DNA of 64,000 bases from Nocardioides aquaticus (GTDB lineage Bacteria > Actinomycetota > Actinomycetes > Propionibacteriales > Nocardioidaceae), in the NCBI RefSeq assembly GCF_018459925.1, contig NZ_CP075371.1:1550001-1614000 (forward strand). Reading direction: 5' to 3'. The position numbers and the translations under genes are program-made. Shown piece after piece: positions 1-64,000 of the stretch. Position 1 is the first letter of the stretch, and every line of letters begins with the position of its first letter. The notes beneath the pieces were generated by a model that worked only from the letters and a program-made list of their open reading frames with translations, was not told the origin of the DNA and did not search any database.

Positions 1-1652
1 TCGCCCTCCACCTCCACCAGGCGTACGCCCGGCTGCTCCAGCCAGCGCAGCACCCGCTCCGACTCCGCCGCGCTCGCCGCGGGCACGGGCCCGGGCCGGG
101 CGGCGACGGTCTCGGCGCTCGCGCGCAGGGTGTCCACCCAGGAGTGCGCGTCGGCGCCCGGCGGGATGACGCCGGCCGCGGAGAGCCGGCCGTGGCGTAC
201 CACGTGGACCGCCCACCGCCCGTCGTCCTCGCGCCGGGCGGCGACCACCTCGCGGCAGGCGGCCAGGGAGCCGAGCCGCTGGGTGCGGGACGCGGCGCGG
301 ACGAAGGAGGCCAGCCGGTCCCGGTGGGCGCCGGCCTCCTCGAAGCGCTCCTCGGCGGCCAGCGCGGCCATCTTGTGGTTGATCGTGTCGACCACGTCGT
401 CGGGGCGGCGCAGCAGCGTGTCGCGCAGCCGCCGGACGACGGCGCCGTAGGTGAGCTGGTCCACGGAGCCGTCGCAGGGCGACAGGCAGCGGCCCAGCTC
501 GGCCAGCGCGCACGGCGTACGGGAGGGCAGCGCCGGCATCCGGCCGCTGCACTGACGGACCGGGAAGGTCTGGTGCAGCGCGTCGAGGCACTGCTCGGCG
601 GCGCGCCGGGAGGCGAACGGACCGAGGTAGTCGGCGTCGTCCTCCAGCACGGCCTTGACCAGGGAGAGCCGGGGCCACGGCTCGCGGGTGAGCTTGACGA
701 AGGTGGTCTTCTCGGGGAACTTCGAACGGCGGTTGTACCCGGGCTTGTGGTGGGCGATCAGGCGCAGCTCACGGACCTCGGCCTCGAGCGGGGTGGCGCA
801 CTCGATGCCCCGCACCCGCGCGGCGAGCGCGACCATCTCGCCCATCCGGCTCCGCTTCTCCGAGGCGGTGAAGTAGGTGCGCACGCGGGTGCGCAGGTCC
901 CGGGAGGTGCCGACGTAGAGCACGCGGCCACGCTCGTCCTCGAAGAGGTAGACCCCGGGGGCGTGGGGCAGGCCGTCGGCGAGGTGCCGCTTGCGGCGGG
1001 TCGCGGCACTGACCCGGGAGGTGTAGGTCTGCAGCTCCTCCAGGGTGTGCACGCCGACGCCGCCGAGGCGCTCCATCAGCGCGTGCAGCACGTGGACGGT
1101 GGCGCGGGCGTCGGAGAGCGCGCGGTGGTCGGGCGTGGTGGGGGAGCCGAACGCCCGGGCCAGGGAGGACAGCTTGCAGTTCGGGGCGTCGTCGCGGGTG
1201 ATCACGCGCCGCGCCAGCCGGGCGGTGTCGACGATCTCGACCTCGGGCCAGGCGCGACCCTGGGCGCTGGCGAAGTGGCGCAGGAAGCCGATGTCGAAGG
1301 GGGCGTTGTGCGCCACCAGGACGCAGCCGGCAGCGAACTCGAGGAAGGCCGGCAGCGCCGCCTCGATGCGCGGGGCGCCGACGACCATGCCGTTGGTGAT
1401 CCCGGTCAGCACGGAGATGAAGGCGGGGATGGAGCCCTCGGGGGCGACCAGGGTCTGGAACTCCCCGAGCACCTCCCCTCCGCGGACCTTGACCGCGCCG
1501 ATCTCGGTGATCTCGCACCCGTCGCGCACCGAGGCCCCGGTGGTCTCGAGGTCGACCACGCAGAAGGTGACGTCGCGCAGGGGCGTGCCGAGCTCGTCGA
1601 GGCTGCGCTGGACCTCCCAGCGCGGGGACGGGGTCGGGGGAGCGGTGGTCAC
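1..1652 (-). CDS. DEDDh 3'-5' exonuclease fused to GIY-YIG (UvrC-like) endonuclease, 3' end outside window
   Basis: The reverse-strand frame is open from a GTG at 1652 to the window edge (at least 550 codons). The N-terminal third is a DNA polymerase III epsilon-like DEDDh exonuclease: Exo I 'VVDLETTG', Exo II 'HNAPFDIGFL', and the Exo III histidine in 'DHRALSDARAT'. After residue about 240 comes a UvrC/Cho-type GIY-YIG module ('PGVYLFEDE...VLYVGTS'). Proteins of this architecture (Rv2191-like, about 600 aa) are conserved in actinobacteria and are predicted to act in DNA repair, excising damaged strands. The gene is divergent from the small Cys-rich gene at 1755, and its promoter should lie in 1653-1754. 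The start is my choice: GTG followed by 'TTAPPTP'. The C-terminus lies beyond base 1. The family call is firm; the biological role is inferred. Confidence 0.9.
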   Translation of the reverse strand, partial: MTTAPPTPSPRWEVQRSLDELGTPLRDVTFCVVDLETTGASVRDGCEITEIGAVKVRGGEVLGEFQTLVAPEGSIPAFISVLTGITNGMVVGAPRIEAALPAFLEFAAGCVLVAHNAPFDIGFLRHFASAQGRAWPEVEIVDTARLARRVITRDDAPNCKLSSLARAFGSPTTPDHRALSDARATVHVLHALMERLGGVGVHTLEELQTYTSRVSAATRRKRHLADGLPHAPGVYLFEDERGRVLYVGTSRDLRTRVRTYFTASEKRSRMGEMVALAARVRGIECATPLEAEVRELRLIAHHKPGYNRRSKFPEKTTFVKLTREPWPRLSLVKAVLEDDADYLGPFASRRAAEQCLDALHQTFPVRQCSGRMPALPSRTPCALAELGRCLSPCDGSVDQLTYGAVVRRLRDTLLRRPDDVVDTINHKMAALAAEERFEEAGAHRDRLASFVRAASRTQRLGSLAACREVVAARREDDGRWAVHVVRHGRLSAAGVIPPGADAHSWVDTLRASAETVAARPGPVPAASAAESERVLRWLEQPGVRLVEVEG

Positions 1653-1754
1653 GGTCGTGACGCTAGGTCGCGGCACCGACAGCGGTGCGGAGGACGCGCG
1701 GTCCGTGGGGTCGGTGCGCGAGGGCTGTCGGCGGCGGGTGCGACGTTCTGTCCC

Positions 1755-1961
1755 ATGACGACGAGAATCGACTGCGACTCCTGCGTGGTCCGCGGACTGG
1801 CCTGCCACGACTGCGTGGTGACGGTGCTCCTCGGGCCGCCGCCCGAGCTCACCTTCGACGACGAGGAGCGGCGCGCGCTCGACCTGCTGGCCGCCGGCGG
1901 GCTGGTGCCGCCACTGCGCCTGGTGCAGCCCGTCGACGGTCCCGAGGTCGAGTCGGCCTGA
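1755..1961 (+). CDS. Small Cys-rich conserved actinobacterial protein (68 aa)
   Basis: The ORF runs from ATG 1755 to TGA 1961. The N-terminus carries CDSC at residues 7-10 and CHDC at 17-20, a four-cysteine pattern fit for a Zn or Fe-S site. An acidic/Leu-rich stretch ('TFDDEERRALDLL') and a Pro/Val-rich tail follow. There is no signal peptide or membrane segment. A short gene of this type often lies beside the NlpC/P60 and exonuclease/GIY-YIG genes in actinobacteria (Rv2189c-like position, from memory), which supports it being real. Function is unknown. The Cys spacing is seen; metal binding is inferred. Confidence 0.7.
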   Translation: MTTRIDCDSCVVRGLACHDCVVTVLLGPPPELTFDDEERRALDLLAAGGLVPPLRLVQPVDGPEVESA

Positions 1962-2104
1962 CCCCGGCAGCTCCTCGAATCGGCCCCTCAGGACCAACGT
2001 CACGCCTGTGGACGCACGTTTGGTCGGTCGCGGGCCCGAGGTTAGGGTGGCCGCTCAGGTGCCCGAGGACGTCGACCACCAGGGTCAGCGGCGGGCACCG
2101 CGTC

Positions 2105-2240
2105 GAGTTGCGAACCGATCCGTCGGGGAGCGAGCCGGGGAACCAAGCACCTGGGGTGAATCCCCTGGCGCGGCCGCGTGCGGCCGGGCGGGGGTAGGGC
2201 ACAGTCGAGCCCGAATCCGTCAGCTCACCTGGTAGACGTC
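2105..2240 (+). promoter_or_regulatory. ydaO/yuaA-type cyclic di-AMP riboswitch in the NlpC/P60 leader
   Basis: The 304-base gap between 1961 and 2266 holds the conserved pieces of the ydaO motif in order: GCCGGGGAACC (2134-2144), GGGGTGAATCCCC (2153-2165), a variable GC-rich hairpin, then GAGCCCGAATCCGTCAGCTC (2207-2226) and ACCTGGTAGACGTC (2227-2240). In actinobacteria this RNA senses c-di-AMP and typically precedes NlpC/P60 or rpf cell-wall hydrolase genes, where ligand binding lowers expression. Here it ends 25 bases before the TTG start, leaving room for the RBS AAGGGAGA (2249-2256). The ends are approximate; the promoter should lie in about 1990-2100. Confidence 0.88.
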
Positions 2241-2265
2241 ACGACTACAAGGGAGACCGCCCGCT

Positions 2266-3318
2266 TTGCAGCACGGTCGTCATCGTTTTGCCAGCGTCCT
2301 CACCGGACTCACCCTCGTCGCCGGCGTCAGCCTGGTGTCGTCCTCGCCCGCCGCGGCCGAGCCGACGCTGGACGAGGTGAAGTCCCGCGTCGACACCCTC
2401 TACCACGAGGCCGAGATCGCCTCCGAGCGCTACAACGACGCCCGGCTGGAGCTCGACGAGCTCACCGACGACCTCGACTCCCTCTCGTCCGACCAGCAGC
2501 GTCAGGACCGTCGCCTGGAGGCCGTGCGCGAGCAGGTCCGCGACACCGTCCTGCAGCAGATGCAGGGCGACAACCTCTCGGCCATGGGCCAGGTCGTCGT
2601 CAGCGACGACCCGCAGGCGTTCGTCTCGCAGATGAGCACCATGTCGGCGTTCTACCAGCTCCAGCAGGGCATGTTCACCGACTACGCCACCGAGCTGAAG
2701 GCTCTCGACCTGCGCGCCGGCGCCACCGAGGACCGCGCCTCCGAGGTCGAGGTCGTCGAGCAGCGGCTCAAGGCCGAGAAGGACACGATCGACGCCAAGG
2801 TCGACGAGGCCGAGGCGCTGCTGGCCGACCTCGAGGCCGAGGAGCGCGAGCGGCTCGCCGCCGCGCAGGCCGCCGAGGCCGCCCGCTCGCAGGCCACCGT
2901 CTCCCGCTCCACCACGCCCGAGGCCGAGCCCGAGGCCGAGGAGGAGCCCGCCGCGAGCGTGCCCGCCTCCGGCGGGGCCGGTGCCGCGGTCAGCTACGCG
3001 ATGTCGCAGGTCGGTGACGCCTACGTCTACGGCGCGGCCGGCCCCGACGCGTTCGACTGCTCCGGTCTGACGATGATGGCCTGGGGCGCCGCCGGCGTCG
3101 GCCTGCCGCACTCCTCGGGCGCCCAGATGAGCTCCGGCCCGTCGGTGTCGTCCTCCGACCTGCAGCCCGGCGACCTGGTGTTCTACTACAGCCCGGTCAG
3201 CCACGTCGGCATGTACATCGGCAACGGCCAGATCGTGCACGCGGCCAACCCGGGCACCGGCGTCGCCATCGCCCCGGTCTTCTCGATGCCGTTCTCCGGT
3301 GCGGTCCGCCCTGGCTGA
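2266..3318 (+). CDS. Secreted NlpC/P60 peptidoglycan hydrolase with coiled-coil N-terminus (RipA/Rv2190c-like)
   Basis: A 350-aa protein starting at TTG 2266, chosen because AAGGGAGA lies 9-16 bases upstream and a classic Sec signal peptide follows (basic 'QHGRHR', hydrophobic core, cleavage after SPAAA). Residues about 32-210 are acidic/Ala-rich coiled coil like the regulatory N-domain of Rip proteins. A Pro/Glu/Ala linker follows. The C-terminal NlpC/P60 domain has Cys265 in 'FDCSGLT', His313 in 'SHVGMYIG' and His325 in 'IVHAANPG', the full catalytic set for a D,L-endopeptidase cutting stem peptides during cell separation. The c-di-AMP riboswitch upstream points to control by turgor/cell-wall signalling. 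The 3' end overlaps the next gene by 20 bases, suggesting co-translation. Confidence 0.93.
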   Translation: MQHGRHRFASVLTGLTLVAGVSLVSSSPAAAEPTLDEVKSRVDTLYHEAEIASERYNDARLELDELTDDLDSLSSDQQRQDRRLEAVREQVRDTVLQQMQGDNLSAMGQVVVSDDPQAFVSQMSTMSAFYQLQQGMFTDYATELKALDLRAGATEDRASEVEVVEQRLKAEKDTIDAKVDEAEALLADLEAEERERLAAAQAAEAARSQATVSRSTTPEAEPEAEEEPAASVPASGGAGAAVSYAMSQVGDAYVYGAAGPDAFDCSGLTMMAWGAAGVGLPHSSGAQMSSGPSVSSSDLQPGDLVFYYSPVSHVGMYIGNGQIVHAANPGTGVAIAPVFSMPFSGAVRPG

Positions 3319-4597
3319 GCACGCCACGCCTCGGCGCGAGGCCGGTCGTCCACGATGGTGGAGGGCCGGCCTCGTGCTGTTCCTGCTGCTGGTCGCCGGG
3401 GCCGTGGCCTGGGCCGCGCTGACCCCCGACCGGTACGTCGCCGGCTCGGCCGAGCCCGGGACCGGGCTGCCCGTCGTGGCCGACGGCGCGGCGGCCGCCC
3501 GGGCGGTCGAGCAGGTCGAGCGCGCGGTGCAGCGCCGGGACCCGGGGCCGCTGGCCGGCCTCGGCGCCGACCCGGCCGCCCAGGAGCGGCTGGACGCCGT
3601 CGTGGCCAACGCCCGTGCGATCGATGTCGTCGACTTCGACCTCCGCTACGTCGAGGAGACCTCGCCGGTCGACGCCGACGGCCGCTGGCGGGCCGAGGTG
3701 GAGGTCGCCTGGCGCTTCGCCGGCTACGACCGCGACGTCGCCTCCACCGAGACCTCGGTCGACCTGGTCACCGACGAGGACGGCACCCGGGTGGTGGCCC
3801 TCGCGCCGGTGGACGGCAGCGGGCCCGGCGCCGGGCGCAGCCCGGTGTGGCTCACCGGCCCGGTCGAGGTCGCCTCGTCACCGACCACGTTGGTGGTGCA
3901 GGCCGCCTCGTCCACCGGGCCCGACGCGGAGGCGTACGACGCCCGGGCCGACCGCGCGGTCGCCGTCGTCGAGCGGGTGCTGACCGGCTGGGACGGCCGG
4001 CTCGTCGTGGAGGTCCCGGCCGGGGAGGCCGGTCTGGACGCCGCCCTGGGCGTCGAGCCCGGCACGTACGGCGCGATCGCCGCGGTGACTGCCGCCGTCG
4101 ACGGCGCACCCACCGGCTCGCCGGTGCACATCTTCCTCAACCCCGACGTCTTCGGCCAGCTGCAGGCGCAGGGCGCCCAGGTCGTGATGAGCCACGAGGC
4201 CGTGCACGTCGCCACCCGCGCGCCCAGCAGCGGCGCGCTGCCGCTGTGGCTGCTGGAGGGGTTCGCGGACTACGTCGCGTTGCGCGACGTCGACCTGCCG
4301 CTGTCGACGACGGCCGCCCAGGTCGTCGAGCAGGTCCGTGAGGACGGCCTGCCGCGGACGCTGCCGGGGCAGGCGGAGTTCGCGACCGGCGCCACGCACC
4401 TCGGCGCGACGTACGAGGCGGCCTGGGTGGCCTGCCTGGTGCTGGCCGACCGCGGTGGCGAGGAGGCCCTGGTGGACCTCTACGACGCCGTCGACGGCGG
4501 TGGGTCGGTGAGCCGGGCGCTGCGGGCGGACTTCGGGTGGGACGAGGCCGACCTCACCGAGGCGTGGCGGGACCGGTTGGACGCGCTCGCGGGCTGA
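3299..4597 (+). CDS. Membrane-anchored HEXXH metalloprotease-like protein (peptidase MA-like)
   Basis: A 432-aa protein from GTG 3299, inside the end of the NlpC/P60 gene. One membrane anchor lies at residues about 24-41 ('AGLVLFLLLVAGAVAWAAL'); the rest is predicted extracytoplasmic. Residues about 60-200 resemble a small NTF2/lipoprotein-like domain. The C-terminal part carries His299-Glu300-x-x-His303 ('SHEAVHVA') and downstream 'WLLEGFADYVAL', whose Glu is the expected third zinc ligand of a gluzincin of the peptidase-MA type. Overlap with nlpC implies one transcript, so it may process cell-wall or secreted proteins together with that hydrolase. The motif is seen; substrate and activity are inferred. 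An alternative start near 3371 (GTG) would remove the anchor. Confidence 0.72.
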   Translation: MRSALAEHATPRREAGRPRWWRAGLVLFLLLVAGAVAWAALTPDRYVAGSAEPGTGLPVVADGAAAARAVEQVERAVQRRDPGPLAGLGADPAAQERLDAVVANARAIDVVDFDLRYVEETSPVDADGRWRAEVEVAWRFAGYDRDVASTETSVDLVTDEDGTRVVALAPVDGSGPGAGRSPVWLTGPVEVASSPTTLVVQAASSTGPDAEAYDARADRAVAVVERVLTGWDGRLVVEVPAGEAGLDAALGVEPGTYGAIAAVTAAVDGAPTGSPVHIFLNPDVFGQLQAQGAQVVMSHEAVHVATRAPSSGALPLWLLEGFADYVALRDVDLPLSTTAAQVVEQVREDGLPRTLPGQAEFATGATHLGATYEAAWVACLVLADRGGEEALVDLYDAVDGGGSVSRALRADFGWDEADLTEAWRDRLDALAG

Positions 4598-4613
4598 GGG
4601 GTCCTGATACGCC

Positions 4614-4646
4614 GACGGCCCCCGCTCCGTGGGAGCGGGGGCCGTC
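4614..4646. terminator. Strong bidirectional hairpin terminator
   Basis: A perfect 15-bp inverted repeat with a 3-base loop: GACGGCCCCCGCTCC (4614-4628), GTG, GGAGCGGGGGCCGTC (4632-4646). It sits between the convergent metalloprotease gene (+, ends 4597) and the flp pilin gene (-, ends 4668). No T-tract follows on either strand, which is common for actinobacterial terminators. Confidence 0.8.
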
Positions 4647-4667
4647 GGGCGGCGAGATGAGGTCAGT

Positions 4668-4883
4668 TCAGCACGTCGCCGTGGCGGCGGCGCCACTCTC
4701 GGTTTCGATCGTGTCGCAAGTGTCCTCAAAGGCCTCGCTGACCACGGGACCGATCGCGAAGACGGCGACCACGACGAGCGCGGCGATGCCGGCCACGAGC
4801 AGGCCGTACTCGACGGCGGAGGCGCCGCGCTCACCGGCGGTGCGGCGGGTCTGGGCGAGGAGGGCGATCAGCTTGTCGATCAT
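4668..4883 (-). CDS. flp: Flp-type pilin
   Basis: A 71-aa prepilin with ATG at 4883 and GAAGGAA at about 4890-4896 upstream on the reverse strand. It has the Flp/Fap layout: short basic leader ('LIALLAQTRRTAGERG'), the processing-region motif 'GASAVEYGLL' with Glu five residues after the processing Gly, then a hydrophobic helix of about 20 residues and a short Cys-containing tail ('DTCDT...TATC'). The leader would be removed by a TadV prepilin peptidase, which is not encoded in this window. It is the last gene of the Tad cluster, separated from the regulator upstream by 132 bases, so it probably has its own promoter and higher expression. Confidence 0.9.
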   Translation of the reverse strand: MIDKLIALLAQTRRTAGERGASAVEYGLLVAGIAALVVVAVFAIGPVVSEAFEDTCDTIETESGAAATATC

Positions 4884-4990
4884 GTGGGGTTCCTTCGTGT
4901 GGGGGGACGTCCGAGGCGGGTCGAGTGGCCCCGCACACGAGTTCTCGGCGGACCCCGGGAGCGATCTGAGAGTCGATCGGACACACCGAT

Positions 4991-5008
4991 CTAGTCCTTT
5001 CGGACTAG
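4991..5008. repeat. Inverted repeat between regulator and flp genes
   Basis: CTAGTCC - TTTC - GGACTAG, a 7-bp perfect stem in an AT-richer patch. It lies 8 bases past the regulator stop (minus strand) and about 110 bases upstream of flp. It could be a regulator-binding site for flp or a weak terminator of the sensor/regulator transcript; the sequence does not decide. Confidence 0.45.
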
Positions 5009-5015
5009 GTCCAGA

Positions 5016-5666
5016 TCATCGGGACGAGGGGTCCACCGACGACAGGAGGCCCGACCGCATCGCGGTGACCAGGGCCTGCGCCCGGTTGGCGGCGCCGAGC
5101 TTCTGGTAGATCCGGGTGATGTCGGACTTGGCCGTGGACTCGGCGAGGAACAGCCGTTCGCCGATCCCGGCCGAGCCGAGCCCCTCCGCGAGGAGCAGCA
5201 GCACCGCGTGCTCGCGCTCGGTGAGCGCCCGCTCGCGTGAGGCCCGTTGGCGGACGACCGCCTGCACCAGTCCGGCGCACACGAACGACCCGGGTGACAC
5301 CGCGGAGCGGCGGGCGGCCGCGACGACCTCGGAGGAGGGGGCGTCCTTGCCGACGAATCCGGAGGCGCCGGCCTGCATGGCCGCCAGGATCTGCTCGTCC
5401 CCGGCGTGCATGGTCACCACGACCAGCCCGACCTCGGGGCGACGGGCGCGCAACCTGCGGACGATGTCGAGGCCGGTGCCGTCGGGCAGCTGGAGGTCGG
5501 TGACGACGACGTCGGGTGAGTGCTGGTCGTGGGCGGCCTGCGCCTCCGTCACCGTGGCCGCGGTGCCGACGACCGACAGGTCGGGCTGCAGGTCCAGCAC
5601 GGTCGACAGGCCTTCGCGGACGAGGGCGTGGTCGTCGACGACGAGCACCGTGGTGGAGGTGCTCAC
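5016..5666 (-). CDS. NarL/LuxR-family two-component response regulator of the Tad locus
   Basis: A 216-aa protein with GTG at 5666 overlapping the kinase stop by 4 bases. The receiver domain (about residues 6-122) has the acidic pair in 'VVDDH', the phospho-acceptor Asp in 'VVVTDLQLPDG', a Thr in 'VVVTMH' and the Lys in 'GFVGKDA'. The C-terminal LuxR-type HTH runs from 'LTEREHAVLLLLAEGL' through the recognition helix 'AESTAKSDITRIYQKL'. It pairs with the kinase at 5663-7240 and is transcribed with the tad genes, so it probably controls pilus expression, plausibly at the flp promoter. The HTH (GSAGIGERLFLAEST) is slightly unlike the usual NKEIA form. Confidence 0.9.
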   Translation of the reverse strand: MSTSTTVLVVDDHALVREGLSTVLDLQPDLSVVGTAATVTEAQAAHDQHSPDVVVTDLQLPDGTGLDIVRRLRARRPEVGLVVVTMHAGDEQILAAMQAGASGFVGKDAPSSEVVAAARRSAVSPGSFVCAGLVQAVVRQRASRERALTEREHAVLLLLAEGLGSAGIGERLFLAESTAKSDITRIYQKLGAANRAQALVTAMRSGLLSSVDPSSR

Positions 5667-7240
5667 GCGTCCGCCGTGACGGAGGGGCGCCCGGCGCGCG
5701 GTGAGGGCCAGGCGTCGGCCGGTCGACCGACGCCGACCGCCACGCGGACACCACCGTCCTCGCCCTCCTCGATGGCCAGCTCCGCACCGACCAGGCTGGC
5801 GCGCTCGCGCATGATGGCGAGCCCGTGGGAGTCGGGGCGGGGCTGCTGCATGCCAACGCCGTCGTCGGTGACCACGATCCGGGCGTCGGGGGCGTGCACC
5901 TGGCAGAGCACCTCCACGCTGCGGGCGTGGGCGTGCTTCACGGCGTTGTTCATCGCCTCCTGGCCGATCCGGAAGAGCTCGGCCTCGACCTCGGGCTGCA
6001 GCCTGGTCGGGTGCTCGTCGGCGGTGACCTGGATCGCGACGCCGGACGCCTCCGAGAGGTGCCGGGCGACGGTGGCGAGGGCGGCGCCGAGGCTGGGGGA
6101 GCGTCCGACGCTGCTGCGCAGGGTCAGGACCGCCTGACGGACCTCGGCCACCACCGCGGTGACCCGCTCGCGCAGGACCCGCAGCTGCTCCTGCTGGTCC
6201 GTCGTCGTCTGCCCGGCGGCGAGCGCGTCGATCAGGTAGCCGAGTGAGGCGATGTCCTGGGCGACGCCGTCGTGCATCTCCCGGGCCAGGCGCTGCCGCT
6301 CGTCGGCGGTGGCGCTGTCGCGGAAGGCCGCGAACAGCAGGGCGGTGTCGAGGTGGACGGCGGCCGGGCGCAGCTCGTGCTCGAGCCGCGCCAGGGACCG
6401 CTCGACCCCGATGGCGTCCAGGTCGACCTCGGACGGGAGCAGGCCGGCCACCACGGCGGACTTGCCGAGCGGCCAGGCGAACGCCCGGTCGTCGACGACG
6501 ACGTCGCCCCGCGACCAGGCCGCCTGGGCCGCGTCGCCACAGGCCGGGAGGTGGGCGTCACGGTCGGCGGCCTCGGCCACCAGCGGGCTCAGTGCCTCAC
6601 CGCGCGGCGCGTAGAGCGCGACCGCCACGGTCGGCACCCGGTCGTTGACCGCGGCCAGGATCGACCCGCCCAGCGCCGTGACGTCGAGGCCGGAGCGCAG
6701 GCCGCCGGACAGGTCGATCAGCTCGCGGATCAGCTCCTGGGCGTACAGGTAGGGCGCCAGCTCGGTCGGGATCTGCAGCACCGCGGTCCGCACGAAGGTG
6801 GCGATGAACCCGAGGCCGAGCCCCCCGAGTAGCCAGACGGCGGCGAAGAGCAGCTCCTCGGACGGTGGGAGACCGAAGAGGGCCAGGGTGATCACGGACA
6901 GCGCGAGGACCTCCGCCAGCAGCGCGACGCCGACACCGACCACGCCGCGGTAGAGGCCGCCGACGAAGGGGGCGACGAGCAGGGCGCCGAGGACGGCCGG
7001 CTCGGTCTGCAGCCCGACCGCGGCGACGATGCCGGTGGCCATCGCCTCGCCGGCGACGAGGGGCAGCGCGGCCACGGTCGGCCGTCCCGTACCGACCTGG
7101 GCCACGGCCCAGACCGCGGCCAGCGCGGCCACGGCGACGACGGCGTCGCTGTCCCGACGCCACAGGACGGGCGCGAGAACACCGATCAGCACCACCACCC
7201 GAGTGGCGGCCGTGACCAAGAACAGCTGGCGCGAGCGCAC
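5663..7240 (-). CDS. NarX/HisKA_3-type sensor histidine kinase of the Tad locus
   Basis: A 525-aa membrane sensor from GTG 7240. Residues about 1-155 form six or so hydrophobic segments (MASE-like, no periplasmic sensor). A GAF-like region (about 170-290) follows, then the HisKA_3 dimerisation box with His323 in 'REMHDGVAQDIASLG', the N-box 'QEAMNNAVKHA' and the G-box 'VTDDGVGM...GLAIMRERA' of the ATPase domain. It overlaps the response regulator by 4 bases and starts 16 bases after tadC, so it belongs to the Tad operon. The sensed signal is unknown; the membrane-embedded input suggests a membrane or energy cue. Confidence 0.9.
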   Translation of the reverse strand: MRSRQLFLVTAATRVVVLIGVLAPVLWRRDSDAVVAVAALAAVWAVAQVGTGRPTVAALPLVAGEAMATGIVAAVGLQTEPAVLGALLVAPFVGGLYRGVVGVGVALLAEVLALSVITLALFGLPPSEELLFAAVWLLGGLGLGFIATFVRTAVLQIPTELAPYLYAQELIRELIDLSGGLRSGLDVTALGGSILAAVNDRVPTVAVALYAPRGEALSPLVAEAADRDAHLPACGDAAQAAWSRGDVVVDDRAFAWPLGKSAVVAGLLPSEVDLDAIGVERSLARLEHELRPAAVHLDTALLFAAFRDSATADERQRLAREMHDGVAQDIASLGYLIDALAAGQTTTDQQEQLRVLRERVTAVVAEVRQAVLTLRSSVGRSPSLGAALATVARHLSEASGVAIQVTADEHPTRLQPEVEAELFRIGQEAMNNAVKHAHARSVEVLCQVHAPDARIVVTDDGVGMQQPRPDSHGLAIMRERASLVGAELAIEEGEDGGVRVAVGVGRPADAWPSPRAGRPSVTADA

Positions 7241-7256
7241 GAGGGACCCCCTGTCC

Positions 7257-8174
7257 TCAGAGATTGTCCATCATGCTCAGGGCGGCCGGGCCCATTACTG
7301 CCACGAACAGGGTGGGCAGCACGAAGAAGATCAGGGGCACGGTGATCTTGACCGGCACCTGCTGCGCCTTCTCCTCCGCGCGCTGCCGGCGCTTGACCCG
7401 CATCTCGGTGGACTGGACCTCGAGCACCTGGGCGACCGGGATGCCGAACGAGTCGGCCTGGACCATGGCGGAGACGAAGCCCTTGATGTCCTCCACGTCG
7501 GTCCGGTCACCGAGCCCACGCAGGGCGGTGGCCCGGCCCTGACCCAGCTGCATCTCCTTCAGCACCCGGGCGAACTCCTCGGACAGCGGCCCCTCGAGGT
7601 TGCGGGCGACCTGCTGGACGGCGGCGTCGAACCCCAGGCCGGACTCGACGCTGATCCGGAGCAGGTCGACGGCGTCGGGCAGCTCGCGCTGCATCCGCTG
7701 GGCGCGGTCGTAGGCGCGCTGGTAGAGGAAGATCTCGGGCACGAAGAAGCCGGCGACCGTGCCGCCTGCGACGACGAGCAGGGTGACCGGCCAGGAGGTG
7801 CCGAGGACGAGCGTGACGGCCACGGCGACGACGAACAGGACGATCGCCCCCATCACCTTGCCGGAGACGACCGCGTCGACCGACCACTCCCGGGGGTTGC
7901 CGGCCAGGTCCAGCTTGCGACGGATCCGGGTGGCGGAGTCCGCGCCGGACAGTCGACGTCCGGTGGCCAGCGCCCGGCGGCGGAGGGGCACCAGGACCCG
8001 TTCGGCGAACGGGGGGTCCGTGTCACCCCGGATCTCCTCCGGGGCGGCGTTCAGCGCCTCGAGGTACGCCACGGACCGGTCGACCCCGACCAGCGGACGG
8101 GGCCCGCCGAGGGCCGCGGCGACCAGGACCAGGGCGCCGACGACGAGCAGGCAGCCCAGCAGCAGGAGCAGCAC
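7257..8174 (-). CDS. tadC: TadC-like T2SS-F inner-membrane platform protein
   Basis: A 305-aa protein from GTG 8174, directly after the VWA-TadB stop. There is an N-terminal membrane helix, a pair of helices at about residues 100-150 ('GAIVLFVVAVAVTLVLG', 'TLLVVAGGTVAGFFVP') and one at the C-terminus. The cytoplasmic T2SSF domain contains 'ELPDAVDLLRISVESGLGFDAAVQQVARN' pieces and 'EMQLGQGRATALRGL'. With TadB it forms the inner-membrane platform driven by the TadA ATPase during Flp pilus assembly. Confidence 0.9.
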   Translation of the reverse strand: MLLLLLGCLLVVGALVLVAAALGGPRPLVGVDRSVAYLEALNAAPEEIRGDTDPPFAERVLVPLRRRALATGRRLSGADSATRIRRKLDLAGNPREWSVDAVVSGKVMGAIVLFVVAVAVTLVLGTSWPVTLLVVAGGTVAGFFVPEIFLYQRAYDRAQRMQRELPDAVDLLRISVESGLGFDAAVQQVARNLEGPLSEEFARVLKEMQLGQGRATALRGLGDRTDVEDIKGFVSAMVQADSFGIPVAQVLEVQSTEMRVKRRQRAEEKAQQVPVKITVPLIFFVLPTLFVAVMGPAALSMMDNL

Positions 8175-8175
8175 C

Positions 8176-10137
8176 TCAGACCTCCACCTTCACGAGCTTG
8201 CTCATCCAGAAGATCCCGAGCGACAACCACACCGCGGCGCCGATCAGGATCACGAGTCCGCGCGGGTCGGTGAAGAGCACCATCACGTACTCCCGGTTGG
8301 CCATCAGCAGGTAGAGCATGAAGCCCGGGGGCAGCACGGCCAGCACCACGGCGGACAGCTTGCCCTCGGCCGCGAGGGCCGACACCTGGCGCCGGATGTA
8401 CTCCCGCTCGCGCATCGTGGCAGCCACGGTGTCGAGCAGCTCGGCGAGGTTGCCGCCGACCTGGCGCTGGATCCGGATCGCCATCACGACCCAGGCGAAG
8501 TCCTTGGACTCGTAGCGCTTCGCGACGCCGTCGAGCGCGTCCTCCAACGGCACCCCGAGCCGCGTCTCGACCAGCACCCGCTTGAACTCGGTGGCGATCA
8601 CCTCGACGCCGTCGCGGACCACGGTGTCGATGGACTGGGCCAGGGACAGCCCGGCCGAGAGCGAGCCGGAGATCAGCTGCAGCGTCTCGGGCAGCGCCCG
8701 GTCGAACGCCTTGCGGCGCCGTCCGGCCTTCAACCCGAGGAAGACCCAGGGCAGCACCACCCCGAGCAGGAGCCCGACCAGGAGCAGCACCGGCCCGCCG
8801 AGCACGACCCCGACGACCGCGGACACCAGCGCGATGCCGACGTGCACCACCAGCCACTCCTGGGCCTTCAGCCCGCTGCCGGCGCGCTCGAGCTTGTGGG
8901 CGATCCGGCCCTCGAGGGAGCCGGTGCTGCTCAGCAGCCGGGCGGCCGCCGCGCCGGCCTGCTGACGGAGCGGCTCCCTGGCGGGCCCGGCCTCGACGGT
9001 CGGCGCGCCTCCGCGGCGGGAGGCGGCGACCCAGCGGTCCAGGCGGTCGCCGGCGCTCGGGTTGCCGGCCGCGGCCGGGACGAGGGCGACGGCCACGCCG
9101 AGCAGCCCGAGGCCCAGGAGGACGACGGCCGGCAGCAGCACCCCGGCCGGCACCTGCGGCAGCAGGGAGCGCTCCACCACCGGTCCGCCGGAGGTGCTCG
9201 CGGGGACGGCGGCCGGGTGCGACACCGGCACGAAGGACGACGCGACGACGTCGCCGGCAGGGGAGGGGAAGGTGACCGCGACGGTGGCCCGCTGCTCGGT
9301 CACCTCCGCCGGCACGACGACGTCGACCAGCACCTGGCGCTCGAGGATCGCGGCCTGCTCGTCGAAGGTCGCGGCTAGGGCAGCGCTGCTGGCCTCGACC
9401 ACGGAGCCGCGCCCGGCCGCGGCGATCTCCGCGAGGGCGTCGCCGCCGGCGTCGCCGCCGGCGTCGCCACCGGCGTCACCGCGCTCGAGCGCCACCACGT
9501 CGACGTGCACTCCGGAGTCCTCGACGGCCCTGACGACGTCCTCGAGCGGGGTGCCGCTGGTGTCGGCGCCGTCGGAGAGCACGATCGCGGAGCGCTGGCC
9601 CCCGGCGCCTGCCAGCTCGACGGCGGTGCGCACGCCCTCGTTCAGCAGGGTCCCGCGCTCCAGCGACAACCCGTCCACGACGGCGCGGGCGGCGTCGCGG
9701 TCGGTGCTCGGCTCGAGCAGGACCTCCACCTCCCCTGCGAAGGCGACGACCCCGACGCTGACGTCGTCCGGGACGCCGTCCAGGTAGGTGCGCGCGGCGT
9801 CCTGGGCGGCGGCGAACCGCTCCCCGGCCATCGAGTCGCTGACGTCGACCGCCAGCACGCTGGTCCGTCGCACCCCGGCGCCGCCGGCCGCCTCGTCGGC
9901 GGGGGAGGCCACCGCCTCCGCGGTGGCACCGTCGACGGTGACCCCGACCCCGGCCAGGTCGACGTCGGCCCCGGCCGGCAGCGAGACCAGCACCGACAGG
10001 GCGTCGTCCCCGGGCTCGACGTAGCTGATCACGCCCTGGGCCGGCGCACCCAGGTCCGTGGCCGTCGCGGGCGCGGCCACGAGCGCGAGCACGGCCCCGA
10101 GGAGCGCGGTCGGCAGGAGACGGGAGGGCGTAGGCAC
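8176..10137 (-). CDS. tadB: Fusion of secreted VWA domain and TadB T2SS-F platform domain
   Basis: A 653-aa protein from GTG 10137. Signal peptide residues 1-26; then a VWA domain (about 90-260) with MIDAS motif 'DVSDSM' and 'VLSDGADTSG'; a beta-rich region; a membrane helix near 320-345; and a C-terminal TadB domain with three more hydrophobic stretches and the T2SSF signature 'LPETLQLISGSLSAGLSLAQSI'. TadB proteins are usually about 300 aa, so roughly 340 residues of extracytoplasmic VWA are added. The VWA part could bind adhesin, pilin or envelope partners outside the platform. Within it a Gly-Asp-Ala-Gly tandem (9437-9484) forms a flexible loop. The fusion is seen in one uninterrupted frame; its role is inferred. 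Confidence 0.88.
   Translation of the reverse strand: MPTPSRLLPTALLGAVLALVAAPATATDLGAPAQGVISYVEPGDDALSVLVSLPAGADVDLAGVGVTVDGATAEAVASPADEAAGGAGVRRTSVLAVDVSDSMAGERFAAAQDAARTYLDGVPDDVSVGVVAFAGEVEVLLEPSTDRDAARAVVDGLSLERGTLLNEGVRTAVELAGAGGQRSAIVLSDGADTSGTPLEDVVRAVEDSGVHVDVVALERGDAGGDAGGDAGGDALAEIAAAGRGSVVEASSAALAATFDEQAAILERQVLVDVVVPAEVTEQRATVAVTFPSPAGDVVASSFVPVSHPAAVPASTSGGPVVERSLLPQVPAGVLLPAVVLLGLGLLGVAVALVPAAAGNPSAGDRLDRWVAASRRGGAPTVEAGPAREPLRQQAGAAAARLLSSTGSLEGRIAHKLERAGSGLKAQEWLVVHVGIALVSAVVGVVLGGPVLLLVGLLLGVVLPWVFLGLKAGRRRKAFDRALPETLQLISGSLSAGLSLAQSIDTVVRDGVEVIATEFKRVLVETRLGVPLEDALDGVAKRYESKDFAWVVMAIRIQRQVGGNLAELLDTVAATMREREYIRRQVSALAAEGKLSAVVLAVLPPGFMLYLLMANREYVMVLFTDPRGLVILIGAAVWLSLGIFWMSKLVKVEV
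9437..9484 (-). repeat. Four tandem 12-base units within the VWA-tadB gene
   Basis: GCGTCGCCGCCG is repeated about four times with small changes, encoding GDAG-type repeats in the VWA domain near its C-terminal end. The unit count may vary between strains by slippage. Confidence 0.75.
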
Positions 10138-10138
10138 G

Positions 10139-11662
10139 TCAGATCCGGTCGCTGTGGAAGAGCATCGGGTCCACCGTCACGTTGGCGTGCGACATCTTCT
10201 CCAGGAAGGACGGCCGCAGCCCGGTGGCCCGGAGCGTGCCGAGCGTGCGCCCGCCGAGGTCGAACCCCGCGGAGGTGTCGAAGAGGAAGATGTCCTGGAG
10301 CGTGATCACGTCACCCTCCATCCGCTCGACCTCGGTCAGGTGGGTGATCCGGCGGGTGCCGTCCTTGAACCGCGTCTGGTGCACCACCAGGTCCACCGCG
10401 GAGGCGACCTGCTCGCGGATCGCCCGGATCGGCAGGTCCATCCCGGCCATCAGCACCATCGTCTCCATCCGCGACAGCGTGTCGCGCGGTCCGTTGGAGT
10501 GCAGGCTGCAGATGGAGCCGTCGTGGCCGGTGTTCATCGCCTGGAGCATGTCCAGGGCGGAGGAGTCGCGGACCTCGCCGACGATGATCCGGTCCGGCCG
10601 CATCCGCAGGCTGTTGCGGACCAGGTCGCGGATGGTCACCGCGCCCTTGCCCTCGATGTTGGAGGGCCGGGACTCCAGGCGTACGACGTGGTCCTGCTTG
10701 AGCTGCAGCTCGGCGGCGTCCTCGATGGTGACGATCCGCTCGTCGTGCGGGATGAAGGTCGACAGGACGTTGAGCGTGGTGGTCTTCCCGGCGCCGGTGC
10801 TGCCGGAGACGATGATGTTCAGCCGGCCACGGACGCAGGCGTCGAGGAAGTCGGCGGTCTGCGGGGTCAGCGAGCCGAAGCGGATCAGGTCGTCGACCGT
10901 CAGCGGGTCGGCGGCGAACTTGCGGATCGTGAGCGCGGAGCCGTCGATCGCCAGGGGCGGCACGACCGCGTTGACCCGGCTGCCGTCGGGCAGGCGGGCG
11001 TCGACCATCGGGCTGGACTCGTCGACGCGGCGCCCGATCCGGGACACGATCTTGTCGATCGTGCGGCGCAGGTGGTCCTCGTCGTCGAAGACGGCGTCGG
11101 CCGCGACCAGCCGCCCGGACTTCTCCAGCCAGATCGAGTCCGGCCCGTTGACCATGACCTCGGAGACGTCGGGGTCGCGCAGGTACGGCTCGATCGGGCC
11201 GTAGCCCAGGATGTCGTCGGTGATGTCCTGCGTGACCCGCTGACGGTCCGAGGCGCTGATCGGCCGGTCCTGGGTCGAGAGCAGGTCCGAGAGCACGCTG
11301 CGGACCCGGCGGTCGAGCTCGGCCTCCTCCAGGTCGGCGTCGTAGAGGTGGGGCCCGAGCTGCTGGAGCAGCTCGGCGTGCACCCGGGCCTTGAGCTCCT
11401 CGACCGGGTCGCCCTGGCCGGCCTGCGCGCGGCGCTGCTGCAGCCCGCCCCCGGTGCTGGCGGCGGCGGGCGCGGAGGGCGCGGTGGGCGCGGCGGAGGG
11501 CGGCGGGACGGCGGGGGTGCTCCGCGGCGTCTCGGCCGCGTGCCGAGGGGCGGCGTCGGCCCGGTCGGCGGGTGCGGCGGGTGCGGCGGGTGCCGGCGCA
11601 CGCCCGGTGCTGGTGTCGGTGGCCTGCCGCGCGGCGGCGAGGCGGTCGGCGAGGGTGCTCAC
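10139..11662 (-). CDS. tadA: TadA/CpaF secretion ATPase
   Basis: A 507-aa hexameric ATPase of the type II/IV secretion superfamily. I place the start at GTG 11662 ('VSTLADRLAAARQ'), six bases after the tadZ stop; the frame is open further upstream but runs into tadZ. Residues 1-90 are a low-complexity Ala/Pro-rich region. The CpaF core follows: 'DVSEVMVNGPDSIWLE', Walker A 'GSTGAGKTTTLN' with Lys293, Asp box 'IVTIEDAAELQL', Walker B region 'RIIVGEVRDSSALDMLQAMNTGHDGS' and the His box 'SLHSNGP'. All catalytic motifs are intact. It powers extension and possibly retraction of Flp pili through TadB/TadC. Confidence 0.93.
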   Translation of the reverse strand: MSTLADRLAAARQATDTSTGRAPAPAAPAAPADRADAAPRHAAETPRSTPAVPPPSAAPTAPSAPAAASTGGGLQQRRAQAGQGDPVEELKARVHAELLQQLGPHLYDADLEEAELDRRVRSVLSDLLSTQDRPISASDRQRVTQDITDDILGYGPIEPYLRDPDVSEVMVNGPDSIWLEKSGRLVAADAVFDDEDHLRRTIDKIVSRIGRRVDESSPMVDARLPDGSRVNAVVPPLAIDGSALTIRKFAADPLTVDDLIRFGSLTPQTADFLDACVRGRLNIIVSGSTGAGKTTTLNVLSTFIPHDERIVTIEDAAELQLKQDHVVRLESRPSNIEGKGAVTIRDLVRNSLRMRPDRIIVGEVRDSSALDMLQAMNTGHDGSICSLHSNGPRDTLSRMETMVLMAGMDLPIRAIREQVASAVDLVVHQTRFKDGTRRITHLTEVERMEGDVITLQDIFLFDTSAGFDLGGRTLGTLRATGLRPSFLEKMSHANVTVDPMLFHSDRI

Positions 11663-11667
11663 TCGGC

Positions 11668-12876
11668 TCACCTCCGTCGCCGGAAGCGGCGTTGGCCGGC
11701 GTGCCCGGGATGGTCGGGGCCGGTGCCGCCGGCGGGGCCCGCGGCGGCGTCGGAGGGCCCCGGCACCGGGGTCTCCCCGCCCAGCAGCGTGCGGGCCAGG
11801 TCGCGGACGGCCTGGCTGGTCGGGTGGTCGGGTCTCGCGGTGACGATCGGGGTCCCGGTGTTGGTGCTGGCCGCGACGTCCACCGAGGTCGAGATCCGGG
11901 CCTCGACGGGTATGCCCAGGATGGCCTCGACCTTCTCGACGTCGATGCCGACGGCGTCGTCGGCCCGGTTGAGCAGCAGGTGCCGGTGGCCGGGGGCGAC
12001 GTCGAGCAGGTCCATGGTCTCGAGCGCGACCTTGACGTTCTTCAGCGTCGGCACGTCGAGGGTGGTCACCAGGACGCACTCGTCGGTCTCGTCGAGCGCG
12101 GTCAGGGTCGCGTCGTCGAAGGCCGGGGCGGTGTCGACGACGACGTGGTCGAAGCTCTCGCGCAGGGTGCGCAGGACGCGGGAGACCAGGGCCGGGGTGA
12201 TCCGCTCCTTGACGTCGGGGTGCGCCGGCGCGGCGAGGACCATCAGGGAGTCGGCGTGCCGGGTGAGCAGTCCGTCGAGCTGCACGGCGTCCAGGACGGA
12301 CTCGGCGCCGACGGCCTGCTCGATGGTGTGGGTCGGGAAGAGCTGCATCGTGATCGCGACGTCGCCGAAGCCGAGGTCGAGGTCGACCAGGCAGACGCGG
12401 CGGGCGCCCCGGTCGGCCAGCGCGAGGGCGAGGTTGACCGCCAGCGTGGTCTTGCCGACCCCGCCCTTGGGGGAGAAGACGGTCGTCACCGTGCCGGTAC
12501 GGGTGGCCCCGCCCGGTCCGCGCAGGGCGGTGTGCAGCTGGTGGGCGCGGCGTACGGCCTCGGCCACGGCCTGGTCGTCGTGGGTCTCGACGACGTCGCG
12601 CACCCCGGCCCGCATGGCCTGGCTGAGCAGCGGCGCGTCGATCACCTCCCGCACCAGCACGACGCTGACGGTGGGGCGGTCCACCCGCAGCCGCTCGCAG
12701 AGGTCGGTGACCAGGGCCAGGGGCACGCCCGGGCCGAGGAGCACGACGTACTCGTCGGGGTGGCGCGCCATCCAGGCGTGCATCCGCTCGACGTCCTCGA
12801 CGGCCTGCGTGCCCGCGGGCAGCAGCTTGAGCAGCTCGGCGACGCGGGTCGCGTCGGGTTCGACCAGCACGGGCAT
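11668..12876 (-). CDS. cpaE: TadZ/CpaE-like ParA/MinD-family pilus localisation ATPase
   Basis: A 402-aa protein from ATG 12876. Residues 1-120 form an atypical receiver-like domain ('YVVLLGPGVPLALVTDLCERL'). The ATPase domain has deviant Walker A 'FSPKGGVGKTTLAVNLA' (about residue 135), switch I 'CLVDLDLGFGD' and 'VVVDTAPAFDD'. The C-terminus is a basic/Pro-Gly-rich tail ending in an Arg run. TadZ proteins place the pilus apparatus, usually at a pole. It lies between cpaB and tadA with short spacings, in the usual Tad order. Confidence 0.92.
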   Translation of the reverse strand: MPVLVEPDATRVAELLKLLPAGTQAVEDVERMHAWMARHPDEYVVLLGPGVPLALVTDLCERLRVDRPTVSVVLVREVIDAPLLSQAMRAGVRDVVETHDDQAVAEAVRRAHQLHTALRGPGGATRTGTVTTVFSPKGGVGKTTLAVNLALALADRGARRVCLVDLDLGFGDVAITMQLFPTHTIEQAVGAESVLDAVQLDGLLTRHADSLMVLAAPAHPDVKERITPALVSRVLRTLRESFDHVVVDTAPAFDDATLTALDETDECVLVTTLDVPTLKNVKVALETMDLLDVAPGHRHLLLNRADDAVGIDVEKVEAILGIPVEARISTSVDVAASTNTGTPIVTARPDHPTSQAVRDLARTLLGGETPVPGPSDAAAGPAGGTGPDHPGHAGQRRFRRRR

Positions 12877-12921
12877 CAGGTCACGGTCCTGGGGGCAGCG
12901 GTGCGCGGGAGGGGGAGGGGG

Positions 12922-13662
12922 TCACTCGAAGAGGTTCGCGGCATCGACGCCCCCGGTGTCCTCGAGCTCGCCCTCGGCGGGGAGCAGGGCGAAGGAGAGG
13001 GTGCCGGCGTCCTGGGCGAAGAGGACCTTCTCGGCCTCCCGCTGCTCGACGGCCAGCGTCAGCAGCGTGTTGGGCAGCTGCTCGGCGGGGACCTGGCCCT
13101 CGGCGGCGGTCGCGGCGGCCTGGACCTGGGTGGTGGACCCGGCGCCGATCACCGTGACCCGCGGCAGGAGCATCCGGGTGTAGGCCGCGGTGCCGTCCTC
13201 GGGGACAGCGGAGAGGTAGATCGCGACCTCCGAGCCGGGTCGGGTGAAGCTGCCGACGCGGCCCTGGTCGGTGAGGCTGACGGAGATCGCGACCTTGCCG
13301 TCGGGCACCGGGAGGGTCGAGGTCGACTCGACCTCGTCGGCGGAGCCGAACTTGACCGGGAGCAGTTGCTCGCCGGGGTAGATCGTGGTCAGCGCGACCT
13401 GGCCGGCGAACACCTCGTCGTCGGCGCCGGCGCCCTCGAGCACCTCGTCGACGGTGACGTCCTCGATCGTCACCTTGCCGGCGGCCAGGGCGTCGTCCAT
13501 GGACTCGCCGCGCTCGATGCGCTGGGCGGCACTCAGCACCTCGACGGTCTGGAACTGCGCCACGGCCCGGTTCTCGGCACCCTGGGCGTAGAGGAAGACC
13601 AGGGTGGCCCCGAGGGCGGCGACGACGGCCGCCACGACCAGCAGGATCTTGCGTCGCTCCAT
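12922..13662 (-). CDS. cpaB: CpaB/RcpC-like SAF-domain pilus assembly protein
   Basis: A 246-aa protein. I choose ATG 13662 ('MERRKILLV') over the in-frame GTG at 13692 because GGGAGGG lies 5-11 bases upstream. One N-terminal membrane helix ('ILLVVAAVVAALGATLVFLYA'), then an SAF domain (about residues 35-95: 'AQRIERGESMDDAL', 'VFAGQVALTTIYPGEQLLPVKF') and a C-terminal RcpC domain. SAF proteins bind the envelope matrix or guide the pilus. It is the first gene of the Tad operon, so the operon promoter should lie in 13,663-13,800. Confidence 0.88.
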   Translation of the reverse strand: MERRKILLVVAAVVAALGATLVFLYAQGAENRAVAQFQTVEVLSAAQRIERGESMDDALAAGKVTIEDVTVDEVLEGAGADDEVFAGQVALTTIYPGEQLLPVKFGSADEVESTSTLPVPDGKVAISVSLTDQGRVGSFTRPGSEVAIYLSAVPEDGTAAYTRMLLPRVTVIGAGSTTQVQAAATAAEGQVPAEQLPNTLLTLAVEQREAEKVLFAQDAGTLSFALLPAEGELEDTGGVDAANLFE

Positions 13663-13800
13663 GGGTCCCTCCCGGCGCGCGACATCGGCCACCTTCCCCC
13701 GGTGGTGCTGACGTCAGGCGCTGCGTGCGGCGCGCGGGACCATCCCGCGGGCGAGGCGAAATCGTGGCACGCAGCGGGACCGGGCCGTGGTGGAATCAGG

Positions 13801-13840
13801 AAAAAAGCGCTGTCGGGAGGGGCCTGCGGCAGGGTGCCCC
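13801..13840 (-). terminator. Possible terminator of the acyl-CoA synthetase gene
   Basis: Directly after the minus-strand stop at 13841 comes GC-rich sequence with short dyads (CCTGCCGCAGG) followed by a six-T run (A6 on the plus strand at 13801-13806), which is rare in DNA this GC-rich. The stem is short, so this is only plausible. Confidence 0.35.
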
Positions 13841-15670
13841 TCAGGCCTCGTAGAGGCTCTCGATGGCGTCGCGGTGGCGGCGCAGGACCACCGAGCGGCG
13901 CAGCTTCAGGCTGGGCGTCAGGTCGCCGTCCTCCTCGGTCCAGTCCCGCGGCAGCACCCGGAAGCGCTTGACGGACTCGGCCTTGGACACCGCGAGGTTG
14001 GCCTCGTCCACGCCGGCCTGCACGTCGGCCAGCAGGGCCGGGTGGGAGACCAGCTTCGCGGGGTCCTTCGACGTGCCGTGCCGCTCGGCCCAGAGCGCGA
14101 CGGCGTCCGGGTCGAGGGTGACCAGCGCCCCGACGTACGGGCGCCCGTCGCCGACCACGAGGCACTGGCTGACCAGCGGGTGCGCGCGCACCTTGTCCTC
14201 GAGCACCGCGGGGGCGACGTTCTTGCCGCCGGCGGTCACGAAGATCTCCCGCTGACGGCCGGTGACCCGGACGAAGCCCTCGTCGTCGACCTCGCCCACG
14301 TCGCCGGTGTGCAGCCACCCGTCGGCGGTCAGCACCTCGGCGGTCAGCCCGGGCAGGCCGTGGTAGCCGCGGAAGACCTGGGGCCCGCGCACCAGCAGCT
14401 CGCCCTCGTCGGAGATCCGCACGCCGGCACCGGGCAGCGGCCGACCCACGGTGCCGATCCGGGTGGCGTCGGGCTGGTTGACCGTCACCGCGCCGGCGGT
14501 CTCGGTGAGGCCGTAGCCCTCGAGCACGCTGATCCCGATGCCGCGGTAGAAGTGGCCGAGCCGCTCGCCCAGCGGCGCGCCGCCGCAGACGGCGTGCCGG
14601 CAGCGCCCGCCGAGGGCCTCGTGCAGGCGGGTGCGGACCAGGCGCTGGTACGCCGCGTGCCGGGCGCGGAGCCGGGCCGGCACCCGACCGCGCTCGCGTG
14701 CGCGGGACCAGGCGATGGCGGTGTCGGCCGCCTTCTCGAAGACGCGTCCCCGGCCGTCGGCGGCCGCGCGCAGCGAGACGGTGTTGAACAGCTGCTCCAG
14801 GACGCGCGGCACGGCCAGCACGAAGGTCGGGCGGACCTGCTGCAGGTCGTCGGTCAGCCGGCGCAGGTCCGAGCCGTGGGCGATCCGGACGCGGGCGCGG
14901 ACGCACGCCACCTGCACCGAGCGGGCCAGCACGTGCGCGAGCGGGAGGAACAGCAGCGTCGAGGGTCCGTCGTCGTCCTCGTCGTCGGGGTCCGGGGTGC
15001 GGTAGAGCTCCGGCAGGCCGTCCAGGCAGGCCTGGGCGCCGGCCATCAGCTGGCCGTGGGTGAGCTCGCAGCCGCGCGGCCGCCCGGTGGTGCCCGAGGT
15101 GAACAGGAGCGTGGCCAGGTCGTCGGGCCCGACCGCGGCCCGACGGGCTTCCAGCGCCTCGTCGTCCGGGGCGTCCGGCCCGCGCCCGGCCGTGACCAGT
15201 GCGTCGAGCCCGCCGTCGTCGAGCACCCAGGTGTGGCGGGGGACGCCCGTGCCGGCGGCCTCGCGGAGCCGGTCGGCGACAGCGGTGTCGCCGACCACGG
15301 CGGCGACGACCGGCGCGTCGGCGAGGACCCGGGCCAGCTGGTCGACCGAGACGGAGTCGTAGAGGGGGACGCTGATGGCCCCGACCCACCACAGCGCGTA
15401 GTCGACGACGGTCCACTCCCACCGGGTGCGGGCCGCGATCAGGACCCGGTCGCCGGCGTGGACCCCGGCGGCGAGCAGGCCCCGGGCCACGGCGGCGACC
15501 TCGTCGCGGAGGGCGGTGGTGGTGACCTCGTCCCAGGTGCCGTCGGACGCGGTGGTGCGGCGCAGCAGGGCGACCGCGGTCGGCGCCTGGTCGGCGTTGG
15601 TCAGCAGGTCGTCGGTGAGGCTGCCGGTGAGCGGCGCGGGGGTGGTCCGGGGGGTGGAGTACTCCCGCAC
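13841..15670 (-). CDS. Long-chain fatty-acid-CoA ligase (FadD15-like AMP-forming synthetase)
   Basis: A 609-aa ANL-superfamily enzyme from GTG 15670, with GGAGGAG 5-11 bases upstream; a longer open frame continues into the divergent gene and is rejected. Motifs: P-loop A3 'LLFTSGTTGRPRGCELTH', A5 'LEGYGLTETAG', A7 'DGWLHTGDVGEVDDEGF', A8 'VTGRQREIFVTAGGKNVAP' and the catalytic Lys region 'TPSLKLRRS' near the C-terminus. It activates fatty acids with ATP and CoA for beta-oxidation or lipid synthesis. Its place next to SRPBCC, ArsA-like and PlsC genes matches Rv2187 (fadD15). It is divergent from the SRPBCC gene; both promoters must lie in 15,671-15,860. Confidence 0.93.
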   Translation of the reverse strand: MREYSTPRTTPAPLTGSLTDDLLTNADQAPTAVALLRRTTASDGTWDEVTTTALRDEVAAVARGLLAAGVHAGDRVLIAARTRWEWTVVDYALWWVGAISVPLYDSVSVDQLARVLADAPVVAAVVGDTAVADRLREAAGTGVPRHTWVLDDGGLDALVTAGRGPDAPDDEALEARRAAVGPDDLATLLFTSGTTGRPRGCELTHGQLMAGAQACLDGLPELYRTPDPDDEDDDGPSTLLFLPLAHVLARSVQVACVRARVRIAHGSDLRRLTDDLQQVRPTFVLAVPRVLEQLFNTVSLRAAADGRGRVFEKAADTAIAWSRARERGRVPARLRARHAAYQRLVRTRLHEALGGRCRHAVCGGAPLGERLGHFYRGIGISVLEGYGLTETAGAVTVNQPDATRIGTVGRPLPGAGVRISDEGELLVRGPQVFRGYHGLPGLTAEVLTADGWLHTGDVGEVDDEGFVRVTGRQREIFVTAGGKNVAPAVLEDKVRAHPLVSQCLVVGDGRPYVGALVTLDPDAVALWAERHGTSKDPAKLVSHPALLADVQAGVDEANLAVSKAESVKRFRVLPRDWTEEDGDLTPSLKLRRSVVLRRHRDAIESLYEA

Positions 15671-15860
15671 GGCTCCTCCTCGCTGGTCTCGCTGGTCCGG
15701 CGCCGCCGCTGGTGGCGGCGGGGGCAGGCTACTGCGCTGCCGGCCGGGGGACGCCATCCGGTGGGACGCCCGGGGCGTCCGGTAGTCTCGCCGATCGTCC
15801 GGCACCCCGGTCGCGCCCCGTCGCGACCGCGTGCCCGCGCAGCATCGGAAGGGTGTGAGC

Positions 15861-16310
15861 ATGGCGGAGCAGACCACGTCGTCCCTCGTCGTCGACGCGA
15901 CGCCCGCCGAGGTCATGGCCGTCATCGCCGACTTCGAGTCGTACCCCGCCTGGGCGACCGGGATGAAGCGCGCCGAGGTCCTCGACCGGGTCGGGGACGG
16001 CCCCGCGGCAGGCCGCGCCGACCGGGTCTTCTTCGTCCTCGACGTCTCCCCGATCAAGGACGAGTACACGTTGGCCTACACCTGGGACGGCGACCGGCAG
16101 GTCTCCTGGAGCCTGGTCGAGGGCAAGATGCTGCGCTCCCTCGACGGCGCCTACGTCCTGCGCGAGGTCCCCGGCGGCACCGAGGTCACCTACCGCCTCG
16201 CCCTGGACGTCTCGATCCCGCTGATCGGGATGCTGAAGCGCAAGGGCGAGAAGATCCTCATCGACACCGCGCTGAAGGGTCTGAAGAAGCGCGTCGAGCA
16301 GCTGGCCTGA
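15861..16310 (+). CDS. SRPBCC (START/polyketide cyclase-like) family protein
   Basis: A 149-aa protein from ATG 15861, with GGAAGGG at 15847-15853 upstream; an in-frame upstream ATG (15831) lacks an RBS. The sequence follows the SRPBCC helix-grip fold: 'VDATPAEVMAVIADFESYPAWATGMKRAEVL' pieces at the start, central beta strands and a long C-terminal helix ending 'KGLKKRVEQLA'. These proteins bind hydrophobic ligands. In actinobacteria this family (Rv2185c-like) sits beside the ArsA-like ATPase and fadD15, suggesting a shared lipid-related role. No catalytic residues can be named. Confidence 0.88.
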   Translation: MAEQTTSSLVVDATPAEVMAVIADFESYPAWATGMKRAEVLDRVGDGPAAGRADRVFFVLDVSPIKDEYTLAYTWDGDRQVSWSLVEGKMLRSLDGAYVLREVPGGTEVTYRLALDVSIPLIGMLKRKGEKILIDTALKGLKKRVEQLA

Positions 16311-16351
16311 GCGCCGGAAGCCCAGACACAGGACCAGGGTCAGGACCGATC

Positions 16352-17586
16352 GTGCGCGTCGTGCTGTTCACCGGCAAGGGTGGCGTGGGCAAGTCCACCG
16401 TCGCCGCCGGCACGGCCGCGCTCGCGGCGGCCCGCGGCAGTCGCACCCTCGTGCTCTCCACCGACGCCGCGCACTCCCTGTCCGACGCCTTCGGGGTCCC
16501 GGTCGGCCCGGAGCCGACGCCGGTCGCGCCCCACCTGCACGTGCAGCAGGTCGACGCCCAGCGCGGGCTCGAGGAGTCCTGGTCGGTCGTCCAGCGCTAC
16601 CTGCTCGACGTGCTGCACCTCGCCGGCCTCGACCCGGTCACCGCCGAGGAGCTGACGGTCGTACCGGGCGCCGAGGAGGTCCTGGCCCTGCTCGAGCTGC
16701 GCCGCCAGGTGCTGTCGGGGGAGTGGGACGCCGTCGTCGTCGACTGCGCGCCCACCGCCGAGACGCTGCGCCTGCTGGCGCTCCCCGAGGCGCTGGGCTG
16801 GTACCTCCGCAAGGTGGTGCCCGCCGACCGGCGCGTCGTGCGCGCCCTCGCACCGCTCCTCAGCCGGGCCACGGGCGTGCCTGCGCCGGACGCCGAGGTC
16901 GCCGGTGCCGCCGAGCGGCTGCAGCTGGAGCTGGCCGAGGTGCGCGCCCTGCTGACCGGCCCCGAGGCCTCCGTACGCCTGGTGCTCACCCCGAGTCCGT
17001 CGTGCTGGCCGAGGCCCGACGGTCCTGGACGACGCTGTCGCTCTTCGGCTACCGCGTCGACGGCGTCGTGGCCAACCGGGTCTTCCCCGCCGGCCCCGGG
17101 GACGCCTGGCGGGAGGGCTGGGTGCGCGCGCAGGAGGGCGTGCTGGCCGAGGCGGAGTCGTCGTTCGAGGGCCTGCCCCTGTGGCGCGCGGGGTACGCGT
17201 CGGCCGAGCCCGTCGGCGTCGCCGCGCTGCGTGACCTCGCCTTCAACCTGTACGCCGGTCGCGACCCGCTCGGTGCGGTGACCGCGGCGGCGCCGTTCCG
17301 CGTCGAGCGCTGGAGCGGCGGGGCCACCCTGCACCTCTCCCTGCCGTTCGCCGACGCGGACCAGGTCGACCTCGCCCGCAGCGGCGACGACCTCGTCGTC
17401 ACCGTCGGCGCCTACCGCCGCGTGCTCGCCCTGCCCGGCGTCCTGGCCCGGATGGCGGTCCGGGGTGCCGGCGTCGAGGAGGGCGGTCTGCGCGTGCGGT
17501 TCCAGGCGACGGATGCCGGCGCCCGGCCCGGGGTGCGGCCGGCGGCCCCCAGCGAGGCTGCCCCCGAGAGCGCGGTGGCCCGGTGA
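16352..17586 (+). pseudogene. ArsA/GET3-like ATPase, interrupted by a single-base frameshift
   Basis: The reading begins at GTG 16352 with deviant Walker A 'FTGKGGVGKSTVAAG' and 'LVLSTDAAHSLSDAFG', and continues to 'LTGPEASVRLVLTP'. It then moves to the next frame at the C-run 16989-16992, where 'ESVVLAEARRSW' resumes and runs to TGA 17586, including a C-terminal HSP20-like ArsA domain ('WSGGATLHLSLPF'). Restoring one C in that run gives a continuous protein of about 411 aa matching the Rv2184c type. Everything either side is well conserved, so this is either a recent inactivation or a homopolymer sequencing error; I favour the error. The family's role in bacteria is unclear (anion-pump or tail-anchor-like ATPase). 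The next gene overlaps by 4 bases. Confidence 0.82.
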
Positions 17587-18155
17587 GCGCGGGACGGGCG
17601 GACGGACCCGACGGGCCGTACGGGGAGCCGTACGAGGAGGTCGGGTCGGTCGGCGAGGAGGCGGCGAAGCTGTTCGACGCCTTCTCCGAGATGTTCACCA
17701 CCGGCCGGACCGAGCAGGCGCCGGGTCCGCAGCAGGGCCCGCAGCAGGGCCCGCAAGAGGGTGCCGGACGGGGCCGGTGGAGCGGGGACGGGCTGGCCGC
17801 GCTGGCTGCCGACGCGATGGGTGCCCTGCGCGACGCCGACCTGCACGTCGCGACGGGCGGTGAGGACTGCCGGATCTGCCCGGTCTGCCGCGCGATCCAC
17901 GCCGTCCGGGAGACCACGCCGGAGGTCCGCTCGCACCTGGTGACGGCGGCCCGGTCGCTGCTGGCCGCGGGCACCGCCCTCGTGGACCAGCTCGACCAGC
18001 CCACCGACCCGGAGGCGTCCCCGCCGCCGCGCCCCGCACGCCCGCCCCGGCCACCCGGCCCGGGGGTGGAGCGGATCGACCTCGACCAGCACGACGAGCA
18101 CGACGATGAGCACGATGAGCACGGGGCCCCCGGGTCCCAGGAGGAGCACCGGTGA
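17583..18155 (+). CDS. DUF5304-like small conserved actinobacterial protein
   Basis: A 190-aa protein from GTG 17583, in a GTGA overlap with the ArsA-like gene. Residues 1-60 are acidic/Gly-Pro rich with a QQGP repeat ('PGPQQGPQQGPQ'). The conserved core holds 'CRICPVCRAIHAVRETTPEVRSHL' pieces, a CxxCxxC motif fit for metal binding. The tail is Pro-rich and then His/Asp/Glu-rich ('HDEHDDEHDEH'). It ends in a 4-base overlap with the first ROK kinase. Position and Cys motif match the Rv2183c-type gene of the same neighbourhood. Function is unknown. Confidence 0.75.
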   Translation: MSAGRADGPDGPYGEPYEEVGSVGEEAAKLFDAFSEMFTTGRTEQAPGPQQGPQQGPQEGAGRGRWSGDGLAALAADAMGALRDADLHVATGGEDCRICPVCRAIHAVRETTPEVRSHLVTAARSLLAAGTALVDQLDQPTDPEASPPPRPARPPRPPGPGVERIDLDQHDEHDDEHDEHGAPGSQEEHR

Positions 18156-19090
18156 GCCTGACCTGCGGCATCGACGTCGGCGGGACCAAGATCGCGGGCG
18201 CCGTGGTGGCCGAGGACGGCACCGTCCTGGAGCACCGCCGGGTGGTGTCCCCGGCCGAGGACCCCGAGGCGATCGAGGACGCCATCGTCGGCCTGGTGGC
18301 CGACCTCGGCTCACGGCACGCGCTGACCGGGGTCGGGGTCGGCGCCGCCGGCTACATCGACTCCGGGCGCTCGGTGGTCATGTTCGCGCCCAACATCGCC
18401 TGGCGCGACCGCGCGCTCCGTGAGGACCTCCAGGAGCGCACGCACCTGCCGGTGGTGGTCGAGAACGACGCCAACGCCGCGGCCTGGGGCGAGTTCGCGT
18501 TCGGTGCGGGGAGCGCCTTCGACGACCTCCTGCTGGTCACCGTCGGCACCGGCGTGGGCGGGGGCGTCGTCGTCGACGGCGAGCTCTACCGCGGCGCCTC
18601 GGGCGTGGCGGCCGAGATCGGGCACATGCGGGTGGTGCCGGACGGGCTGCCCTGCGGCTGCGGTCGGCACGGCTGCCTCGAGCAGTACGCCTCCGGCCGC
18701 GCGCTGCTGCGCCAGACCCGCGAGGCCGCGGCGACCGACCCCGGCGCGGCCGTGCTCGTCGCCGCCGCGGGCGGGGACGCCGAGGCCATCACCGGTCTGG
18801 CGATCACCGCCGCGGCCCGGGACGGCGACCCGTTCGCGCTGCGCTGCCTGGCCGGGCTCGGCCGCTGGCTCGGCGAGGGCATCGCGTCGATCTGCGCCGT
18901 CCTCGACCCCGGGGTCGTGGTGATCGGCGGTGGCGTCAGCGAGGCCGGCGACCTGCTGCTCGACCCGACCCGCGCCGCCTTCGCCGACCAGGTCATCGGC
19001 ACCGGCTACCGCCCGCTGCCGCAGATCGTGCAGGCCACCCTCGGCAACGACGCCGGCGTCATCGGCGCCGCCGACCTGGCCCGGCGCTGA
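18152..19090 (+). CDS. glk: ROK-family glucokinase
   Basis: A 312-aa kinase from GTG 18152 (overlap with the gene before). N-terminal phosphate-binding 'GIDVGGTKIAGAVV', catalytic Asp region 'VVENDANAAAWGE', 'TVGTGVGGGVVVDG', and the ROK zinc motif with Cys/His ligands in 'GHMRVVPDGLPCGCGRHGCLEQYASG'. Length and motifs are typical of actinobacterial ATP-dependent glucokinases, which phosphorylate glucose to glucose-6-phosphate and in Streptomyces also take part in carbon repression. No HTH is present, so it is an enzyme rather than a ROK repressor. A second ROK gene follows after 5 bases. Confidence 0.92.
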   Translation: MSLTCGIDVGGTKIAGAVVAEDGTVLEHRRVVSPAEDPEAIEDAIVGLVADLGSRHALTGVGVGAAGYIDSGRSVVMFAPNIAWRDRALREDLQERTHLPVVVENDANAAAWGEFAFGAGSAFDDLLLVTVGTGVGGGVVVDGELYRGASGVAAEIGHMRVVPDGLPCGCGRHGCLEQYASGRALLRQTREAAATDPGAAVLVAAAGGDAEAITGLAITAAARDGDPFALRCLAGLGRWLGEGIASICAVLDPGVVVIGGGVSEAGDLLLDPTRAAFADQVIGTGYRPLPQIVQATLGNDAGVIGAADLARR

Positions 19091-19095
19091 CCCCG

Positions 19096-20043
19096 GTGGC
19101 GGCCGCGGTGGCGGCCCCGGTGACGGCCGACCCGGGCCGGGGGCTCGTCGTCGGCATCGACGTCGGCGGCACCAAGGTGCTCGGGGTCGAGACCGACGAC
19201 CACGGGCGGGTCGTGCGGACCGCTCGCACGGCGACCCCGGGGCGTACCGCCACCCCGGGCGAGATCGAGGACGCCCTGTCCCGGGTCCTGGACGAGGTCG
19301 CCGACGGGCGACCCGTTGCCGCGGTCGGCGTCTCGGCGGCGGCGCTGGTCGGGCCGGACGGCGTGGTCCGCTTCGCCACCCACCTGCCCTGGCGCGAGCA
19401 GCCGGTGCACGCCCAGCTGGAGCAGCGCTGGCAGGTGCCGGTCGCACTCGAGAACGACGCGAGCTGCGCCCTGCTGGCCGAGCAGGCCCACGGCGCCGCC
19501 CGCGGCGTCGACGACGTCGTGATGATCACCGTCGGCACCGGTATCGGCGGTGCGATCAGCATCGGTGGCCGGCTGGTCCGAGGGCGCCAGGGCATGGCCG
19601 GCGAGCTCGGTCACCAGCAGGTCGTGCCGCAGGGCCTGCCGTGCGAGTGCGGGTTGCGCGGCTGCTGGGAGCAGTACGCCAGCGGCAACGCGCTGGTGCG
19701 GCTGGTCGCCCACACCCGGCCCGACCTGACCGCGGGCCCCGACGTCACCGCGGCCGCCCGCGCCGGGGACGGCTCGGCGCGCCAGGCGTTCGCCTCGGTG
19801 GGGGAGTGGCTCGGCGTCGGCACCGCCTCGTTGATCGCCGTGCTCGACCCTGCGCTGGTCCTGGTCGGCGGCGGGGTCTCGGAGGTCGGGGACCTCCTCC
19901 TCGGCCCCGCCCGGGTCGCGATGCGCCGCGCCCTCTACGCCGGCGACCACCGCGAGGTGCCGCCGATGGTGCAGGCCACGATGGGCCCCCACGCCGGCGC
20001 GATCGGCGCCGCCTGGCTGGCGACGGGACTCGACCGGCGGTAG
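19096..20043 (+). CDS. Second ROK-family sugar kinase
   Basis: A 315-aa kinase starting at GTG 19096 ('VAAAVAAPVTADPGRG'), with a short N-terminal extension before 'GIDVGGTKVLGVE'. It has 'VALENDASCALLAE', 'TVGTGIGGAISIGG' and the zinc motif 'CECGLRGCWEQYASG'. It resembles the preceding glucokinase along its whole length but differs in the sugar loop (NDAS versus NDAN, GHQ versus GHM), so the substrate may differ (glucose, mannose or another hexose). The pair most likely arose by tandem duplication and they are probably cotranscribed. Intergenic repeat copies follow the stop. Confidence 0.88.
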   Translation: MAAAVAAPVTADPGRGLVVGIDVGGTKVLGVETDDHGRVVRTARTATPGRTATPGEIEDALSRVLDEVADGRPVAAVGVSAAALVGPDGVVRFATHLPWREQPVHAQLEQRWQVPVALENDASCALLAEQAHGAARGVDDVVMITVGTGIGGAISIGGRLVRGRQGMAGELGHQQVVPQGLPCECGLRGCWEQYASGNALVRLVAHTRPDLTAGPDVTAAARAGDGSARQAFASVGEWLGVGTASLIAVLDPALVLVGGGVSEVGDLLLGPARVAMRRALYAGDHREVPPMVQATMGPHAGAIGAAWLATGLDRR

Positions 20044-20057
20044 GCGGCGCTCGGCTC

Positions 20058-20129
20058 CGGTGGTCGAGGAGCGAGCGCAGCGCCTCGGTGGTCGAGGGGC
20101 GAGCGCAGCGAGCGTCTCGAGACCGTCAC
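20058..20129 (+). repeat. Intergenic repeat family 1, left copy (two tandem units)
   Basis: GGTGGTCGAGGAGCGAGCGC followed by a second unit GGTGGTCGAGGGGCGAGCGC and AGCGAGCGTCTCGAGACCG. Related copies lie at 21593-21658 (inverted) and 45291-45337. The two copies here flank the DUF222-HNH gene as inverted repeats. Confidence 0.82.
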
Positions 20130-20241
20130 TAAATCCTGTTAACGAACCTTTGATCGAATGTATCCGTGCTGGGCGGGCATAACCACCCCTGACCTGTGGA
20201 AACACCCCAGGACTGTCGGTGGCGAGTGCTTGGATTGATCC

Positions 20242-21516
20242 ATGGCCACCACCAAGGACACCACCACCGCACACCCCGTGCCGGCCGGTGTCCGCGCCCT
20301 GTCGGCGAGCGTGACGGCGTTGGCGGAGCGGCCCCTGTTCGCGTTGGATGCCGCCACCACCCGCGACACCATCCAGTCGCTGGCGGTGCTGGAAGCCAAG
20401 GTCGCCTCCTTCAAGCTCGCCGTCCTGGCCCACGCTGAGGAGGTCCAGGTCGGCGCTGACACCGGGTGCACCTCCACCGGGGTGTGGGCAGCGAACGCCA
20501 CCCGGTCGCAGAAGAACGTGTCCGCTGCCCAGGTCAGGCTCGCGACCGCACTCGAGACCCGGTGGACGAAGGTCCGTGACGCGCTCGCGGCCGGTGTCAT
20601 GAATCCCGACCAGGTCCGCGTGGTCGTGAACGCGTTGGAGGACCTCCCCGACGACCTCGACGCGGGGTTGGTGACACAAGCCGAGGAGGCCCTGGTCGGG
20701 TACGCGGTCGAGTTCGATCCCGCCGAGCTGAGGCAGCTGGGGGCGCACATCCCGACCCTGATCGCACCGCAGGTCGGTGAGGAGATCGACCGCAAGAGGC
20801 TCGAAGCCGCTGAGGCGAAGGCCGCGCAGAAACGCCGGTTCACGCTGTCGTTCGACGGCCACGGCACCGCGCACGGGCGGTTCACGATCCCCGAAGTCCA
20901 AGGGCAGATGCTGCAGAAGCTCCTCCACGGGTTCGCTGCCCCCGGCCACGTGAACTGCACCCCCGACGCTGAGTCCGGGCAGAAACGGGAATGGGTCAAG
21001 GGCCGCCCGTCGGCGCAGAAGCTGGGTGAGGCGTTCTGCGAGCTCATCGAGAACTACCCCCGCACAAACGCCCCGAAGCTGGGGCGCACCGACGGCACGT
21101 TCATCACGACCACCACCTTCGACCTCCTCACCACCGCATTGGGGACCGCGACGCTCGATGACGGGACCCCGATGACCGCCGCCCAGGCGATGCGCCTGGC
21201 GTGCGAGGCACGGATCATCCCCGTCGTCCTCGGCGGCAACGGCGAGGTCCTGCACCAGGGCCGGGCCCGACGCCGGTTCACCGCAGCCCAGACCTACGCC
21301 CTGCACGCCCGCGACAAGCACTGCACCGCGAAGGGCTGTGACTGGCCGCCGGGTCTGTGTCACGCCCACCACGACACGTTGTTCTCCGAAGGCGGCCTGA
21401 CTGACATCGAGGACGGACGCCTGCTCTGCCCCCACCACCACGCCCGGGCCCACGACCCGGCCTACGACATGAAGGTCCACGCCGACAACGAGGTCACCTT
21501 CCACCGGCGGACCTAG
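20242..21516 (+). CDS. DUF222 + HNH endonuclease domain protein (REP13E12-like)
   Basis: A 424-aa protein from ATG 20242, preceded by an AT-richer promoter region (20130-20240, with TTAACG and TTGATC elements). The DUF222 domain spans about residues 20-310 and the C-terminal HNH nuclease has 'CTAKGCDWPPGLCHAHH' and 'LLCPHHHARAHD', with paired Cys ligands and the HNH histidines. Such proteins are multicopy in actinobacteria and correspond to the 13E12 repeat proteins of Mycobacterium. They behave like selfish or mobile elements. The gene sits between inverted copies of repeat family 1 and ends in a large hairpin, and its codon use is less GC-extreme than that of its neighbours, which fits an inserted cassette. 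Confidence 0.9.
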   Translation: MATTKDTTTAHPVPAGVRALSASVTALAERPLFALDAATTRDTIQSLAVLEAKVASFKLAVLAHAEEVQVGADTGCTSTGVWAANATRSQKNVSAAQVRLATALETRWTKVRDALAAGVMNPDQVRVVVNALEDLPDDLDAGLVTQAEEALVGYAVEFDPAELRQLGAHIPTLIAPQVGEEIDRKRLEAAEAKAAQKRRFTLSFDGHGTAHGRFTIPEVQGQMLQKLLHGFAAPGHVNCTPDAESGQKREWVKGRPSAQKLGEAFCELIENYPRTNAPKLGRTDGTFITTTTFDLLTTALGTATLDDGTPMTAAQAMRLACEARIIPVVLGGNGEVLHQGRARRRFTAAQTYALHARDKHCTAKGCDWPPGLCHAHHDTLFSEGGLTDIEDGRLLCPHHHARAHDPAYDMKVHADNEVTFHRRT

Positions 21517-21529
21517 GCCGACCCAGCTC

Positions 21530-21580
21530 GGTCGATGGGTGATCTGCACTCACCAGGTGCACGGGGATCACCCATCGACC
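21530..21580. terminator. Long palindrome after the DUF222-HNH gene
   Basis: GGTCGATGGGTGATC (21530-21544) pairs perfectly with GATCACCCATCGACC (21566-21580); the loop holds a second stem TGCAC/GTGCA. It follows the stop by 14 bases. It can serve as a terminator, but its size and inner symmetry would also suit a structural end of a mobile cassette. Confidence 0.65.
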
Positions 21581-21592
21581 TGCGGGGGATGG

Positions 21593-21658
21593 CCTCGAGA
21601 CGCTCGCTGCGCTCGCCCCTCGACCACCGTGGTTCGGCGCTCGTTCCTCGACCCCCGA
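21593..21658 (-). repeat. Intergenic repeat family 1, right copy (inverted)
   Basis: On the reverse strand this reads as two units with GGTGGTCGAGGGGCGAGCGC and AGCGAGCGTCTCGAG, matching the left copy at 20058-20129 in opposite orientation. Both copies end in the TCTCGAG block facing the HNH gene. Confidence 0.82.
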
Positions 21659-21673
21659 CCACCGGCGTACCCG

Positions 21674-21741
21674 GCTGTCCGGAACCGTCACCTCGAGGCG
21701 CCGCGAGCGTCATCTCGGCTGTCCGCGAGCGTCATCTCGGC
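21674..21741 (-). repeat. Intergenic repeat family 2, copy A
   Basis: On the reverse strand, two units of CCGAGATGACGCTCGCGG plus a GCGCCTCGAGGTGACGGT end block. Over about 67 bases it is nearly identical to 39085-39151, with differences only at the outer end. It lies between convergent genes and touches the stop of the membrane-protein gene. Confidence 0.85.
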
Positions 21742-22346
21742 TAGACGCGGGCGCCGTCGTCGTACGGGTCCCGCGGCTCGCGCGGCATCTTCCAGACCAG
21801 GTAGACGAACCCGGCGATGAACGCGGCGACCAGTGCCAGCGTGACGACGGTCGGCAGCGCCAGCCCGAGCAGCAGCGAGACCAGCAGCACGGCGGGGGCA
21901 CCGATCACGCCGGCCCAGGCCGCGCGGCGGTCCGCGGTGGTCGGCGGCACCGGCGGCGGGGCGGGCGGCACGAAGGGGGCGTCCGGGGCCTTGGCCAGGT
22001 CGGCGTCGGGGTCGCCGGGTCGGGGCGGCGGGTCGCCACCCTCGCCGGCGCGGGGGGCCGGGCGGTCGAAAGGCTCGAAGAGGCGTCGCAGCCGGGCCGG
22101 GTCGGTGCCCGCCGGGTGCTGCTCGGAGCCCGGGGGCCGGGGCGGGCCGGGCTCGTCGAGCGTGGCGCGTTCGCCGAAGTTGGCCACGATCGAGGCCCAC
22201 GCGGCGTCGTCGTCGGCCGGGGGTCCGGGCGGGGCGGGGTCGGCGTCCGGGCCGATGCTCGTGCCGTCCACCGTGCCGTCCACCGGGTCGTTCGCGTCGG
22301 TGGGCTCCTCCGGAGCCGGTCCGGGGTCCTGCGTACCGCCAGCCAC
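21741..22346 (-). CDS. Pro/Asp-rich membrane protein of unknown function
   Basis: A 201-aa protein from ATG 22346. Residues 1-135 are low-complexity, rich in Pro, Asp, Gly and Ala, with one ordered-looking patch ('DDAAWASIVANFGERATL') seen in conserved actinobacterial relatives. Two membrane helices close together at about 145-185 ('VIGAPAVLLVSLLLGLALP', 'TLALVAAFIAGFVYLVW') are followed by a short basic cytoplasmic end. It is divergent from plsC across 141 bases. The stop falls in repeat family 2. The disordered N-terminus with paired helices suggests an envelope-associated scaffold, but this is a guess. Confidence 0.72.
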   Translation of the reverse strand: MAGGTQDPGPAPEEPTDANDPVDGTVDGTSIGPDADPAPPGPPADDDAAWASIVANFGERATLDEPGPPRPPGSEQHPAGTDPARLRRLFEPFDRPAPRAGEGGDPPPRPGDPDADLAKAPDAPFVPPAPPPVPPTTADRRAAWAGVIGAPAVLLVSLLLGLALPTVVTLALVAAFIAGFVYLVWKMPREPRDPYDDGARV

Positions 22347-22487
22347 GGTGCGAGGCTACGCGACCCACGGGCGGAGCAAGTCCGGGCCCGCTCCGCACCG
22401 GTGCCCCGGGCGTCCTCCAGGGACTAGGGTGAGCCCGCTGGACGCCGGACCGGGCCGACGCCGCGCAGACGAGGGAGAGGTGTCGGC

Positions 22488-23254
22488 TTGTTCTACTGGT
22501 TCCTGAAGTGGATCGCGATCGGGCCGCTGCTCCGCATCGTCTTCCGGCCGCAGTCCCACGGCCTCGAGCACGTGCCGACCGAGGGTGCGGCCATCCTGGC
22601 CAGCAACCACCTGTCGTACGCCGACTGGCTCTTCATGCCCAACGCCCTGCCGCGGCGGGTCAGCTTCGTGGCCAAGGCGGAGTACTTCACCGGCCGCGGG
22701 GTCAAGGGCTGGCTCCAGAAGACCTTCTTCTCGGGGGCCGGCCAGATCCCGATCGACCGCGGCGGCCGGGACGCCGCCGAGGGCGCGATGCTCTCCGCGA
22801 GGAGGGTGCTGGAGCGGGGGAGCTGTTCGGGATCTACCCCGAGGGCACCCGCTCGCACGACGGCCGCCTTTACCGCGGCAAGACCGGCGTCGCGCGACTC
22901 ACGCTGGAGGCCGGCGTGCCGGTGATCCCGGTGGCGGTCGTCGGCACCGACACCGTCGCGCCCCCGGGCAAGAAGTTCGGCGCGATCACCCGCCCGGTCG
23001 TCCGCTTCGGCGCCCCGCTGGACTTCTCCCGCTACGCCGGGATGGAGAACGACCGCTACATCCTGCGCTCGATCACCGACGAGATCATGTACGAGATCAT
23101 GCGCCTGTCCGGGCAGGAGTACGTCGACCAGTACGCCGCCCGCGCCAAGGAGCTCGCCAAGGAGCAGACCAAGGAGCTGGCGAAGGAGCAGGGCCGGGCC
23201 AAGGACCGCGCCGGCTCGGCCGACGTCGCCTCCGGGCAGCGCAAGGCGTCCTGA
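22488..23254 (+). pseudogene. plsC: 1-acyl-sn-glycerol-3-phosphate acyltransferase (PlsC-like), frameshifted
   Basis: It starts at TTG 22488 with GAGGGAGAGG (22471-22480) upstream. The acceptor motif 'ASNHLSYADW' (NHxxxxD form) and 'GQIPIDRGG' are in one frame; after 'SARRVLERG' the frame shifts at the G-run 22816-22820, and 'ELFGIYPEGTRSHDGRLYRGKTG' pieces, with the conserved EGTRS, continue in the next frame to TGA 23254. Adding one G restores a protein of about 256 aa. The tail is a Lys/Glu-rich helix ('AKELAKEQTKELAKEQ'). The enzyme would acylate lysophosphatidate to phosphatidate at the membrane (Rv2182c-like). PlsC activity is normally essential, so a homopolymer base-call error is more likely than true loss. 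Confidence 0.85.
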
Positions 23255-23259
23255 CGCCG

Positions 23260-24459
23260 ATGGCCGCCACCCGGGCCGCCGGGGCCGTCGCGGTCGAGGG
23301 CCGGCTGCTGCGGGCGCTGGCCGGGCTCCGGCTCGTCGTGCTGCTCAACGCCTGGGGCGTGGGCCTGTGGACCCTCGACGGCGCCGCACGGCCCGCCGGC
23401 GTGGTCGCCTGCCTGGTGCTGATGACGGTGTGGACGGGCGTCGCGACCTGGGGGTACGCCTCCCCGGCCCGCCGGGGACCGGTCCTGCTCGGTCTGGACC
23501 TGGCGGTCGCCCTCGGGGTCCTGCTGGCCGGGCCGTGGGTCAAGGGCCCTGACTTCGCCGCCACCGTGCCGGGCTTCTGGATCATGGCCGTGCTGTTCGC
23601 CTGGGCGATCCACCTGCGTACCGCGGGCGGGCTGGTCGCCGGGGTCGTGCTGGCCGGGGTCGACCTGGCGCTGCGGCCGGACGTGACCCTGACCGTCTAC
23701 GGCAACGCGTTCCTGCTGGTCGTCGGCGGTCCCGTCGTCGGCTACCTCACCGGGTCCCTGCAGCAGATGGCCGACGAGCGCGACCGGGCCGAGCGGGCGG
23801 CGGCGACGGCCGCGGAGCGCGCCCGACTGGCGCGTGCGGTGCACGACGGGACACTGCAGGTGCTGGCGCTGGTGCAGCGGCGGGCCGGCGAGCTCGGCCC
23901 GCACGCCACCGACCTGGGCCGGCTGGCCGGTGAGCAGGAGCGCGGGCTGCGTCGCCTGATCCGGGCGCAGGACGCGGTCGCGGCGGGCGGCTCGCCCGGT
24001 GCGGGCGGCGACGGGAGCCCGTACGGCCCGTACGGCCCGGACGGGTCGGCCCTGGCTCCCGGGGAGCCGGTCGACGTGGCCGCCCTGCTGGCCTCGCTCG
24101 GCGCCCGCCCGGGGGTCGAGGTGGTCCTGCCGGGCGGGGTGGTCCCGGCCCCGCCGGTGACGGCCCACGAGCTGGTCGCGGCCGTGGTGGCCTGCCTCGA
24201 CAACGTCGCCCGCCACGTCGGCGACGACGCCCGGGCCTGGGTGCTGCTCGAGGACCTCGGCGACGAGGTGGCGGTGTCGGTGCGCGACGAGGGCCCCGGC
24301 ATCGCCGAGGGGCGCCTCGACGACGCCGCCGCGCAGGGCCGCCTCGGTGTGCGGGAGTCGGTGTGCGGCAGGGTGGCCGACCTGGGGGGCACCGCCACCC
24401 TGGACACCGGCCGCCACGGCACGACGTGGCGCCTCGCCGTACCCCGGGAGCACGCGTGA
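23260..24459 (+). CDS. macS: MacS-family sensor histidine kinase (DUF5931 N-terminus)
   Basis: A 399-aa protein from ATG 23260, five bases after plsC. Five to six hydrophobic segments lie in residues 15-170 (DUF5931-type membrane input). The dimerisation box has His195 in 'RAVHDGTLQVLALVQRR', and the ATPase domain has 'ACLDNVARHVGDDARAW' (N-box) and 'VRDEGPGIAEGRL' (G1). A Gly/Pro repeat ('SPYGPYGPDG') lies between the two. The MacS/MacR pair is an actinobacterial system reported in Corynebacterium for membrane or macrolide-type stress. The response regulator is two genes downstream, with a flavin-reductase-like gene between them. Confidence 0.87.
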   Translation: MAATRAAGAVAVEGRLLRALAGLRLVVLLNAWGVGLWTLDGAARPAGVVACLVLMTVWTGVATWGYASPARRGPVLLGLDLAVALGVLLAGPWVKGPDFAATVPGFWIMAVLFAWAIHLRTAGGLVAGVVLAGVDLALRPDVTLTVYGNAFLLVVGGPVVGYLTGSLQQMADERDRAERAAATAAERARLARAVHDGTLQVLALVQRRAGELGPHATDLGRLAGEQERGLRRLIRAQDAVAAGGSPGAGGDGSPYGPYGPDGSALAPGEPVDVAALLASLGARPGVEVVLPGGVVPAPPVTAHELVAAVVACLDNVARHVGDDARAWVLLEDLGDEVAVSVRDEGPGIAEGRLDDAAAQGRLGVRESVCGRVADLGGTATLDTGRHGTTWRLAVPREHA

Positions 24460-24974
24460 CCATCCACACCACCCACCCCTTCGCCGCCGACCCCGACCCC
24501 GTACGCCGGCTGCGCGGCCGGCTGGCCTCGGGCGTCACCCTGCTGACCAGCGGCGCCGGCGCCAGCCGGGCGGGGCTGACCGTCACCTCGGTCGTCGTCG
24601 CCCACGGCGAGCCGGCCCGGGTGCTCGCCCTGGTCGATCCCGACTCCGACCTCGCCGACACCGTCGCCGAGGTCGGCACCGCCGTGCTCCAGCTGCTCGG
24701 CTGGGAGGACCGCGACCTGGCCGAGGCCTTCGCCGGCGCCGCCCCCGCGCCCGGCGGGCTGTTCCGGCAGGCGACCTTCGAGGACACCGCCTGGGGCCCG
24801 CGGCTGGCCGGCGACCGCACCTGGGCCGGGCTCCGGCTGGAGTCGACCGACGAGGTCGGGTGGTCGCGCCAGCTGCGGCTGGTCGTGGAGGAGGTTGTGG
24901 CCGGGGACGCCGGCCCGGCGCCGCTGCTGCACCACCGCGGCCGCTACCGCCGCCTGGAGGGGGAGACGTCGTGA
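24456..24974 (+). CDS. Flavin-reductase-like FMN-binding split-barrel protein
   Basis: A 172-aa protein from GTG 24456 (GTGA overlap with macS), ending in a GTGA overlap with macR. The N-terminus 'PVRRLRGRLASGVTLLTSGAG' followed by 'GLTVTSVVVAHGEPARVLALVDPDSDL' pieces matches the start of the PF01613 fold. The segment 'WGPRLAGDRTWAGLRLES' and the C-terminal 'LLHHRGRYRRLEG' with conserved His and Tyr also fit. Such proteins reduce or bind FMN and often partner a monooxygenase, but none is present here. Being translationally coupled on both sides to the two-component genes suggests a redox-sensing or accessory role. Confidence 0.8.
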   Translation: MTIHTTHPFAADPDPVRRLRGRLASGVTLLTSGAGASRAGLTVTSVVVAHGEPARVLALVDPDSDLADTVAEVGTAVLQLLGWEDRDLAEAFAGAAPAPGGLFRQATFEDTAWGPRLAGDRTWAGLRLESTDEVGWSRQLRLVVEEVVAGDAGPAPLLHHRGRYRRLEGETS

Positions 24975-25669
24975 CGGCACCGGAGGCGCAGGCCGACCAG
25001 GCCGCGCAGGCCCTGCGGGTGATGGTGGTCGACGACCACCCGATGTGGCGCGACGCCGTCGAGCGCGACCTGGCCGCGGCCGGCTTCGACGTCGTCGCCG
25101 TCGCGGCCACCGGCGCCGAGGCGGTCGCCCGCTTCCCGGCGGCCCGTCCGCAGGTGGTGGTGCTGGACCTGCAGATCCCGCCGCCGTCCGGGGTGGAGGT
25201 GACCGGCCAGGTGCTCGCGCACGACCCGTCGGCGCGGGTGCTGATCCTCTCGGCGTCCGGCGAGCAGGACGACGTGCTCGCCGCGGTCAAGGCCGGCGCC
25301 ACCGGCTACCTGGTCAAGTCGGCCTCCCGGGAGGAGCTGGTCGACGCCGTACGCCGGGTCGCCCGCGGCGAGGCCGTCTTCACCGCCGGGCTGGCCGGGC
25401 TGGTGCTGGGGGAGTACCGCCGGCTCTCCGAGCCCGCGCCCGGCCCCGAGCGCCCGCAGCTGACCGAGCGGGAGACGGAGGTGCTGCGGATGGTGGCGAC
25501 CGGGCTGTCGGCCCGTCAGATCGCCGACCGCCTCGTGCTCTCCCACCGCACGGTGCAGAACCACGTGCAGAACACGCTGCGCAAGCTGCAGCTGCACAAC
25601 CGGGTCGAGCTGACCCGGTGGGCGATCGAGCAGGGCCTGGACGGCGAGCCGGACGACCCGCGTGCCTGA
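24971..25669 (+). CDS. macR: MacR-like LuxR-family response regulator
   Basis: A 232-aa protein from GTG 24971. Receiver domain residues about 15-135: 'MVVDDHPMWRDAVER', phospho-acceptor Asp in 'VVVLDLQIPPPSG', 'ILSASG', and Lys in 'GYLVKSAS'. The C-terminal LuxR HTH spans 'LTERETEVLRMVATGLSARQIADRL' pieces and 'SHRTVQNHVQNTLRKLQLHNRVEL'. It is the partner of the MacS-like kinase at 23260. Downstream GNAT overlaps by 8 bases, so the run macS - flavin reductase - macR - GNAT - coiled-coil protein is likely one transcript. Confidence 0.9.
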   Translation: MTAPEAQADQAAQALRVMVVDDHPMWRDAVERDLAAAGFDVVAVAATGAEAVARFPAARPQVVVLDLQIPPPSGVEVTGQVLAHDPSARVLILSASGEQDDVLAAVKAGATGYLVKSASREELVDAVRRVARGEAVFTAGLAGLVLGEYRRLSEPAPGPERPQLTERETEVLRMVATGLSARQIADRLVLSHRTVQNHVQNTLRKLQLHNRVELTRWAIEQGLDGEPDDPRA

Positions 25670-26180
25670 CCCTGCGGGGTGGCGGTGGCGCCGGGCGGGC
25701 CCGGCCGACGCCGTGCTGCTGCGCGACCTCGAGCGGGCGGCGAACCTGGCGGCGCTGGCGCACGTGTTCCCGCCGGCGACGTACCCCTTCCCCGACGCCG
25801 TGGTCGAGCAGCGCTGGGTCACCGCGCTGCAGGAGCCCGGGGTCGCGGCGTGGGTCGTCGGGCGGGACGGCCCGGGCGGCGCGGAGCCGCTGGGGTTCGT
25901 GGCCCACGACGACACCTGGGTGCGGCAGGTCGCCGTACGCCCCGAGGCGTGGGGCACGGGGCTCGGCTCGGCGCTGCTGGACCGAGCCGTCCACGGTGTC
26001 CGCGCCCGCGGGGGCCAGCCACGACTGTGGTGCCTGCGCCTGAACGAGCGGGCGCTCGGGCTGTACGGGCGCCGCGGGTGGCGTCGCACCGGCACCGAGC
26101 GGGCGGCGGTCCACCCGCCGCACCCGGTCGAGGTCGAGCTCGTCCTGGGCGAGCCGGTCCTGGCAGGATCCGGGGCGTGA
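25662..26180 (+). CDS. GNAT-family N-acetyltransferase
   Basis: A 172-aa protein from GTG 25662. The acetyl-CoA binding motif is at 'WVRQVAVRPEAWGTGLGSALLD' (VxPxxxGxGxG/A form), followed by 'LWCLRLNERALGLYGRRGWRRTG' pieces typical of motif B. The substrate cannot be told from sequence (amino group of a small molecule or protein N-terminus). It overlaps both neighbours by a few bases. Confidence 0.85.
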   Translation: MPDPAGWRWRRAGPADAVLLRDLERAANLAALAHVFPPATYPFPDAVVEQRWVTALQEPGVAAWVVGRDGPGGAEPLGFVAHDDTWVRQVAVRPEAWGTGLGSALLDRAVHGVRARGGQPRLWCLRLNERALGLYGRRGWRRTGTERAAVHPPHPVEVELVLGEPVLAGSGA

Positions 26181-27094
26181 CCACGCTGCTCGAGGTCGCC
26201 GACCGGCTCTACGGCCTCCCCCTGGGCGACTTCACCCCGACCCGGGACGCCCGCGCCCGCGAGCTGCGAGCCGAGGACCGCGCGCTCGCCACGGCCGTCA
26301 AGGCGTTGCGCAAGCCGGCCACCGCGGCCTGGGTGGTCAACCAGCTCGTGCGCGGCGAGACCGAGCAGGTCGACCAGCTCCTCGCCGTCGGCGAGGCCCT
26401 GCGGGAGGCCCAGCGCGCGATGTCGGCCGACGAGCTGCGGGCCCTCACGCGGCAGCGCCGCCAGGTGACCGCCGCGGTGACCACGCGGGCGCGTGCCGTC
26501 GCCCGGGGCCTGGGGGTGAAGGTGACCGGGGCGGTGGGCGACCAGGTCGAGGCGACCCTGACCGCGGCCATGGTCGACGCCGACTGCGCGGCGGCGGTGC
26601 GCAGCGGGCTGCTCGTGGCGCCGCTGGCGTCGACCGGGGTGGGGTCCACCGACGTCGCCGCCGCGCTGGCCGCCCCCGAGGCGCTCGGGTTCGCCGCCTC
26701 CGGGCGCGAGGACGGGCCGGAGATCGACGGTGCCGCCGGGGTCGAGGGCCGGCACGGGATGCACGTCGTGCCCGACCCGGACGCGCACCTCAAGGCGGTC
26801 GCCGCCGCGGACGAGGCCCTGTCGGAGGCCGAGGACCAGCTGGTCGCCGCCACCGAGGAGGAGGCGGCCGCCCGGGAGGAGGTCGCGCAGCTGGAGGCGC
26901 GGGGCCTGCAGCTGCAGTCCGAGCTGGAGGAGCTGCGCCGCCGTCTGGCGGAGACCGAGTCGGCCGCCGAGGAGGCCGAGGACGAGCTGGCCGACGCCGA
27001 GGAGACCGCCGAGGAGGCCGCCCGCGTGACCGCGACCGCGACGGCCGACCGTGACGCGGCGCAGGCCGTCCGGGACGCGCTCGAGGAGGACTGA
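26177..27094 (+). CDS. Uncharacterised Ala/Glu-rich coiled-coil protein
   Basis: A 305-aa protein from GTG 26177 (GTGA overlap with GNAT). Residues 1-170 are predicted helical with a conserved-looking opening ('LYGLPLGDFTPTRDARARELRA', 'PATAAWVVNQLVR'). Residues about 205-300 are a long, highly charged coiled coil rich in Glu and Ala. No signal peptide or membrane helix is present. The pattern 'LPxxxFTxxRdxRaxel...KPsxaAWvvNxl' recurs in actinobacterial hypothetical proteins. The coiled coil suggests oligomerisation; function is unknown. The gene ends just before convergent genes. Confidence 0.75.
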   Translation: MTTLLEVADRLYGLPLGDFTPTRDARARELRAEDRALATAVKALRKPATAAWVVNQLVRGETEQVDQLLAVGEALREAQRAMSADELRALTRQRRQVTAAVTTRARAVARGLGVKVTGAVGDQVEATLTAAMVDADCAAAVRSGLLVAPLASTGVGSTDVAAALAAPEALGFAASGREDGPEIDGAAGVEGRHGMHVVPDPDAHLKAVAAADEALSEAEDQLVAATEEEAAAREEVAQLEARGLQLQSELEELRRRLAETESAAEEAEDELADAEETAEEAARVTATATADRDAAQAVRDALEED

Positions 27095-27113
27095 CCCGGC
27101 CCGCGTCGGCCTC

Positions 27114-27605
27114 TCAGGCCGGCAGCAGGAGGAGCGGGACCCGCAGCCCGGCACAGCAGGCCGCGTCGGTCGTCCCGACGGGACCGGGTGGGACGACCGC
27201 GGGCAGCGCCTCGTCCGGGAGCCCGGCGAGGGCCGGTGCGCTCCTGGCCGGGCCGGTGAGGGCGACGTGCTCCAGGCCCCGGGTCGCCCGCGCGACGAGG
27301 TACGAGCCGAGGCTGCCGGCGGCGTACCGCCCCTCCAGGACCCCGGCCCAGGTCCGCGGGTCGGTGGCCCCGACCTCCGTCAGCAGCGACGCGACGTCGC
27401 CCCGGTGCTCGAGCGGGCGCGGGGCGCCGAGGGTCTCGGCGTCCCACAGCACGGCCCCGGCAGGGGCGTCGACCACGGCCACCTCGCTCACCGGCCCGGG
27501 TGCCTGCGCCACGGCCGTCAGCGCCGCGTCCCAGAGGGCCTGGGGCCGGGTCCCGCCGTCGAGCCCGGCCAGGAGCGCCTCGACGTCCCAGACCAGGCGG
27601 CTCAT
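27114..27605 (-). CDS. Uncharacterised protein downstream of a DUF1028 gene
   Basis: A 163-aa protein from ATG 27605, overlapping the DUF1028 stop by 4 bases (ATGA), so it is probably translated with it. It opens 'SRLVWDVEALLAGLDGG', then is Ala/Leu/Pro-rich without signal peptide, membrane helix or a motif I recognise. Two adjacent Cys lie near the C-terminus ('DAACCAGLRV'). Its coupling is the only clue to function. Confidence 0.65.
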   Translation of the reverse strand: MSRLVWDVEALLAGLDGGTRPQALWDAALTAVAQAPGPVSEVAVVDAPAGAVLWDAETLGAPRPLEHRGDVASLLTEVGATDPRTWAGVLEGRYAAGSLGSYLVARATRGLEHVALTGPARSAPALAGLPDEALPAVVPPGPVGTTDAACCAGLRVPLLLLPA

Positions 27606-28417
27606 CCTCCGCGGACCACGGCCAGGATCCGACGGTCGACCCAGGTCAGGTCGTCGGCGACCCGCATCTCGTAGTTCTCGGTGCCGACCCAGGTGGCCAC
27701 GTCGGGGTGCCCGGCCGCGGTGGCGTGGGCCTCGAGCTCGGCGCGGACGGCGTCGTCGACCGGTACCTTCTCCTCCTCGGTCGAGGCGGTCAGGTAGAGC
27801 GTGTTCAGGTCCAGCAACCGGGCCAGCTCGGGCACCGGGGCCGGGTGGTCGTCGACCCGCAGGTCGACGTCGACGTCGTCGCCGCCGGCGTACCCGGCCC
27901 CGTCCCGGACCACCAGCAGCGCCGCGGACTGCCGGCCGCGCTTGTCGCCGCCGGCCTCGTCGGCCGCGCTCAACGCGTCGAGCAGCCGCTGGCCGAGGGG
28001 AGCGGTCGGGTCGGAGGCCAGCCAGGCGGTCTCGAGGGCCTCGACGACCTCGGGCCCGGTCAGGCAGTTGCCTTGGACGGCGTACCCGTCACCGGTACGG
28101 CCGCCGGCCCAGGGGATGCAGTCCTCGCCGGTGTGGGAGGCCGCGCCCCCGTCGACGTCGACGATGCCGACCTGCCGGTCGGCGCGACCCGGGTCCTCCT
28201 CGAGCAGACGCTGCAGGGCGACCGGCGCGGTCGCGCCGTCGTCGAGGTGGGAGAGGGCCAGGCCCTTGTAGGCCACGTTGGCGTCGGCCTGCGTGGCCAG
28301 CGCGCCGACGTCGGCGACGGCGGCCGGCACGACCGCGCCGACGGCGAGGAACTTGGAGGCGACGGCGACGCCCCAGGAGTCGCCGTCCTCGGAGCGGGCC
28401 ACGATGGAGAAGGTCAT
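27602..28417 (-). CDS. DUF1028 family protein (Ntn-hydrolase-like)
   Basis: A 271-aa protein from ATG 28417. The N-terminus 'MTFSIVARSEDGDSWGVAVASKFLAVGAVVP' in pieces, and 'QADANVAYKGLALSH', are the hallmark of DUF1028, which has an Ntn-hydrolase-like fold. 'HTGEDCIPWAG' and 'GYAVQGNCLTGPEVV' are also typical. The C-terminal part carries a peptidoglycan-binding-like extension in some relatives and is plain here. An amidohydrolase activity is presumed for the family but has not been established. It is divergent from the phosphofructokinase gene. Confidence 0.88.
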   Translation of the reverse strand: MTFSIVARSEDGDSWGVAVASKFLAVGAVVPAAVADVGALATQADANVAYKGLALSHLDDGATAPVALQRLLEEDPGRADRQVGIVDVDGGAASHTGEDCIPWAGGRTGDGYAVQGNCLTGPEVVEALETAWLASDPTAPLGQRLLDALSAADEAGGDKRGRQSAALLVVRDGAGYAGGDDVDVDLRVDDHPAPVPELARLLDLNTLYLTASTEEEKVPVDDAVRAELEAHATAAGHPDVATWVGTENYEMRVADDLTWVDRRILAVVRGG

Positions 28418-28530
28418 GCCCTGAGACTAGGAGACCCACGGGGCCGCGCCCTGGACGGGCGCGTCGCGCGTGGGCCGGGTCACAGTAGGGTCGCCCCCGT
28501 CTCGTCCGGAGGAACCAAGGAGGACCGTCC

Positions 28531-29559
28531 ATGCGCGTCGGAGTGCTCACCGGGGGTGGTGACTGCCCCGGGCTGAACGCGGTCATCCGCGCCGTCGTGC
28601 GGCGGGGTGTCCGCGACCACGGCTTCACCTTCGTCGGCTTCCGCGACGGCTGGCGCGGCCCGCTCGAGGGCGTGACCATGGAGCTCGGCATCGACCAGTG
28701 CCGGGGCATCCTCCCGCGCGGCGGCACCATCCTCGGCTCCTCGCGGACCAACCCGCTCGCCGTCGACGGTGGGGTCGAGCGGATCAAGGAGAACCTCGCC
28801 GCGGCCGGCGTCGACGCGCTGGTCGCGATCGGGGGGGAGGACACCCTCGGGGTGGCCACCTCGCTCGCCGCGGCCGGGGTCAAGGTGGTCGGCGTGCCGA
28901 AGACCATCGACAACGACCTGTCCGGCACCGACTTCACCTTCGGCTTCGACACGGCCGTCAACATCGCCACCGACGCCATCGACCGCCTGCACACCACCGC
29001 GGAGAGCCACCACCGGGTGCTCGTCGTCGAGGTGATGGGCCGCCACGCCGGCTGGATCGCGCTCCACGCCGGCCTCGCCGGCGGGGCCAGCGCGGTGCTG
29101 ATCCCCGAGCAGCCCTTCGACATCGACGCGGTCTGCGCGCACGTCGAGACCCGCTTCAAGAGCGAGTACGCCCCGATCGTCGTGGTGTCCGAGGGCGCCG
29201 TCCCGGTCGCGGGTGGCGACATGACGCTCTCGTCGGGTGAGAAGGACGCCTTCGGCCACGTCCGCCTCGGCGGCATCGGCGACCGGCTCGCCTCCGAGAT
29301 CGAGCACCGCACCGGCAAGGAGGCCCGCGCGGTCGTGCTCGGTCACGTCCAGCGCGGCGGCACCCCCACCGCCTTCGACCGGTGGCTGGCCACCCGCTTC
29401 GGCCTGCAGGCCGCCGACGCGGTCGCCGACGGCGACTTCGGCACGATGATGGCGCTGCGCGGCACCCGCATCGAGCGCGTGCCGCTCAGCGAGGGCACCG
29501 CCGAGCTGAAGCTGGTGAGCCCGGCGGAGTACGCCGAGGCCGAGGTCTTCTTCGGCTGA
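28531..29559 (+). CDS. pfkA: 6-phosphofructokinase with PPi-type active-site residues
   Basis: A 342-aa enzyme from ATG 28531 with GGAGGA at 28508-28513 and AAGGAGG at 28517-28523. Motifs: 'GVLTGGGDCPGLNAVIR', 'GGEDTLG' (Asp104), 'PKTIDNDLSG' (Lys124, catalytic Asp127), 'EVMGRHAGW' and 'HVQRGGTPTAFDR'. In the PFK family Gly104/Gly124 goes with ATP use, while Asp104/Lys124 marks pyrophosphate-dependent enzymes such as the Amycolatopsis methanolica PFK. By that rule this enzyme probably uses PPi and runs reversibly between fructose-6-phosphate and fructose-1,6-bisphosphate. Two bases separate it from the K+ channel gene. Confidence 0.9.
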   Translation: MRVGVLTGGGDCPGLNAVIRAVVRRGVRDHGFTFVGFRDGWRGPLEGVTMELGIDQCRGILPRGGTILGSSRTNPLAVDGGVERIKENLAAAGVDALVAIGGEDTLGVATSLAAAGVKVVGVPKTIDNDLSGTDFTFGFDTAVNIATDAIDRLHTTAESHHRVLVVEVMGRHAGWIALHAGLAGGASAVLIPEQPFDIDAVCAHVETRFKSEYAPIVVVSEGAVPVAGGDMTLSSGEKDAFGHVRLGGIGDRLASEIEHRTGKEARAVVLGHVQRGGTPTAFDRWLATRFGLQAADAVADGDFGTMMALRGTRIERVPLSEGTAELKLVSPAEYAEAEVFFG

Positions 29560-29561
29560 CC

Positions 29562-30587
29562 ATGACCCTGCTGCTCTCGCGAGCCCTGCGCCGGCTGGGA
29601 CGGACCCGGGCCTGGGCCCTGCCCGCCCTGATCATCTCGTTCGTGTTCCTCACCAGCTGGCCGCTGATGGTGCTGGCGGAACCGGCCAGCAACACCATCA
29701 CCGCCCCCGAGAACTACTGGTGGTACTTCGTGGTGACCGCGGCCACCGTCGGCTACGGGGACCACTTCCCGGTCTCGGCGACCGGCCACGTGGTCGGCGC
29801 GTACGTCATCCTCGGTGGGATCGTCACGCTGACCACCTTGTTCACCCGGGTCTCGGTGGCCCTCGACAACGCGAAGGGACGACGCATGAAGGGTCTGGCG
29901 GACACCGAGGTGTCCGGGCACCTGGTGATCATCGGGTACACGCCCGGTCGCACCGAACGGCTCGTCGACGAGTACACCGCGGAGGGGCGCACCCAGGTCG
30001 TGCTGTGCGCCTGGGAGGACGTGCCGGAGCACCCGATGCCCGAGCGCGACGAGGTGGTGTTCGTCCGGGGCGACCTGACCGACGAGGAGGTGCTGCGACG
30101 CGCCGGGGTGCAGCGGGCCGCCCGGCTGCTCGTCGACGCCCGCGACGACAACGAGGCGCTCGCGCTCACGGTCGCCGCGATGCATGTCAACCCGGACGTG
30201 CACGCCGTGGTGACGCTGCGCGACATGTCGGCCGCCCGCAACCTGTCCTACGTCGACCCGGACGTCAGCTGCGTGCAGTGGCACTCGCCGCGGCTGGTCA
30301 CCGAGGAGCTCGAGGACCCGGGCATCTCCCAGGTCTACGCCGACCTGATGACCTACGGGGGCCGCAACACCTACAGCGCCCCGCTGCCGGCGGCGCTGGG
30401 CGAGGTGCCGTTCGGCCGGGTGCAGGAGGGGCTGGGACGCACCCACGCCGTCACGGTGATCGCGGTGCGCCGCGGCGGGGCGCTCCTCGACCCGCGCTGG
30501 GAGTCGACCCTGTCGGGTGACGCGACCCTCTACTACGTCGGGGAGCGACGGCTGACCGCCGAGGAGATCGTCACGGCCGTCGGGTGA
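29562..30587 (+). CDS. Two-TM potassium channel with TrkA-N (RCK) domain
   Basis: A 341-aa protein from ATG 29562. The first membrane helix is at about residues 18-40, then a pore helix with selectivity filter 'TVGYGD' near residue 63, and a second helix ('VVGAYVILGGIVTLTTLFTRV'). The cytoplasmic part is an RCK/TrkA-N Rossmann domain ('GHLVIIGYTPGRTERLVDEY') with 'GDLTDEEVLRRAGVQRAARLLVDARDD' pieces typical of ligand-gated MthK-like channels, plus a C-terminal TrkA-C-like region. It should conduct K+ under nucleotide or ion control. The usual GxGxxG reads GYTPGR here, so nucleotide binding may be altered. Confidence 0.88.
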   Translation: MTLLLSRALRRLGRTRAWALPALIISFVFLTSWPLMVLAEPASNTITAPENYWWYFVVTAATVGYGDHFPVSATGHVVGAYVILGGIVTLTTLFTRVSVALDNAKGRRMKGLADTEVSGHLVIIGYTPGRTERLVDEYTAEGRTQVVLCAWEDVPEHPMPERDEVVFVRGDLTDEEVLRRAGVQRAARLLVDARDDNEALALTVAAMHVNPDVHAVVTLRDMSAARNLSYVDPDVSCVQWHSPRLVTEELEDPGISQVYADLMTYGGRNTYSAPLPAALGEVPFGRVQEGLGRTHAVTVIAVRRGGALLDPRWESTLSGDATLYYVGERRLTAEEIVTAVG

Positions 30588-30669
30588 CCCGTCCGATCGG
30601 GCGGCTCACGCGCCGCCGGGCGTCGCTAGCGTGGCCGGGATCAGGAGACCCCGGGTGCGAGGAGCGGAC

Positions 30670-31392
30670 ATGCGTGTGACGGAGCTGTGGCGGTTCCCGG
30701 TGAAGTCCCTGCAGGGCGAGCGGCTCGACGAGGCCGCCCTCGGGGAGCTGGGCATCGAGGGGGACCGCCGGTACGCGATCTTCGACCTCGGGACCGGGTT
30801 TGGGCTCACCGCGCGGCGCGAGCCGCAGATGCTGTTCGCCTCTGCCCGGACGACGCCCGACGGGGTGGAGGTCGTCCTGCCCGACGGCTCGGTCGCCGCC
30901 GACGACGCCGCGCTGTCGGCGTGGCTCGGTCGCCCGGTCGCACTGCGGTCCATGGCGGAGGTCGAGGAGCGGCGGTACGAGAACCCCGACGACACCGAGA
31001 CCGAGGCCGCGGCCTCGTGGGGCCCGTTCACCGGGGCCGGCGGCGCGTTCCACGACTCCGCGGGCGCCACGGTCACGGTGCTGTCCACCGCCAGCATGGA
31101 CGGTGAGCCCACCCGCAGGTTCCGCGCCAACGTGGTGGTCGACGAGGCCGGGGAGGACGGCCTCGTCGGGCACGCCGTACGGATCGGCGCCGCGACCGTC
31201 GCGGTGACCACGCCGGTCCCGCGGTGCGTGATGGTCACCCGCGCGCAGCCCGACGGCATCGAGGTCGACCGCGAGGTGCTGCGCGGCATCCACCGCGAGC
31301 ACGGCGGCAACCTGGCGGTCGGTGGCTCGGTGAGCGTCCCCGGCACGGTGCGCGTCGGCGACGAGCTGGTCACCGCGGAGCCGCTGACCTGA
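30670..31392 (+). CDS. MOSC-domain protein
   Basis: A 240-aa protein from ATG 30670, with GAGGAGCGG just upstream. The N-terminal MOSC_N barrel ('VTELWRFPVKSLQGERLDEA', 'GDRRYAIFD') is followed by the MOSC domain with 'RFRANVVVDEAG' and the conserved Cys in 'TPVPRCVMVTRAQP', the presumed molybdenum-cofactor sulfur/ligand residue. Relatives are mARC-like or YcbX-like and reduce N-hydroxylated compounds with a Moco. No electron partner domain is fused. It stands alone between promoter and terminator. Confidence 0.87.
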   Translation: MRVTELWRFPVKSLQGERLDEAALGELGIEGDRRYAIFDLGTGFGLTARREPQMLFASARTTPDGVEVVLPDGSVAADDAALSAWLGRPVALRSMAEVEERRYENPDDTETEAAASWGPFTGAGGAFHDSAGATVTVLSTASMDGEPTRRFRANVVVDEAGEDGLVGHAVRIGAATVAVTTPVPRCVMVTRAQPDGIEVDREVLRGIHREHGGNLAVGGSVSVPGTVRVGDELVTAEPLT

Positions 31393-31404
31393 CACCCACC
31401 GCGC

Positions 31405-31456
31405 GGGACGTCAGACGGAGGGGGCGGTGACCACGCCGCCGTCCGTATGACGTCCC
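31405..31456. terminator. Bidirectional terminator between MOSC and ABC genes
   Basis: The arms GGGACGTCA (31405-31413) and TGACGTCCC (31448-31456) are perfect, with further pairing of ACGG/CCGT and GGCGG/CCGCC inside. It lies between convergent stops at 31392 and 31462. Confidence 0.75.
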
Positions 31457-31461
31457 GGGCC

Positions 31462-34400
31462 TCAGCCGGCCAGGTGGCCCCAGGACGGGGCGAGGTCGCT
31501 CCACGGCCCGGTCGCGGCGACCTCGCCGTCGACGAGCACCACGACCCGGTCGGCCTGGGTGAGAGCGGCCCACTTCGAGGTGGAGCCGAGCACGGCGGTG
31601 CCGCGGGCGCGCAGCGCGGCCCACAGCTCGACCTCGGTGGTGGCGTCGAGCGCGCTCGAGACGTCGTCGGCGAGCAGCAGCTCGGTCTCGGCCGCGAGCG
31701 CCCGGGCCAGCGCCAGGCGCTGCACCTGCCCGCCGGACAGGCGTACGCCGCGGTGGCCGACGACGGCGTCCGGCCCGCCGGCCTCGTCGAGGTCGCGGCC
31801 CAGCCGGGCGTCGTCGACCGCGGGGTGCAGGGAGCGGTCGGCGTGGTCGAGGGCGACGTTGTCGGCGAAGGTCCCCGACAGCACCCGCGGCACCTGGGCG
31901 ACGTGGGCGACCTGGCCGGGACGCAGGAAGGTCTCGGCGTCCTCCACCTCGTGGCCGTTCCACCGGATGCTGCCGGTGTGCTCCACGAGGCCGGCCAGGG
32001 CCGAGAGCAGGCTGGACTTGCCGGAGCCGACCTGGCCCAGCAGCAGCACCAGCTCGCCCGGCCCGACGTGCAGGTCGACGCCGGAGACGCCGATCGTGCC
32101 GTCGTCGTGGATCGCGCCGAGGCCGCTGACCCGCAGCTCGCGCAGGCGGACCGGTTCACCGGCGAGGTCCGGGGCGGGGGCGGCGCCGGAGACCAGGTCG
32201 ATCCCGGCGGGCACCATCATCATCTCGTCGCCGCCGGCCAGCCGGGAGGTCGCGCGGGCCCAGGCGCGCACGCCCGGCGCCTCGGTGATCACCGCGCCGG
32301 CGACCCGGCCGAACCAGTCGAAGCCGGTGACGGCGCCGGCCACCAGCAGCGCCGTCGCCAGCTCCCACCCGCCGAGCAGCAGCACCGCCCAGGCGGCGAC
32401 GACCCCGGCCTGCACCATCAGCACCGGCACGCCGGCCAGCAGCGCCTGCACCCGGTGCTCCTTGACCGCGGCGTCGACCCGGCCGCCGTCCACCCGCAGC
32501 AGGTGGGCGTGCACGGCCGGGGTGGCGGCGGCGAGCTTGACGGTGCGCGCGGACTCCAGCGCCGAGACCAGGGACCGGCCGAAGTCGGCGCGCGAGGTCG
32601 ACGCCGCGGCGGCCGAGCGGCCGGCGACGGGTGAGCCCAGCGCCGAGGCGGCGGCGGAGACGCCCATCACCGTCATCAGCACCCCGCCGGCGAGCAGGCT
32701 GCCGCTGAGCAGGGTGGTGACCACGACGACGCCGAGCCCGTTCAGCACGTCGACCCAGCGGTCGGCGTAGCGGGCCAGCCGGTCGGCGTCCATGGCCCGG
32801 GCCACGGCCTCGCCGGGCGGGGTGCGGCGCAGGCGGTGCTGGCGGGTCTGGGCCACCAGCACGGACTGGCGCACCCGCAGCATCACCGCGACCCACCAGC
32901 GCGGGTAGCGCCGGATCGCCGAGGCCAGCAGCAGCGGCGCGGCCATCAGCGAGACGACCACGGCCACGGCCAGCGCGACGGTGGTGGTCCCGGTGTCCCG
33001 GCCCTCCTGCAGGCCCTGGACCAGCTCGCCCCAGGCCAGGCCGGTCAGCGCCCCGAACGAGCCGACCAGCGAGGTCAGCAGGAAGAGCCCGGCGGGGAAC
33101 AGGCCCCACGTCGGGTGGATGGACAGCGCGCGCACCACGGTGCGGGACAGGCTCGGCCCGTGGCCGGGGTCGCGCAGCGGCGGCGGGGGACCGGTCCGCC
33201 GGACGCCGCCGATGGCGGCCGCCGCGACCGGGGCCGCCGGCTCGTCGGGCTCGTCGAGGGTGCTCGGGGCGGGGTCGCTGGGGGTGGCGGCGGCCTGCAT
33301 CAGGCGGCGCAGCGGACCGTACTCGCCGGCCAGCACCGTCCGCGGCCCCTGCTGCACCACCCGGCCGGACTCGAGCACCACCACGTGGTCGGCGCGCTGG
33401 ATGGTCGCCAGCCGGTGCGCCACGAGCAGGCCGGTCCGCCCGGCCAGCAGCCGGTCGGCGGCGCGCACGACCTGGGCCTCGGTGTGGGGGTCCATCCGGG
33501 CGGTGGCCTCGTCGAGCACCACGACGCTGACGTCGCGCACCAGGAGCCGGGCGAAGGCGACCAGCTGCTCCTCGCCGGCCGAGAGCGTCGTGCCGCCGGG
33601 GCCGAGCGGGGTGTCCAGGCCGGCGGGAAGGCCGGCCACCCAGTCCTCCAGGCCCAGCTCGACGACGGCCGCCTCGACCCGGGCCCGGGGGACCGCGCCG
33701 AAGAGCGCGATGTTCTCGGCGAGGGTCCCGGCCAGGATCTCGGTGCGCTGGCTGACCACCCCGACGGCGCGGCGCAGGTGCTGCAGGTCGACGTCGAGCA
33801 CGTCGCGGCCGCCGAGCAGCACGGTGCCCGGGGGCGGGTCGGCGGCGCGGGAGACCAGGGAGACCAGGGTCGACTTGCCCGAGCCGGTCCGGCCCACCAG
33901 CGCGCAGGTGCGCCCGGCCGGCAGGGAGACCCGCACGTCGCTGAGGACCGGGCCCCCGGCGCCGGGGTAGGAGTACGACAGCCCGCGCAGCTCGAGGTCC
34001 AGGGCGCCCTCGGGCAGGTCCCGGCCGCCGACCGGCTCTTCGGGCGCGGCGAGCAGCTGGCGCAGCCGGATGACCGCGCCCAGTCCGGCCTGGAGGTCCG
34101 GCAGGTGCCGCGCCAGCTGGTCGATCTGGCCCACGAAGGTCGAGGTGACCAGGAACAGGGTGACCAGCTCGCCCACCGAGAGCCGCTCGGCGGTGGCCAG
34201 GGCGACCCCGGCCACCGCGATGCCGGCGAGCAGCGCGTGCAGCAGGACGCCGGTGCGGCGCGTCATCTGGGTCTCGAGCCGCAGCACGTCGTCGAAGCGG
34301 CGGTGCACCAGCGCGGTCAGCTCGGCCGAGCGGCGCATCAGGAAGGGCTGGCCGAGGCTGGTGCGCAGGTCGTCGCGACCGGCGATCCCCTCCTCCATCA

Positions 34401-35022
34401 CCGCGGCGTGGTCGGTCCAGGCCATCTCCTCCAGGACCTTGCGGCGGGCGACCTCGCCGAGCAGCGGGCGGACGAGCGCCAGCGCCGCGATGGTGAAGAG
34501 CGGGAACAGGATCCAGGCCGGCCACCAGGTCAGCCCGGCCACGACCCACATCGGCACGGTGACCAGCGCGGTGCGCAGGGCGTCCCACGCGGACTGGCGC
34601 AGCAGCGAGCCGACCTCGTAGGTGTCGTCGTCGACGCGGTCCAGGACCTCGCCGACCGCCTGGTCGGAGAGCACCTCCAGCGGCTGGAGCAGGGCCGCGG
34701 CCAGCAGGTCGGCGCGCAGCCGGCCCTCGGCGCGGTCGACGACGGCGGCCCAGACCGTGCGGCCGACGGTGTCCAGCAGCGCCCCGCCGACCAGGCACAG
34801 CGCCAGGGCGCCCACCAGCATCCCCGTGGGGCTCTCGGCGACCTGGCCCGCGACGACCGTGCCGAGGGCCTGGCCGAGGGCGGCCACGGCGGCGACGGAG
34901 ACCGCGAGCACGCTCGCGGGCCCCCGCAGCCGGGCCAGGTCGAGGCGCCGCTCGGGCCGGTCGACGGGCTGCACCGGGGTGCCCTCGTCGAGGTGGTCGG
35001 GGGCGGGGCGCGTGGTGGTCAT
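31462..35022 (-). CDS. Fused two-module ABC exporter (TMD-NBD-TMD-NBD)
   Basis: A 1186-aa protein from ATG 35022 ('MTTTRPAPDH'). Two half-transporters are joined head to tail. NBD1 (about residues 330-560) has Walker A 'GRTGSGKSTL', signature 'LSAGEEQLVAFARLLV' and Walker B 'VVVLDEATARMD'. NBD2 (about 950-1186) has 'GQVGSGKSSL', 'LSGGQVQRLALARALA' and 'LLLADDVSSALD', where the catalytic Glu is replaced by Asp. Each TMD has about six hydrophobic helices. NBD1's signature is degenerate and NBD2's Walker B is weak, so only one composite ATP site may be fully active, as in heterodimeric exporters. The export substrate is unknown. It is divergent from the APC permease. Confidence 0.88.
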   Translation of the reverse strand: MTTTRPAPDHLDEGTPVQPVDRPERRLDLARLRGPASVLAVSVAAVAALGQALGTVVAGQVAESPTGMLVGALALCLVGGALLDTVGRTVWAAVVDRAEGRLRADLLAAALLQPLEVLSDQAVGEVLDRVDDDTYEVGSLLRQSAWDALRTALVTVPMWVVAGLTWWPAWILFPLFTIAALALVRPLLGEVARRKVLEEMAWTDHAAVMEEGIAGRDDLRTSLGQPFLMRRSAELTALVHRRFDDVLRLETQMTRRTGVLLHALLAGIAVAGVALATAERLSVGELVTLFLVTSTFVGQIDQLARHLPDLQAGLGAVIRLRQLLAAPEEPVGGRDLPEGALDLELRGLSYSYPGAGGPVLSDVRVSLPAGRTCALVGRTGSGKSTLVSLVSRAADPPPGTVLLGGRDVLDVDLQHLRRAVGVVSQRTEILAGTLAENIALFGAVPRARVEAAVVELGLEDWVAGLPAGLDTPLGPGGTTLSAGEEQLVAFARLLVRDVSVVVLDEATARMDPHTEAQVVRAADRLLAGRTGLLVAHRLATIQRADHVVVLESGRVVQQGPRTVLAGEYGPLRRLMQAAATPSDPAPSTLDEPDEPAAPVAAAAIGGVRRTGPPPPLRDPGHGPSLSRTVVRALSIHPTWGLFPAGLFLLTSLVGSFGALTGLAWGELVQGLQEGRDTGTTTVALAVAVVVSLMAAPLLLASAIRRYPRWWVAVMLRVRQSVLVAQTRQHRLRRTPPGEAVARAMDADRLARYADRWVDVLNGLGVVVVTTLLSGSLLAGGVLMTVMGVSAAASALGSPVAGRSAAAASTSRADFGRSLVSALESARTVKLAAATPAVHAHLLRVDGGRVDAAVKEHRVQALLAGVPVLMVQAGVVAAWAVLLLGGWELATALLVAGAVTGFDWFGRVAGAVITEAPGVRAWARATSRLAGGDEMMMVPAGIDLVSGAAPAPDLAGEPVRLRELRVSGLGAIHDDGTIGVSGVDLHVGPGELVLLLGQVGSGKSSLLSALAGLVEHTGSIRWNGHEVEDAETFLRPGQVAHVAQVPRVLSGTFADNVALDHADRSLHPAVDDARLGRDLDEAGGPDAVVGHRGVRLSGGQVQRLALARALAAETELLLADDVSSALDATTEVELWAALRARGTAVLGSTSKWAALTQADRVVVLVDGEVAATGPWSDLAPSWGHLAG

Positions 35023-35170
35023 GGCGTGGAGGGACGCTACGCCACCGCACCGACAGCGCTCACCTGCTTTTCGCCCGGAGCCCGGACCGGGTGCGACTGG
35101 CCGGGCGCGGTGGTCGACGTGGGCGTGCCGCAGGCGCTTTAGTGGGGCACCCGATCTCGAGGAGGGGCCG

Positions 35171-36628
35171 ATGGGCTCGACCGCAGCCGACACCCAGGAC
35201 CACGTCATCGAGGAGCCCGAGCTCAAGCGGGTGATGGGGCCCAAGCTCCTCCTTCTCTTCATCGTCGGCGACATCCTCGGTGCCGGCATCTACGCCGTGA
35301 CCGGCGAGATGGCGCTCGAGGTCGGGGGCGTCGTCTGGCTGCCGTTCCTGATCGCCTTCGGGGTGGCCACCCTGACCGCGCTGTCCTACCTGGAGCTGGT
35401 CACCAAGCACCCGCAGGCCGCCGGCGCGGCGCTCTACGCCCACAAGGCGTTCGGCGTGCACTTCGTGACGTTCCTGGTCGCCTTCGCCGTGATCTGCTCG
35501 GGCATCACCAGCGCCTCGACCTCGGCGAACCTGCTGGCCACCAACCTGCTCGCCGGGCTCGACGGGGTCGGCTGGTCGGTGCCCCAGGGACAGCTGGCCA
35601 TCACCGGCGTGGCGCTGGGCTTCATGCTGCTGCTGGCGCTGGTGAACCTGCGCGGGGTGGGGGAGTCGGTCGTCTTCAACGTCGTGCTGACCCTGATCGA
35701 GATGCTGGCGCTGGTCGTCGTGATCGGGATCGGCTTCGCGGTGATGGTGCGCGGCGACGCCGACATGTCGCGGGTGGTGGCCTTCGAGTCCGACTCCGAC
35801 CGGGGCCTGTTCCTCGCCGTCACCGTCGCCACCGCCATCGCGTTCTTCGCCATGGTCGGCTTCGAGGACTCGGTCAACATGGTCGAGGAGACCCACGACC
35901 CGCACGGCACCTTCCCCAAGGTGATGCTCACCGGGCTCGGGATCGCGGTCGTCTTCTACGTGCTGGTCGCGATCTCGGTGATCGCGGTCGTGCCTGCGGG
36001 CGACCTCGAGCGGGTCGCCAGCCAGGAGGGGAAGGTGCTGCTGAACGTGGTCCGCCTCGGCGCGCCGGACCTCCCGATCGGCACGATCTTCCCGTTCCTG
36101 ACCGTGGTCGCGGTGGCCAACACCGCCCTGATCAACATGCTGATGGCCAGCCGGCTGCTCTACGGCATGGCCCGCCAGGACGTGCTGCCGCGCTCGCTCG
36201 GCAAGGTGCTGCCGGGTCGTCGTACGCCCTGGGTCGGCATCGCCTTCTCGACCGTGCTGGCCCTCGGCCTGATCGTGGTCGTGACCGTGCTGGCCGAGAC
36301 CTCGGTGATCACGGCGCTGTCCGGCACGACGGCGCTGCTGCTGCTGGGGGTGTTCACCGTGGTCAACATCGCCTGCCTGGTCCTGCGCCGCGACCAGGAC
36401 GTGCCCGGTGGCTTCCGCGCCCCGCGCTGGACCCCGTACGCCGGGGCGGTGGCCTCCGCGTTCCTGATGGGCCCCTGGGCCCGGGACCGGGAGGACTGGA
36501 TCCAGTACTCCGTCGGCGGGGGCCTGCTGGTCCTCGGCGTGGTCCTGTGGGGCCTCACCGCGCTGGTGAACCGCCGGGCCCGCGACCGCAGCGCCCGGTT
36601 CGACGACGTGGGCAGCCTCGGCGGCTGA
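35171..36628 (+). CDS. APC-superfamily amino acid permease
   Basis: A 485-aa protein from ATG 35171 with AGGAGGGG (35160-35167) upstream. Twelve hydrophobic segments are visible, starting with the APC signature 'LFIVGDILGAGIYAVTGEM' in TM1 and 'GFEDSVNMVEETHDPHGTFP' at TM6-7. It should move amino acids or polyamines by proton symport; substrate cannot be given. The ABC exporter is divergent on the left and the aroG gene follows 72 bases later. Confidence 0.88.
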   Translation: MGSTAADTQDHVIEEPELKRVMGPKLLLLFIVGDILGAGIYAVTGEMALEVGGVVWLPFLIAFGVATLTALSYLELVTKHPQAAGAALYAHKAFGVHFVTFLVAFAVICSGITSASTSANLLATNLLAGLDGVGWSVPQGQLAITGVALGFMLLLALVNLRGVGESVVFNVVLTLIEMLALVVVIGIGFAVMVRGDADMSRVVAFESDSDRGLFLAVTVATAIAFFAMVGFEDSVNMVEETHDPHGTFPKVMLTGLGIAVVFYVLVAISVIAVVPAGDLERVASQEGKVLLNVVRLGAPDLPIGTIFPFLTVVAVANTALINMLMASRLLYGMARQDVLPRSLGKVLPGRRTPWVGIAFSTVLALGLIVVVTVLAETSVITALSGTTALLLLGVFTVVNIACLVLRRDQDVPGGFRAPRWTPYAGAVASAFLMGPWARDREDWIQYSVGGGLLVLGVVLWGLTALVNRRARDRSARFDDVGSLGG

Positions 36629-36700
36629 CCCCGGAGCTCCCGCGTCCACGGCGGGGATCGTGGTCGGGGAGCCGGGTGCGACCCGCGTACCCTGGCGCGT

Positions 36701-38046
36701 GTGAGCAGCTTCCCCGACCTCGCGGCCCTGCACGCCATCGGCGCCGCGCAGCAGCCGACCTACCCCGACGCCGCGGCCGTCGACGCCGCCGTCGCGCGGC
36801 TGCGCCGGATGCCCCCGCTGGTGTTCGCCGGCGAGTGCGACGACCTGACCGCGAAGATGGCCGCGGTCAGCCGCGGCGAGGCGTTCCTGCTCCAGGGCGG
36901 CGACTGCGCGGAGACCTTCGACGGCGTCACCGCCGAGAACGTCCGCAACAAGCTGCGGGTGCTGCTCCAGATGGCCGTCGTGCTGACCTACGCCGGCTCC
37001 GTGCCGGTGGTCAAGCTCGGCCGGCTCGCCGGGCAGTACGCCAAGCCGCGCTCCTCTGACCTGGAGACCCGCGAGATCGACGGCGAGAAGATCACCCTGC
37101 CGGCCTACCGCGGCGACGCGGTCAACGGCTTCGACTTCACCGAGGCCTCCCGGATCCCCGACCCGCAGCGCCTGCTCGACGTCTACAACTCCTCCGCGGC
37201 CACCCTCAACCTGGTCCGCGCGTTCGTCACCGGCGGGTACGCCGACCTGCGCCAGGTCCACGAGTGGAACACCGACTTCGTGCGCACCTCCGCGGCCGGG
37301 CAGCGCTACGAGCAGGTCGCGGCCGAGATCGACCGCGCGATGTCCTTCATGCGCGCGATCGGGGCCGACCCCCAGGAGCTGCGCCGCGTCGACTTCCACT
37401 CCAGCCACGAGGCGCTGCTGATGGAGTACGAGCACGCGATGACGCGGATCGACTCGCGCACCGACGAGCCGTACAACGTCTCGGGCCACTTCGTGTGGAT
37501 CGGTGAGCGCACCCGCCAGCTCGACGGCGCGCACGTGGAGTACTTCCGCCACATCCGCAACCCGATCGGCTGCAAGCTCGGCCCGACGGCCACGGCCGAC
37601 GACGCGCTGGACCTCGCGGCGAAGCTGAACCCGGACAACACCCCGGGCAGGCTGACGTTCATCACCCGTTTCGGCGCCTCCAAGATCCGGGACGGCCTGC
37701 CGCAGCTGGTGGAGAAGGTCACCGCGGAGGGCGTCAACGTGGCCTGGGTCTGCGACCCGATGCACGGCAACACCTTCGAGTCGAGCACGGGCTACAAGAC
37801 CCGCCGCTTCGACGACGTGGTCGACGAGGTGCAGGGCTTCTTCGACGTGCACCGTTCCCTGGGCACCTGGCCCGGCGGGATCCTGGTCGAGATGACCGGC
37901 GACGACGTCACCGAGTGCATCGGCGGGGGCGAGGAGATCGACGAGGCCGGCCTGGCCCACCGCTACGAGTCGGTGGTCGACCCGCGCCTGAACCGGGTGC
38001 AGTCCCTCGAGCTGGCCTTCCTCGTCGCGGAGATGCTGCGCCAGGC

Positions 38047-38050
<4 letters not shown>
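36701..38050 (+). CDS. aroG: Class II 3-deoxy-7-phosphoheptulonate (DAHP) synthase
   Basis: A 449-aa enzyme from GTG 36701. It has class II hallmarks: 'FLLQGGDCAETF', 'AGQYAKPRS', 'GDAVNGFDF', 'HFVWIGERTRQLDGAH', 'KLGPTAT', 'WVCDPMHGNTFES' (metal ligands) and 'VTECIGGG'. It condenses phosphoenolpyruvate and erythrose-4-phosphate, the first shikimate-pathway step. It is the equivalent of M. tuberculosis AroG (Rv2178c), with a slightly shorter N-terminus. It shares an ATGA overlap with the aldolase gene downstream. No leader peptide or attenuator was found in the 72-base upstream gap. Confidence 0.95.
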
Positions 38051-39081
<1,031 letters not shown>

Positions 39082-39084
39082 CCC

Positions 39085-39151
39085 GCCGAGATGACGCTCG
39101 CGGACAGCCGAGATGACGCTCGCGGCGCCTCGAGGTGACGGTCGCGGACAG
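39085..39151 (+). repeat. Intergenic repeat family 2, copy B
   Basis: Two units of CCGAGATGACGCTCGCGG, then GCGCCTCGAGGTGACGGT and GCGGACAG. It matches copy A (21674-21741, opposite strand) almost base for base, 17 kb away. Both copies sit between convergent genes. Confidence 0.85.
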
Positions 39152-39159
39152 GCCGGGCG

Positions 39160-40041
39160 TCAGGGGCGCAGCGACTGGAGCGCCCTGACCTGGGCGTCGT
39201 CGGGCTCGTTCGACCCCGGCGTCTCCAGGACGAACGGGACGCCCGCGGTCGCCGGGTGGGCGAGCAGCTCGCGGAAGGCGTCCAGTCCCAGCGGCCCCTC
39301 GCCGATCCGCTCGTGACGGTCGCGCATCGAGCCCCGTGCGTCCTTCGAGTCGTTGGCGTGCACCAGCCGCAGCAGGTCCGGCCCGCCCAGCTCGACCACC
39401 CGGTCGAGGGTCGCGGCCGCACCCCCCGGCTCGTCCAGCGGCGCGCCCGCCGCGAAGACGTGGCAGGTGTCGAGGCACAGGCCGACGCGCGGGTGCCGCC
39501 CGAGGACGTCGAGGTACGCCGGGAGGTCGTCGACGCCGGCGCACAGGCTGCGGCCCTGGCCCGCGGTCGGCTCGAGCAGCAGCCAGGGGGAGTCCTCGCC
39601 CAGCGCCGTCAGGGTGTCCAGGACGGGCGCCAGGGCGTCGCCGACCTGGCGCAGCGCGGCGGCGTGCCGCGCGGCGGCCTCCTGCGCGCCGAGCTGCGCG
39701 TCGACGTACGACCCGGTGTGCACCACGACGCCCTCGGCGCCCATCCGCACGGCCCGGGCCAGGTTGTGCGCCACCAGGGCGACCGACCGCTCGACGGTTG
39801 CGGTGGTCGGGCTGCCCAGGTTGACCAGGTACGGGGTGTGCACGAACACCCGCAGGCCGCGCTCGGCGGTGGCGGCGGCGAAGCGGGCGTCCTCGGCGGC
39901 GTCGCCGGCGGAGAGGGCCCAGCCGCGCGGGTTGCCGACGAAGACCTGGAACGTCTCGCAGCCCAGCGCCTCGGCCCGCGCGAGCGCCCCGGCGACGAGC
40001 CCCTTGCCGACCGGGACGTGGGTGCCGACGGGGTTGCGCAT
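39160..40041 (-). CDS. nfo: Endonuclease IV-like AP endonuclease (xylose isomerase-like TIM barrel)
   Basis: A 293-aa protein; start ATG 40041 ('MRNPVGTHVPVGKGLVAGALARA'). Endonuclease IV family features: 'TFQVFVGNPRGW', 'VHTPYLVNLGSP', 'GVVVHTGSYV', 'LLLEPTAGQG', 'VGLCLDTCHVFAAG', 'LLRLVHANDSK' and 'FVLETPGS', giving the zinc-binding His, Glu and Asp residues. It should cut DNA 5' to abasic sites in base excision repair. The frame extends 15 codons upstream, but no good RBS supports a longer form. Confidence 0.9.
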   Translation of the reverse strand: MRNPVGTHVPVGKGLVAGALARAEALGCETFQVFVGNPRGWALSAGDAAEDARFAAATAERGLRVFVHTPYLVNLGSPTTATVERSVALVAHNLARAVRMGAEGVVVHTGSYVDAQLGAQEAAARHAAALRQVGDALAPVLDTLTALGEDSPWLLLEPTAGQGRSLCAGVDDLPAYLDVLGRHPRVGLCLDTCHVFAAGAPLDEPGGAAATLDRVVELGGPDLLRLVHANDSKDARGSMRDRHERIGEGPLGLDAFRELLAHPATAGVPFVLETPGSNEPDDAQVRALQSLRP

Positions 40042-40142
40042 GGCGCCGACCGTACGACCCGGGCCGGCACCGCCCACGACCGGCACCGGCCGTCCGGTGC
40101 GCCTCCCCGTGCGGGCGGCGCCCGGGCCCTAGGCTCGGGCTC

Positions 40143-40373
40143 GTGATGGTCCTGCTGTGGCTCCTGCCCCCGGTCGTGGCGACCGTGCTGGCGATGCTCT
40201 GGGTGGGCTGGCTGGGCCGCGAGGGCCGCGGCGAGGTCGACCGCGAGACCGCCGTGCGTCGGATGGGCGAGGCGCTGTCGTCGCCGCAGCGCACCCCGGG
40301 GTACGCCGTGGCGCCCCCCGAGGCCGACCGCAGCACCGGCGTGGCCGTCCGCCCCTCCCGCCGCGCCTCCTGA
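40143..40373 (+). CDS. Small single-pass membrane protein
   Basis: A 76-aa protein from GTG 40143 (ATG 40146 is also possible). One N-terminal membrane helix ('LWLLPPVVATVLAMLWVGWL') is followed by a basic/acidic cytoplasmic tail ending in Arg-Arg-Ala-Ser. This resembles small membrane genes beside the PDZ/Lon-type protease gene in related actinobacteria. Function is unknown. Confidence 0.6.
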   Translation: MMVLLWLLPPVVATVLAMLWVGWLGREGRGEVDRETAVRRMGEALSSPQRTPGYAVAPPEADRSTGVAVRPSRRAS

Positions 40374-40422
40374 CCTGCGCCTGCCTGCCGGTCCGGGTTG
40401 GGCGGGGTGAGACAGTGGGGCC

Positions 40423-41472
40423 GTGAACCAGCGACTGATTGCCGCCCTCGTCGCGGCGCCGCTGGTCGTGGTCCTGGTCCTGGTGGCCGCCCTGGTGCCG
40501 CTGCCGTTCGCGACCTACGAGCCCGGTGACACCTTCGACGTCCTCGCCGAGGACGGCGGCTCCGAGATCATCCAGGTCGACGGCGCCAAGGTCTACCGCG
40601 ACGACGGCCAGCTGCGGATGACGACCGTGCTGGTCTCGGTCCCGGGGCAGCGCAAGAGCCTGTTCGACGTCGTCGGCACCTGGTGGGACGACGACGACGC
40701 GGTCTACCCCTACGACGCGATCTACGGCGAGGAGGACACCGCCGAGGAGAGCGACATCGAGGGCCAGGTCGAGATGGTCTCCTCCCAGGACACCGCCACC
40801 GCCGTCGCGCTGCGCGAGCTCGGGTACGACGTGCCGACCCGGATCCAGGTCAGCTACGTCGACGAGGACACCCCCGCCGACGGGGTGCTGCAGGCGCGCG
40901 ACGTCGTGCTGCAGGCGGCGGGGGAGCGCGTGCGCACCGGCGACGACATCGTCGAGGCGGTCCAGGCCACCCCGGCCGGGGACACGCTGAGCCTGACCGT
41001 CGCGCGCGGCGACGACGAGCGCCAGGTCGAGGTCACCCCCGAGCAGGTCGACGGCGAGCAGCGGATCGGCGTCCGGATCGGCCTCGGGTTCGACCTGCCG
41101 GTCGACGTCCAGGTCAACATCCCGCCGGCCATCGGAGGGCCCAGCGCCGGGCTGATGTTCGCGCTGGCCATCTACGACACCCTGACCCCCGGCTCGCTGA
41201 CCGACGGCAGGTCGATCGCCGGCACCGGCACGATCGGTCCGGACGGCGCCGTCGGTCCGATCGGCGGCATCGCCCAGAAGGTCGCCGGCGCCCGCGCCGA
41301 CGGCGCCGGGCTCTTCCTGGTCCCCCCGGCGAACTGCGAGGACGCCCTCGCCGCCGACAACGGCGCGATGCGGCTCGCCCGCGCCGACACCTTCGAGGCC
41401 GGCCTGGAGGCGGTCCAGGACTGGACCGCCGACCCCGACGCCGACCTCCCCTCCTGCGAGGACGCCGGATGA
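40423..41472 (+). CDS. Membrane-anchored PDZ + Lon-type (S16) protease, YlbL-like
   Basis: A 349-aa protein from GTG 40423. N-terminal anchor ('LIAALVAAPLVVVLVLVAALVP'), a degenerate PDZ domain (about residues 120-215, 'ADGVLQARDVVLQAAGERV'), then an S16 Lon-type protease domain with the catalytic Ser in 'AIGGPSAGLMFAL' and Lys in 'GGIAQKVAGA'. The active site is predicted to lie outside the membrane. The YlbL/SdrC-like family is conserved in Gram-positives. It overlaps the PPA1309 gene by 4 bases. Confidence 0.92.
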   Translation: MNQRLIAALVAAPLVVVLVLVAALVPLPFATYEPGDTFDVLAEDGGSEIIQVDGAKVYRDDGQLRMTTVLVSVPGQRKSLFDVVGTWWDDDDAVYPYDAIYGEEDTAEESDIEGQVEMVSSQDTATAVALRELGYDVPTRIQVSYVDEDTPADGVLQARDVVLQAAGERVRTGDDIVEAVQATPAGDTLSLTVARGDDERQVEVTPEQVDGEQRIGVRIGLGFDLPVDVQVNIPPAIGGPSAGLMFALAIYDTLTPGSLTDGRSIAGTGTIGPDGAVGPIGGIAQKVAGARADGAGLFLVPPANCEDALAADNGAMRLARADTFEAGLEAVQDWTADPDADLPSCEDAG

Positions 41473-42086
41473 CCGACGACGTGCCCCAGCCCACCCCGCC
41501 CGGCGAGCTCCAGGCCGACGTCGACCCGGCGCTGGCCTCGGCCGTGCTGGAGATCGAGCAGCACGTCGCCACCGCCGGCTGGGACCAGCCCGCACGGCTC
41601 TACGCCCTGGTCGAGACCGCCCGGCTGGTCGCCGGCGAGCCCGAGCTGGCGGCCGCGATGGGCCTGGACGACTCCGCCGCGGCCGGGTCGCTGACACCGG
41701 TCGAGCAGGAGGACCTGCGTGCCGACCTGCCCCTGGAGCAGCAGCTGGAGCAGATCGGCTGGCCCGAGGGCGTCGCCGGCTGCGCCGCGGTGGTCGAGCG
41801 GTTCGTGCTCCCCCCGGGCGTCGACGACGACCTGCCCGACGACCCGGCCGCCCAGGCCGAGTTCGCCCGCACCCACCCCGACCGCCAGGAGCTGCGGATG
41901 GTGGCCGGGGCGACCCGCCACGGGGCGACGTACTGCGTGCTGCGGTTCCGCTCCCACGACGACGACGCCGCGGTCGTGGGTGGCACCGACCTCGTGCCGG
42001 GCCTGCTGGCGCTGGTGCGCGAGACCCTGGCCGAGGACGGGGCCGACGACGGCGCCGCGGCCGCGTCCGGGGGCCTGTCAGGGTGA
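41469..42086 (+). CDS. PPA1309 family protein
   Basis: A 205-aa acidic protein from ATG 41469 (ATGA overlap with the protease). Core patches are 'ALASAVLEIEQHVATAGWDQPARLYALV', 'QIGWPEGVAGCAAVVERFVLPP' and 'MVAGATRHGATYCVLRFRSHDDD' in pieces, which match the family named after a Propionibacterium protein. It has no membrane or catalytic motif. Its conserved neighbourhood with UPF0182 and the PDZ protease supports a taxonomic placement in Propionibacteriales or related orders. Function is unknown. Confidence 0.88.
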   Translation: MTDDVPQPTPPGELQADVDPALASAVLEIEQHVATAGWDQPARLYALVETARLVAGEPELAAAMGLDDSAAAGSLTPVEQEDLRADLPLEQQLEQIGWPEGVAGCAAVVERFVLPPGVDDDLPDDPAAQAEFARTHPDRQELRMVAGATRHGATYCVLRFRSHDDDAAVVGGTDLVPGLLALVRETLAEDGADDGAAAASGGLSG

Positions 42087-42182
42087 GCCCGGCATCATGA
42101 GTACCACCGACACCACCCGTCGCCGGGCCCTCCGCGCGACGCCGTCCTGCCCCCTGCCGCACCCCGCTAGGAGAACACCCAC

Positions 42183-45100
42183 GTGAGCGAGCTCTTCGAC
42201 GACGAGGACCCGCGCCGGACCGCGCCGCCCCCGCCGCCCGGCCCCTCCCGCCGCGCCAAGGCGCTGCTGGTCACCGCCGGCATCCTGGTGGTGCTCTTCT
42301 TCGCGCTGACGGCCTTCGCCGCGCTCTACACCGACCGGTTGTGGTTCTCCTCCGTGGGCTACACCGAGGTCTTCTCGACCCTGCTGTGGACCCGCGTCGG
42401 GCTGTTCGTGGTCTTCGGCGTCCTGATGGCCGTCGTGGTCGGGCTCAACATGGCCCTGGCCTTCCGGTTCCGCCCCACCACGCGGATCGCGACCCCGGAC
42501 CAGAACAACCTCGAGCGCTACCGCCAGACCATCGCGCCCGTACGCCGGCTGCTGCTCGTCGGCGTCGCCGCGGTGATCGGCATCTTCGCCGGCACCTCCG
42601 CGCTGGGCCAGTGGCGCGAGTACCTCCTGTGGCGCAACGGCACCGACTTCGGCAGCACCGACGCCTACTTCGACCGCGACATCGGGTTCTTCGTCTTCGA
42701 CCTGCCGTGGCTGCACTTCGTCACCGACTTCGCGATGGCCCTGATGGTCGTCTCGGCGCTCGCCGCCGGCCTCGTGCACTACCTGTACGGCGGGATCCGC
42801 CTCCAGGCCAAGCGCGACAAGATCTCCGGCGCCGCGCAGGTCCAGCTGTCGGTCCTGCTCGGCATCTTCGTGCTGGCCAAGGCCGCCGACTACTTCCTGG
42901 ACCGCTACGACCTGGTCCTCCAGGACGGCAACCTGTTCACCGGGATGCACAACACCGACTTCAACGCGGTGCTCCCGGCGCGCAACATCCTGGCCGGCAT
43001 CGCGCTGGTCTGCGCCCTGCTGTTCTTCGTCAACGTGTGGCGCCGCACCTGGCAGCTGCCGGCCGTCGGGCTGGCGCTGCTGGTGCTGTCCTCGATCCTG
43101 ATGGGGATGATCTGGCCCGCCGTGGTCCAGCAGTTCCAGGTCAAGCCCTCGGAGGCCGACCAGGAGGCCGAGTTCATCGCCGCCAACATCGACGCCACCC
43201 GGCAGGCCTACGACCTGGAGGACGTCGAGCCTCAGGAGTACACCTCCGAGGCCTCGGTCAACGCCTCGGCCGCCCAGGGCGTCGCCGGGTCGATCTCCTC
43301 GGTGCCGCTGGTCGACCCGCAGCTGGTCCGACGGACCTTCGAGCAGCGCCAGCAGGCCCGCAACTACTACTCCGTGGCCCCGGTCCTCGACGTCGACCGC
43401 TACATCATCGACGGGGTCGACCGCGCGCTCGTCCTCGGCGCCCGCGAGCTCGACCAGACCGGCATCCCCGAGGCCGACCAGAACTGGTCCAACCTGCACA
43501 CCGTCTACACCCACGGCGACGGCATCATCGCCGCCTACGCCAACCAGCGCCCCAAGAACAACAGCGCCGAGCAGACGGTGGCCACCGAGGCCGACCCCGA
43601 GGCCTCGAGCACCGACACCGCCGACGGCGCCGTGTGGGCCGAGGGCATCGAGAGCACGCAGGACGACCTCACCGAGCTGAGCGACGGCTACGAGAGCCGG
43701 ATCTACTTCGGCGAGCAGTCCCCGTCGTACTCCATCGTCGGCAAGGCCAGCGAGAACGCCGAGGACGTCGAGCTCGGCCTGGCCGGCACGACCGCCGACC
43801 AGACCACGACCTACGACGGCGAGGGCGGTGTCGAGGTCGGCAGCCTCTTCCACCAGCTGCTCTACGCGGTGAAGTTCGGCGAGCCGAACTTCCTGCTGTC
43901 GGGCCGCGTCAACGAGAACTCCAAGCTGCTCTACGACCGCGCCCCCAGCGAGCGGATCCAGAAGGTCGCCCCGTGGCTGACCCTGGACAGCGACGCCTAC
44001 CCCGCGATCGTCGACGGCCGGGTGCTGTGGATCGTGGACGGCTACACCACGACCGACCAGTTCCCCAACGCCCAGCGCGAGTCGTTCGACACGATGACCG
44101 ACGACTCGCTGCAGGACGCGACACCGGGCTTCCAGACGGTGCCGACCGACGAGATCAACTACATGCGCCAGGCCGTGAAGGCCACCGTGGACGCCTACGA
44201 CGGCACGGTCACGCTCTACGCCTGGGACGAGGAGGACCCCATCCTCCAGGCGTGGACGTCGATCTTCCCCGACAGCGTCGAGCCGAAGTCGGCGATCTCG
44301 GACGAGCTGCTGGAGCACCTGCGCTACCCCGAGGACCTGTTCAAGGCCCAGCGCTACCAGTACGCCCGCTACCACGTGACCGACCCGGTCGACTTCTACC
44401 AGGGCAACAACCGCTGGGCGGTGCCGGACGACCCGAACGTCGACGGCGCGCTGCAGCCGCCGTACCGCCTCTTCACGGGGCTCCCCGCCGCCGAGGGCGA
44501 GGAGGTCGAGGGCGCCGACGAGGCCGACCCGAACGCCGCCGTGGCCGAGCAGACGTGGTCGCTGACCTCGACGTTCGTGCCCTTCGAGCGCGAGGTGCTC
44601 GCCTCCTTCGTGTCGGTCAACTCCGACGCCACGTCGGACGAGTTCGGCCAGATGACCGTCCTCGAGCTCCAGGACCCGAACACCCCGGGCCCCGGCATCA
44701 TCGCCAACGAGTTCAGCCAGGACCCGGAGGTCGTCTCCAGCCTGCTGCCGTACCGCGGGACCGGCGCCGCCGAGCCCAGCTTCGGCAACCTGCTGACGCT
44801 GCCGGTGCAGAACGGCCTGATCTACATCGAGCCGATCTACGCCCAGCGCTCGGCCTCCGAGTCGGCCTACCCGATCCTGCAGTTCGTGACGGTCTCGTAC
44901 GGCGGCGAGGTCGGCATCGACACCACGCTGACCGGTGCGCTGGCCAACGCCTTCGGGGTCGACGAGATCGGCAGCACCGACCAGGCCCCGGGCACCGGGA
45001 CCGGCGGTGGCAACGGTGGCAACGGCGGCGGCAACGGCGGGGGAGGTGGCGGCCAGGCCGAGGACCCCGGCACCCTCGACGAGCAGATCCTGGACACGCT

Positions 45101-45266
45101 CCGCGAGGCACAGCAGGCCTTCGACGACGCCGACGCCGCGGCCGCCGACGGTGACCCGGTGGAGTACGCCCGCCTGGTCGTCGTGGCGCAGAACCTGATC
45201 TCCGACGCCACCGCCCTGGCCGACGAGCGCGACGCCGCCGCGGGTGACCCGGCCGCCGGGGAGTGA
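42183..45266 (+). CDS. UPF0182 (COG1615) family large membrane protein
   Basis: A 1027-aa protein from GTG 42183 with AGGAG at 42170-42174. Seven hydrophobic helices fall in the first 330 residues, beginning 'ALLVTAGILVVLFFALTAF'. A large extracytoplasmic domain of about 650 residues follows, with family patches 'QNWSNLHTVYTHGDG', 'RIYFGEQSPSYSIVG' and 'PEDLFKAQRYQYARYHV'. The C-terminus has a Gly/Asn linker (44995-45055) and a helical tail. The family is conserved in actinobacteria, but its role is not established. This is the last chromosomal-backbone gene before the tRNA and the island. Confidence 0.92.
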   Translation: MSELFDDEDPRRTAPPPPPGPSRRAKALLVTAGILVVLFFALTAFAALYTDRLWFSSVGYTEVFSTLLWTRVGLFVVFGVLMAVVVGLNMALAFRFRPTTRIATPDQNNLERYRQTIAPVRRLLLVGVAAVIGIFAGTSALGQWREYLLWRNGTDFGSTDAYFDRDIGFFVFDLPWLHFVTDFAMALMVVSALAAGLVHYLYGGIRLQAKRDKISGAAQVQLSVLLGIFVLAKAADYFLDRYDLVLQDGNLFTGMHNTDFNAVLPARNILAGIALVCALLFFVNVWRRTWQLPAVGLALLVLSSILMGMIWPAVVQQFQVKPSEADQEAEFIAANIDATRQAYDLEDVEPQEYTSEASVNASAAQGVAGSISSVPLVDPQLVRRTFEQRQQARNYYSVAPVLDVDRYIIDGVDRALVLGARELDQTGIPEADQNWSNLHTVYTHGDGIIAAYANQRPKNNSAEQTVATEADPEASSTDTADGAVWAEGIESTQDDLTELSDGYESRIYFGEQSPSYSIVGKASENAEDVELGLAGTTADQTTTYDGEGGVEVGSLFHQLLYAVKFGEPNFLLSGRVNENSKLLYDRAPSERIQKVAPWLTLDSDAYPAIVDGRVLWIVDGYTTTDQFPNAQRESFDTMTDDSLQDATPGFQTVPTDEINYMRQAVKATVDAYDGTVTLYAWDEEDPILQAWTSIFPDSVEPKSAISDELLEHLRYPEDLFKAQRYQYARYHVTDPVDFYQGNNRWAVPDDPNVDGALQPPYRLFTGLPAAEGEEVEGADEADPNAAVAEQTWSLTSTFVPFEREVLASFVSVNSDATSDEFGQMTVLELQDPNTPGPGIIANEFSQDPEVVSSLLPYRGTGAAEPSFGNLLTLPVQNGLIYIEPIYAQRSASESAYPILQFVTVSYGGEVGIDTTLTGALANAFGVDEIGSTDQAPGTGTGGGNGGNGGGNGGGGGGQAEDPGTLDEQILDTLREAQQAFDDADAAAADGDPVEYARLVVVAQNLISDATALADERDAAAGDPAAGE

Positions 45267-45290
45267 CACGCTGATCGGGTGAGGTGGCCC

Positions 45291-45337
45291 GGTGGTCGAG
45301 GAGTGAGCGCCAGCGTGCGTCTCGAGACCCTCGACGG
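45291..45337 (+). repeat. Intergenic repeat family 1, third copy (single unit)
   Basis: GGTGGTCGAGGAGTGAGCGC...GCGTCTCGAGACC, a shorter, more divergent copy of the sequence at 20058 and 21593, lying between the UPF0182 gene and the tRNA. Confidence 0.7.
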
Positions 45338-45419
45338 CCGGAACCAGCCTGCATGACCCAGGCCACACCCGCCCGATTTGTCCCGGGCGCCCCCCGTCCC
45401 GTAATGTCTGGTTCACCGA

Positions 45420-45493
45420 CGCGGGGTGGAGCAGCTCGGTAGCTCGCTGGGCTCATAACCCAGAGGTCGCAGGTTCAAATCCTGCCCCCGCTA
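45420..45493 (+). tRNA. Initiator tRNA-Met (CAT anticodon)
   Basis: The cloverleaf reads CGCGGGG acceptor, D-arm GAGCAGCTCGGTAGCTC, anticodon stem/loop TGGGCTCATAACCCA and T-arm GCAGGTTCAAATCCTGC, then CCCCGCTA. The three G-C pairs in the anticodon stem (GGG/CCC) and the unpaired first base (C1 opposite T72) mark the initiator tRNA rather than the elongator. CCA is not encoded in full. The island starts directly after the 3' end, so this gene is the likely integration site. Confidence 0.95.
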
Positions 45494-45495
45494 CA
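45470..45495. other. Putative attachment site (attL) at the 3' end of tRNA-iMet
   Basis: The T-arm and 3' acceptor half of the tRNA are a standard target for tyrosine-recombinase elements. The abrupt change of composition and gene content directly after it supports a junction here. No second copy of GGTTCAAATCCTGCCCCCGC was found in the window, so attR and the integrase would lie past base 64,000. The exact core is unknown. Confidence 0.5.
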
Positions 45496-45512
45496 AAGTG
45501 CATAACAGCAGG

Positions 45513-45552
45513 TCAGAGGCGGCTTCCGGAGAGATTCGGAGGCCGCCTCTGA
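45513..45552. terminator. Hairpin downstream of tRNA-iMet
   Basis: TCAGAGGCGGC (45513-45523) pairs with GCCGCCTCTGA (45542-45552) over 11 bp, with TCCGGA/TTCGGA in the loop. It probably ends the tRNA transcript. The stretch 45,553-45,747 has no gene I can support; it contains a short direct repeat ATGTCAGCA (45570 and 45580 area). Confidence 0.7.
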
Positions 45553-45747
45553 TGCTTGTCGGGACCGAATGTCAGCAGGATGTCAGCATACGTTGCTCCG
45601 AAGAAGCGCCTGGCATTCGATCGGGCGGGTCAACTGTGAGGCATTGTGAGCACCGTCGAGCCAGCGTGAGCCGGTGTTTGTGGTGACAACATCCAATCGC
45701 ATCGTTGGCGTGCTGCTAGAAGCGGTTCGGCACCTTCGATCACTTCG

Positions 45748-46989
45748 TCAGACCAGGCTCTCCACGGCCCTACGCGCGTGGGCCAGATTCTCCCGCGTTG
45801 ACCGGAGAAGGATGTCGAGTTCCGCACCCTGGGCGGCGGACAAAGCTGAGAAGTTGAGGTTCGCCACCGAGATTTGGCACGCGGCTATCGTGAGAAAGCC
45901 TAGGTACTGCTGACGATTTGACTCCGACAACTCCGCCCACCGGAGCGGAGGAACCAGGCTCTGGCCCCAACGGCGCTGTGCGTGCCCTGCGTGAGTACCG
46001 ACGTAGTCGAGCACGTCCGTAGCCACGGCGATCGCTTCTAGGAGGGCTTCGTAGCCACCCTGTGTGGCGAGCAGGGCAGCTTCGGCCTCGCCGAGCTTCG
46101 CCTGGGCTGCCCGCTCCTTCTGCTTGTTGCGTCGCGACATCCACAAGTAGCCGCCCAACCCGAGCGCTGCGGCGGGGACGGCCACGATCCCAGCGAGAAC
46201 GCCGATTCCGCCGGCTATGCCGGCACCCCCGGCGGCGAGGCTCCCCCCACCCAAGTAGGCGAAGGTGGCGCTGGTGGCGGCCGCTCCGCTGAGCCCCGAC
46301 AACGCGGCACCCGTGGACGCCGTCCCGAACATCGCCGCCGCGGTGAACGTTCCGTACGCCGCCGCGCCTCCCAGAGCGCCACCGAACGCCGCACCGCCGG
46401 CGCTGGCGCCGATGTTGTGGGCAACCCGACTAGTGGTCACGCTCAATCGATACTCAGCGACCACCTCCGGATCAGCCAACTCGTCGTCTTCGAGGCTCTC
46501 CGGCTCACTCGGACGCGGGGCGCCGTAGATGCCGCCCGCGACCGTCACGAACGGCAGGAAGAACTCGTCGCGGGCTCGGTCGTGTGCCACGTTGAACCGA
46601 TCGCTGAGCGCTCCGACGGCCTTCATGCGCTGGTCGATCGCGTCCTGAAGCACACCGACCCGCTGCCTGATCGGCAGGCCTGAAGTGGAACCGGCATCCG
46701 AGCTCGCCGCCCCCTGATCCAGCCGGGCGCGTTCCTCCGCTTCCACGTCCGGCGCGAGTCGCTCTGCAGCCTCGGCAAGGACATCCATCGAGACCCCGAG
46801 GGTCCCTGCGATTCGTTGAAGTCGGGCGGCCCCCGGCCTCATCTGCCCCGACTCGACTCGCGAAATCGAAACCCCCGCACCCGGGCCCTTGCTGTAACCC
46901 GCCCTCTCGCCGAGCTGCTGCTGGCTGAGGTCCATGTCTTCGCGGAAGCCTCGGATGGCTCGCCCCAGAGCCTTCGTCGACACACTCAT
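45748..46989 (-). CDS. XRE-family HTH protein with Gly-rich membrane segments
   Basis: A 413-aa protein from ATG 46989. An XRE/Cro-C1 HTH occupies residues about 8-72 ('IRGFREDMDLSQQQLGERAGYSKG', 'ISRVESGQMRPGAARLQRIAGTLGVSMDVL' in pieces). A helical linker follows, then a long Gly/Ala-rich hydrophobic stretch (about 190-285) resembling glycine-zipper membrane helices, and a C-terminal helical domain of about 120 residues. It is divergent from the conflict-system cluster and faces a shared intergenic region with repeated CTTAG elements, so it is a good candidate repressor. The membrane part is odd for a repressor: it could instead sense membrane damage or act as a membrane effector. The domains are seen; the role is inferred. 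Confidence 0.75.
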   Translation of the reverse strand: MSVSTKALGRAIRGFREDMDLSQQQLGERAGYSKGPGAGVSISRVESGQMRPGAARLQRIAGTLGVSMDVLAEAAERLAPDVEAEERARLDQGAASSDAGSTSGLPIRQRVGVLQDAIDQRMKAVGALSDRFNVAHDRARDEFFLPFVTVAGGIYGAPRPSEPESLEDDELADPEVVAEYRLSVTTSRVAHNIGASAGGAAFGGALGGAAAYGTFTAAAMFGTASTGAALSGLSGAAATSATFAYLGGGSLAAGGAGIAGGIGVLAGIVAVPAAALGLGGYLWMSRRNKQKERAAQAKLGEAEAALLATQGGYEALLEAIAVATDVLDYVGTHAGHAQRRWGQSLVPPLRWAELSESNRQQYLGFLTIAACQISVANLNFSALSAAQGAELDILLRSTRENLAHARRAVESLV

Positions 46990-47095
46990 GGCCTGAACTT
47001 AGCATGACTTTACGTCGGTGCTATTGACTTAGCGTTTCCTCTTAGTGTTAAGGTGTTCACCTCAGTCTTGCCGACCAGGGGAAAGGAGCCGGATC
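46990..47095 (+). promoter_or_regulatory. Divergent promoter/operator region of the island cluster
   Basis: AT-rich for this DNA. It holds ACTTAGC (46997-47003), GACTTAGCG (47026-47034) and the palindrome CTTAGTGTTAAG (47041-47052), which look like operator half-sites for the divergent XRE protein. A possible promoter is TTGACT (47024-47029) with a TTAAGG -10 (47048-47053). The RBS GAAAGGAG (47081-47088) precedes GTG 47096. Confidence 0.5.
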
Positions 47096-47302
47096 GTGGC
47101 TCGTATCAACAAGGCCGCACTCATCGCCGACGTCGCACAGGTCGCGGTCCGTGCACACGTGGTTGCGCAGGACCCGGCTGTGGCCAAGGCCGCGCGCGTC
47201 GCGCTTGACGACGTGATCCGCGCTGGGCAGTCGACCGCCGACCTCGGCCGCGAGGTCGTTGACGCATGGAACCGTGCGGGCCCGGCCGCTCGCCGGATTT
47301 GA
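47096..47302 (+). CDS. Small helical protein at the head of the conflict-system cluster
   Basis: A 68-aa protein from GTG 47096, chosen for the GAAAGGAG RBS; the longer frame from 47045 crosses the promoter. The sequence is all-helical and Ala/Val-rich ('INKAALIADVAQVAVRAHVV', 'VAKAARVALDDVIRAG'), soluble, and without Cys or catalytic motifs. First gene after the operator region. It could be a small regulator or an antitoxin-like partner; nothing in the sequence settles this. Confidence 0.6.
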   Translation: MARINKAALIADVAQVAVRAHVVAQDPAVAKAARVALDDVIRAGQSTADLGREVVDAWNRAGPAARRI

Positions 47303-47314
47303 TCGGCGAGATCC

Positions 47315-47470
47315 GTGTTCGACCTCACCGATCCGCTCGATCCACTCAACCCACTTCACGCGCAATTCTGGGCGGCATGGTCTTGCCCGCAGTGTGCGGA
47401 GGACGGGGACGAGGAACAGCTGGTCGACGGCAGATGCCCGAACTGTGGGTCGCGGGTGGATAAGCAGTGA
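47315..47470 (+). CDS. 51-aa zinc-ribbon miniprotein
   Basis: GTG 47315 to TGA 47470. The translation has an N-terminal repeat ('DLTDPLDPLNPLHAQFW') and two Cys pairs, CPQC (residues 24-27) and CPNC (42-45), spaced like a zinc ribbon. The RBS is weak. Cys pairs also occur in three larger proteins of the cluster, supporting this one as real. Confidence 0.5.
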   Translation: MFDLTDPLDPLNPLHAQFWAAWSCPQCAEDGDEEQLVDGRCPNCGSRVDKQ

Positions 47471-47567
47471 GGAAACGCCCACTACGAGCGACGATGCCAT
47501 CGAAGTCTCGGCGCCGCGGCCAACACCGTGGCTACCCTCGACCTCGGGACCATTCAAGGAGAGCCAC

Positions 47568-48626
47568 ATGAGAACGCCGACCGTGATCGTTGACGTGTCG
47601 ACCGTCGTACGCGACCGGGTGGACCCCGGATGGCACCGGATGGACGCTCTGATCGACCTCTGGCGACGCGAGATGGACGAGAAGGCGATCTTCTACGGAG
47701 TCCTGGACGACGCGTCCTGGTATCACCTCGACGACGCCGGACAGGCCGCCTTCGCGGCCTGGCAGGCTGCGGGGCGAGCAACACGGGTGCGCTGGGCAGA
47801 TCCGCTGGTCTGCGAGAACGCGGAACGATACCCGCACGCGAAGGTCCTCACGAGCGACCTCTACCGCGACCTGCGCCGGGACTTCGTCTGGCTCCAGAAC
47901 AGCGACCGCTTCTACACCTTCAGCTTCACTCCCACGGGCGTCTCCATCGAGCGCGCGGAGATGGGCGCGATCCGGGACGAGGACGTCTCGCAGTACGGCG
48001 AAGCGGCATCGTTGAAGCCCAAGTGCCTCAACACTCCAGAGGGTCGCCAGATGCTCCGGCGGGAGTGGGCCTGCACCAACCCGAGCTGTCCGAGTAGCCA
48101 GGCGAGGGCGATCGCAGACCTCCCCTACAACAGGAACGGGAAGGCGCTCTGCCCCGACTGTCGCAAGGAGTTGGGGGATGCGGGCGACGCCGCGGACACG
48201 CGGGAGCTCAAGGTGCTAATCGGTGGCAATGATGTCGCCCACATTCCGCTCGTGGCTGGGAGCCGCATCGCGATCGGCCGGGGGGGAGGCGAAGACCGTT
48301 TCGACCTCCGGCCACTCGTCGGCGATCAGCAGACGTTAGTCAGCCGCGACCACGTGGCTTTTCGCAACCTGCGTGGTCGGATCTTGGTGTCTGACCTCGG
48401 GTCGAAGAACGGCTCAGCACTCGTCCGTGAGGACGGCCAGAGCGATCCGATCCCGGCAGACGTCGAGCAACGGCTCGAGCTGCATGAGTTCGTGAGCATC
48501 GCCGGCGGTCTCGTGCAGTTCAGGCTGTCGGGCAAGCGCTACGCGCGCGGCGCGTACGTCCCTGATCGAGGTACTGGCGTCATCTCAAGCCCGACCGTAC
48601 TGGCGTCCCCGCAGTCACCTGCCTGA
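47568..48626 (+). CDS. PIN/NYN-like + Cys-cluster + FHA domain protein
   Basis: A 352-aa protein from ATG 47568 with AAGGAGA 6-12 bases upstream; the frame is open earlier but starts inside other genes. Residues 1-120 look like a PIN/NYN (Zc3h12a-like) RNase fold: acidic 'TVIVDVSTVV', 'FYGVLDDASWY', 'KVLTSDLYRDLRRDFVWLQNSDRFYTFSF' in pieces, with Asp residues where such nucleases bind metal. Residues 169-198 are a Cys cluster (CTNPSC...CPDC). Residues about 225-310 are an FHA domain ('AIGRGGGEDRF', 'VSRDHVAFRN', 'DLGSKNGS'), which binds phosphothreonine. The FHA domain next to a kinase gene suggests phosphorylation-dependent recruitment of the nuclease. FHA is certain; the nuclease call is moderate. 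Confidence 0.72.
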   Translation: MRTPTVIVDVSTVVRDRVDPGWHRMDALIDLWRREMDEKAIFYGVLDDASWYHLDDAGQAAFAAWQAAGRATRVRWADPLVCENAERYPHAKVLTSDLYRDLRRDFVWLQNSDRFYTFSFTPTGVSIERAEMGAIRDEDVSQYGEAASLKPKCLNTPEGRQMLRREWACTNPSCPSSQARAIADLPYNRNGKALCPDCRKELGDAGDAADTRELKVLIGGNDVAHIPLVAGSRIAIGRGGGEDRFDLRPLVGDQQTLVSRDHVAFRNLRGRILVSDLGSKNGSALVREDGQSDPIPADVEQRLELHEFVSIAGGLVQFRLSGKRYARGAYVPDRGTGVISSPTVLASPQSPA

Positions 48627-48636
48627 AAGGCCCCTC

Positions 48637-49311
48637 GTGTCCATTCTCGACGTGCCCGCGATTGTCCCTCGGCCGCTCCCCGTCGTGCTCCTCCTCGACA
48701 CCAGCGGAAGCATGCTCAAGGACGACAAGATCGAGGTGCTCAACGACAGCGTCCGCGAAATGATCGCCGCCCTGAAGGACGCCGACGCTCATACCGGCTC
48801 GATTCGGCTCTCAGTGATCGCGTTCGGAGGTCCTACCGCCCAGACCGTGATCGCCCACGCCCCCATCGCCGAGGTGGAGTTCACTACCCTCCAGGCTGGC
48901 GGGCGAACCCCTCTGGGACAGGCGTTCGCCCGCGCGGAAGAGCTCGTCAACGATCTGGAGGCCCTTCCGTCCAATTCGCACCGCCCAACGATCGCGCTGG
49001 TTTCGGACGGCCTCCCGAACCGCGACGACGACTGGCGAGACCAGCTCGAGCGACTGATCGATCACCACCGAGGGGCCAAGGCGACTCGGTTCGCCCTCGG
49101 TGTCGGCGATGATGCCGACCGCGACATGCTCGCGGCGTTCAGTGGCGGCCTCGTGCATCGCGCCGGCGATGCCAGCAAGATCCGCACCTTCCTTCAGTTC
49201 GTCACCATGACCGTCACCGAGGCGACGGTCACAGGAGTGGTAGCCAACGCGTCGTCAGTGTCGGGCGACACCTCGATCGAAGAGTTGGTTTGGCGAGACG
49301 ATGATTTCTGA
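48637..49311 (+). CDS. TerY-like VWA domain protein
   Basis: A 224-aa protein from GTG 48637. It is nearly all VWA domain, with complete MIDAS: Asp21-x-Ser23-x-Ser25 in 'LLLDTSGSM', Thr in 'GGRTPLGQAF' and Asp in 'ALVSDGLPN'. It has no signal peptide, so it is cytoplasmic. It resembles TerY of tellurite-resistance/stress loci, which are reported to form triads with a kinase and a PP2C phosphatase. Here the kinase follows with an 11-base overlap, but no phosphatase is present. It is likely a metal-dependent scaffold for the kinase or its substrates. Confidence 0.85.
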   Translation: MSILDVPAIVPRPLPVVLLLDTSGSMLKDDKIEVLNDSVREMIAALKDADAHTGSIRLSVIAFGGPTAQTVIAHAPIAEVEFTTLQAGGRTPLGQAFARAEELVNDLEALPSNSHRPTIALVSDGLPNRDDDWRDQLERLIDHHRGAKATRFALGVGDDADRDMLAAFSGGLVHRAGDASKIRTFLQFVTMTVTEATVTGVVANASSVSGDTSIEELVWRDDDF

Positions 49312-50629
49312 GGTCCGCCACGTCGTGGATGAGGCCGATGTCGCGTACCAACTGGGCGAGCCCATCGCGAAGGGCGGCCAAGGCATCGTCTACCGCGTCG
49401 TCGCGCAGCCCGACCTCGCCATCAAGTTGTTGTTCCAGCCCGAGTCCTTGGCCCACATCGCCCGTGTGCGCAGGCTTTCGCTTGACGGCCTCCACATCGC
49501 GGGGCCGACAACGCTACTGCGGGGCGAAACGCCGGGATACGTTATGCGGTTGGCGCGCGACATGACGACCCTGACCGCCGCCTATCTCCCAGGACAGTTC
49601 GGCAACGGTCACGACGCCTCGTGGTATCGGGAGACCGGCGGTCTGCGGCGCCGGCTCGACGTCGCTTCGCGAGTCGCTGCCCTAATCGTTGCGCTGCACG
49701 ACCGAGCGCTCGCGTACGTCGACCTCAACCCGTACAACGTTCTGATCTCCGACAACGTCGAGCTGGCGGAGACCTGGCTGATCGACACCGACAACCTGAC
49801 ATCGGCGTACAGCGCGACGAGCCAGGTCATGGGCATGCCGGGGTACCTGGCGCCCGAGCGCTCCAGGCCCCATTCGATCGCCCCTCCCAGCACGCTGGCC
49901 GACGCCTACAGCCTGGCTGTAATGGTGTTCAAGATGCTGTTCCTCAGCCACCCGCTCGCGGGTACCGCAAGCGCAGACCTCGGGGCGGAGGAAGCGCGCG
50001 ACCGGGCCGACGCCGGGGAGTTCGACTACATCGGTCCCTCCGCGGGGAGCTCCAATAGCCCTGCGGCTCCGATGACCTCGGCGCTGCTGCCTCTCGGCAT
50101 GACGACCCGCCTTGCCGTAACCGCGCGTCGCACGTTCGGCCCCGGCAAGCTAGACCCGCAACTCCGTCCCGGAGCGGCGGCGTGGCGCGACGACCTGTTC
50201 AGTGCACTGGACAACGTCGTGAGCTGCCCGGGTAGTTGCGGATGGACGATGTACCGCAACTCGGCGACCTGCCCGGCGTGCTCAACTCCAGTCGGCAGAA
50301 CCTTGGTGGCATCGGTGCACCTCGACGACGGCGGAGTTCCCAGCCCCGACTCCCAGATTCACGTGCTTGTGGTGAGCCCGCGGCACCCGACCGAGATCAA
50401 CCCACGGCACCTGTGGGGCGCCTCGGAAGAGACCGACCCGATCCTCACCATCACCGCGCATGGCGACACTTTCGTAGTCAGGGCAGAGGGCGACGCCGTC
50501 GTCAGCGACCCGCAGGGGAGGCCGGCTCGATCCGTAGCTCGACCGGCGGGTCGAGCCACGCACTTCCGCGTGAGTGTCCAGGGCCGACCGCCACGTTTGC
50601 TCGCCCTGCGATGGGCCGGTCCCCGATGA
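49301..50629 (+). CDS. Divergent Ser/Thr protein kinase with C-terminal Cys cluster
   Basis: A 442-aa protein from ATG 49301, overlapping the VWA gene by 11 bases and the helicase by 4. Kinase features: Gly loop 'GGQGIVYRV' (25-33), Lys42 in 'LAIKLL', catalytic loop 'YVDLNPYNVLI' with Asp141 and Asn146 (Tyr139 in place of the usual His), 'LIDTDN' with Asp162 in place of DFG, and 'PGYLAPER'. Residues about 310-330 carry CPGSC...CPAC, a zinc-ribbon-like element, followed by a beta-rich C-terminal region. TerY-associated kinases are also known with zinc ribbons. Metal and ATP residues are kept, so catalysis is plausible. Confidence 0.82.
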   Translation: MISEVRHVVDEADVAYQLGEPIAKGGQGIVYRVVAQPDLAIKLLFQPESLAHIARVRRLSLDGLHIAGPTTLLRGETPGYVMRLARDMTTLTAAYLPGQFGNGHDASWYRETGGLRRRLDVASRVAALIVALHDRALAYVDLNPYNVLISDNVELAETWLIDTDNLTSAYSATSQVMGMPGYLAPERSRPHSIAPPSTLADAYSLAVMVFKMLFLSHPLAGTASADLGAEEARDRADAGEFDYIGPSAGSSNSPAAPMTSALLPLGMTTRLAVTARRTFGPGKLDPQLRPGAAAWRDDLFSALDNVVSCPGSCGWTMYRNSATCPACSTPVGRTLVASVHLDDGGVPSPDSQIHVLVVSPRHPTEINPRHLWGASEETDPILTITAHGDTFVVRAEGDAVVSDPQGRPARSVARPAGRATHFRVSVQGRPPRLLALRWAGPR

Positions 50630-53600
50630 AGCTCGAGTTGGCCGGTGGGGGACAGGCACGGCTACTGGCCCTTCCGCGAATCAGCCAGGCCCCCGTTCAA
50701 GACGGGCAGCCCGTTCGCATCACCCTTACCGGTGGAGGCATCGCCCTCCACGACGGAACACGCACGTCCCTGTGCGGAGAGCCGGACGAGCCCGACGCCA
50801 GTTGGCTCAAGCAGGTCGCGGAGTCCCGCGCCTACCTCGCAGACGTCATCACAGTCGACCAAGGAGTCCGGCTCCGCGTCATCCCCTTCGACCAGGTAGA
50901 CCAGTGGGCTCGCCAGCATGCCATCGGCGTCGACGAGCACGCACTCGATCGGATCGCCCAAGCGGTACCGCACCTGCAGTCTCGGCGTCCGGAGGAGATA
51001 CGGGCCTGGCTCACCGACCAAGTCAGGCTCGAAGCGCCCGACCCTGCTGTCCTGGTGCACGTCGGCGGGTCCCGTCGTGTCAACGTCGAAGCTTTCCGGC
51101 TCGTCGGGGAGTCCCGCTACGTCGACGTGAGCCTTGTCGGGGAGCGCCTCCTCGTGGACACGGTGTCTCCACGCCGTCGCCGCGACTCTGAAACCCTTTG
51201 CCTGGTGCACGGGTCGGTTCGCTTCGAGGACGCGACCCGTCTGGCATCCATCAGCCCCGCGGACCTTGCGGAATGGCACCGGCTCACTGAAGCAGACAAC
51301 TCTTACCTCCAGGTGTGGAACCGCTACAACCAGTTCGAGCGAGAAGCCCGAGAGCGAACCGCGCGCCTGGCAGGCAGCGCGGCCTACGACAGTCGCCGCC
51401 GCCTGCTGGACGGGAGCTGGGAGTTCGACCTCGTCCTCAGCGTCGGGGCCAGTCGCCTCATCGAGGCGCTCCGACTCGGCGAGGTCACCCTTGAAGCCGG
51501 CGCCACCGTTGCCTACGACCAGTCCGCAACCGTCTCTGGCGCCGGTCGGCGAACGCTGGCTGGCACTGCGCGTCTGACGGAAACCGGCACCGTGGTCCTT
51601 CGCCCCGAGGTGGACGACTCGGGGGTCGACCTTCCGCGCCACGGCTACCTCTCGGGCTCGTTCACAGCAGACCGAATCCGCCTGAAGCGCCGAGAAGAGG
51701 CGCAGGCAAGGGCCGTCACCGCGAAGTCGTTCCCGGTACTCCAGCTCTCCCGTGTCTTGGCGGGCCAAGCGCCGGCGGCGGCCGGGCGTGTGGACCGGCA
51801 CCCCGCCATGTCCAAGCGGGCTGCCGAAGCGCTCGGGGCACCCCCGACGCGGGCCCAAGTCGACGCCATCACCATCGCCCTCAATACCCCCGACATCGCT
51901 CTCATTCAGGGACCGCCAGGGACAGGGAAGACCCGGGTGATCGCTGCCGTCAACGCTCGGCTGACGCAGATCAACGCGGACCACCCCGCCGAGATTCGCC
52001 GCACCTTGCTGAGCAGCTACCAGCACGACGCAGTGGACAACCTCGCCTTCGGAGCTGACGACGGTCGCCTGCCCGCGATGAAGGTGGCGGCCCGGAGTGG
52101 GCAGAGCGGGAACTCCCAGGTGGCCCAGTGGGCACGGGCCACCGTTGCGCGGATCGACAAGCACCATGCTGGGCGCGAAGAGAGCCGAGTGGTACGCGAC
52201 TGGATTGAGCTGCGCGACCGGACGACGGCGTACCGACTCATGCCCGCAGACGTCGCCAGCACGGTCGAGGTACTGAGCTGGCTCGCTGCTCGCTCGTCCC
52301 TCATCGGCAGCGAGACGGCCCTCGACGCGGAGGACCTGATCACCAAGTTGAACCATCAGGTCGGCTTGCGGCATTCTCGCGAGCGGTTCGTTGAGATACT
52401 GCGTCGCGTCCGCTCGCTGCGCGTTTCTCCGGAGTCGTTCGCCGACGACGGCGCTGACAATGCCACGCTGGCGCTCGAAGACGAAGGTCTCCGAGCCGCG
52501 CTCTCCGAGGATCAGGCGCGGCTCATGACCGAGCTCAGCAACGCCGTCGACCCTGCACCCCACCTGCTTGAGGCAACCGCCCGACTTCAAGCCGACGTTC
52601 TGGACCGGCTCCTGACCTCGCGTGCCCGCTCTGCCGTAACGGCGCAAATGCCCGAGGTCAACGCTCTCCTGCAGCGGTCCCTCACGACGGCTCAAGAGCG
52701 TGTGCAGCAGTTGACGTCCGTTGCGGACAGGATCGTGGAGGACTTCAGGCGTGCGCTCCTGGAGCAGCCCGAGACGGTCGCAAGCGCGGTCAGCACGCAC
52801 TCGCGCGCACTCGCAGCGACATGCCAGCAGGCAGTGGCCGGAGTGATGAAGGAGATACAGGCCAGCCTCGAGTTCGACACGGTGATCGTCGACGAGGCGG
52901 CTCGCGCCAACCCCCTCGACCTCCTCATCCCGCTCACCCTCGCGCGCCGCCGCATCATTCTTGTCGGCGACCACCGCCAGCTCCCGCAGATGCTCGACGA
53001 AGACGTCGTCGACACTCTCGAGAACTCGGATCCCGAAGCCGAAGTGAAGCGCGTGCTCGAAAAGTCGATGTTCGAGCAGCTCTTCCAGCAGTTGCGGGCA
53101 CTGGAGCGAGCCGATGGGATCAGCCGGGTCGTCACCTTGGACCAGCAGTTCCGCACTCACCCTGTCCTCGGCGAGTTCGTCAGTACCCACTTCTACGAGC
53201 CCTACGGCGAGGCCTTCACAAATGGCCGTCCGGACCCGACCGAGTTCGAACACGGTTTGGACGCATACGAGGGCCGACCGGCGGCCTGGATCGACGTGCC
53301 CGCAACACTGGGGCCTGAGACAGGGCGGAGCAAGACCCGAAGGATCGAGGCGGAAGTCATTGTCCGCGAGCTCGTGGCCGCCCTGGACGCAGGCAGGGAT
53401 CTCAACTTCGGGGTTATCGCGTTCTATTCCGGCCAAGTCCGCGCGATCTGGGAGGAACTCGAAAGGATCGGCTACGCGGTCCGCGACGGGGACGTGTTCT
53501 CCCTGGCGCCCTCGGTGAGGCTCCTGTGGTCGGAGGACGGCCTTGAACGCGTCCGCGTCGGAACGGTCGACGCCTTCCAAGGGCGTGAGTTCGATGTCGT

Positions 53601-53832
53601 GTACCTATCCGCGACGCGCTCCCAACGACTGGCCCCGCGGAACAAGCCGCGATTCGGTTTTCTGGCGTTGCCGAATCGCCTGTGTGTCGCCATGAGCCGA
53701 CAGCGGCGACTACTGGTGGTAGTCGGTGACGCGGCGATGTTCACACACGACCACGCGAACGAGAAGGTGCCGGCGTTGGCGGCGTTCCACCAGTTGACCG
53801 GGGGTGCCCATGGCTGCCGTCGACCAGCGTGA
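50626..53832 (+). CDS. SF1 helicase (Upf1/Dna2-like, AAA_11/AAA_12)
   Basis: A 1068-aa protein from ATG 50626 (ATGA overlap with the kinase). Residues 1-400 are a beta-rich N-terminal region not seen in housekeeping helicases. SF1 motifs: I 'GPPGTGKT' (429-436), II 'VDEAARANPLD' (Asp756-Glu757), III 'GDHRQLPQM', IV 'LDQQFRTHP', V 'VDAFQGREFDVVYLS', VI 'VAMSRQRRLLVVVGD' (from about 1021). A large helical insertion (about 500-740) separates I and II, and helicase domain 2 is complete. Upf1/Dna2-like enzymes move 5'-3' on RNA or DNA. No nuclease domain is fused. It is the likely motor component of the cluster. It overlaps the next gene by 23 bases. Confidence 0.9.
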   Translation: MKLELAGGGQARLLALPRISQAPVQDGQPVRITLTGGGIALHDGTRTSLCGEPDEPDASWLKQVAESRAYLADVITVDQGVRLRVIPFDQVDQWARQHAIGVDEHALDRIAQAVPHLQSRRPEEIRAWLTDQVRLEAPDPAVLVHVGGSRRVNVEAFRLVGESRYVDVSLVGERLLVDTVSPRRRRDSETLCLVHGSVRFEDATRLASISPADLAEWHRLTEADNSYLQVWNRYNQFEREARERTARLAGSAAYDSRRRLLDGSWEFDLVLSVGASRLIEALRLGEVTLEAGATVAYDQSATVSGAGRRTLAGTARLTETGTVVLRPEVDDSGVDLPRHGYLSGSFTADRIRLKRREEAQARAVTAKSFPVLQLSRVLAGQAPAAAGRVDRHPAMSKRAAEALGAPPTRAQVDAITIALNTPDIALIQGPPGTGKTRVIAAVNARLTQINADHPAEIRRTLLSSYQHDAVDNLAFGADDGRLPAMKVAARSGQSGNSQVAQWARATVARIDKHHAGREESRVVRDWIELRDRTTAYRLMPADVASTVEVLSWLAARSSLIGSETALDAEDLITKLNHQVGLRHSRERFVEILRRVRSLRVSPESFADDGADNATLALEDEGLRAALSEDQARLMTELSNAVDPAPHLLEATARLQADVLDRLLTSRARSAVTAQMPEVNALLQRSLTTAQERVQQLTSVADRIVEDFRRALLEQPETVASAVSTHSRALAATCQQAVAGVMKEIQASLEFDTVIVDEAARANPLDLLIPLTLARRRIILVGDHRQLPQMLDEDVVDTLENSDPEAEVKRVLEKSMFEQLFQQLRALERADGISRVVTLDQQFRTHPVLGEFVSTHFYEPYGEAFTNGRPDPTEFEHGLDAYEGRPAAWIDVPATLGPETGRSKTRRIEAEVIVRELVAALDAGRDLNFGVIAFYSGQVRAIWEELERIGYAVRDGDVFSLAPSVRLLWSEDGLERVRVGTVDAFQGREFDVVYLSATRSQRLAPRNKPRFGFLALPNRLCVAMSRQRRLLVVVGDAAMFTHDHANEKVPALAAFHQLTGGAHGCRRPA

Positions 53833-55051
53833 CCTCCCCGTGCACCTGGCAGAGGAGCTGGACGAGCGCACGGATTTCGTCGTGCTCGCGCCCGCGCAGA
53901 GGTGGCGGACCCTGATCGACGGCGTCTCGCACGTTCAGGGAGACGTGCTGCTCACCACGGTCGCCCGGTTCGTGGCGGCCGGCGCGGCGCCGCTCCAGAT
54001 CAGTGAGGCGCTGCAGTTGCCCGACGACCTGATCACGCACCTGGTTTCCCGGGTTCGTCTGGAGCGCATCAAGGTTACTGAGGACGGGCGGGCGCTCGTC
54101 AGCGAGTCGGCCATCTTGGGCTGGATGTACCGGGACCTGATCACCGACGATCTCAACCCCACCATCGGCCCCGAACGTCCAGCCGTCGACGTCCGTTGGC
54201 AACACGACCGAGCCACCTTCACCACGGGAACGACTGGCAAGCCTCGTCGAATCCATGCGGCGGCGCTCTTCACACCCAAGACAGATCCAGCACGCCCGAC
54301 CGCTCACGAGCTTGTGCGACTCGCGGCCGAACGCCCCGGCGGCGAGTGCCGGCTCACCTTGGTCGGAGCCGACGAGCTGTGCTTGCTGGTGCATCCCATC
54401 CAAGTGGTCGACCACGAAGCGGTTGTCGTCGATGCAGCCGGTCGCCCGCAACTCCAAATGACCCGCTCGTTGCACGAGACCGCGCGGTCGAAGCCGACGC
54501 TGCGCGCATGGCTCGATCGTGCCGTCGATGCCGAGCCAGTCACAGTCGTCTCGTCCACGACCGATTCGCCACTGGGGCGGTCGGTCCTCGGCTTGTTCAA
54601 AGCCCGCCAGGACTTCGAGGCTCACCGTTCAGCGCGAGCTGCGCGACAGCTGCTGGAGGCCGTCGAACTCGTCTTGAGGAGGTACTGCGCCCACACGTGG
54701 TTCCGCAGTCAGATTGATCCCTCTGAGTTCCCGCCCGTCATGGTCGACGCGGGCTCGTTGGCCGCCGCGTTCGGGATTACCGAGTCAGAGGCAGCGGCCC
54801 TGCTTGGCGACCACGACGCTGAGGCTCGTCGCACCTCCCAAGAACTTGTCCGCCTTGCCCTCGAGAGTCGGCATCGCTCGGAGCTCCAGGCCGTGAACGT
54901 CCTGGCTCTCGTCCAACTGGGCGCAGAGTTCGTCGTCCTTCGCGGCACTCAAGGACAGTTCGAGCGCCTGAGCAGATGCGCTCTCCAGGTCGAAGACCTC
55001 GGACGGCAAGCACTCAACGATCAGAAGGATCACCATGAGCGGTCGCAGTAA
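53810..55051 (+). CDS. Unknown conflict-cluster protein, possible winged helix
   Basis: A 413-aa protein from ATG 53810 (GTG 53804 is also possible), overlapping the helicase and the McrB-like gene. Residues about 40-85 ('LLTTVARFVAAGAAPLQISEALQLPDDLITHL' in pieces) have the look of a winged-helix or HTH. The middle is beta-rich ('LTLVGADELCLLVHPIQVVDHEAVVVDA'). The C-terminal part is helical ('SARAARQLLEAVELVLRRYC', 'AAAFGITESEAAALLGDHDAEARR'). No known catalytic motif is visible. Tight coupling on both sides says it belongs to the system, perhaps as a DNA-recognition or adaptor subunit. Confidence 0.72.
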   Translation: MAAVDQRDLPVHLAEELDERTDFVVLAPAQRWRTLIDGVSHVQGDVLLTTVARFVAAGAAPLQISEALQLPDDLITHLVSRVRLERIKVTEDGRALVSESAILGWMYRDLITDDLNPTIGPERPAVDVRWQHDRATFTTGTTGKPRRIHAAALFTPKTDPARPTAHELVRLAAERPGGECRLTLVGADELCLLVHPIQVVDHEAVVVDAAGRPQLQMTRSLHETARSKPTLRAWLDRAVDAEPVTVVSSTTDSPLGRSVLGLFKARQDFEAHRSARAARQLLEAVELVLRRYCAHTWFRSQIDPSEFPPVMVDAGSLAAAFGITESEAAALLGDHDAEARRTSQELVRLALESRHRSELQAVNVLALVQLGAEFVVLRGTQGQFERLSRCALQVEDLGRQALNDQKDHHERSQ

Positions 55052-57314
55052 CAAGGGTCGGTCCGCCAAGCCGGGCTACAAGGCAGCACAGCCCGTCGAG
55101 GACGTCCTGGCGGAGATAGAGAACGAAGAAGGTCCGCCTGACCCGGACGGCGGCGGCCCAGGAGGGGGTCCTTCGCAGACGCTGGCGGACGCCCCCGAGG
55201 ATCTACGGGTCGTGGAACGAGAGCTGCGCGCCGCGTGGGCGGACGCGCTGCGGTTCAAGGAGCTGTGGCAGCGCGCCAAGCAGCGGGCCGACAAACGCGA
55301 GGGGGATCTCGCACCGAGAGAAGCGAAGGTCCGCGACGACGAGCTCGACATTGCAAAGCACAAGAAGGATCTGGCAGTCCGCGAACGAGCTGTCGCGGAG
55401 GAAGAGCGTTCGTTGGAAGACAAGCGCGCCGACGCTGCGTCCGGGTTCGCCAGCGAGCAGCTCAAGGCGACCGAGCAGCTCCGTGGGAAGCGAGACGCTC
55501 TCCAGATCGAAATCAACACCCTGGAGGAAGAGCTTGCCACCCGCCGGACTGTCGGTGTCTCCGAGGAACGCGCCGCACTAGCGAAGGAGCGCCTCCAACT
55601 GGACAACGACCGGCAGGCCCTCGAACAGGACCGTGCACGGCACGCGCGCGATGCTCAAGCACTTGCGGCCGAGCGCGCACTGTTCGACGACCAGAAGCGC
55701 CACCTGGAACGCAAGCACGAGCAGGACCTCGAGCTCGCCGAGCGCGACGTCGCTTTGAAGCTCGCGCGACCGGAGCGACTGCGCGAGAAGGAGGAGGAGG
55801 CACGCAAGGCCGCCGAAGAGGAGGGTGCCGCGCTGCGGGCCCTGCTCGACCGTCTGGGCGAGCGGCCTGAGAGGTTGGTGGAAGAGAATGCGCGCCTCAG
55901 CGTTCAAATCGGCGAGCTAGAGGACCGCTTGACCAACGTTCCCGACGCGGCCCAGCTGGAGAATCTGAAAGCACTGGCTGCCAGGACGCGCCAAGCTGAA
56001 GCCGACGCTGTCGAATGGCGGCGTCAGCGAGACGAGGTCGGCCAGCGGCTCGACCGCCAACTCGTCGCTGTCGGAGACCTGGAAACCGCTCGCGAGGTCG
56101 CCCGTGGCCTAGAACGCCAGAACGCCGGCCTGCGGGCAGCCCTTGACGAAATGGGCGCACGTTGGGGTGAGCTCCAAGCCCAGGAAGCCGACAGAAAGCC
56201 GTTTGTCACCCTCAGCGGCTACGACGCAGACCCGGCCATGCTGCGCCTCCCACCAACCAGGTCGGGGGAGCTGACCCTCCGCGCCCTGGCGGACGAAGTA
56301 CGTCAACGGATGGCGGGTGAGCGGCAGTTCTACTACTCCGAGACCGACGTCCGTCTCTTCCTCGCCGGCCTTGCGTCAAGCCGACTCCACCTGCTCCAGG
56401 GCATCTCAGGGACTGGCAAGACCAGCCTGCCCATCGAGTTCTTCCGCGCGCTCGGCGGAAACAGCAGCGTGATCGAGGTTCAGGCCGGATGGCGAGACAA
56501 GGACGACCTCTTCGGCTTCTACAACGCATTTGAGAAACGGTTCAACGAGACCGAGTTCACCAAGGCTCTCTATCGCGCACTTCTCCCCGCGAACGCAGAC
56601 CTTCCCACCGTCATCGTCCTGGACGAGATGAACCTGGCTCACCCCGAGCAGTACTTCGGCACCATGCTCTCGAAGCTGGAGAACCTCGAGCGCGGGGCCG
56701 TCCTCGACATCCTGAACAGTCCCGTCCCGAACGTTCCCGACCTCTTCGTCGACGGATCCAAGTTGCCCTTCGCAGAGAATGTGTGGTTCGTGGGCACCGC
56801 CAACCACGACGAGACCACCGTCTCCTTCGCGGACAAGACCTACGACCGATCCCACGTCCAGGAACTGCCACACACGTACACGTCTTTCCCCGCGAGCGAC
56901 CAGCATCCCCAAGACCCGATTTCCTTCATCGCACTCAAGGACGCGTTCGACCTTGCGGAGAGGCAGCACCGCACCGCGGCCACAGGTGCGCGGCGCTTCA
57001 TTGCCGATGAGGTCCGGCCCCTGTTCACACCCTTGAGGATTGGGTGGGCGAATCGCCTGCCCCTTCAGCTCGATCGTTTCGTGCCGGTCTTCCTTGCCGC
57101 GGGCGGCACCGTCACCGAAGCCGTCGATCACGTGATCGAGGCCAAGATCATCCGCAAGGTCCGCGACCAGTTTGAAATCACCCCCGACCAGCTCACCGAG
57201 CTCAAGGACAAGCTCCAGGCGGCTTGGCCCAAGCTCGAGAGCGGCGGATCGCCGACCCGCTCCCTCGCCAAACTGGACGACGAGATCCACAGACTCAGCG
57301 GCGGCATCGGCTAG
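55035..57314 (+). CDS. Coiled-coil McrB-like AAA+ NTPase
   Basis: A 759-aa protein from ATG 55035, overlapping the previous gene by 17 bases. Residues about 50-390 are a long charged coiled coil rich in Glu, Arg, Ala and Leu. The AAA+ domain begins near 395: Walker A 'GISGTGKT' (456-463), Walker B 'VIVLDEMNLAHPEQYF' (Asp530-Glu531), sensor Asn in 'WFVGTANHDETT'. The 'DEMNLA' form and the spacing match the McrB/MoxR group, which in McrBC translocates along DNA and activates the McrC nuclease. McrB proteins usually carry a DNA-binding domain N-terminally; here it is replaced by coiled coil. The partner gene follows two bases after the stop. Confidence 0.85.
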   Translation: MSGRSNKGRSAKPGYKAAQPVEDVLAEIENEEGPPDPDGGGPGGGPSQTLADAPEDLRVVERELRAAWADALRFKELWQRAKQRADKREGDLAPREAKVRDDELDIAKHKKDLAVRERAVAEEERSLEDKRADAASGFASEQLKATEQLRGKRDALQIEINTLEEELATRRTVGVSEERAALAKERLQLDNDRQALEQDRARHARDAQALAAERALFDDQKRHLERKHEQDLELAERDVALKLARPERLREKEEEARKAAEEEGAALRALLDRLGERPERLVEENARLSVQIGELEDRLTNVPDAAQLENLKALAARTRQAEADAVEWRRQRDEVGQRLDRQLVAVGDLETAREVARGLERQNAGLRAALDEMGARWGELQAQEADRKPFVTLSGYDADPAMLRLPPTRSGELTLRALADEVRQRMAGERQFYYSETDVRLFLAGLASSRLHLLQGISGTGKTSLPIEFFRALGGNSSVIEVQAGWRDKDDLFGFYNAFEKRFNETEFTKALYRALLPANADLPTVIVLDEMNLAHPEQYFGTMLSKLENLERGAVLDILNSPVPNVPDLFVDGSKLPFAENVWFVGTANHDETTVSFADKTYDRSHVQELPHTYTSFPASDQHPQDPISFIALKDAFDLAERQHRTAATGARRFIADEVRPLFTPLRIGWANRLPLQLDRFVPVFLAAGGTVTEAVDHVIEAKIIRKVRDQFEITPDQLTELKDKLQAAWPKLESGGSPTRSLAKLDDEIHRLSGGIG

Positions 57315-57316
57315 CC

Positions 57317-59380
57317 GTGAACGAAACCCGAGACCGAGTGACAGGTCGTTCTACGGCGCCGGAGAGCGGATGGACCGGTCGCTGGCTGGATGACCTCGGC
57401 TACGTCCTCGACCCCCAAGCCGATCGCGATCGAGCGGCGTCCGACGACCTGGATGCCCTCGCCGACCACATTCCGGACCTGCGCGACCTCAGGAGCATTG
57501 AGTCCTGGGACCTTTTCGCGATCGCGGCGGACCCGAAGGCGCGCAACACCGACGACCTCCTCCTGGAGGAACGAGAGGAGAAGCTCGCCGAGCACCTACC
57601 GTCGATCGCGCGGATCTGCCAGAAGCCCCTCACTCGACTGACTGACGAGGTAGACCTACTGCCGGTGCCGAGGGTTCGTCGGCCGGCGAAGCGAGCCATC
57701 GAGCGATTCACCGCCCGCACGGAGGACTGGGCCGGCCGCACACTCCTCGGCCCTGTTCCCCGGCGTGCGCTGGCCCTGCTCCGCGTGGAGGACGCCAACC
57801 TCTACGAGAATCGCATGGTCAACGAACTCGTCCACCCAATCCTCAGCACGAGCTTGGCCCGGCGGATCCGCCAACTGAAGCGAGCCAGGTATGGGCTGGC
57901 CGAGCTCGACGACGCAACCACTCAGGGGACTCACCTCCGCCAAAGGCGGCTCTACGAGTTCTGGGGCGGAACGGGCGACGACCCAGGCACTCTCGCGCGC
58001 GGGGCCGCCGAAACTCTCGCCGAACTCGAGCGCCTCGCCGCGGCGGTCAAGGCTCTCCGCAGCACACGGCTGGTGCGCCTGCTCGGCAACCGCCGCACAG
58101 GCCGGCGTCAACTCCGTCAGACCAACGTGATCGCAGACAACGACAAGTACCATGCTGCCGGGATTGTCTGGCGGGCCTTCGAACGGGATACGCCGACTCC
58201 CGAAACTCCCGACGAGCGCCGCCACCGCTTGCTGGAGCGCCATGAGTGCTTCGCCCTCTACGCCCTCGTGCTGATCGTACGAGCCCTGAATGATCTCGGC
58301 TACCGACCCGACGCGGACCAAGCACCAACCCCCGGAACCTGGACACGCCTGAGCGGAGCCGCGACTTGGGCGGACGCCGAGCTGTACAGGGGCGGGGACG
58401 GCACCGTGACCCTACGCTGCGAGGGGCAAGAGACGCGGTTCGTCCCCCTCCTCGACCTTATTGGGCCCGGCGATCGACCCGAGCAAGTGCTGGTGCGTTG
58501 GGCCAGCATCGAGGCGGCAGTTAGGACGCCGACGGTTATCGTCAACCTGGCACCATTCCGGCTGGCGGCCGGGCTTCCTGGTGCGGCAGCCATGTCGCTG
58601 ACCTCGGCCGGCGCCGACGGTCAAACCGGCCGCTACCTCGCGACCGCGGTGCCGGTAACCCCTCTTGAAAGCACAAGCCTCGAACGGGTGGCCCGCGCTG
58701 TGGCCGACGCAGTCCGGACACCCGCGCTTGACGCCTACCCTCCTCGCGTTGTGGATGGCGACAGCGGGCTGCCCCGGAAGATCATCTCTTCCCTCGTCGA
58801 GTCCCAGATCGCCTCTGCTCCGCTCGCCGATCTCTTCTTCCGTGCCGACCAGGACACGCTCTGCGTCCGGCGGCGCATGGTCCCCGCTGAAGCGGAGCGA
58901 CTGCGCACCTGGGTAGGTAGCCGCTTGAGGAGCGGCCGGGGGACCGGTTGGGAGCGCGATTTCACAGATCTGCTGGAAAGAACACCAGACTTGATCGCGG
59001 CCGCCGGCGAGGTCGCCGACCGGCTCATGGTGTGTCCTGCGTGCGGGCAACGAGCCGACATTGTCGCGATGGGCCGCGGACGAGTAGGGAATCTGCTCTT
59101 CGTCACCTGTGACTCATGTGGTGCTCGATGGGGGCATCACCGATGCGGCGCCTGCCAGGGCCGAATCCCCTTCATGGCGCCAACGCGCCACGCGCCACGC
59201 CGAGCGCCTGAGGGGCCCGGGTGGGTAGAGCGCACGTACGGACAGGACGCATTGGCATCCCCATGCTGGCGAGATGGAGAGGTGGAGTCGGACTACGTCT
59301 GCCCGCACTGCGGTAGCTGCGGGGGATCCATCAAGAGTCCAAGTCGAGAATGCTCCCGATGCGCGCCTGGGCATCACTAG
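57317..59380 (+). CDS. DUF2357/McrC-like protein with C-terminal Cys clusters
   Basis: A 687-aa protein from GTG 57317. Residues about 60-260 resemble the DUF2357 region that accompanies McrB-like NTPases, with 'VEDANLYENRMVNELVHPIL' in pieces (Glu164-Asn165-Arg166). The middle is of mixed fold. I find no clear PD-(D/E)XK nuclease motif, such as the D...DxK seen in McrC relatives. The last 120 residues hold several Cys pairs: CPAC (573-576), CDSC, CGAC and CPHCGSC, likely one or two zinc ribbons or treble clefs. As the probable partner of the coiled-coil McrB it may recognise nucleic acid or protein. The nuclease could be cryptic, or supplied by the PIN/NYN-like protein. Confidence 0.7.
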   Translation: MNETRDRVTGRSTAPESGWTGRWLDDLGYVLDPQADRDRAASDDLDALADHIPDLRDLRSIESWDLFAIAADPKARNTDDLLLEEREEKLAEHLPSIARICQKPLTRLTDEVDLLPVPRVRRPAKRAIERFTARTEDWAGRTLLGPVPRRALALLRVEDANLYENRMVNELVHPILSTSLARRIRQLKRARYGLAELDDATTQGTHLRQRRLYEFWGGTGDDPGTLARGAAETLAELERLAAAVKALRSTRLVRLLGNRRTGRRQLRQTNVIADNDKYHAAGIVWRAFERDTPTPETPDERRHRLLERHECFALYALVLIVRALNDLGYRPDADQAPTPGTWTRLSGAATWADAELYRGGDGTVTLRCEGQETRFVPLLDLIGPGDRPEQVLVRWASIEAAVRTPTVIVNLAPFRLAAGLPGAAAMSLTSAGADGQTGRYLATAVPVTPLESTSLERVARAVADAVRTPALDAYPPRVVDGDSGLPRKIISSLVESQIASAPLADLFFRADQDTLCVRRRMVPAEAERLRTWVGSRLRSGRGTGWERDFTDLLERTPDLIAAAGEVADRLMVCPACGQRADIVAMGRGRVGNLLFVTCDSCGARWGHHRCGACQGRIPFMAPTRHAPRRAPEGPGWVERTYGQDALASPCWRDGEVESDYVCPHCGSCGGSIKSPSRECSRCAPGHH

Positions 59381-59578
59381 TCCCGCACGTACAGCGCCGC
59401 ACCCCGTCGTCTCGCCCGACCCTTGAACGTCGCCGAGATCCGCCAGATCGTCGACGCCATCGACCGAACCACCTAGCACCGTGGGTCACCCCGGGGATCT
59501 TGGGCGGCACCCGCGTCCCTCTGTCCACTCGATCGGCCTGCCGCGCTTGAAGAAGGTCCCGATTCCCGAGGAGTGGAG
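59381..59578. other. Gap without a supported gene
   Basis: No gene is supported. A short open stretch (59420-59476) reads 'LNVAEIRQIVDAIDRTT' and may be a decayed gene end. The following gene's RBS (GAGGAGTGGAG) is at 59568-59578. Confidence 0.4.
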
Positions 59579-59803
59579 ATGGAGACCCTTCTGCTGAAGA
59601 TCCCCGAGGTCATGGCGCGCCTGGCGGTCGGCCAGACGAAGGTCTACGAGTTGATGTCCAGCGGCGAGCTCCGGTCGGTGAAGGTCGGCCGGTCGCGCCG
59701 GGTCCCCAACGACGACCTCGAGCGCTTCATGGCTGAGCTCGATGACAGCCGACCAAATCTGCGCCTGCCCGCGCCGAGGGGGTCCACGGCCCGCGCTTCA
59801 TAG
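59579..59803 (+). CDS. Excisionase-family HTH DNA-binding protein
   Basis: A 74-aa protein from ATG 59579 (GTG 59573 is also possible) with GAGGAG upstream. The MerR-like winged helix of the Xis/HTH_17 family is clear: 'LLLKIPEVMARLAVGQTKVYELMSSGELRSVKVGRSRRVPNDDLERFM' in pieces. In integrative elements these proteins direct excision or regulate transfer genes. It stands between the conflict cluster and the Tad-like cluster, and supports this region being a mobile element. The cognate integrase is not in the window. Confidence 0.85.
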   Translation: METLLLKIPEVMARLAVGQTKVYELMSSGELRSVKVGRSRRVPNDDLERFMAELDDSRPNLRLPAPRGSTARAS

Positions 59804-60028
59804 CCCCTTTTCCACAGGCATGCGGTCGCCGGTACCGGTGGCGGTGCCCAAGAGTCACGCTGGCTTTCGTGTCCATTCGCGCACACTCGTGCGCTTGAAG
59901 AGGCGGATCCCGGTCAGGAGGCAGACGTGGTGTGCCAAGAGTGGCTGAATATGCAGGTCTGCCGAAGTGCCCGATTCGGGCGTAGCGTGGTTGCCTCAAC
60001 ATCACGGCGCGCCAACTCGGAGGCTGGA

Positions 60029-60616
60029 GTGTTGCGATCTCGGCTAGTACTCGCGACCTTCCTGGTGGTGACGTGCGCTGCTTGCAGCCACGAGGAGGCC
60101 TCACCAGCCCGGCCTCCGAGCCCAGATCCGACCACGTCGGCGCCCTCGGCGCCGACGTCTTCTGTTCCACCTGAACTCGCCGGCTACGACGAGAAGGAGC
60201 GGGCCGCCTACGAGACGGCGGTGGACGAGTACGACACGTTCACCACGCGCAACGACAAGTTCTACGCGGCCGGTCAGACGACAGGCGCGGCGAAGAAGTT
60301 CTACCAACGCTACGCCCTCGATTGGTCGACGGCATGGGGCAATCTCGCCCAGGTCGCCAACAACAAAGTCACCGTCAGTGGCTCGACCAAGAGCGTGTGG
60401 ACGAAGCCGCGGTCGGTCAAGCTCGGCGGGCCGAGAGGCGACGTCATCGTCCTGCGCCGCTGCCTTGACGAGTCGGGCCGCGTCGTCACACAAGATGGGA
60501 AGACGCTGGATCAGCCTCAGTTCAAGCAGCCGCACATCTATACCGTCCGGCTGGAGAAGCACACCGGTGAGGCCTGGTGGCGCTCGGGAATCGCGGAGCA
60601 GGGCCAGACATGCTGA
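60029..60616 (+). CDS. Predicted lipoprotein of the island Tad-like locus
   Basis: A 195-aa protein from GTG 60029, chosen because GGAGGCTGGAG lies directly upstream and the signal peptide begins there. An alternative GTG at 59927 has AGGAGG at 59917-59922 and would add 34 residues before the signal. The lipobox is 'VTCAACSHE'. A Pro/Ser/Thr linker follows, then a compact domain ('YDEKERAAYETAVDEYDTF', 'KFYQRYALDWSTAWGNLAQV') that recalls NTF2/SnoaL-like folds. Such lipoproteins often head actinobacterial conjugation or Tad-like gene sets. It overlaps the next gene by 7 bases. The stretch 59,804-60,028 holds no other gene. Confidence 0.72.
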   Translation: MLRSRLVLATFLVVTCAACSHEEASPARPPSPDPTTSAPSAPTSSVPPELAGYDEKERAAYETAVDEYDTFTTRNDKFYAAGQTTGAAKKFYQRYALDWSTAWGNLAQVANNKVTVSGSTKSVWTKPRSVKLGGPRGDVIVLRRCLDESGRVVTQDGKTLDQPQFKQPHIYTVRLEKHTGEAWWRSGIAEQGQTC

Positions 60617-61557
60617 ACCGGGCTCTCGCGATTTTGGTGGTGGCCCTGTTGCTACCGCTGCTCGTCATGACGCCGCGGGCCGCCGCCGCGGGCCACTCGG
60701 GGTGCCCAGCGGGAACGAATCCCGTCAGCGTCGGGTCCGGGGTCGTATGCGTCGTTGTCACCGATCCCGGTGAACCAGGCAGCGCAGGCAGCCCCGGCCC
60801 AAGAAATCCCGGAGAGGGTGGTCAGGCGCCGGTCGGCTGCCACAAGTCCGACGGCACTGAGGTTCCTTGCCAGACGCACGACGGCACCTGGTGGTCGGGG
60901 CCCCAGTGCTATGCCGCTCCCTACGACGCGCCGCCGGGAACCCCGGCATGGCAGGGGCATACCGACGGCTCGGTGTGGCAGTGCACGAGCTGTACGTCTG
61001 CCGGCACCGCAACCACCTGCAACGTCCAGATGATGTGGACGGCGCCGGGCCAACAGCCCGGGCCGCCCACGCCCGAGCAACTCGCGTCCACGGCTCTCGG
61101 ACAGTTGCCTCTCGCGAGGGCCGACATACACACCGCACCCGAGCCGCCCGCAGCGACGTACATCGGTGTCGAGAATTGGCTGTGGGTACCGGATGGCCAA
61201 TGGGCAACATTGCACAAGTCCGTCACGGCGGGTGCGACGACCGTGACCGTCACGGCTTCCCCCTCGCAGACGGTCTGGGACCTCGGACCGACCGCTATCA
61301 CGTGCTACGGGCCGGGGAGACCGTGGGTTCAGGGCATGACGGAAGCTGCCAGCACCACCTGCGCCTACACCTACAAGGAGACCTCGGACAGAGCGCCACA
61401 AGGGCAGTTCCAGATCTCGGCGACCATTCGCTACCACGTGACCTGGAGCTGCTCGGGAACTTGTCCGACCACCGGCGGTGACCTTGGGCTCGTCGATGCG
61501 CCCGCAGGAGCCAGCACCATGCGTGTCCTTCAGCGCCAGACGGTGGTGGTCCAGTGA
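60610..61557 (+). CDS. Secreted Cys-rich protein of the island Tad-like locus
   Basis: A 315-aa protein from ATG 60610. Sec signal peptide ('RALAILVVALLLPLLVMTPRAAAA'), then a Gly/Pro-rich mature region with about ten Cys, including 'CTSC' and 'CSGTCPTTGG', suggesting disulfides. Trp-rich patches ('TWWSGPQCYAAPY', 'GVENWLWVPDG') are typical of a family found next to CpaF-type ATPases in actinobacterial mobile elements. It starts within the lipoprotein stop and ends in a GTGA overlap with the SAF gene. Presumably part of a surface or conjugation structure. Confidence 0.72.
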   Translation: MLNRALAILVVALLLPLLVMTPRAAAAGHSGCPAGTNPVSVGSGVVCVVVTDPGEPGSAGSPGPRNPGEGGQAPVGCHKSDGTEVPCQTHDGTWWSGPQCYAAPYDAPPGTPAWQGHTDGSVWQCTSCTSAGTATTCNVQMMWTAPGQQPGPPTPEQLASTALGQLPLARADIHTAPEPPAATYIGVENWLWVPDGQWATLHKSVTAGATTVTVTASPSQTVWDLGPTAITCYGPGRPWVQGMTEAASTTCAYTYKETSDRAPQGQFQISATIRYHVTWSCSGTCPTTGGDLGLVDAPAGASTMRVLQRQTVVVQ

Positions 61558-62246
61558 GCACCGAAACCGACCCGCGTGCGACCACGGACCAGCGGCCCAT
61601 GGCTGCTACGCAACGGCCGATGTCCCTCGGCCATGACCTTCCCCGGGTGCCTCGGCGGTACGGCCAATGGGCCGGTGCGGTGCTCTTCGTCGTCATGGCC
61701 GTGCTCCTCGCCGGGTGGTTCTGGCAGCAGAAGAGCGACCAACGCCCGGTGCTCGCTATCGCCGAGCCAGTCCCGGCCGGCTCTGTGATCACAGCCAACG
61801 ACCTGGAGATCATCGAGGTCTCGGGCGTCAAAGGTGCCATCCCGTCGGCCGACAGCGACACCGTCATCGGCAGCACGGCTGCGGTCGGCCTTGTGGACGG
61901 CCAGATCCTGACGCGCGACATGGTCACCGCCGATCCACTCCCGGGACCGGGCGAGCGGGTGGTCGGCCTTCAGTTGGAGGCCACCCGCGCCCCCGCCGGG
62001 CTCGCGCCGGGCGACGTCGTCGTGGTGATCGCGGTGCCGCCCGAGGGTGACCCGAGCACGCCGGGCAACCTCGACAACCCGACGGTCCTGGCCCCCAGCG
62101 CGACGGTCGCCTCGGCTGCGGCGATCGAGGGCGCGGGGACTCGCCTGACCCTCGTCGTGCCCGAACCGGTCGCCGAGCGTGTCACCGCCTACGTGGCAGC
62201 GGGGCGAGTGGCGCTGGTGCAGGCTCCCGCAGGGGGTGATGAGTGA
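61554..62246 (+). CDS. SAF-domain CpaB-like protein of the island Tad-like locus
   Basis: A 230-aa protein from GTG 61554. Cytoplasmic N-terminus, one membrane helix ('WAGAVLFVVMAVLLAGWFW'), then an SAF domain ('VPAGSVITANDLEIIEVSG', 'STAAVGLVDGQILTRDMV'). A C-terminal domain similar to RcpC follows. It differs from the chromosomal cpaB at 12922 in sequence and length, so this is a separate system rather than a duplicate. Neighbours on both sides overlap. Confidence 0.8.
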   Translation: MSTETDPRATTDQRPMAATQRPMSLGHDLPRVPRRYGQWAGAVLFVVMAVLLAGWFWQQKSDQRPVLAIAEPVPAGSVITANDLEIIEVSGVKGAIPSADSDTVIGSTAAVGLVDGQILTRDMVTADPLPGPGERVVGLQLEATRAPAGLAPGDVVVVIAVPPEGDPSTPGNLDNPTVLAPSATVASAAAIEGAGTRLTLVVPEPVAERVTAYVAAGRVALVQAPAGGDE

Positions 62247-63052
62247 TGCTCATTGCGCTGTGCGGAGACAAGGGCTCGCCCGGAGTGACCACGACCGCTT
62301 TGGCGCTCGCCTCGGCGTGGACCGGACAAGCGATTGCCGTCGAGGCCGACCCTGCCGGCGGTGATCTGGCGATCCGGCTCCACCCGGGAGGCTCCACCCT
62401 TCCCGAGACTCCGACCGTGCTGTCGGTCGCAACCGCCGCGCGCGCCGACCGGGAGCACGATCCCGTCGCTACACACGCCCATGCGTTGAACTCCACGACC
62501 GGAGTCGTGCCCGGCCCTGTGCTGGCGGAGCAGATGGCGAACATCGGCGATTGGTCCCCGCTCACCGATGCACTCGTGCGATGCGCCTTCCCGGTATTCG
62601 TGGATCTCGGCCACCTGCACTCCGCATCATCGATGCTGCGTGTCGCCGCGCGTGCTGACCTGGTCATCGCGGTCGGGCGCCCCGACATGTCGTCTGTCAT
62701 CCGGCTGCGCGACCGCCTGGCCCGCGTGGCGCCCCACCTGGCTCATTTGCGTGGTGCGGCTCCACGGCTTCTTCCGCTCCTGGTGACTACTAGTCGGCAC
62801 GGCGCCGCCGACGTGGCGGACCTGCGCGGGATCCTCGCGGAGACTCCGGTCAAGCCGTTCGTCGTGGACTGTGGGTTCCTGGCACACGACCCGTCCGGAG
62901 TCCGGCGCCTGGAGGCGGGCGAGGAGCCCGGCGGCCGACTCTCGCGCACTGACCTCCTCCGGACCGCCCGCGACGTGACCGGCCGTCTTGAGTCCCTGAC
63001 CGGATCACCGGCGACGGCATCGAAGCCGTCCATCGTGGGGGGACGTCGATGA
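62246..63052 (+). CDS. ParA/MinD-like ATPase (CpaE-like) of the island Tad-like locus
   Basis: A 268-aa protein from ATG 62246 (GTG 62243 is in frame). The Walker A region reads 'CGDKGSPGVTTTALALAS', an unusual form of the ParA loop with Thr where the P-loop Lys is normally found, so ATP binding may be weakened. 'AVEADPAGGDLAIRL' matches the second ParA motif. A membrane-targeting helix is not clear. It has the same place between a SAF and a TadA gene as in the chromosomal Tad operon. Confidence 0.75.
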   Translation: MLIALCGDKGSPGVTTTALALASAWTGQAIAVEADPAGGDLAIRLHPGGSTLPETPTVLSVATAARADREHDPVATHAHALNSTTGVVPGPVLAEQMANIGDWSPLTDALVRCAFPVFVDLGHLHSASSMLRVAARADLVIAVGRPDMSSVIRLRDRLARVAPHLAHLRGAAPRLLPLLVTTSRHGAADVADLRGILAETPVKPFVVDCGFLAHDPSGVRRLEAGEEPGGRLSRTDLLRTARDVTGRLESLTGSPATASKPSIVGGRR

Positions 63053-64000
63053 CCGACCTCGACTACACGCTGATCAAGCGCCTCCAGGCGGAACTGGGTC
63101 GACTTCGTCAGGAGGACATCTCCCGCCGCCGATCGGCGAACCTGCCTTCGCTCGCCGGCCCGGATGCCGTCCAGCATGGAAAGGCACTCGTCCAGCGAGT
63201 CATCGGCGACTATGAGGCCGGTCTGGCGGAGACGGGCGGTGACACGCTCGCGTGGGAGGCGCGGCAGGATCTCGTGGAAGCGTTGGAGGCACGGCTGTTC
63301 GGCGCGGGAAGCCTGCAGGCGCTCCTGGACGACGAGAACGTCGAGAACATCGACATCAACGGCTTCCAACACGTCTACGTCGAGTACGCAGACGGCACGA
63401 CAGCCAAGGTTCGGCCGATCGCTGGGTCCGACGAAGAGTTGGTCGAGACCATCCAGACTCTCGCGGCCCACGAAGGCCTGTCGGCCAGGGCGTTCGACGT
63501 AGCCAACGTGCGGGTCAACCTTCGCCTGCCGGACGGATCGCGCCTCTACGCGGTTCAGTCGGTCACGAAGCAGCCAGTCGTCTCGATCCGCCGTCACCGC
63601 CACACCCGAGTGACGCTCAAGGACCTCGTTGGACTGGAGACCGTCGACCAAGAGATGTCCGAGCTTCTCTCGGCGCTCGTCCACGCACGCAAGAACGTGA
63701 TGGTCGCGGGCGCCACCAGCGCAGGGAAGACGACTCTGCTCCGGGCACTGGCATCGGAGATCGGCCCGGATGAACGGATCCTGACCGTCGAGCGGTCGCT
63801 GGAACTCGGGCTCGACGGCGACATTGACCACCACCCCAATGCCATCGCGTTCGAGGAGCGGCTCCCCAACACCGAGGGTGCTGGCGCGGTCACGATGGCC
63901 GAGCTCGTCCGCGACACCCTGCGCATGAACCCGTCCCGAGTCATCGTCGGAGAAGTCCTGGGGGACGAGGTCGTCACCATGCTCAACGCGATGACCCAAG
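63049..64000 (+). CDS. TadA/CpaF-type ATPase, 3' end outside window
   Basis: ATG 63049 in an ATGA overlap, open to the window edge (317 residues seen). Residues 1-90 are helical. The core shows 'DDENVENIDINGFQHVYVEY', Walker A 'AGATSAGKTTLLRAL' (about 220-234), the Asp-box equivalent 'ILTVERSLELGL', and 'DTLRMNPSRVIVGEVLGDEVVTMLNAMTQ' in pieces. It is clearly of the secretion-ATPase family but differs from the chromosomal TadA. TadB/TadC-like genes are expected next, beyond the window. Confidence 0.88.
   Translation, partial: MTDLDYTLIKRLQAELGRLRQEDISRRRSANLPSLAGPDAVQHGKALVQRVIGDYEAGLAETGGDTLAWEARQDLVEALEARLFGAGSLQALLDDENVENIDINGFQHVYVEYADGTTAKVRPIAGSDEELVETIQTLAAHEGLSARAFDVANVRVNLRLPDGSRLYAVQSVTKQPVVSIRRHRHTRVTLKDLVGLETVDQEMSELLSALVHARKNVMVAGATSAGKTTLLRALASEIGPDERILTVERSLELGLDGDIDHHPNAIAFEERLPNTEGAGAVTMAELVRDTLRMNPSRVIVGEVLGDEVVTMLNAMTQ

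Follow-up and report, generated by a model that had tools for sequence, protein, structure and literature searches.

A Type II-like CoCoNuT operon of Nocardioides aquaticus with a predicted NYN/PIN-FHA ribonuclease and a CnuE protein lacking the HEPN motif

The genome of Nocardioides aquaticus (4.58 Mb, one contig) carries, within the 64,000-nucleotide stretch of DNA that was analysed here (the window), an operon which almost certainly belongs to the Type II-like branch of the CoCoNuTs, predicted bacterial anti-virus systems (Bell et al. 2024, eLife 13:RP94800, PMC11090510). On balance the evidence also leans towards a distinct, mainly actinobacterial clade of this branch with an exchanged RNase effector, a judgement that takes in the full chain of phosphorylation-dependent recruitment, RNA cleavage and defence set out below.

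Organization and identity of the operon

Seven large genes (g1 to g7) lie in the same direction on the plus strand between positions 47568 and 59380. Read in order, their junctions consist of a gap of 10 bases, overlaps of 11, 4, 29 and 17 bases, and a gap of 2 bases. The preliminary description had taken these genes for one operon, and this was confirmed; the operon is also conserved in related genomes. When the gene order was checked in Nocardioides sp. zg-1308, an XRE-type regulator, a 68-aa ORF and g1 to g7 were all found to be kept, with 63-79% identity between the two genomes for the regulator and g1 to g7 and 58% for the 68-aa ORF. The regulator is a divergently transcribed HTH protein of 413 aa (45748..46989, minus strand; Pfam HTH_3/HTH_31) with 68% identity to its zg-1308 counterpart (L036). 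It also matches the PADLOC candidate PDC-M09A (E 1.5e-15), a match which may reflect composition as the middle of the protein is Gly/Ala-rich. Among the loci examined, the 68-aa ORF (g0a, 47096..47302, plus strand) was matched in zg-1308 only, and a second small ORF of 51 aa with two CxxC pairs (g0b, 47315..47470, plus strand) was matched in none and may be no gene. A 74-aa ORF located 200 bases 3' of g7 (59579-59803) resembles, by eye, an excisionase-type HTH protein.

As described in the text of Bell et al. (PMC11090510), CoCoNuT Types II and III-A comprise a TerY-P module, the helicase CnuH, CnuE, a coiled-coil McrB and a DUF2357 McrC. Type II is characterized there by a CnuB with an NxD motif, a CnuC with DUF2357 and CPxC ribbons together with an inactivated PD-(D/E)xK domain, a CnuH of the UPF1-like clade, in which Walker A is followed by a large helical insertion (as in Type III-A), and the TerY-P module. 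SmpB-like and RelE-like N-terminal domains are reported for Type II CnuH, the RelE-like domain being present in Type III-A as well, and Type III-A carries an Hsp70-like unit on CnuC and two HEPN domains in CnuE (PMC11090510).

In the window, Pfam identified VWA in g2, Pkinase in g3, AAA_11/AAA_12 in g4 and AAA_5 in g6, with no match to g5. The product of g2 (48637..49311, plus strand) is a TerY-like VWA protein with the DxSxS, T and D of the MIDAS motif, and that of g3 (49301..50629, plus strand) is a Ser/Thr kinase with K42, D141 (in YVDLNPYN) and D162 (in IDTDN) and a C-terminal zinc ribbon (CPGSC...CPAC), both assigned by Pfam and alignment. The g3 kinase aligned with the L156 kinase at 33% over 336 columns. 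From its sequence, g4 (50626..53832, plus strand) encodes CnuH, a UPF1-like SF1 helicase with a large insertion after Walker A, since about 320 residues separate Walker A at 429 from DEAA at 756; the alignment with the L155 helicase gave 36% over 1078 columns.

An NxD-type McrB GTPase, CnuB, is encoded by g6 (55035..57314, plus strand). NHDE at residues 590-593 has NxD in place of NxxD, a pattern found in 51 of the 52 related loci. The long charged N-terminal region of this protein (about 81-360) is low in Pro and Gly and consists to 70-90% of E/K/R/Q/A/L/D, with heptad periodicity not clearly above that of shuffled sequences in nine windows. The product of g7 (57317..59380, plus strand) is the DUF2357/McrC-like CnuC, and two of its five C-terminal CxxC pairs are of the CPxC form. 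It is 30% identical to a DUF2357-annotated protein, and in Pfam it gave only sub-threshold zinc-ribbon matches and did not reach DUF2357. With respect to Type III-A, no Hsp70 family was matched by g7 in Pfam at E 1 or below and the g5 model holds one bundle, g7 being compared by sequence only.

The plain layout was seen in two plasmid records, those of Deinococcus sp. AJ005 and Pseudanabaena sp. ABRG5-3, in which VWA, PP2C, kinase/hypothetical, AAA-domain helicase, hypothetical, AAA ATPase/hypothetical and DUF2357 proteins follow one another. Over most of their length g4, g7 and g3 are 36%, 30% and 33% identical to proteins of these records, and for g6 the identity is 43.5% over residues 278-759. 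The preliminary description knew of no named system joining such parts, but g2 to g7 correspond to the Type II CoCoNuT design as set out in PMC11090510. A categorically new system was thus ruled out by the description of the CoCoNuTs (Bell et al. 2024).

The NYN/PIN-zinc ribbon-FHA protein

According to AlphaFold2, VIA-align and a PDB profile, g1 (47568..48626, plus strand) encodes a NYN/PIN domain (residues 1-131), a four-cysteine ribbon (C169, C174, C195, C198) and an FHA domain (about 202-325). The modelled NYN/PIN fold is accompanied by the acidic, putatively metal-binding residues expected of such a nuclease (D9, D78, D97, D101), and the acidic residues of the Regnase-like site are kept in nearly all g1 homologues. 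The GR, SxxH and NG residues by which FHA domains bind phosphothreonine are all present (R238, S259, H262, N281). On these models g1 is a predicted RNase as well as a predicted phosphothreonine reader.

A search for the terms FHA and NYN gave no match in the main text of Bell et al. (PMC11090510) or in the preprint PMC10542128; the wider literature search was incomplete, so that absence from print is not established. As far as these term searches and sections 7 and 9 of that paper reach, g1 is the sole component of the operon without a counterpart in the text of Bell et al. 2024. A predicted phosphothreonine reader and RNase beside the VWA/kinase module provides a concrete candidate for the target of a kinase module whose role in CoCoNuTs is, on our reading of PMC11090510, not known.

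Distribution of the g1-bearing clade

A CnuB alignment was used to scan one genome from each of 84,980 species; of the 123 relatives obtained, the 80 best loci were retained. In 52 of these 80 (L049-L100) CnuB is followed by a relative of g7, with relatives of g4, g3 and g2 upstream where the contig reaches, while loci L101-L128 have only the GTPase domain in common, with a helicase match that is weak if present at all. A NYN-FHA profile matched in five of the 80 CnuB loci (best 80 of 123) and in neither of the two plasmid loci. These five loci are from Nocardioides zg-1308, Agromyces humi, Lentzea albidocapillata, Nocardia rhamnosiphila and Micromonospora chokoriensis, and in all of them g1 lies directly 5' of the VWA gene. 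A TrwC relaxase gene (1-2134, minus strand) adjoins the Agromyces locus (L051), and a gene for a McrBC component (PF10117; 423-1919) lies upstream of the Nocardia locus (L054).

The g1-positive loci form one clade spanning five actinobacterial families. Trees of CnuB and CnuH were quick trees with SH-aLRT support only, the latter built without five loci that overlap others or nearly duplicate them. In the CnuB tree the window, the five g1 loci and two MAGs (Mycobacterium and Armatimonadota) make up an eight-row set with a support of 100. The contigs of both MAGs end before the place of g1, and it is because they were counted as g1-negative that the g1 label changes three times rather than once on this tree. 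The six rows with g1 form one clade at 100 in the CnuH tree, with a single change.

Searching the order with g1 gave matches in 29 of 293 genomes, full length only in the window's own genome and zg-1308; the others were partial and mostly to the FHA end. CnuB was matched in 6 of 394 genomes of the class. A scan of genome contigs with the g1 sequence alone returned no match, and a scan of viral contigs with the g1 alignment returned no relative.

The distribution of PP2C was also considered. A profile of ten PP2C proteins (E 0.01) found none among window ORFs of 80 or more residues, and of the 41 loci whose VWA gene is complete, 28 lack PP2C; these 28 are all from Actinomycetota, with or without g1. 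As 23 of these 28 loci also lack g1, the idea that g1 replaces the phosphatase was rejected. Of the TerY-P triad, the actinobacterial loci examined (L060-L099), with the exception of L071, keep only an adjacent VWA and kinase pair.

Homologues of g1 outside CoCoNuTs

An alignment of g1 proteins matched 14 of the 394 sampled class genomes at E <= 1e-10, and in ten genomes besides the window's own at least 267 of the 348 profile positions were matched. When the 13.6-20 kb around each of these ten homologues was searched by tblastn with g2 to g7 and their relatives, no CnuB, CnuC or CnuH was found and only the kinase gave matches. In six of the ten (L147, L149, L150, L151, L152, L153) the gene adjoining that for the NYN-zinc ribbon-FHA protein encodes a Ser/Thr kinase, in many cases one carrying WD40 repeats; the PF00069 match of the L147 kinase is at G346:C45:21704. 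In two others (L145, L146) a weaker NYN-FHA relative is present in addition, and genes for a SpoIIE/PP2C-like phosphatase, a VWA protein and a kinase-like protein below Pfam cut-offs line up with it. The NYN-FHA-like genes lie at 5266-6297 and 10460-11578 in L145 and at 10533-11702 and 16070-17113 in L146, and these rows are a possible stand-alone phospho-switched RNase cassette. For the remaining two (L148, L154) no kinase was found among the neighbours that were tested. Eight of the ten homologues therefore have as neighbours either a kinase or a VWA/phosphatase/kinase-like set. In the genomes concerned, which are 5.2 to 10.7 Mb in size, between 36 and 91 kinase matches were counted. By a rough estimate, a few genes in every hundred would then be expected to have an adjoining kinase; the ten genomes represent seven genera and are not independent.

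These homologues also bear on an alternative which we hold to be unlikely, namely that the operon is a CoCoNuT in which g1 serves the phospho-module as an accessory regulator or RNA-processing enzyme, for instance by tuning the operon mRNA, with killing carried out elsewhere, as by the RelE-like domain of CnuH. Consistent with such a role, ten genomes of the class sample hold a g1 homologue with no CnuB, CnuC or CnuH match nearby, and 75 of the 80 CnuB loci (best 80 of 123, some on short contigs) gave no g1 match. Against it stand the conservation of the acidic residues in nearly all homologues, the presence of g1 in every clade member whose contig reaches its place, and a Pfam search of the operon in which g1 was not joined by any further nuclease family, structure models having been made for g1 and g5 only.

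Genomic island

The setting on an island beside a tRNA, proposed in the preliminary description, was borne out by attachment repeats and integrase genes. A tRNA-Met(CAT) gene (45420..45494, plus strand; ARAGORN, Rfam) precedes the operon, and a 45-base repeat running from its anticodon region to its 3' end (window 45452-45496) is the island's attachment repeat on the left side. This repeat recurs at contig positions 1,711,749-1,711,793, and 35 of its bases recur at 1,804,666-1,804,700. Integrase genes on the minus strand lie just inside (contig 1,710,449-1,711,570) and just beyond (1,712,409-1,713,584) the first distant repeat, and a TrwC relaxase domain is encoded at contig position 1,644,915. 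The 2-kb bins before 44 kb have a G+C content of 0.70-0.78 and those from 46 kb one of 0.65-0.69, the fall starting in the gene before the tRNA. Two integrated elements, one of about 116 kb and then one of about 93 kb, apparently lie in tandem. From the repeats, integrases and G+C content, the operon appears to be the first cargo, at one end of the element of ~116 kb. No copy of the attachment repeat was observed in the zg-1308 stretches fetched.

It has also to be considered whether the operon might not be directed against phages but be a TerY-type stress-response cluster in which CoCoNuT parts serve RNA quality control. This we judge improbable, as mobile defence cargo fits better both with the position at the end of an integrase-bearing island and with the patchy spread (full-length g1 in 2 of 293 order genomes; CnuB in 6 of 394 class genomes).

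Loss of the HEPN motif from CnuE

Type II CnuE is described in the text of Bell et al. as having a wHTH and one HEPN domain whose RxxxxH motif is conserved "in most cases" (PMC11090510). The g5 product (53804..55051, plus strand) is CnuE by its conserved N-terminal part, with homology over 222 columns (hhalign 99%), and has a modelled C-terminal HEPN-like bundle (253-412) without R-x4-H. The HEPN RNase motif was found in none of the seven CnuE proteins of the g1 clade and in 38 of 42 outside it, and the motif R and H columns hold other residues in all seven. The sequence RRYCAH in g5 looks like an RxxxxH but was not accepted as the motif, because at the position of its His a relative of 98% identity has R and the other clade rows have E, Q or D. 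Clade CnuE are 405-421 aa long versus 479-574 aa outside, overlong starts being included in the 442 aa of L049 and in some outside lengths. The g5 model contains one HEPN-like bundle, for which HEPN entries rank high only in a VIA second look, and Foldseek with this model gave no match at E <= 0.001. With its N-terminal part and HEPN-like scaffold kept and its catalytic motif lost, the g5 product probably has a role in structure or binding. Another possible inactivated-HEPN branch was noticed in L056, L057, L062 and L064, loci without a NYN-FHA gene, in whose CnuE the HEPN His is kept and the Arg lost.

The tree placement puts the gain of g1 and the loss of the HEPN motif on one branch, which is consistent with replacement but amounts to a single event. 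This coincidence suggests that the nuclease of CoCoNuTs is an exchangeable part. That the operon is instead an ordinary Type II CoCoNuT, whose diverged CnuE still acts as an RNase through other catalytic residues with g1 as a redundant second nuclease, is improbable: a HEPN-like bundle survives in the model and R293 is kept in all nine clade rows, but no His within 253-412 is kept in eight or more of the nine, the motif columns have been given over to other residues, and the protein is shortened.

Proposed mechanism

We propose that the CnuB GTPase with CnuC, and CnuH with CnuE, would assemble on invading or aberrant RNA, by analogy with what has been proposed for other CoCoNuTs. The engaged complex would lead the TerY-type VWA protein and the kinase to phosphorylate a threonine on a subunit of the complex or on the kinase itself. 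Binding of this phosphothreonine by the FHA domain would recruit g1 to the complex, where its Regnase-like NYN/PIN domain could cleave RNA in place of the CnuE HEPN domain, and such cleavage would protect against phages.

Tentatively, the operon may be regarded as a CoCoNuT subtype with a phosphorylation-gated effector, in which the CnuE HEPN domain has been retired in favour of a Regnase-like NYN/PIN-FHA RNase recruited by the TerY-linked kinase, and kinase-paired NYN-zinc ribbon-FHA proteins as a wider family. The preliminary description had already placed an RNA-cutting FHA protein under kinase/VWA control; as a proposal this fits the kept acidic residues, the kinase neighbours outside CoCoNuTs and the loss of the HEPN motif. 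The homologues point to a broader set of NYN-FHA proteins linked to kinases among actinobacteria. If the proposal is true, they would represent a kinase-switched bacterial RNase family, parallel to the animal antiviral Regnase and KHNYN enzymes.

Comparison with known systems

MkoA of Mokosh is a kinase-helicase fusion, and g4 matches the PADLOC MkoA profile strongly (E 9.7e-86). Identity with Mokosh was rejected, as only the helicase matches and g4 has no Pfam kinase match; here the kinase is a gene of its own (g3) and the operon includes McrB/McrC-like genes.

Residues 1-131 of g1 share their predicted fold with animal ZC3H12 (Regnase/MCPIP) and KHNYN, and the D and D..YRD stretches match. 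Unlike the animal proteins, to which its identity is 10-13%, g1 carries a four-cysteine ribbon and an FHA domain and lacks the animal partner domains. By fold the PIN domains of PRORP tie with ZC3H12 and KHNYN, which weakens the label Regnase-like for g1. The stand-alone actinobacterial NYN-zinc ribbon-FHA proteins have the same three domains as g1 and an adjoining kinase, and differ from the window in having no CnuB, CnuC or CnuH nearby. An incomplete literature search found no name for these proteins.

As in the TerY-P triad (VWA, PP2C and STK-zinc ribbon), a VWA protein with MIDAS residues adjoins an STK-zinc ribbon protein, whereas the triad's PP2C is lacking. Compared with the Type II CoCoNuT as described in the text of Bell et al., the operon differs in its extra first gene for a NYN/PIN-zinc ribbon-FHA protein, in a CnuE without the HEPN RNase motif which those authors call conserved in most cases, and in lacking the PP2C phosphatase, which all but one of the other actinobacterial loci examined lack as well. 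In common with it, and in the same order, the operon has the TerY-like VWA protein, the kinase-zinc ribbon protein, CnuH, CnuE, the NxD CnuB and the DUF2357-type CnuC.
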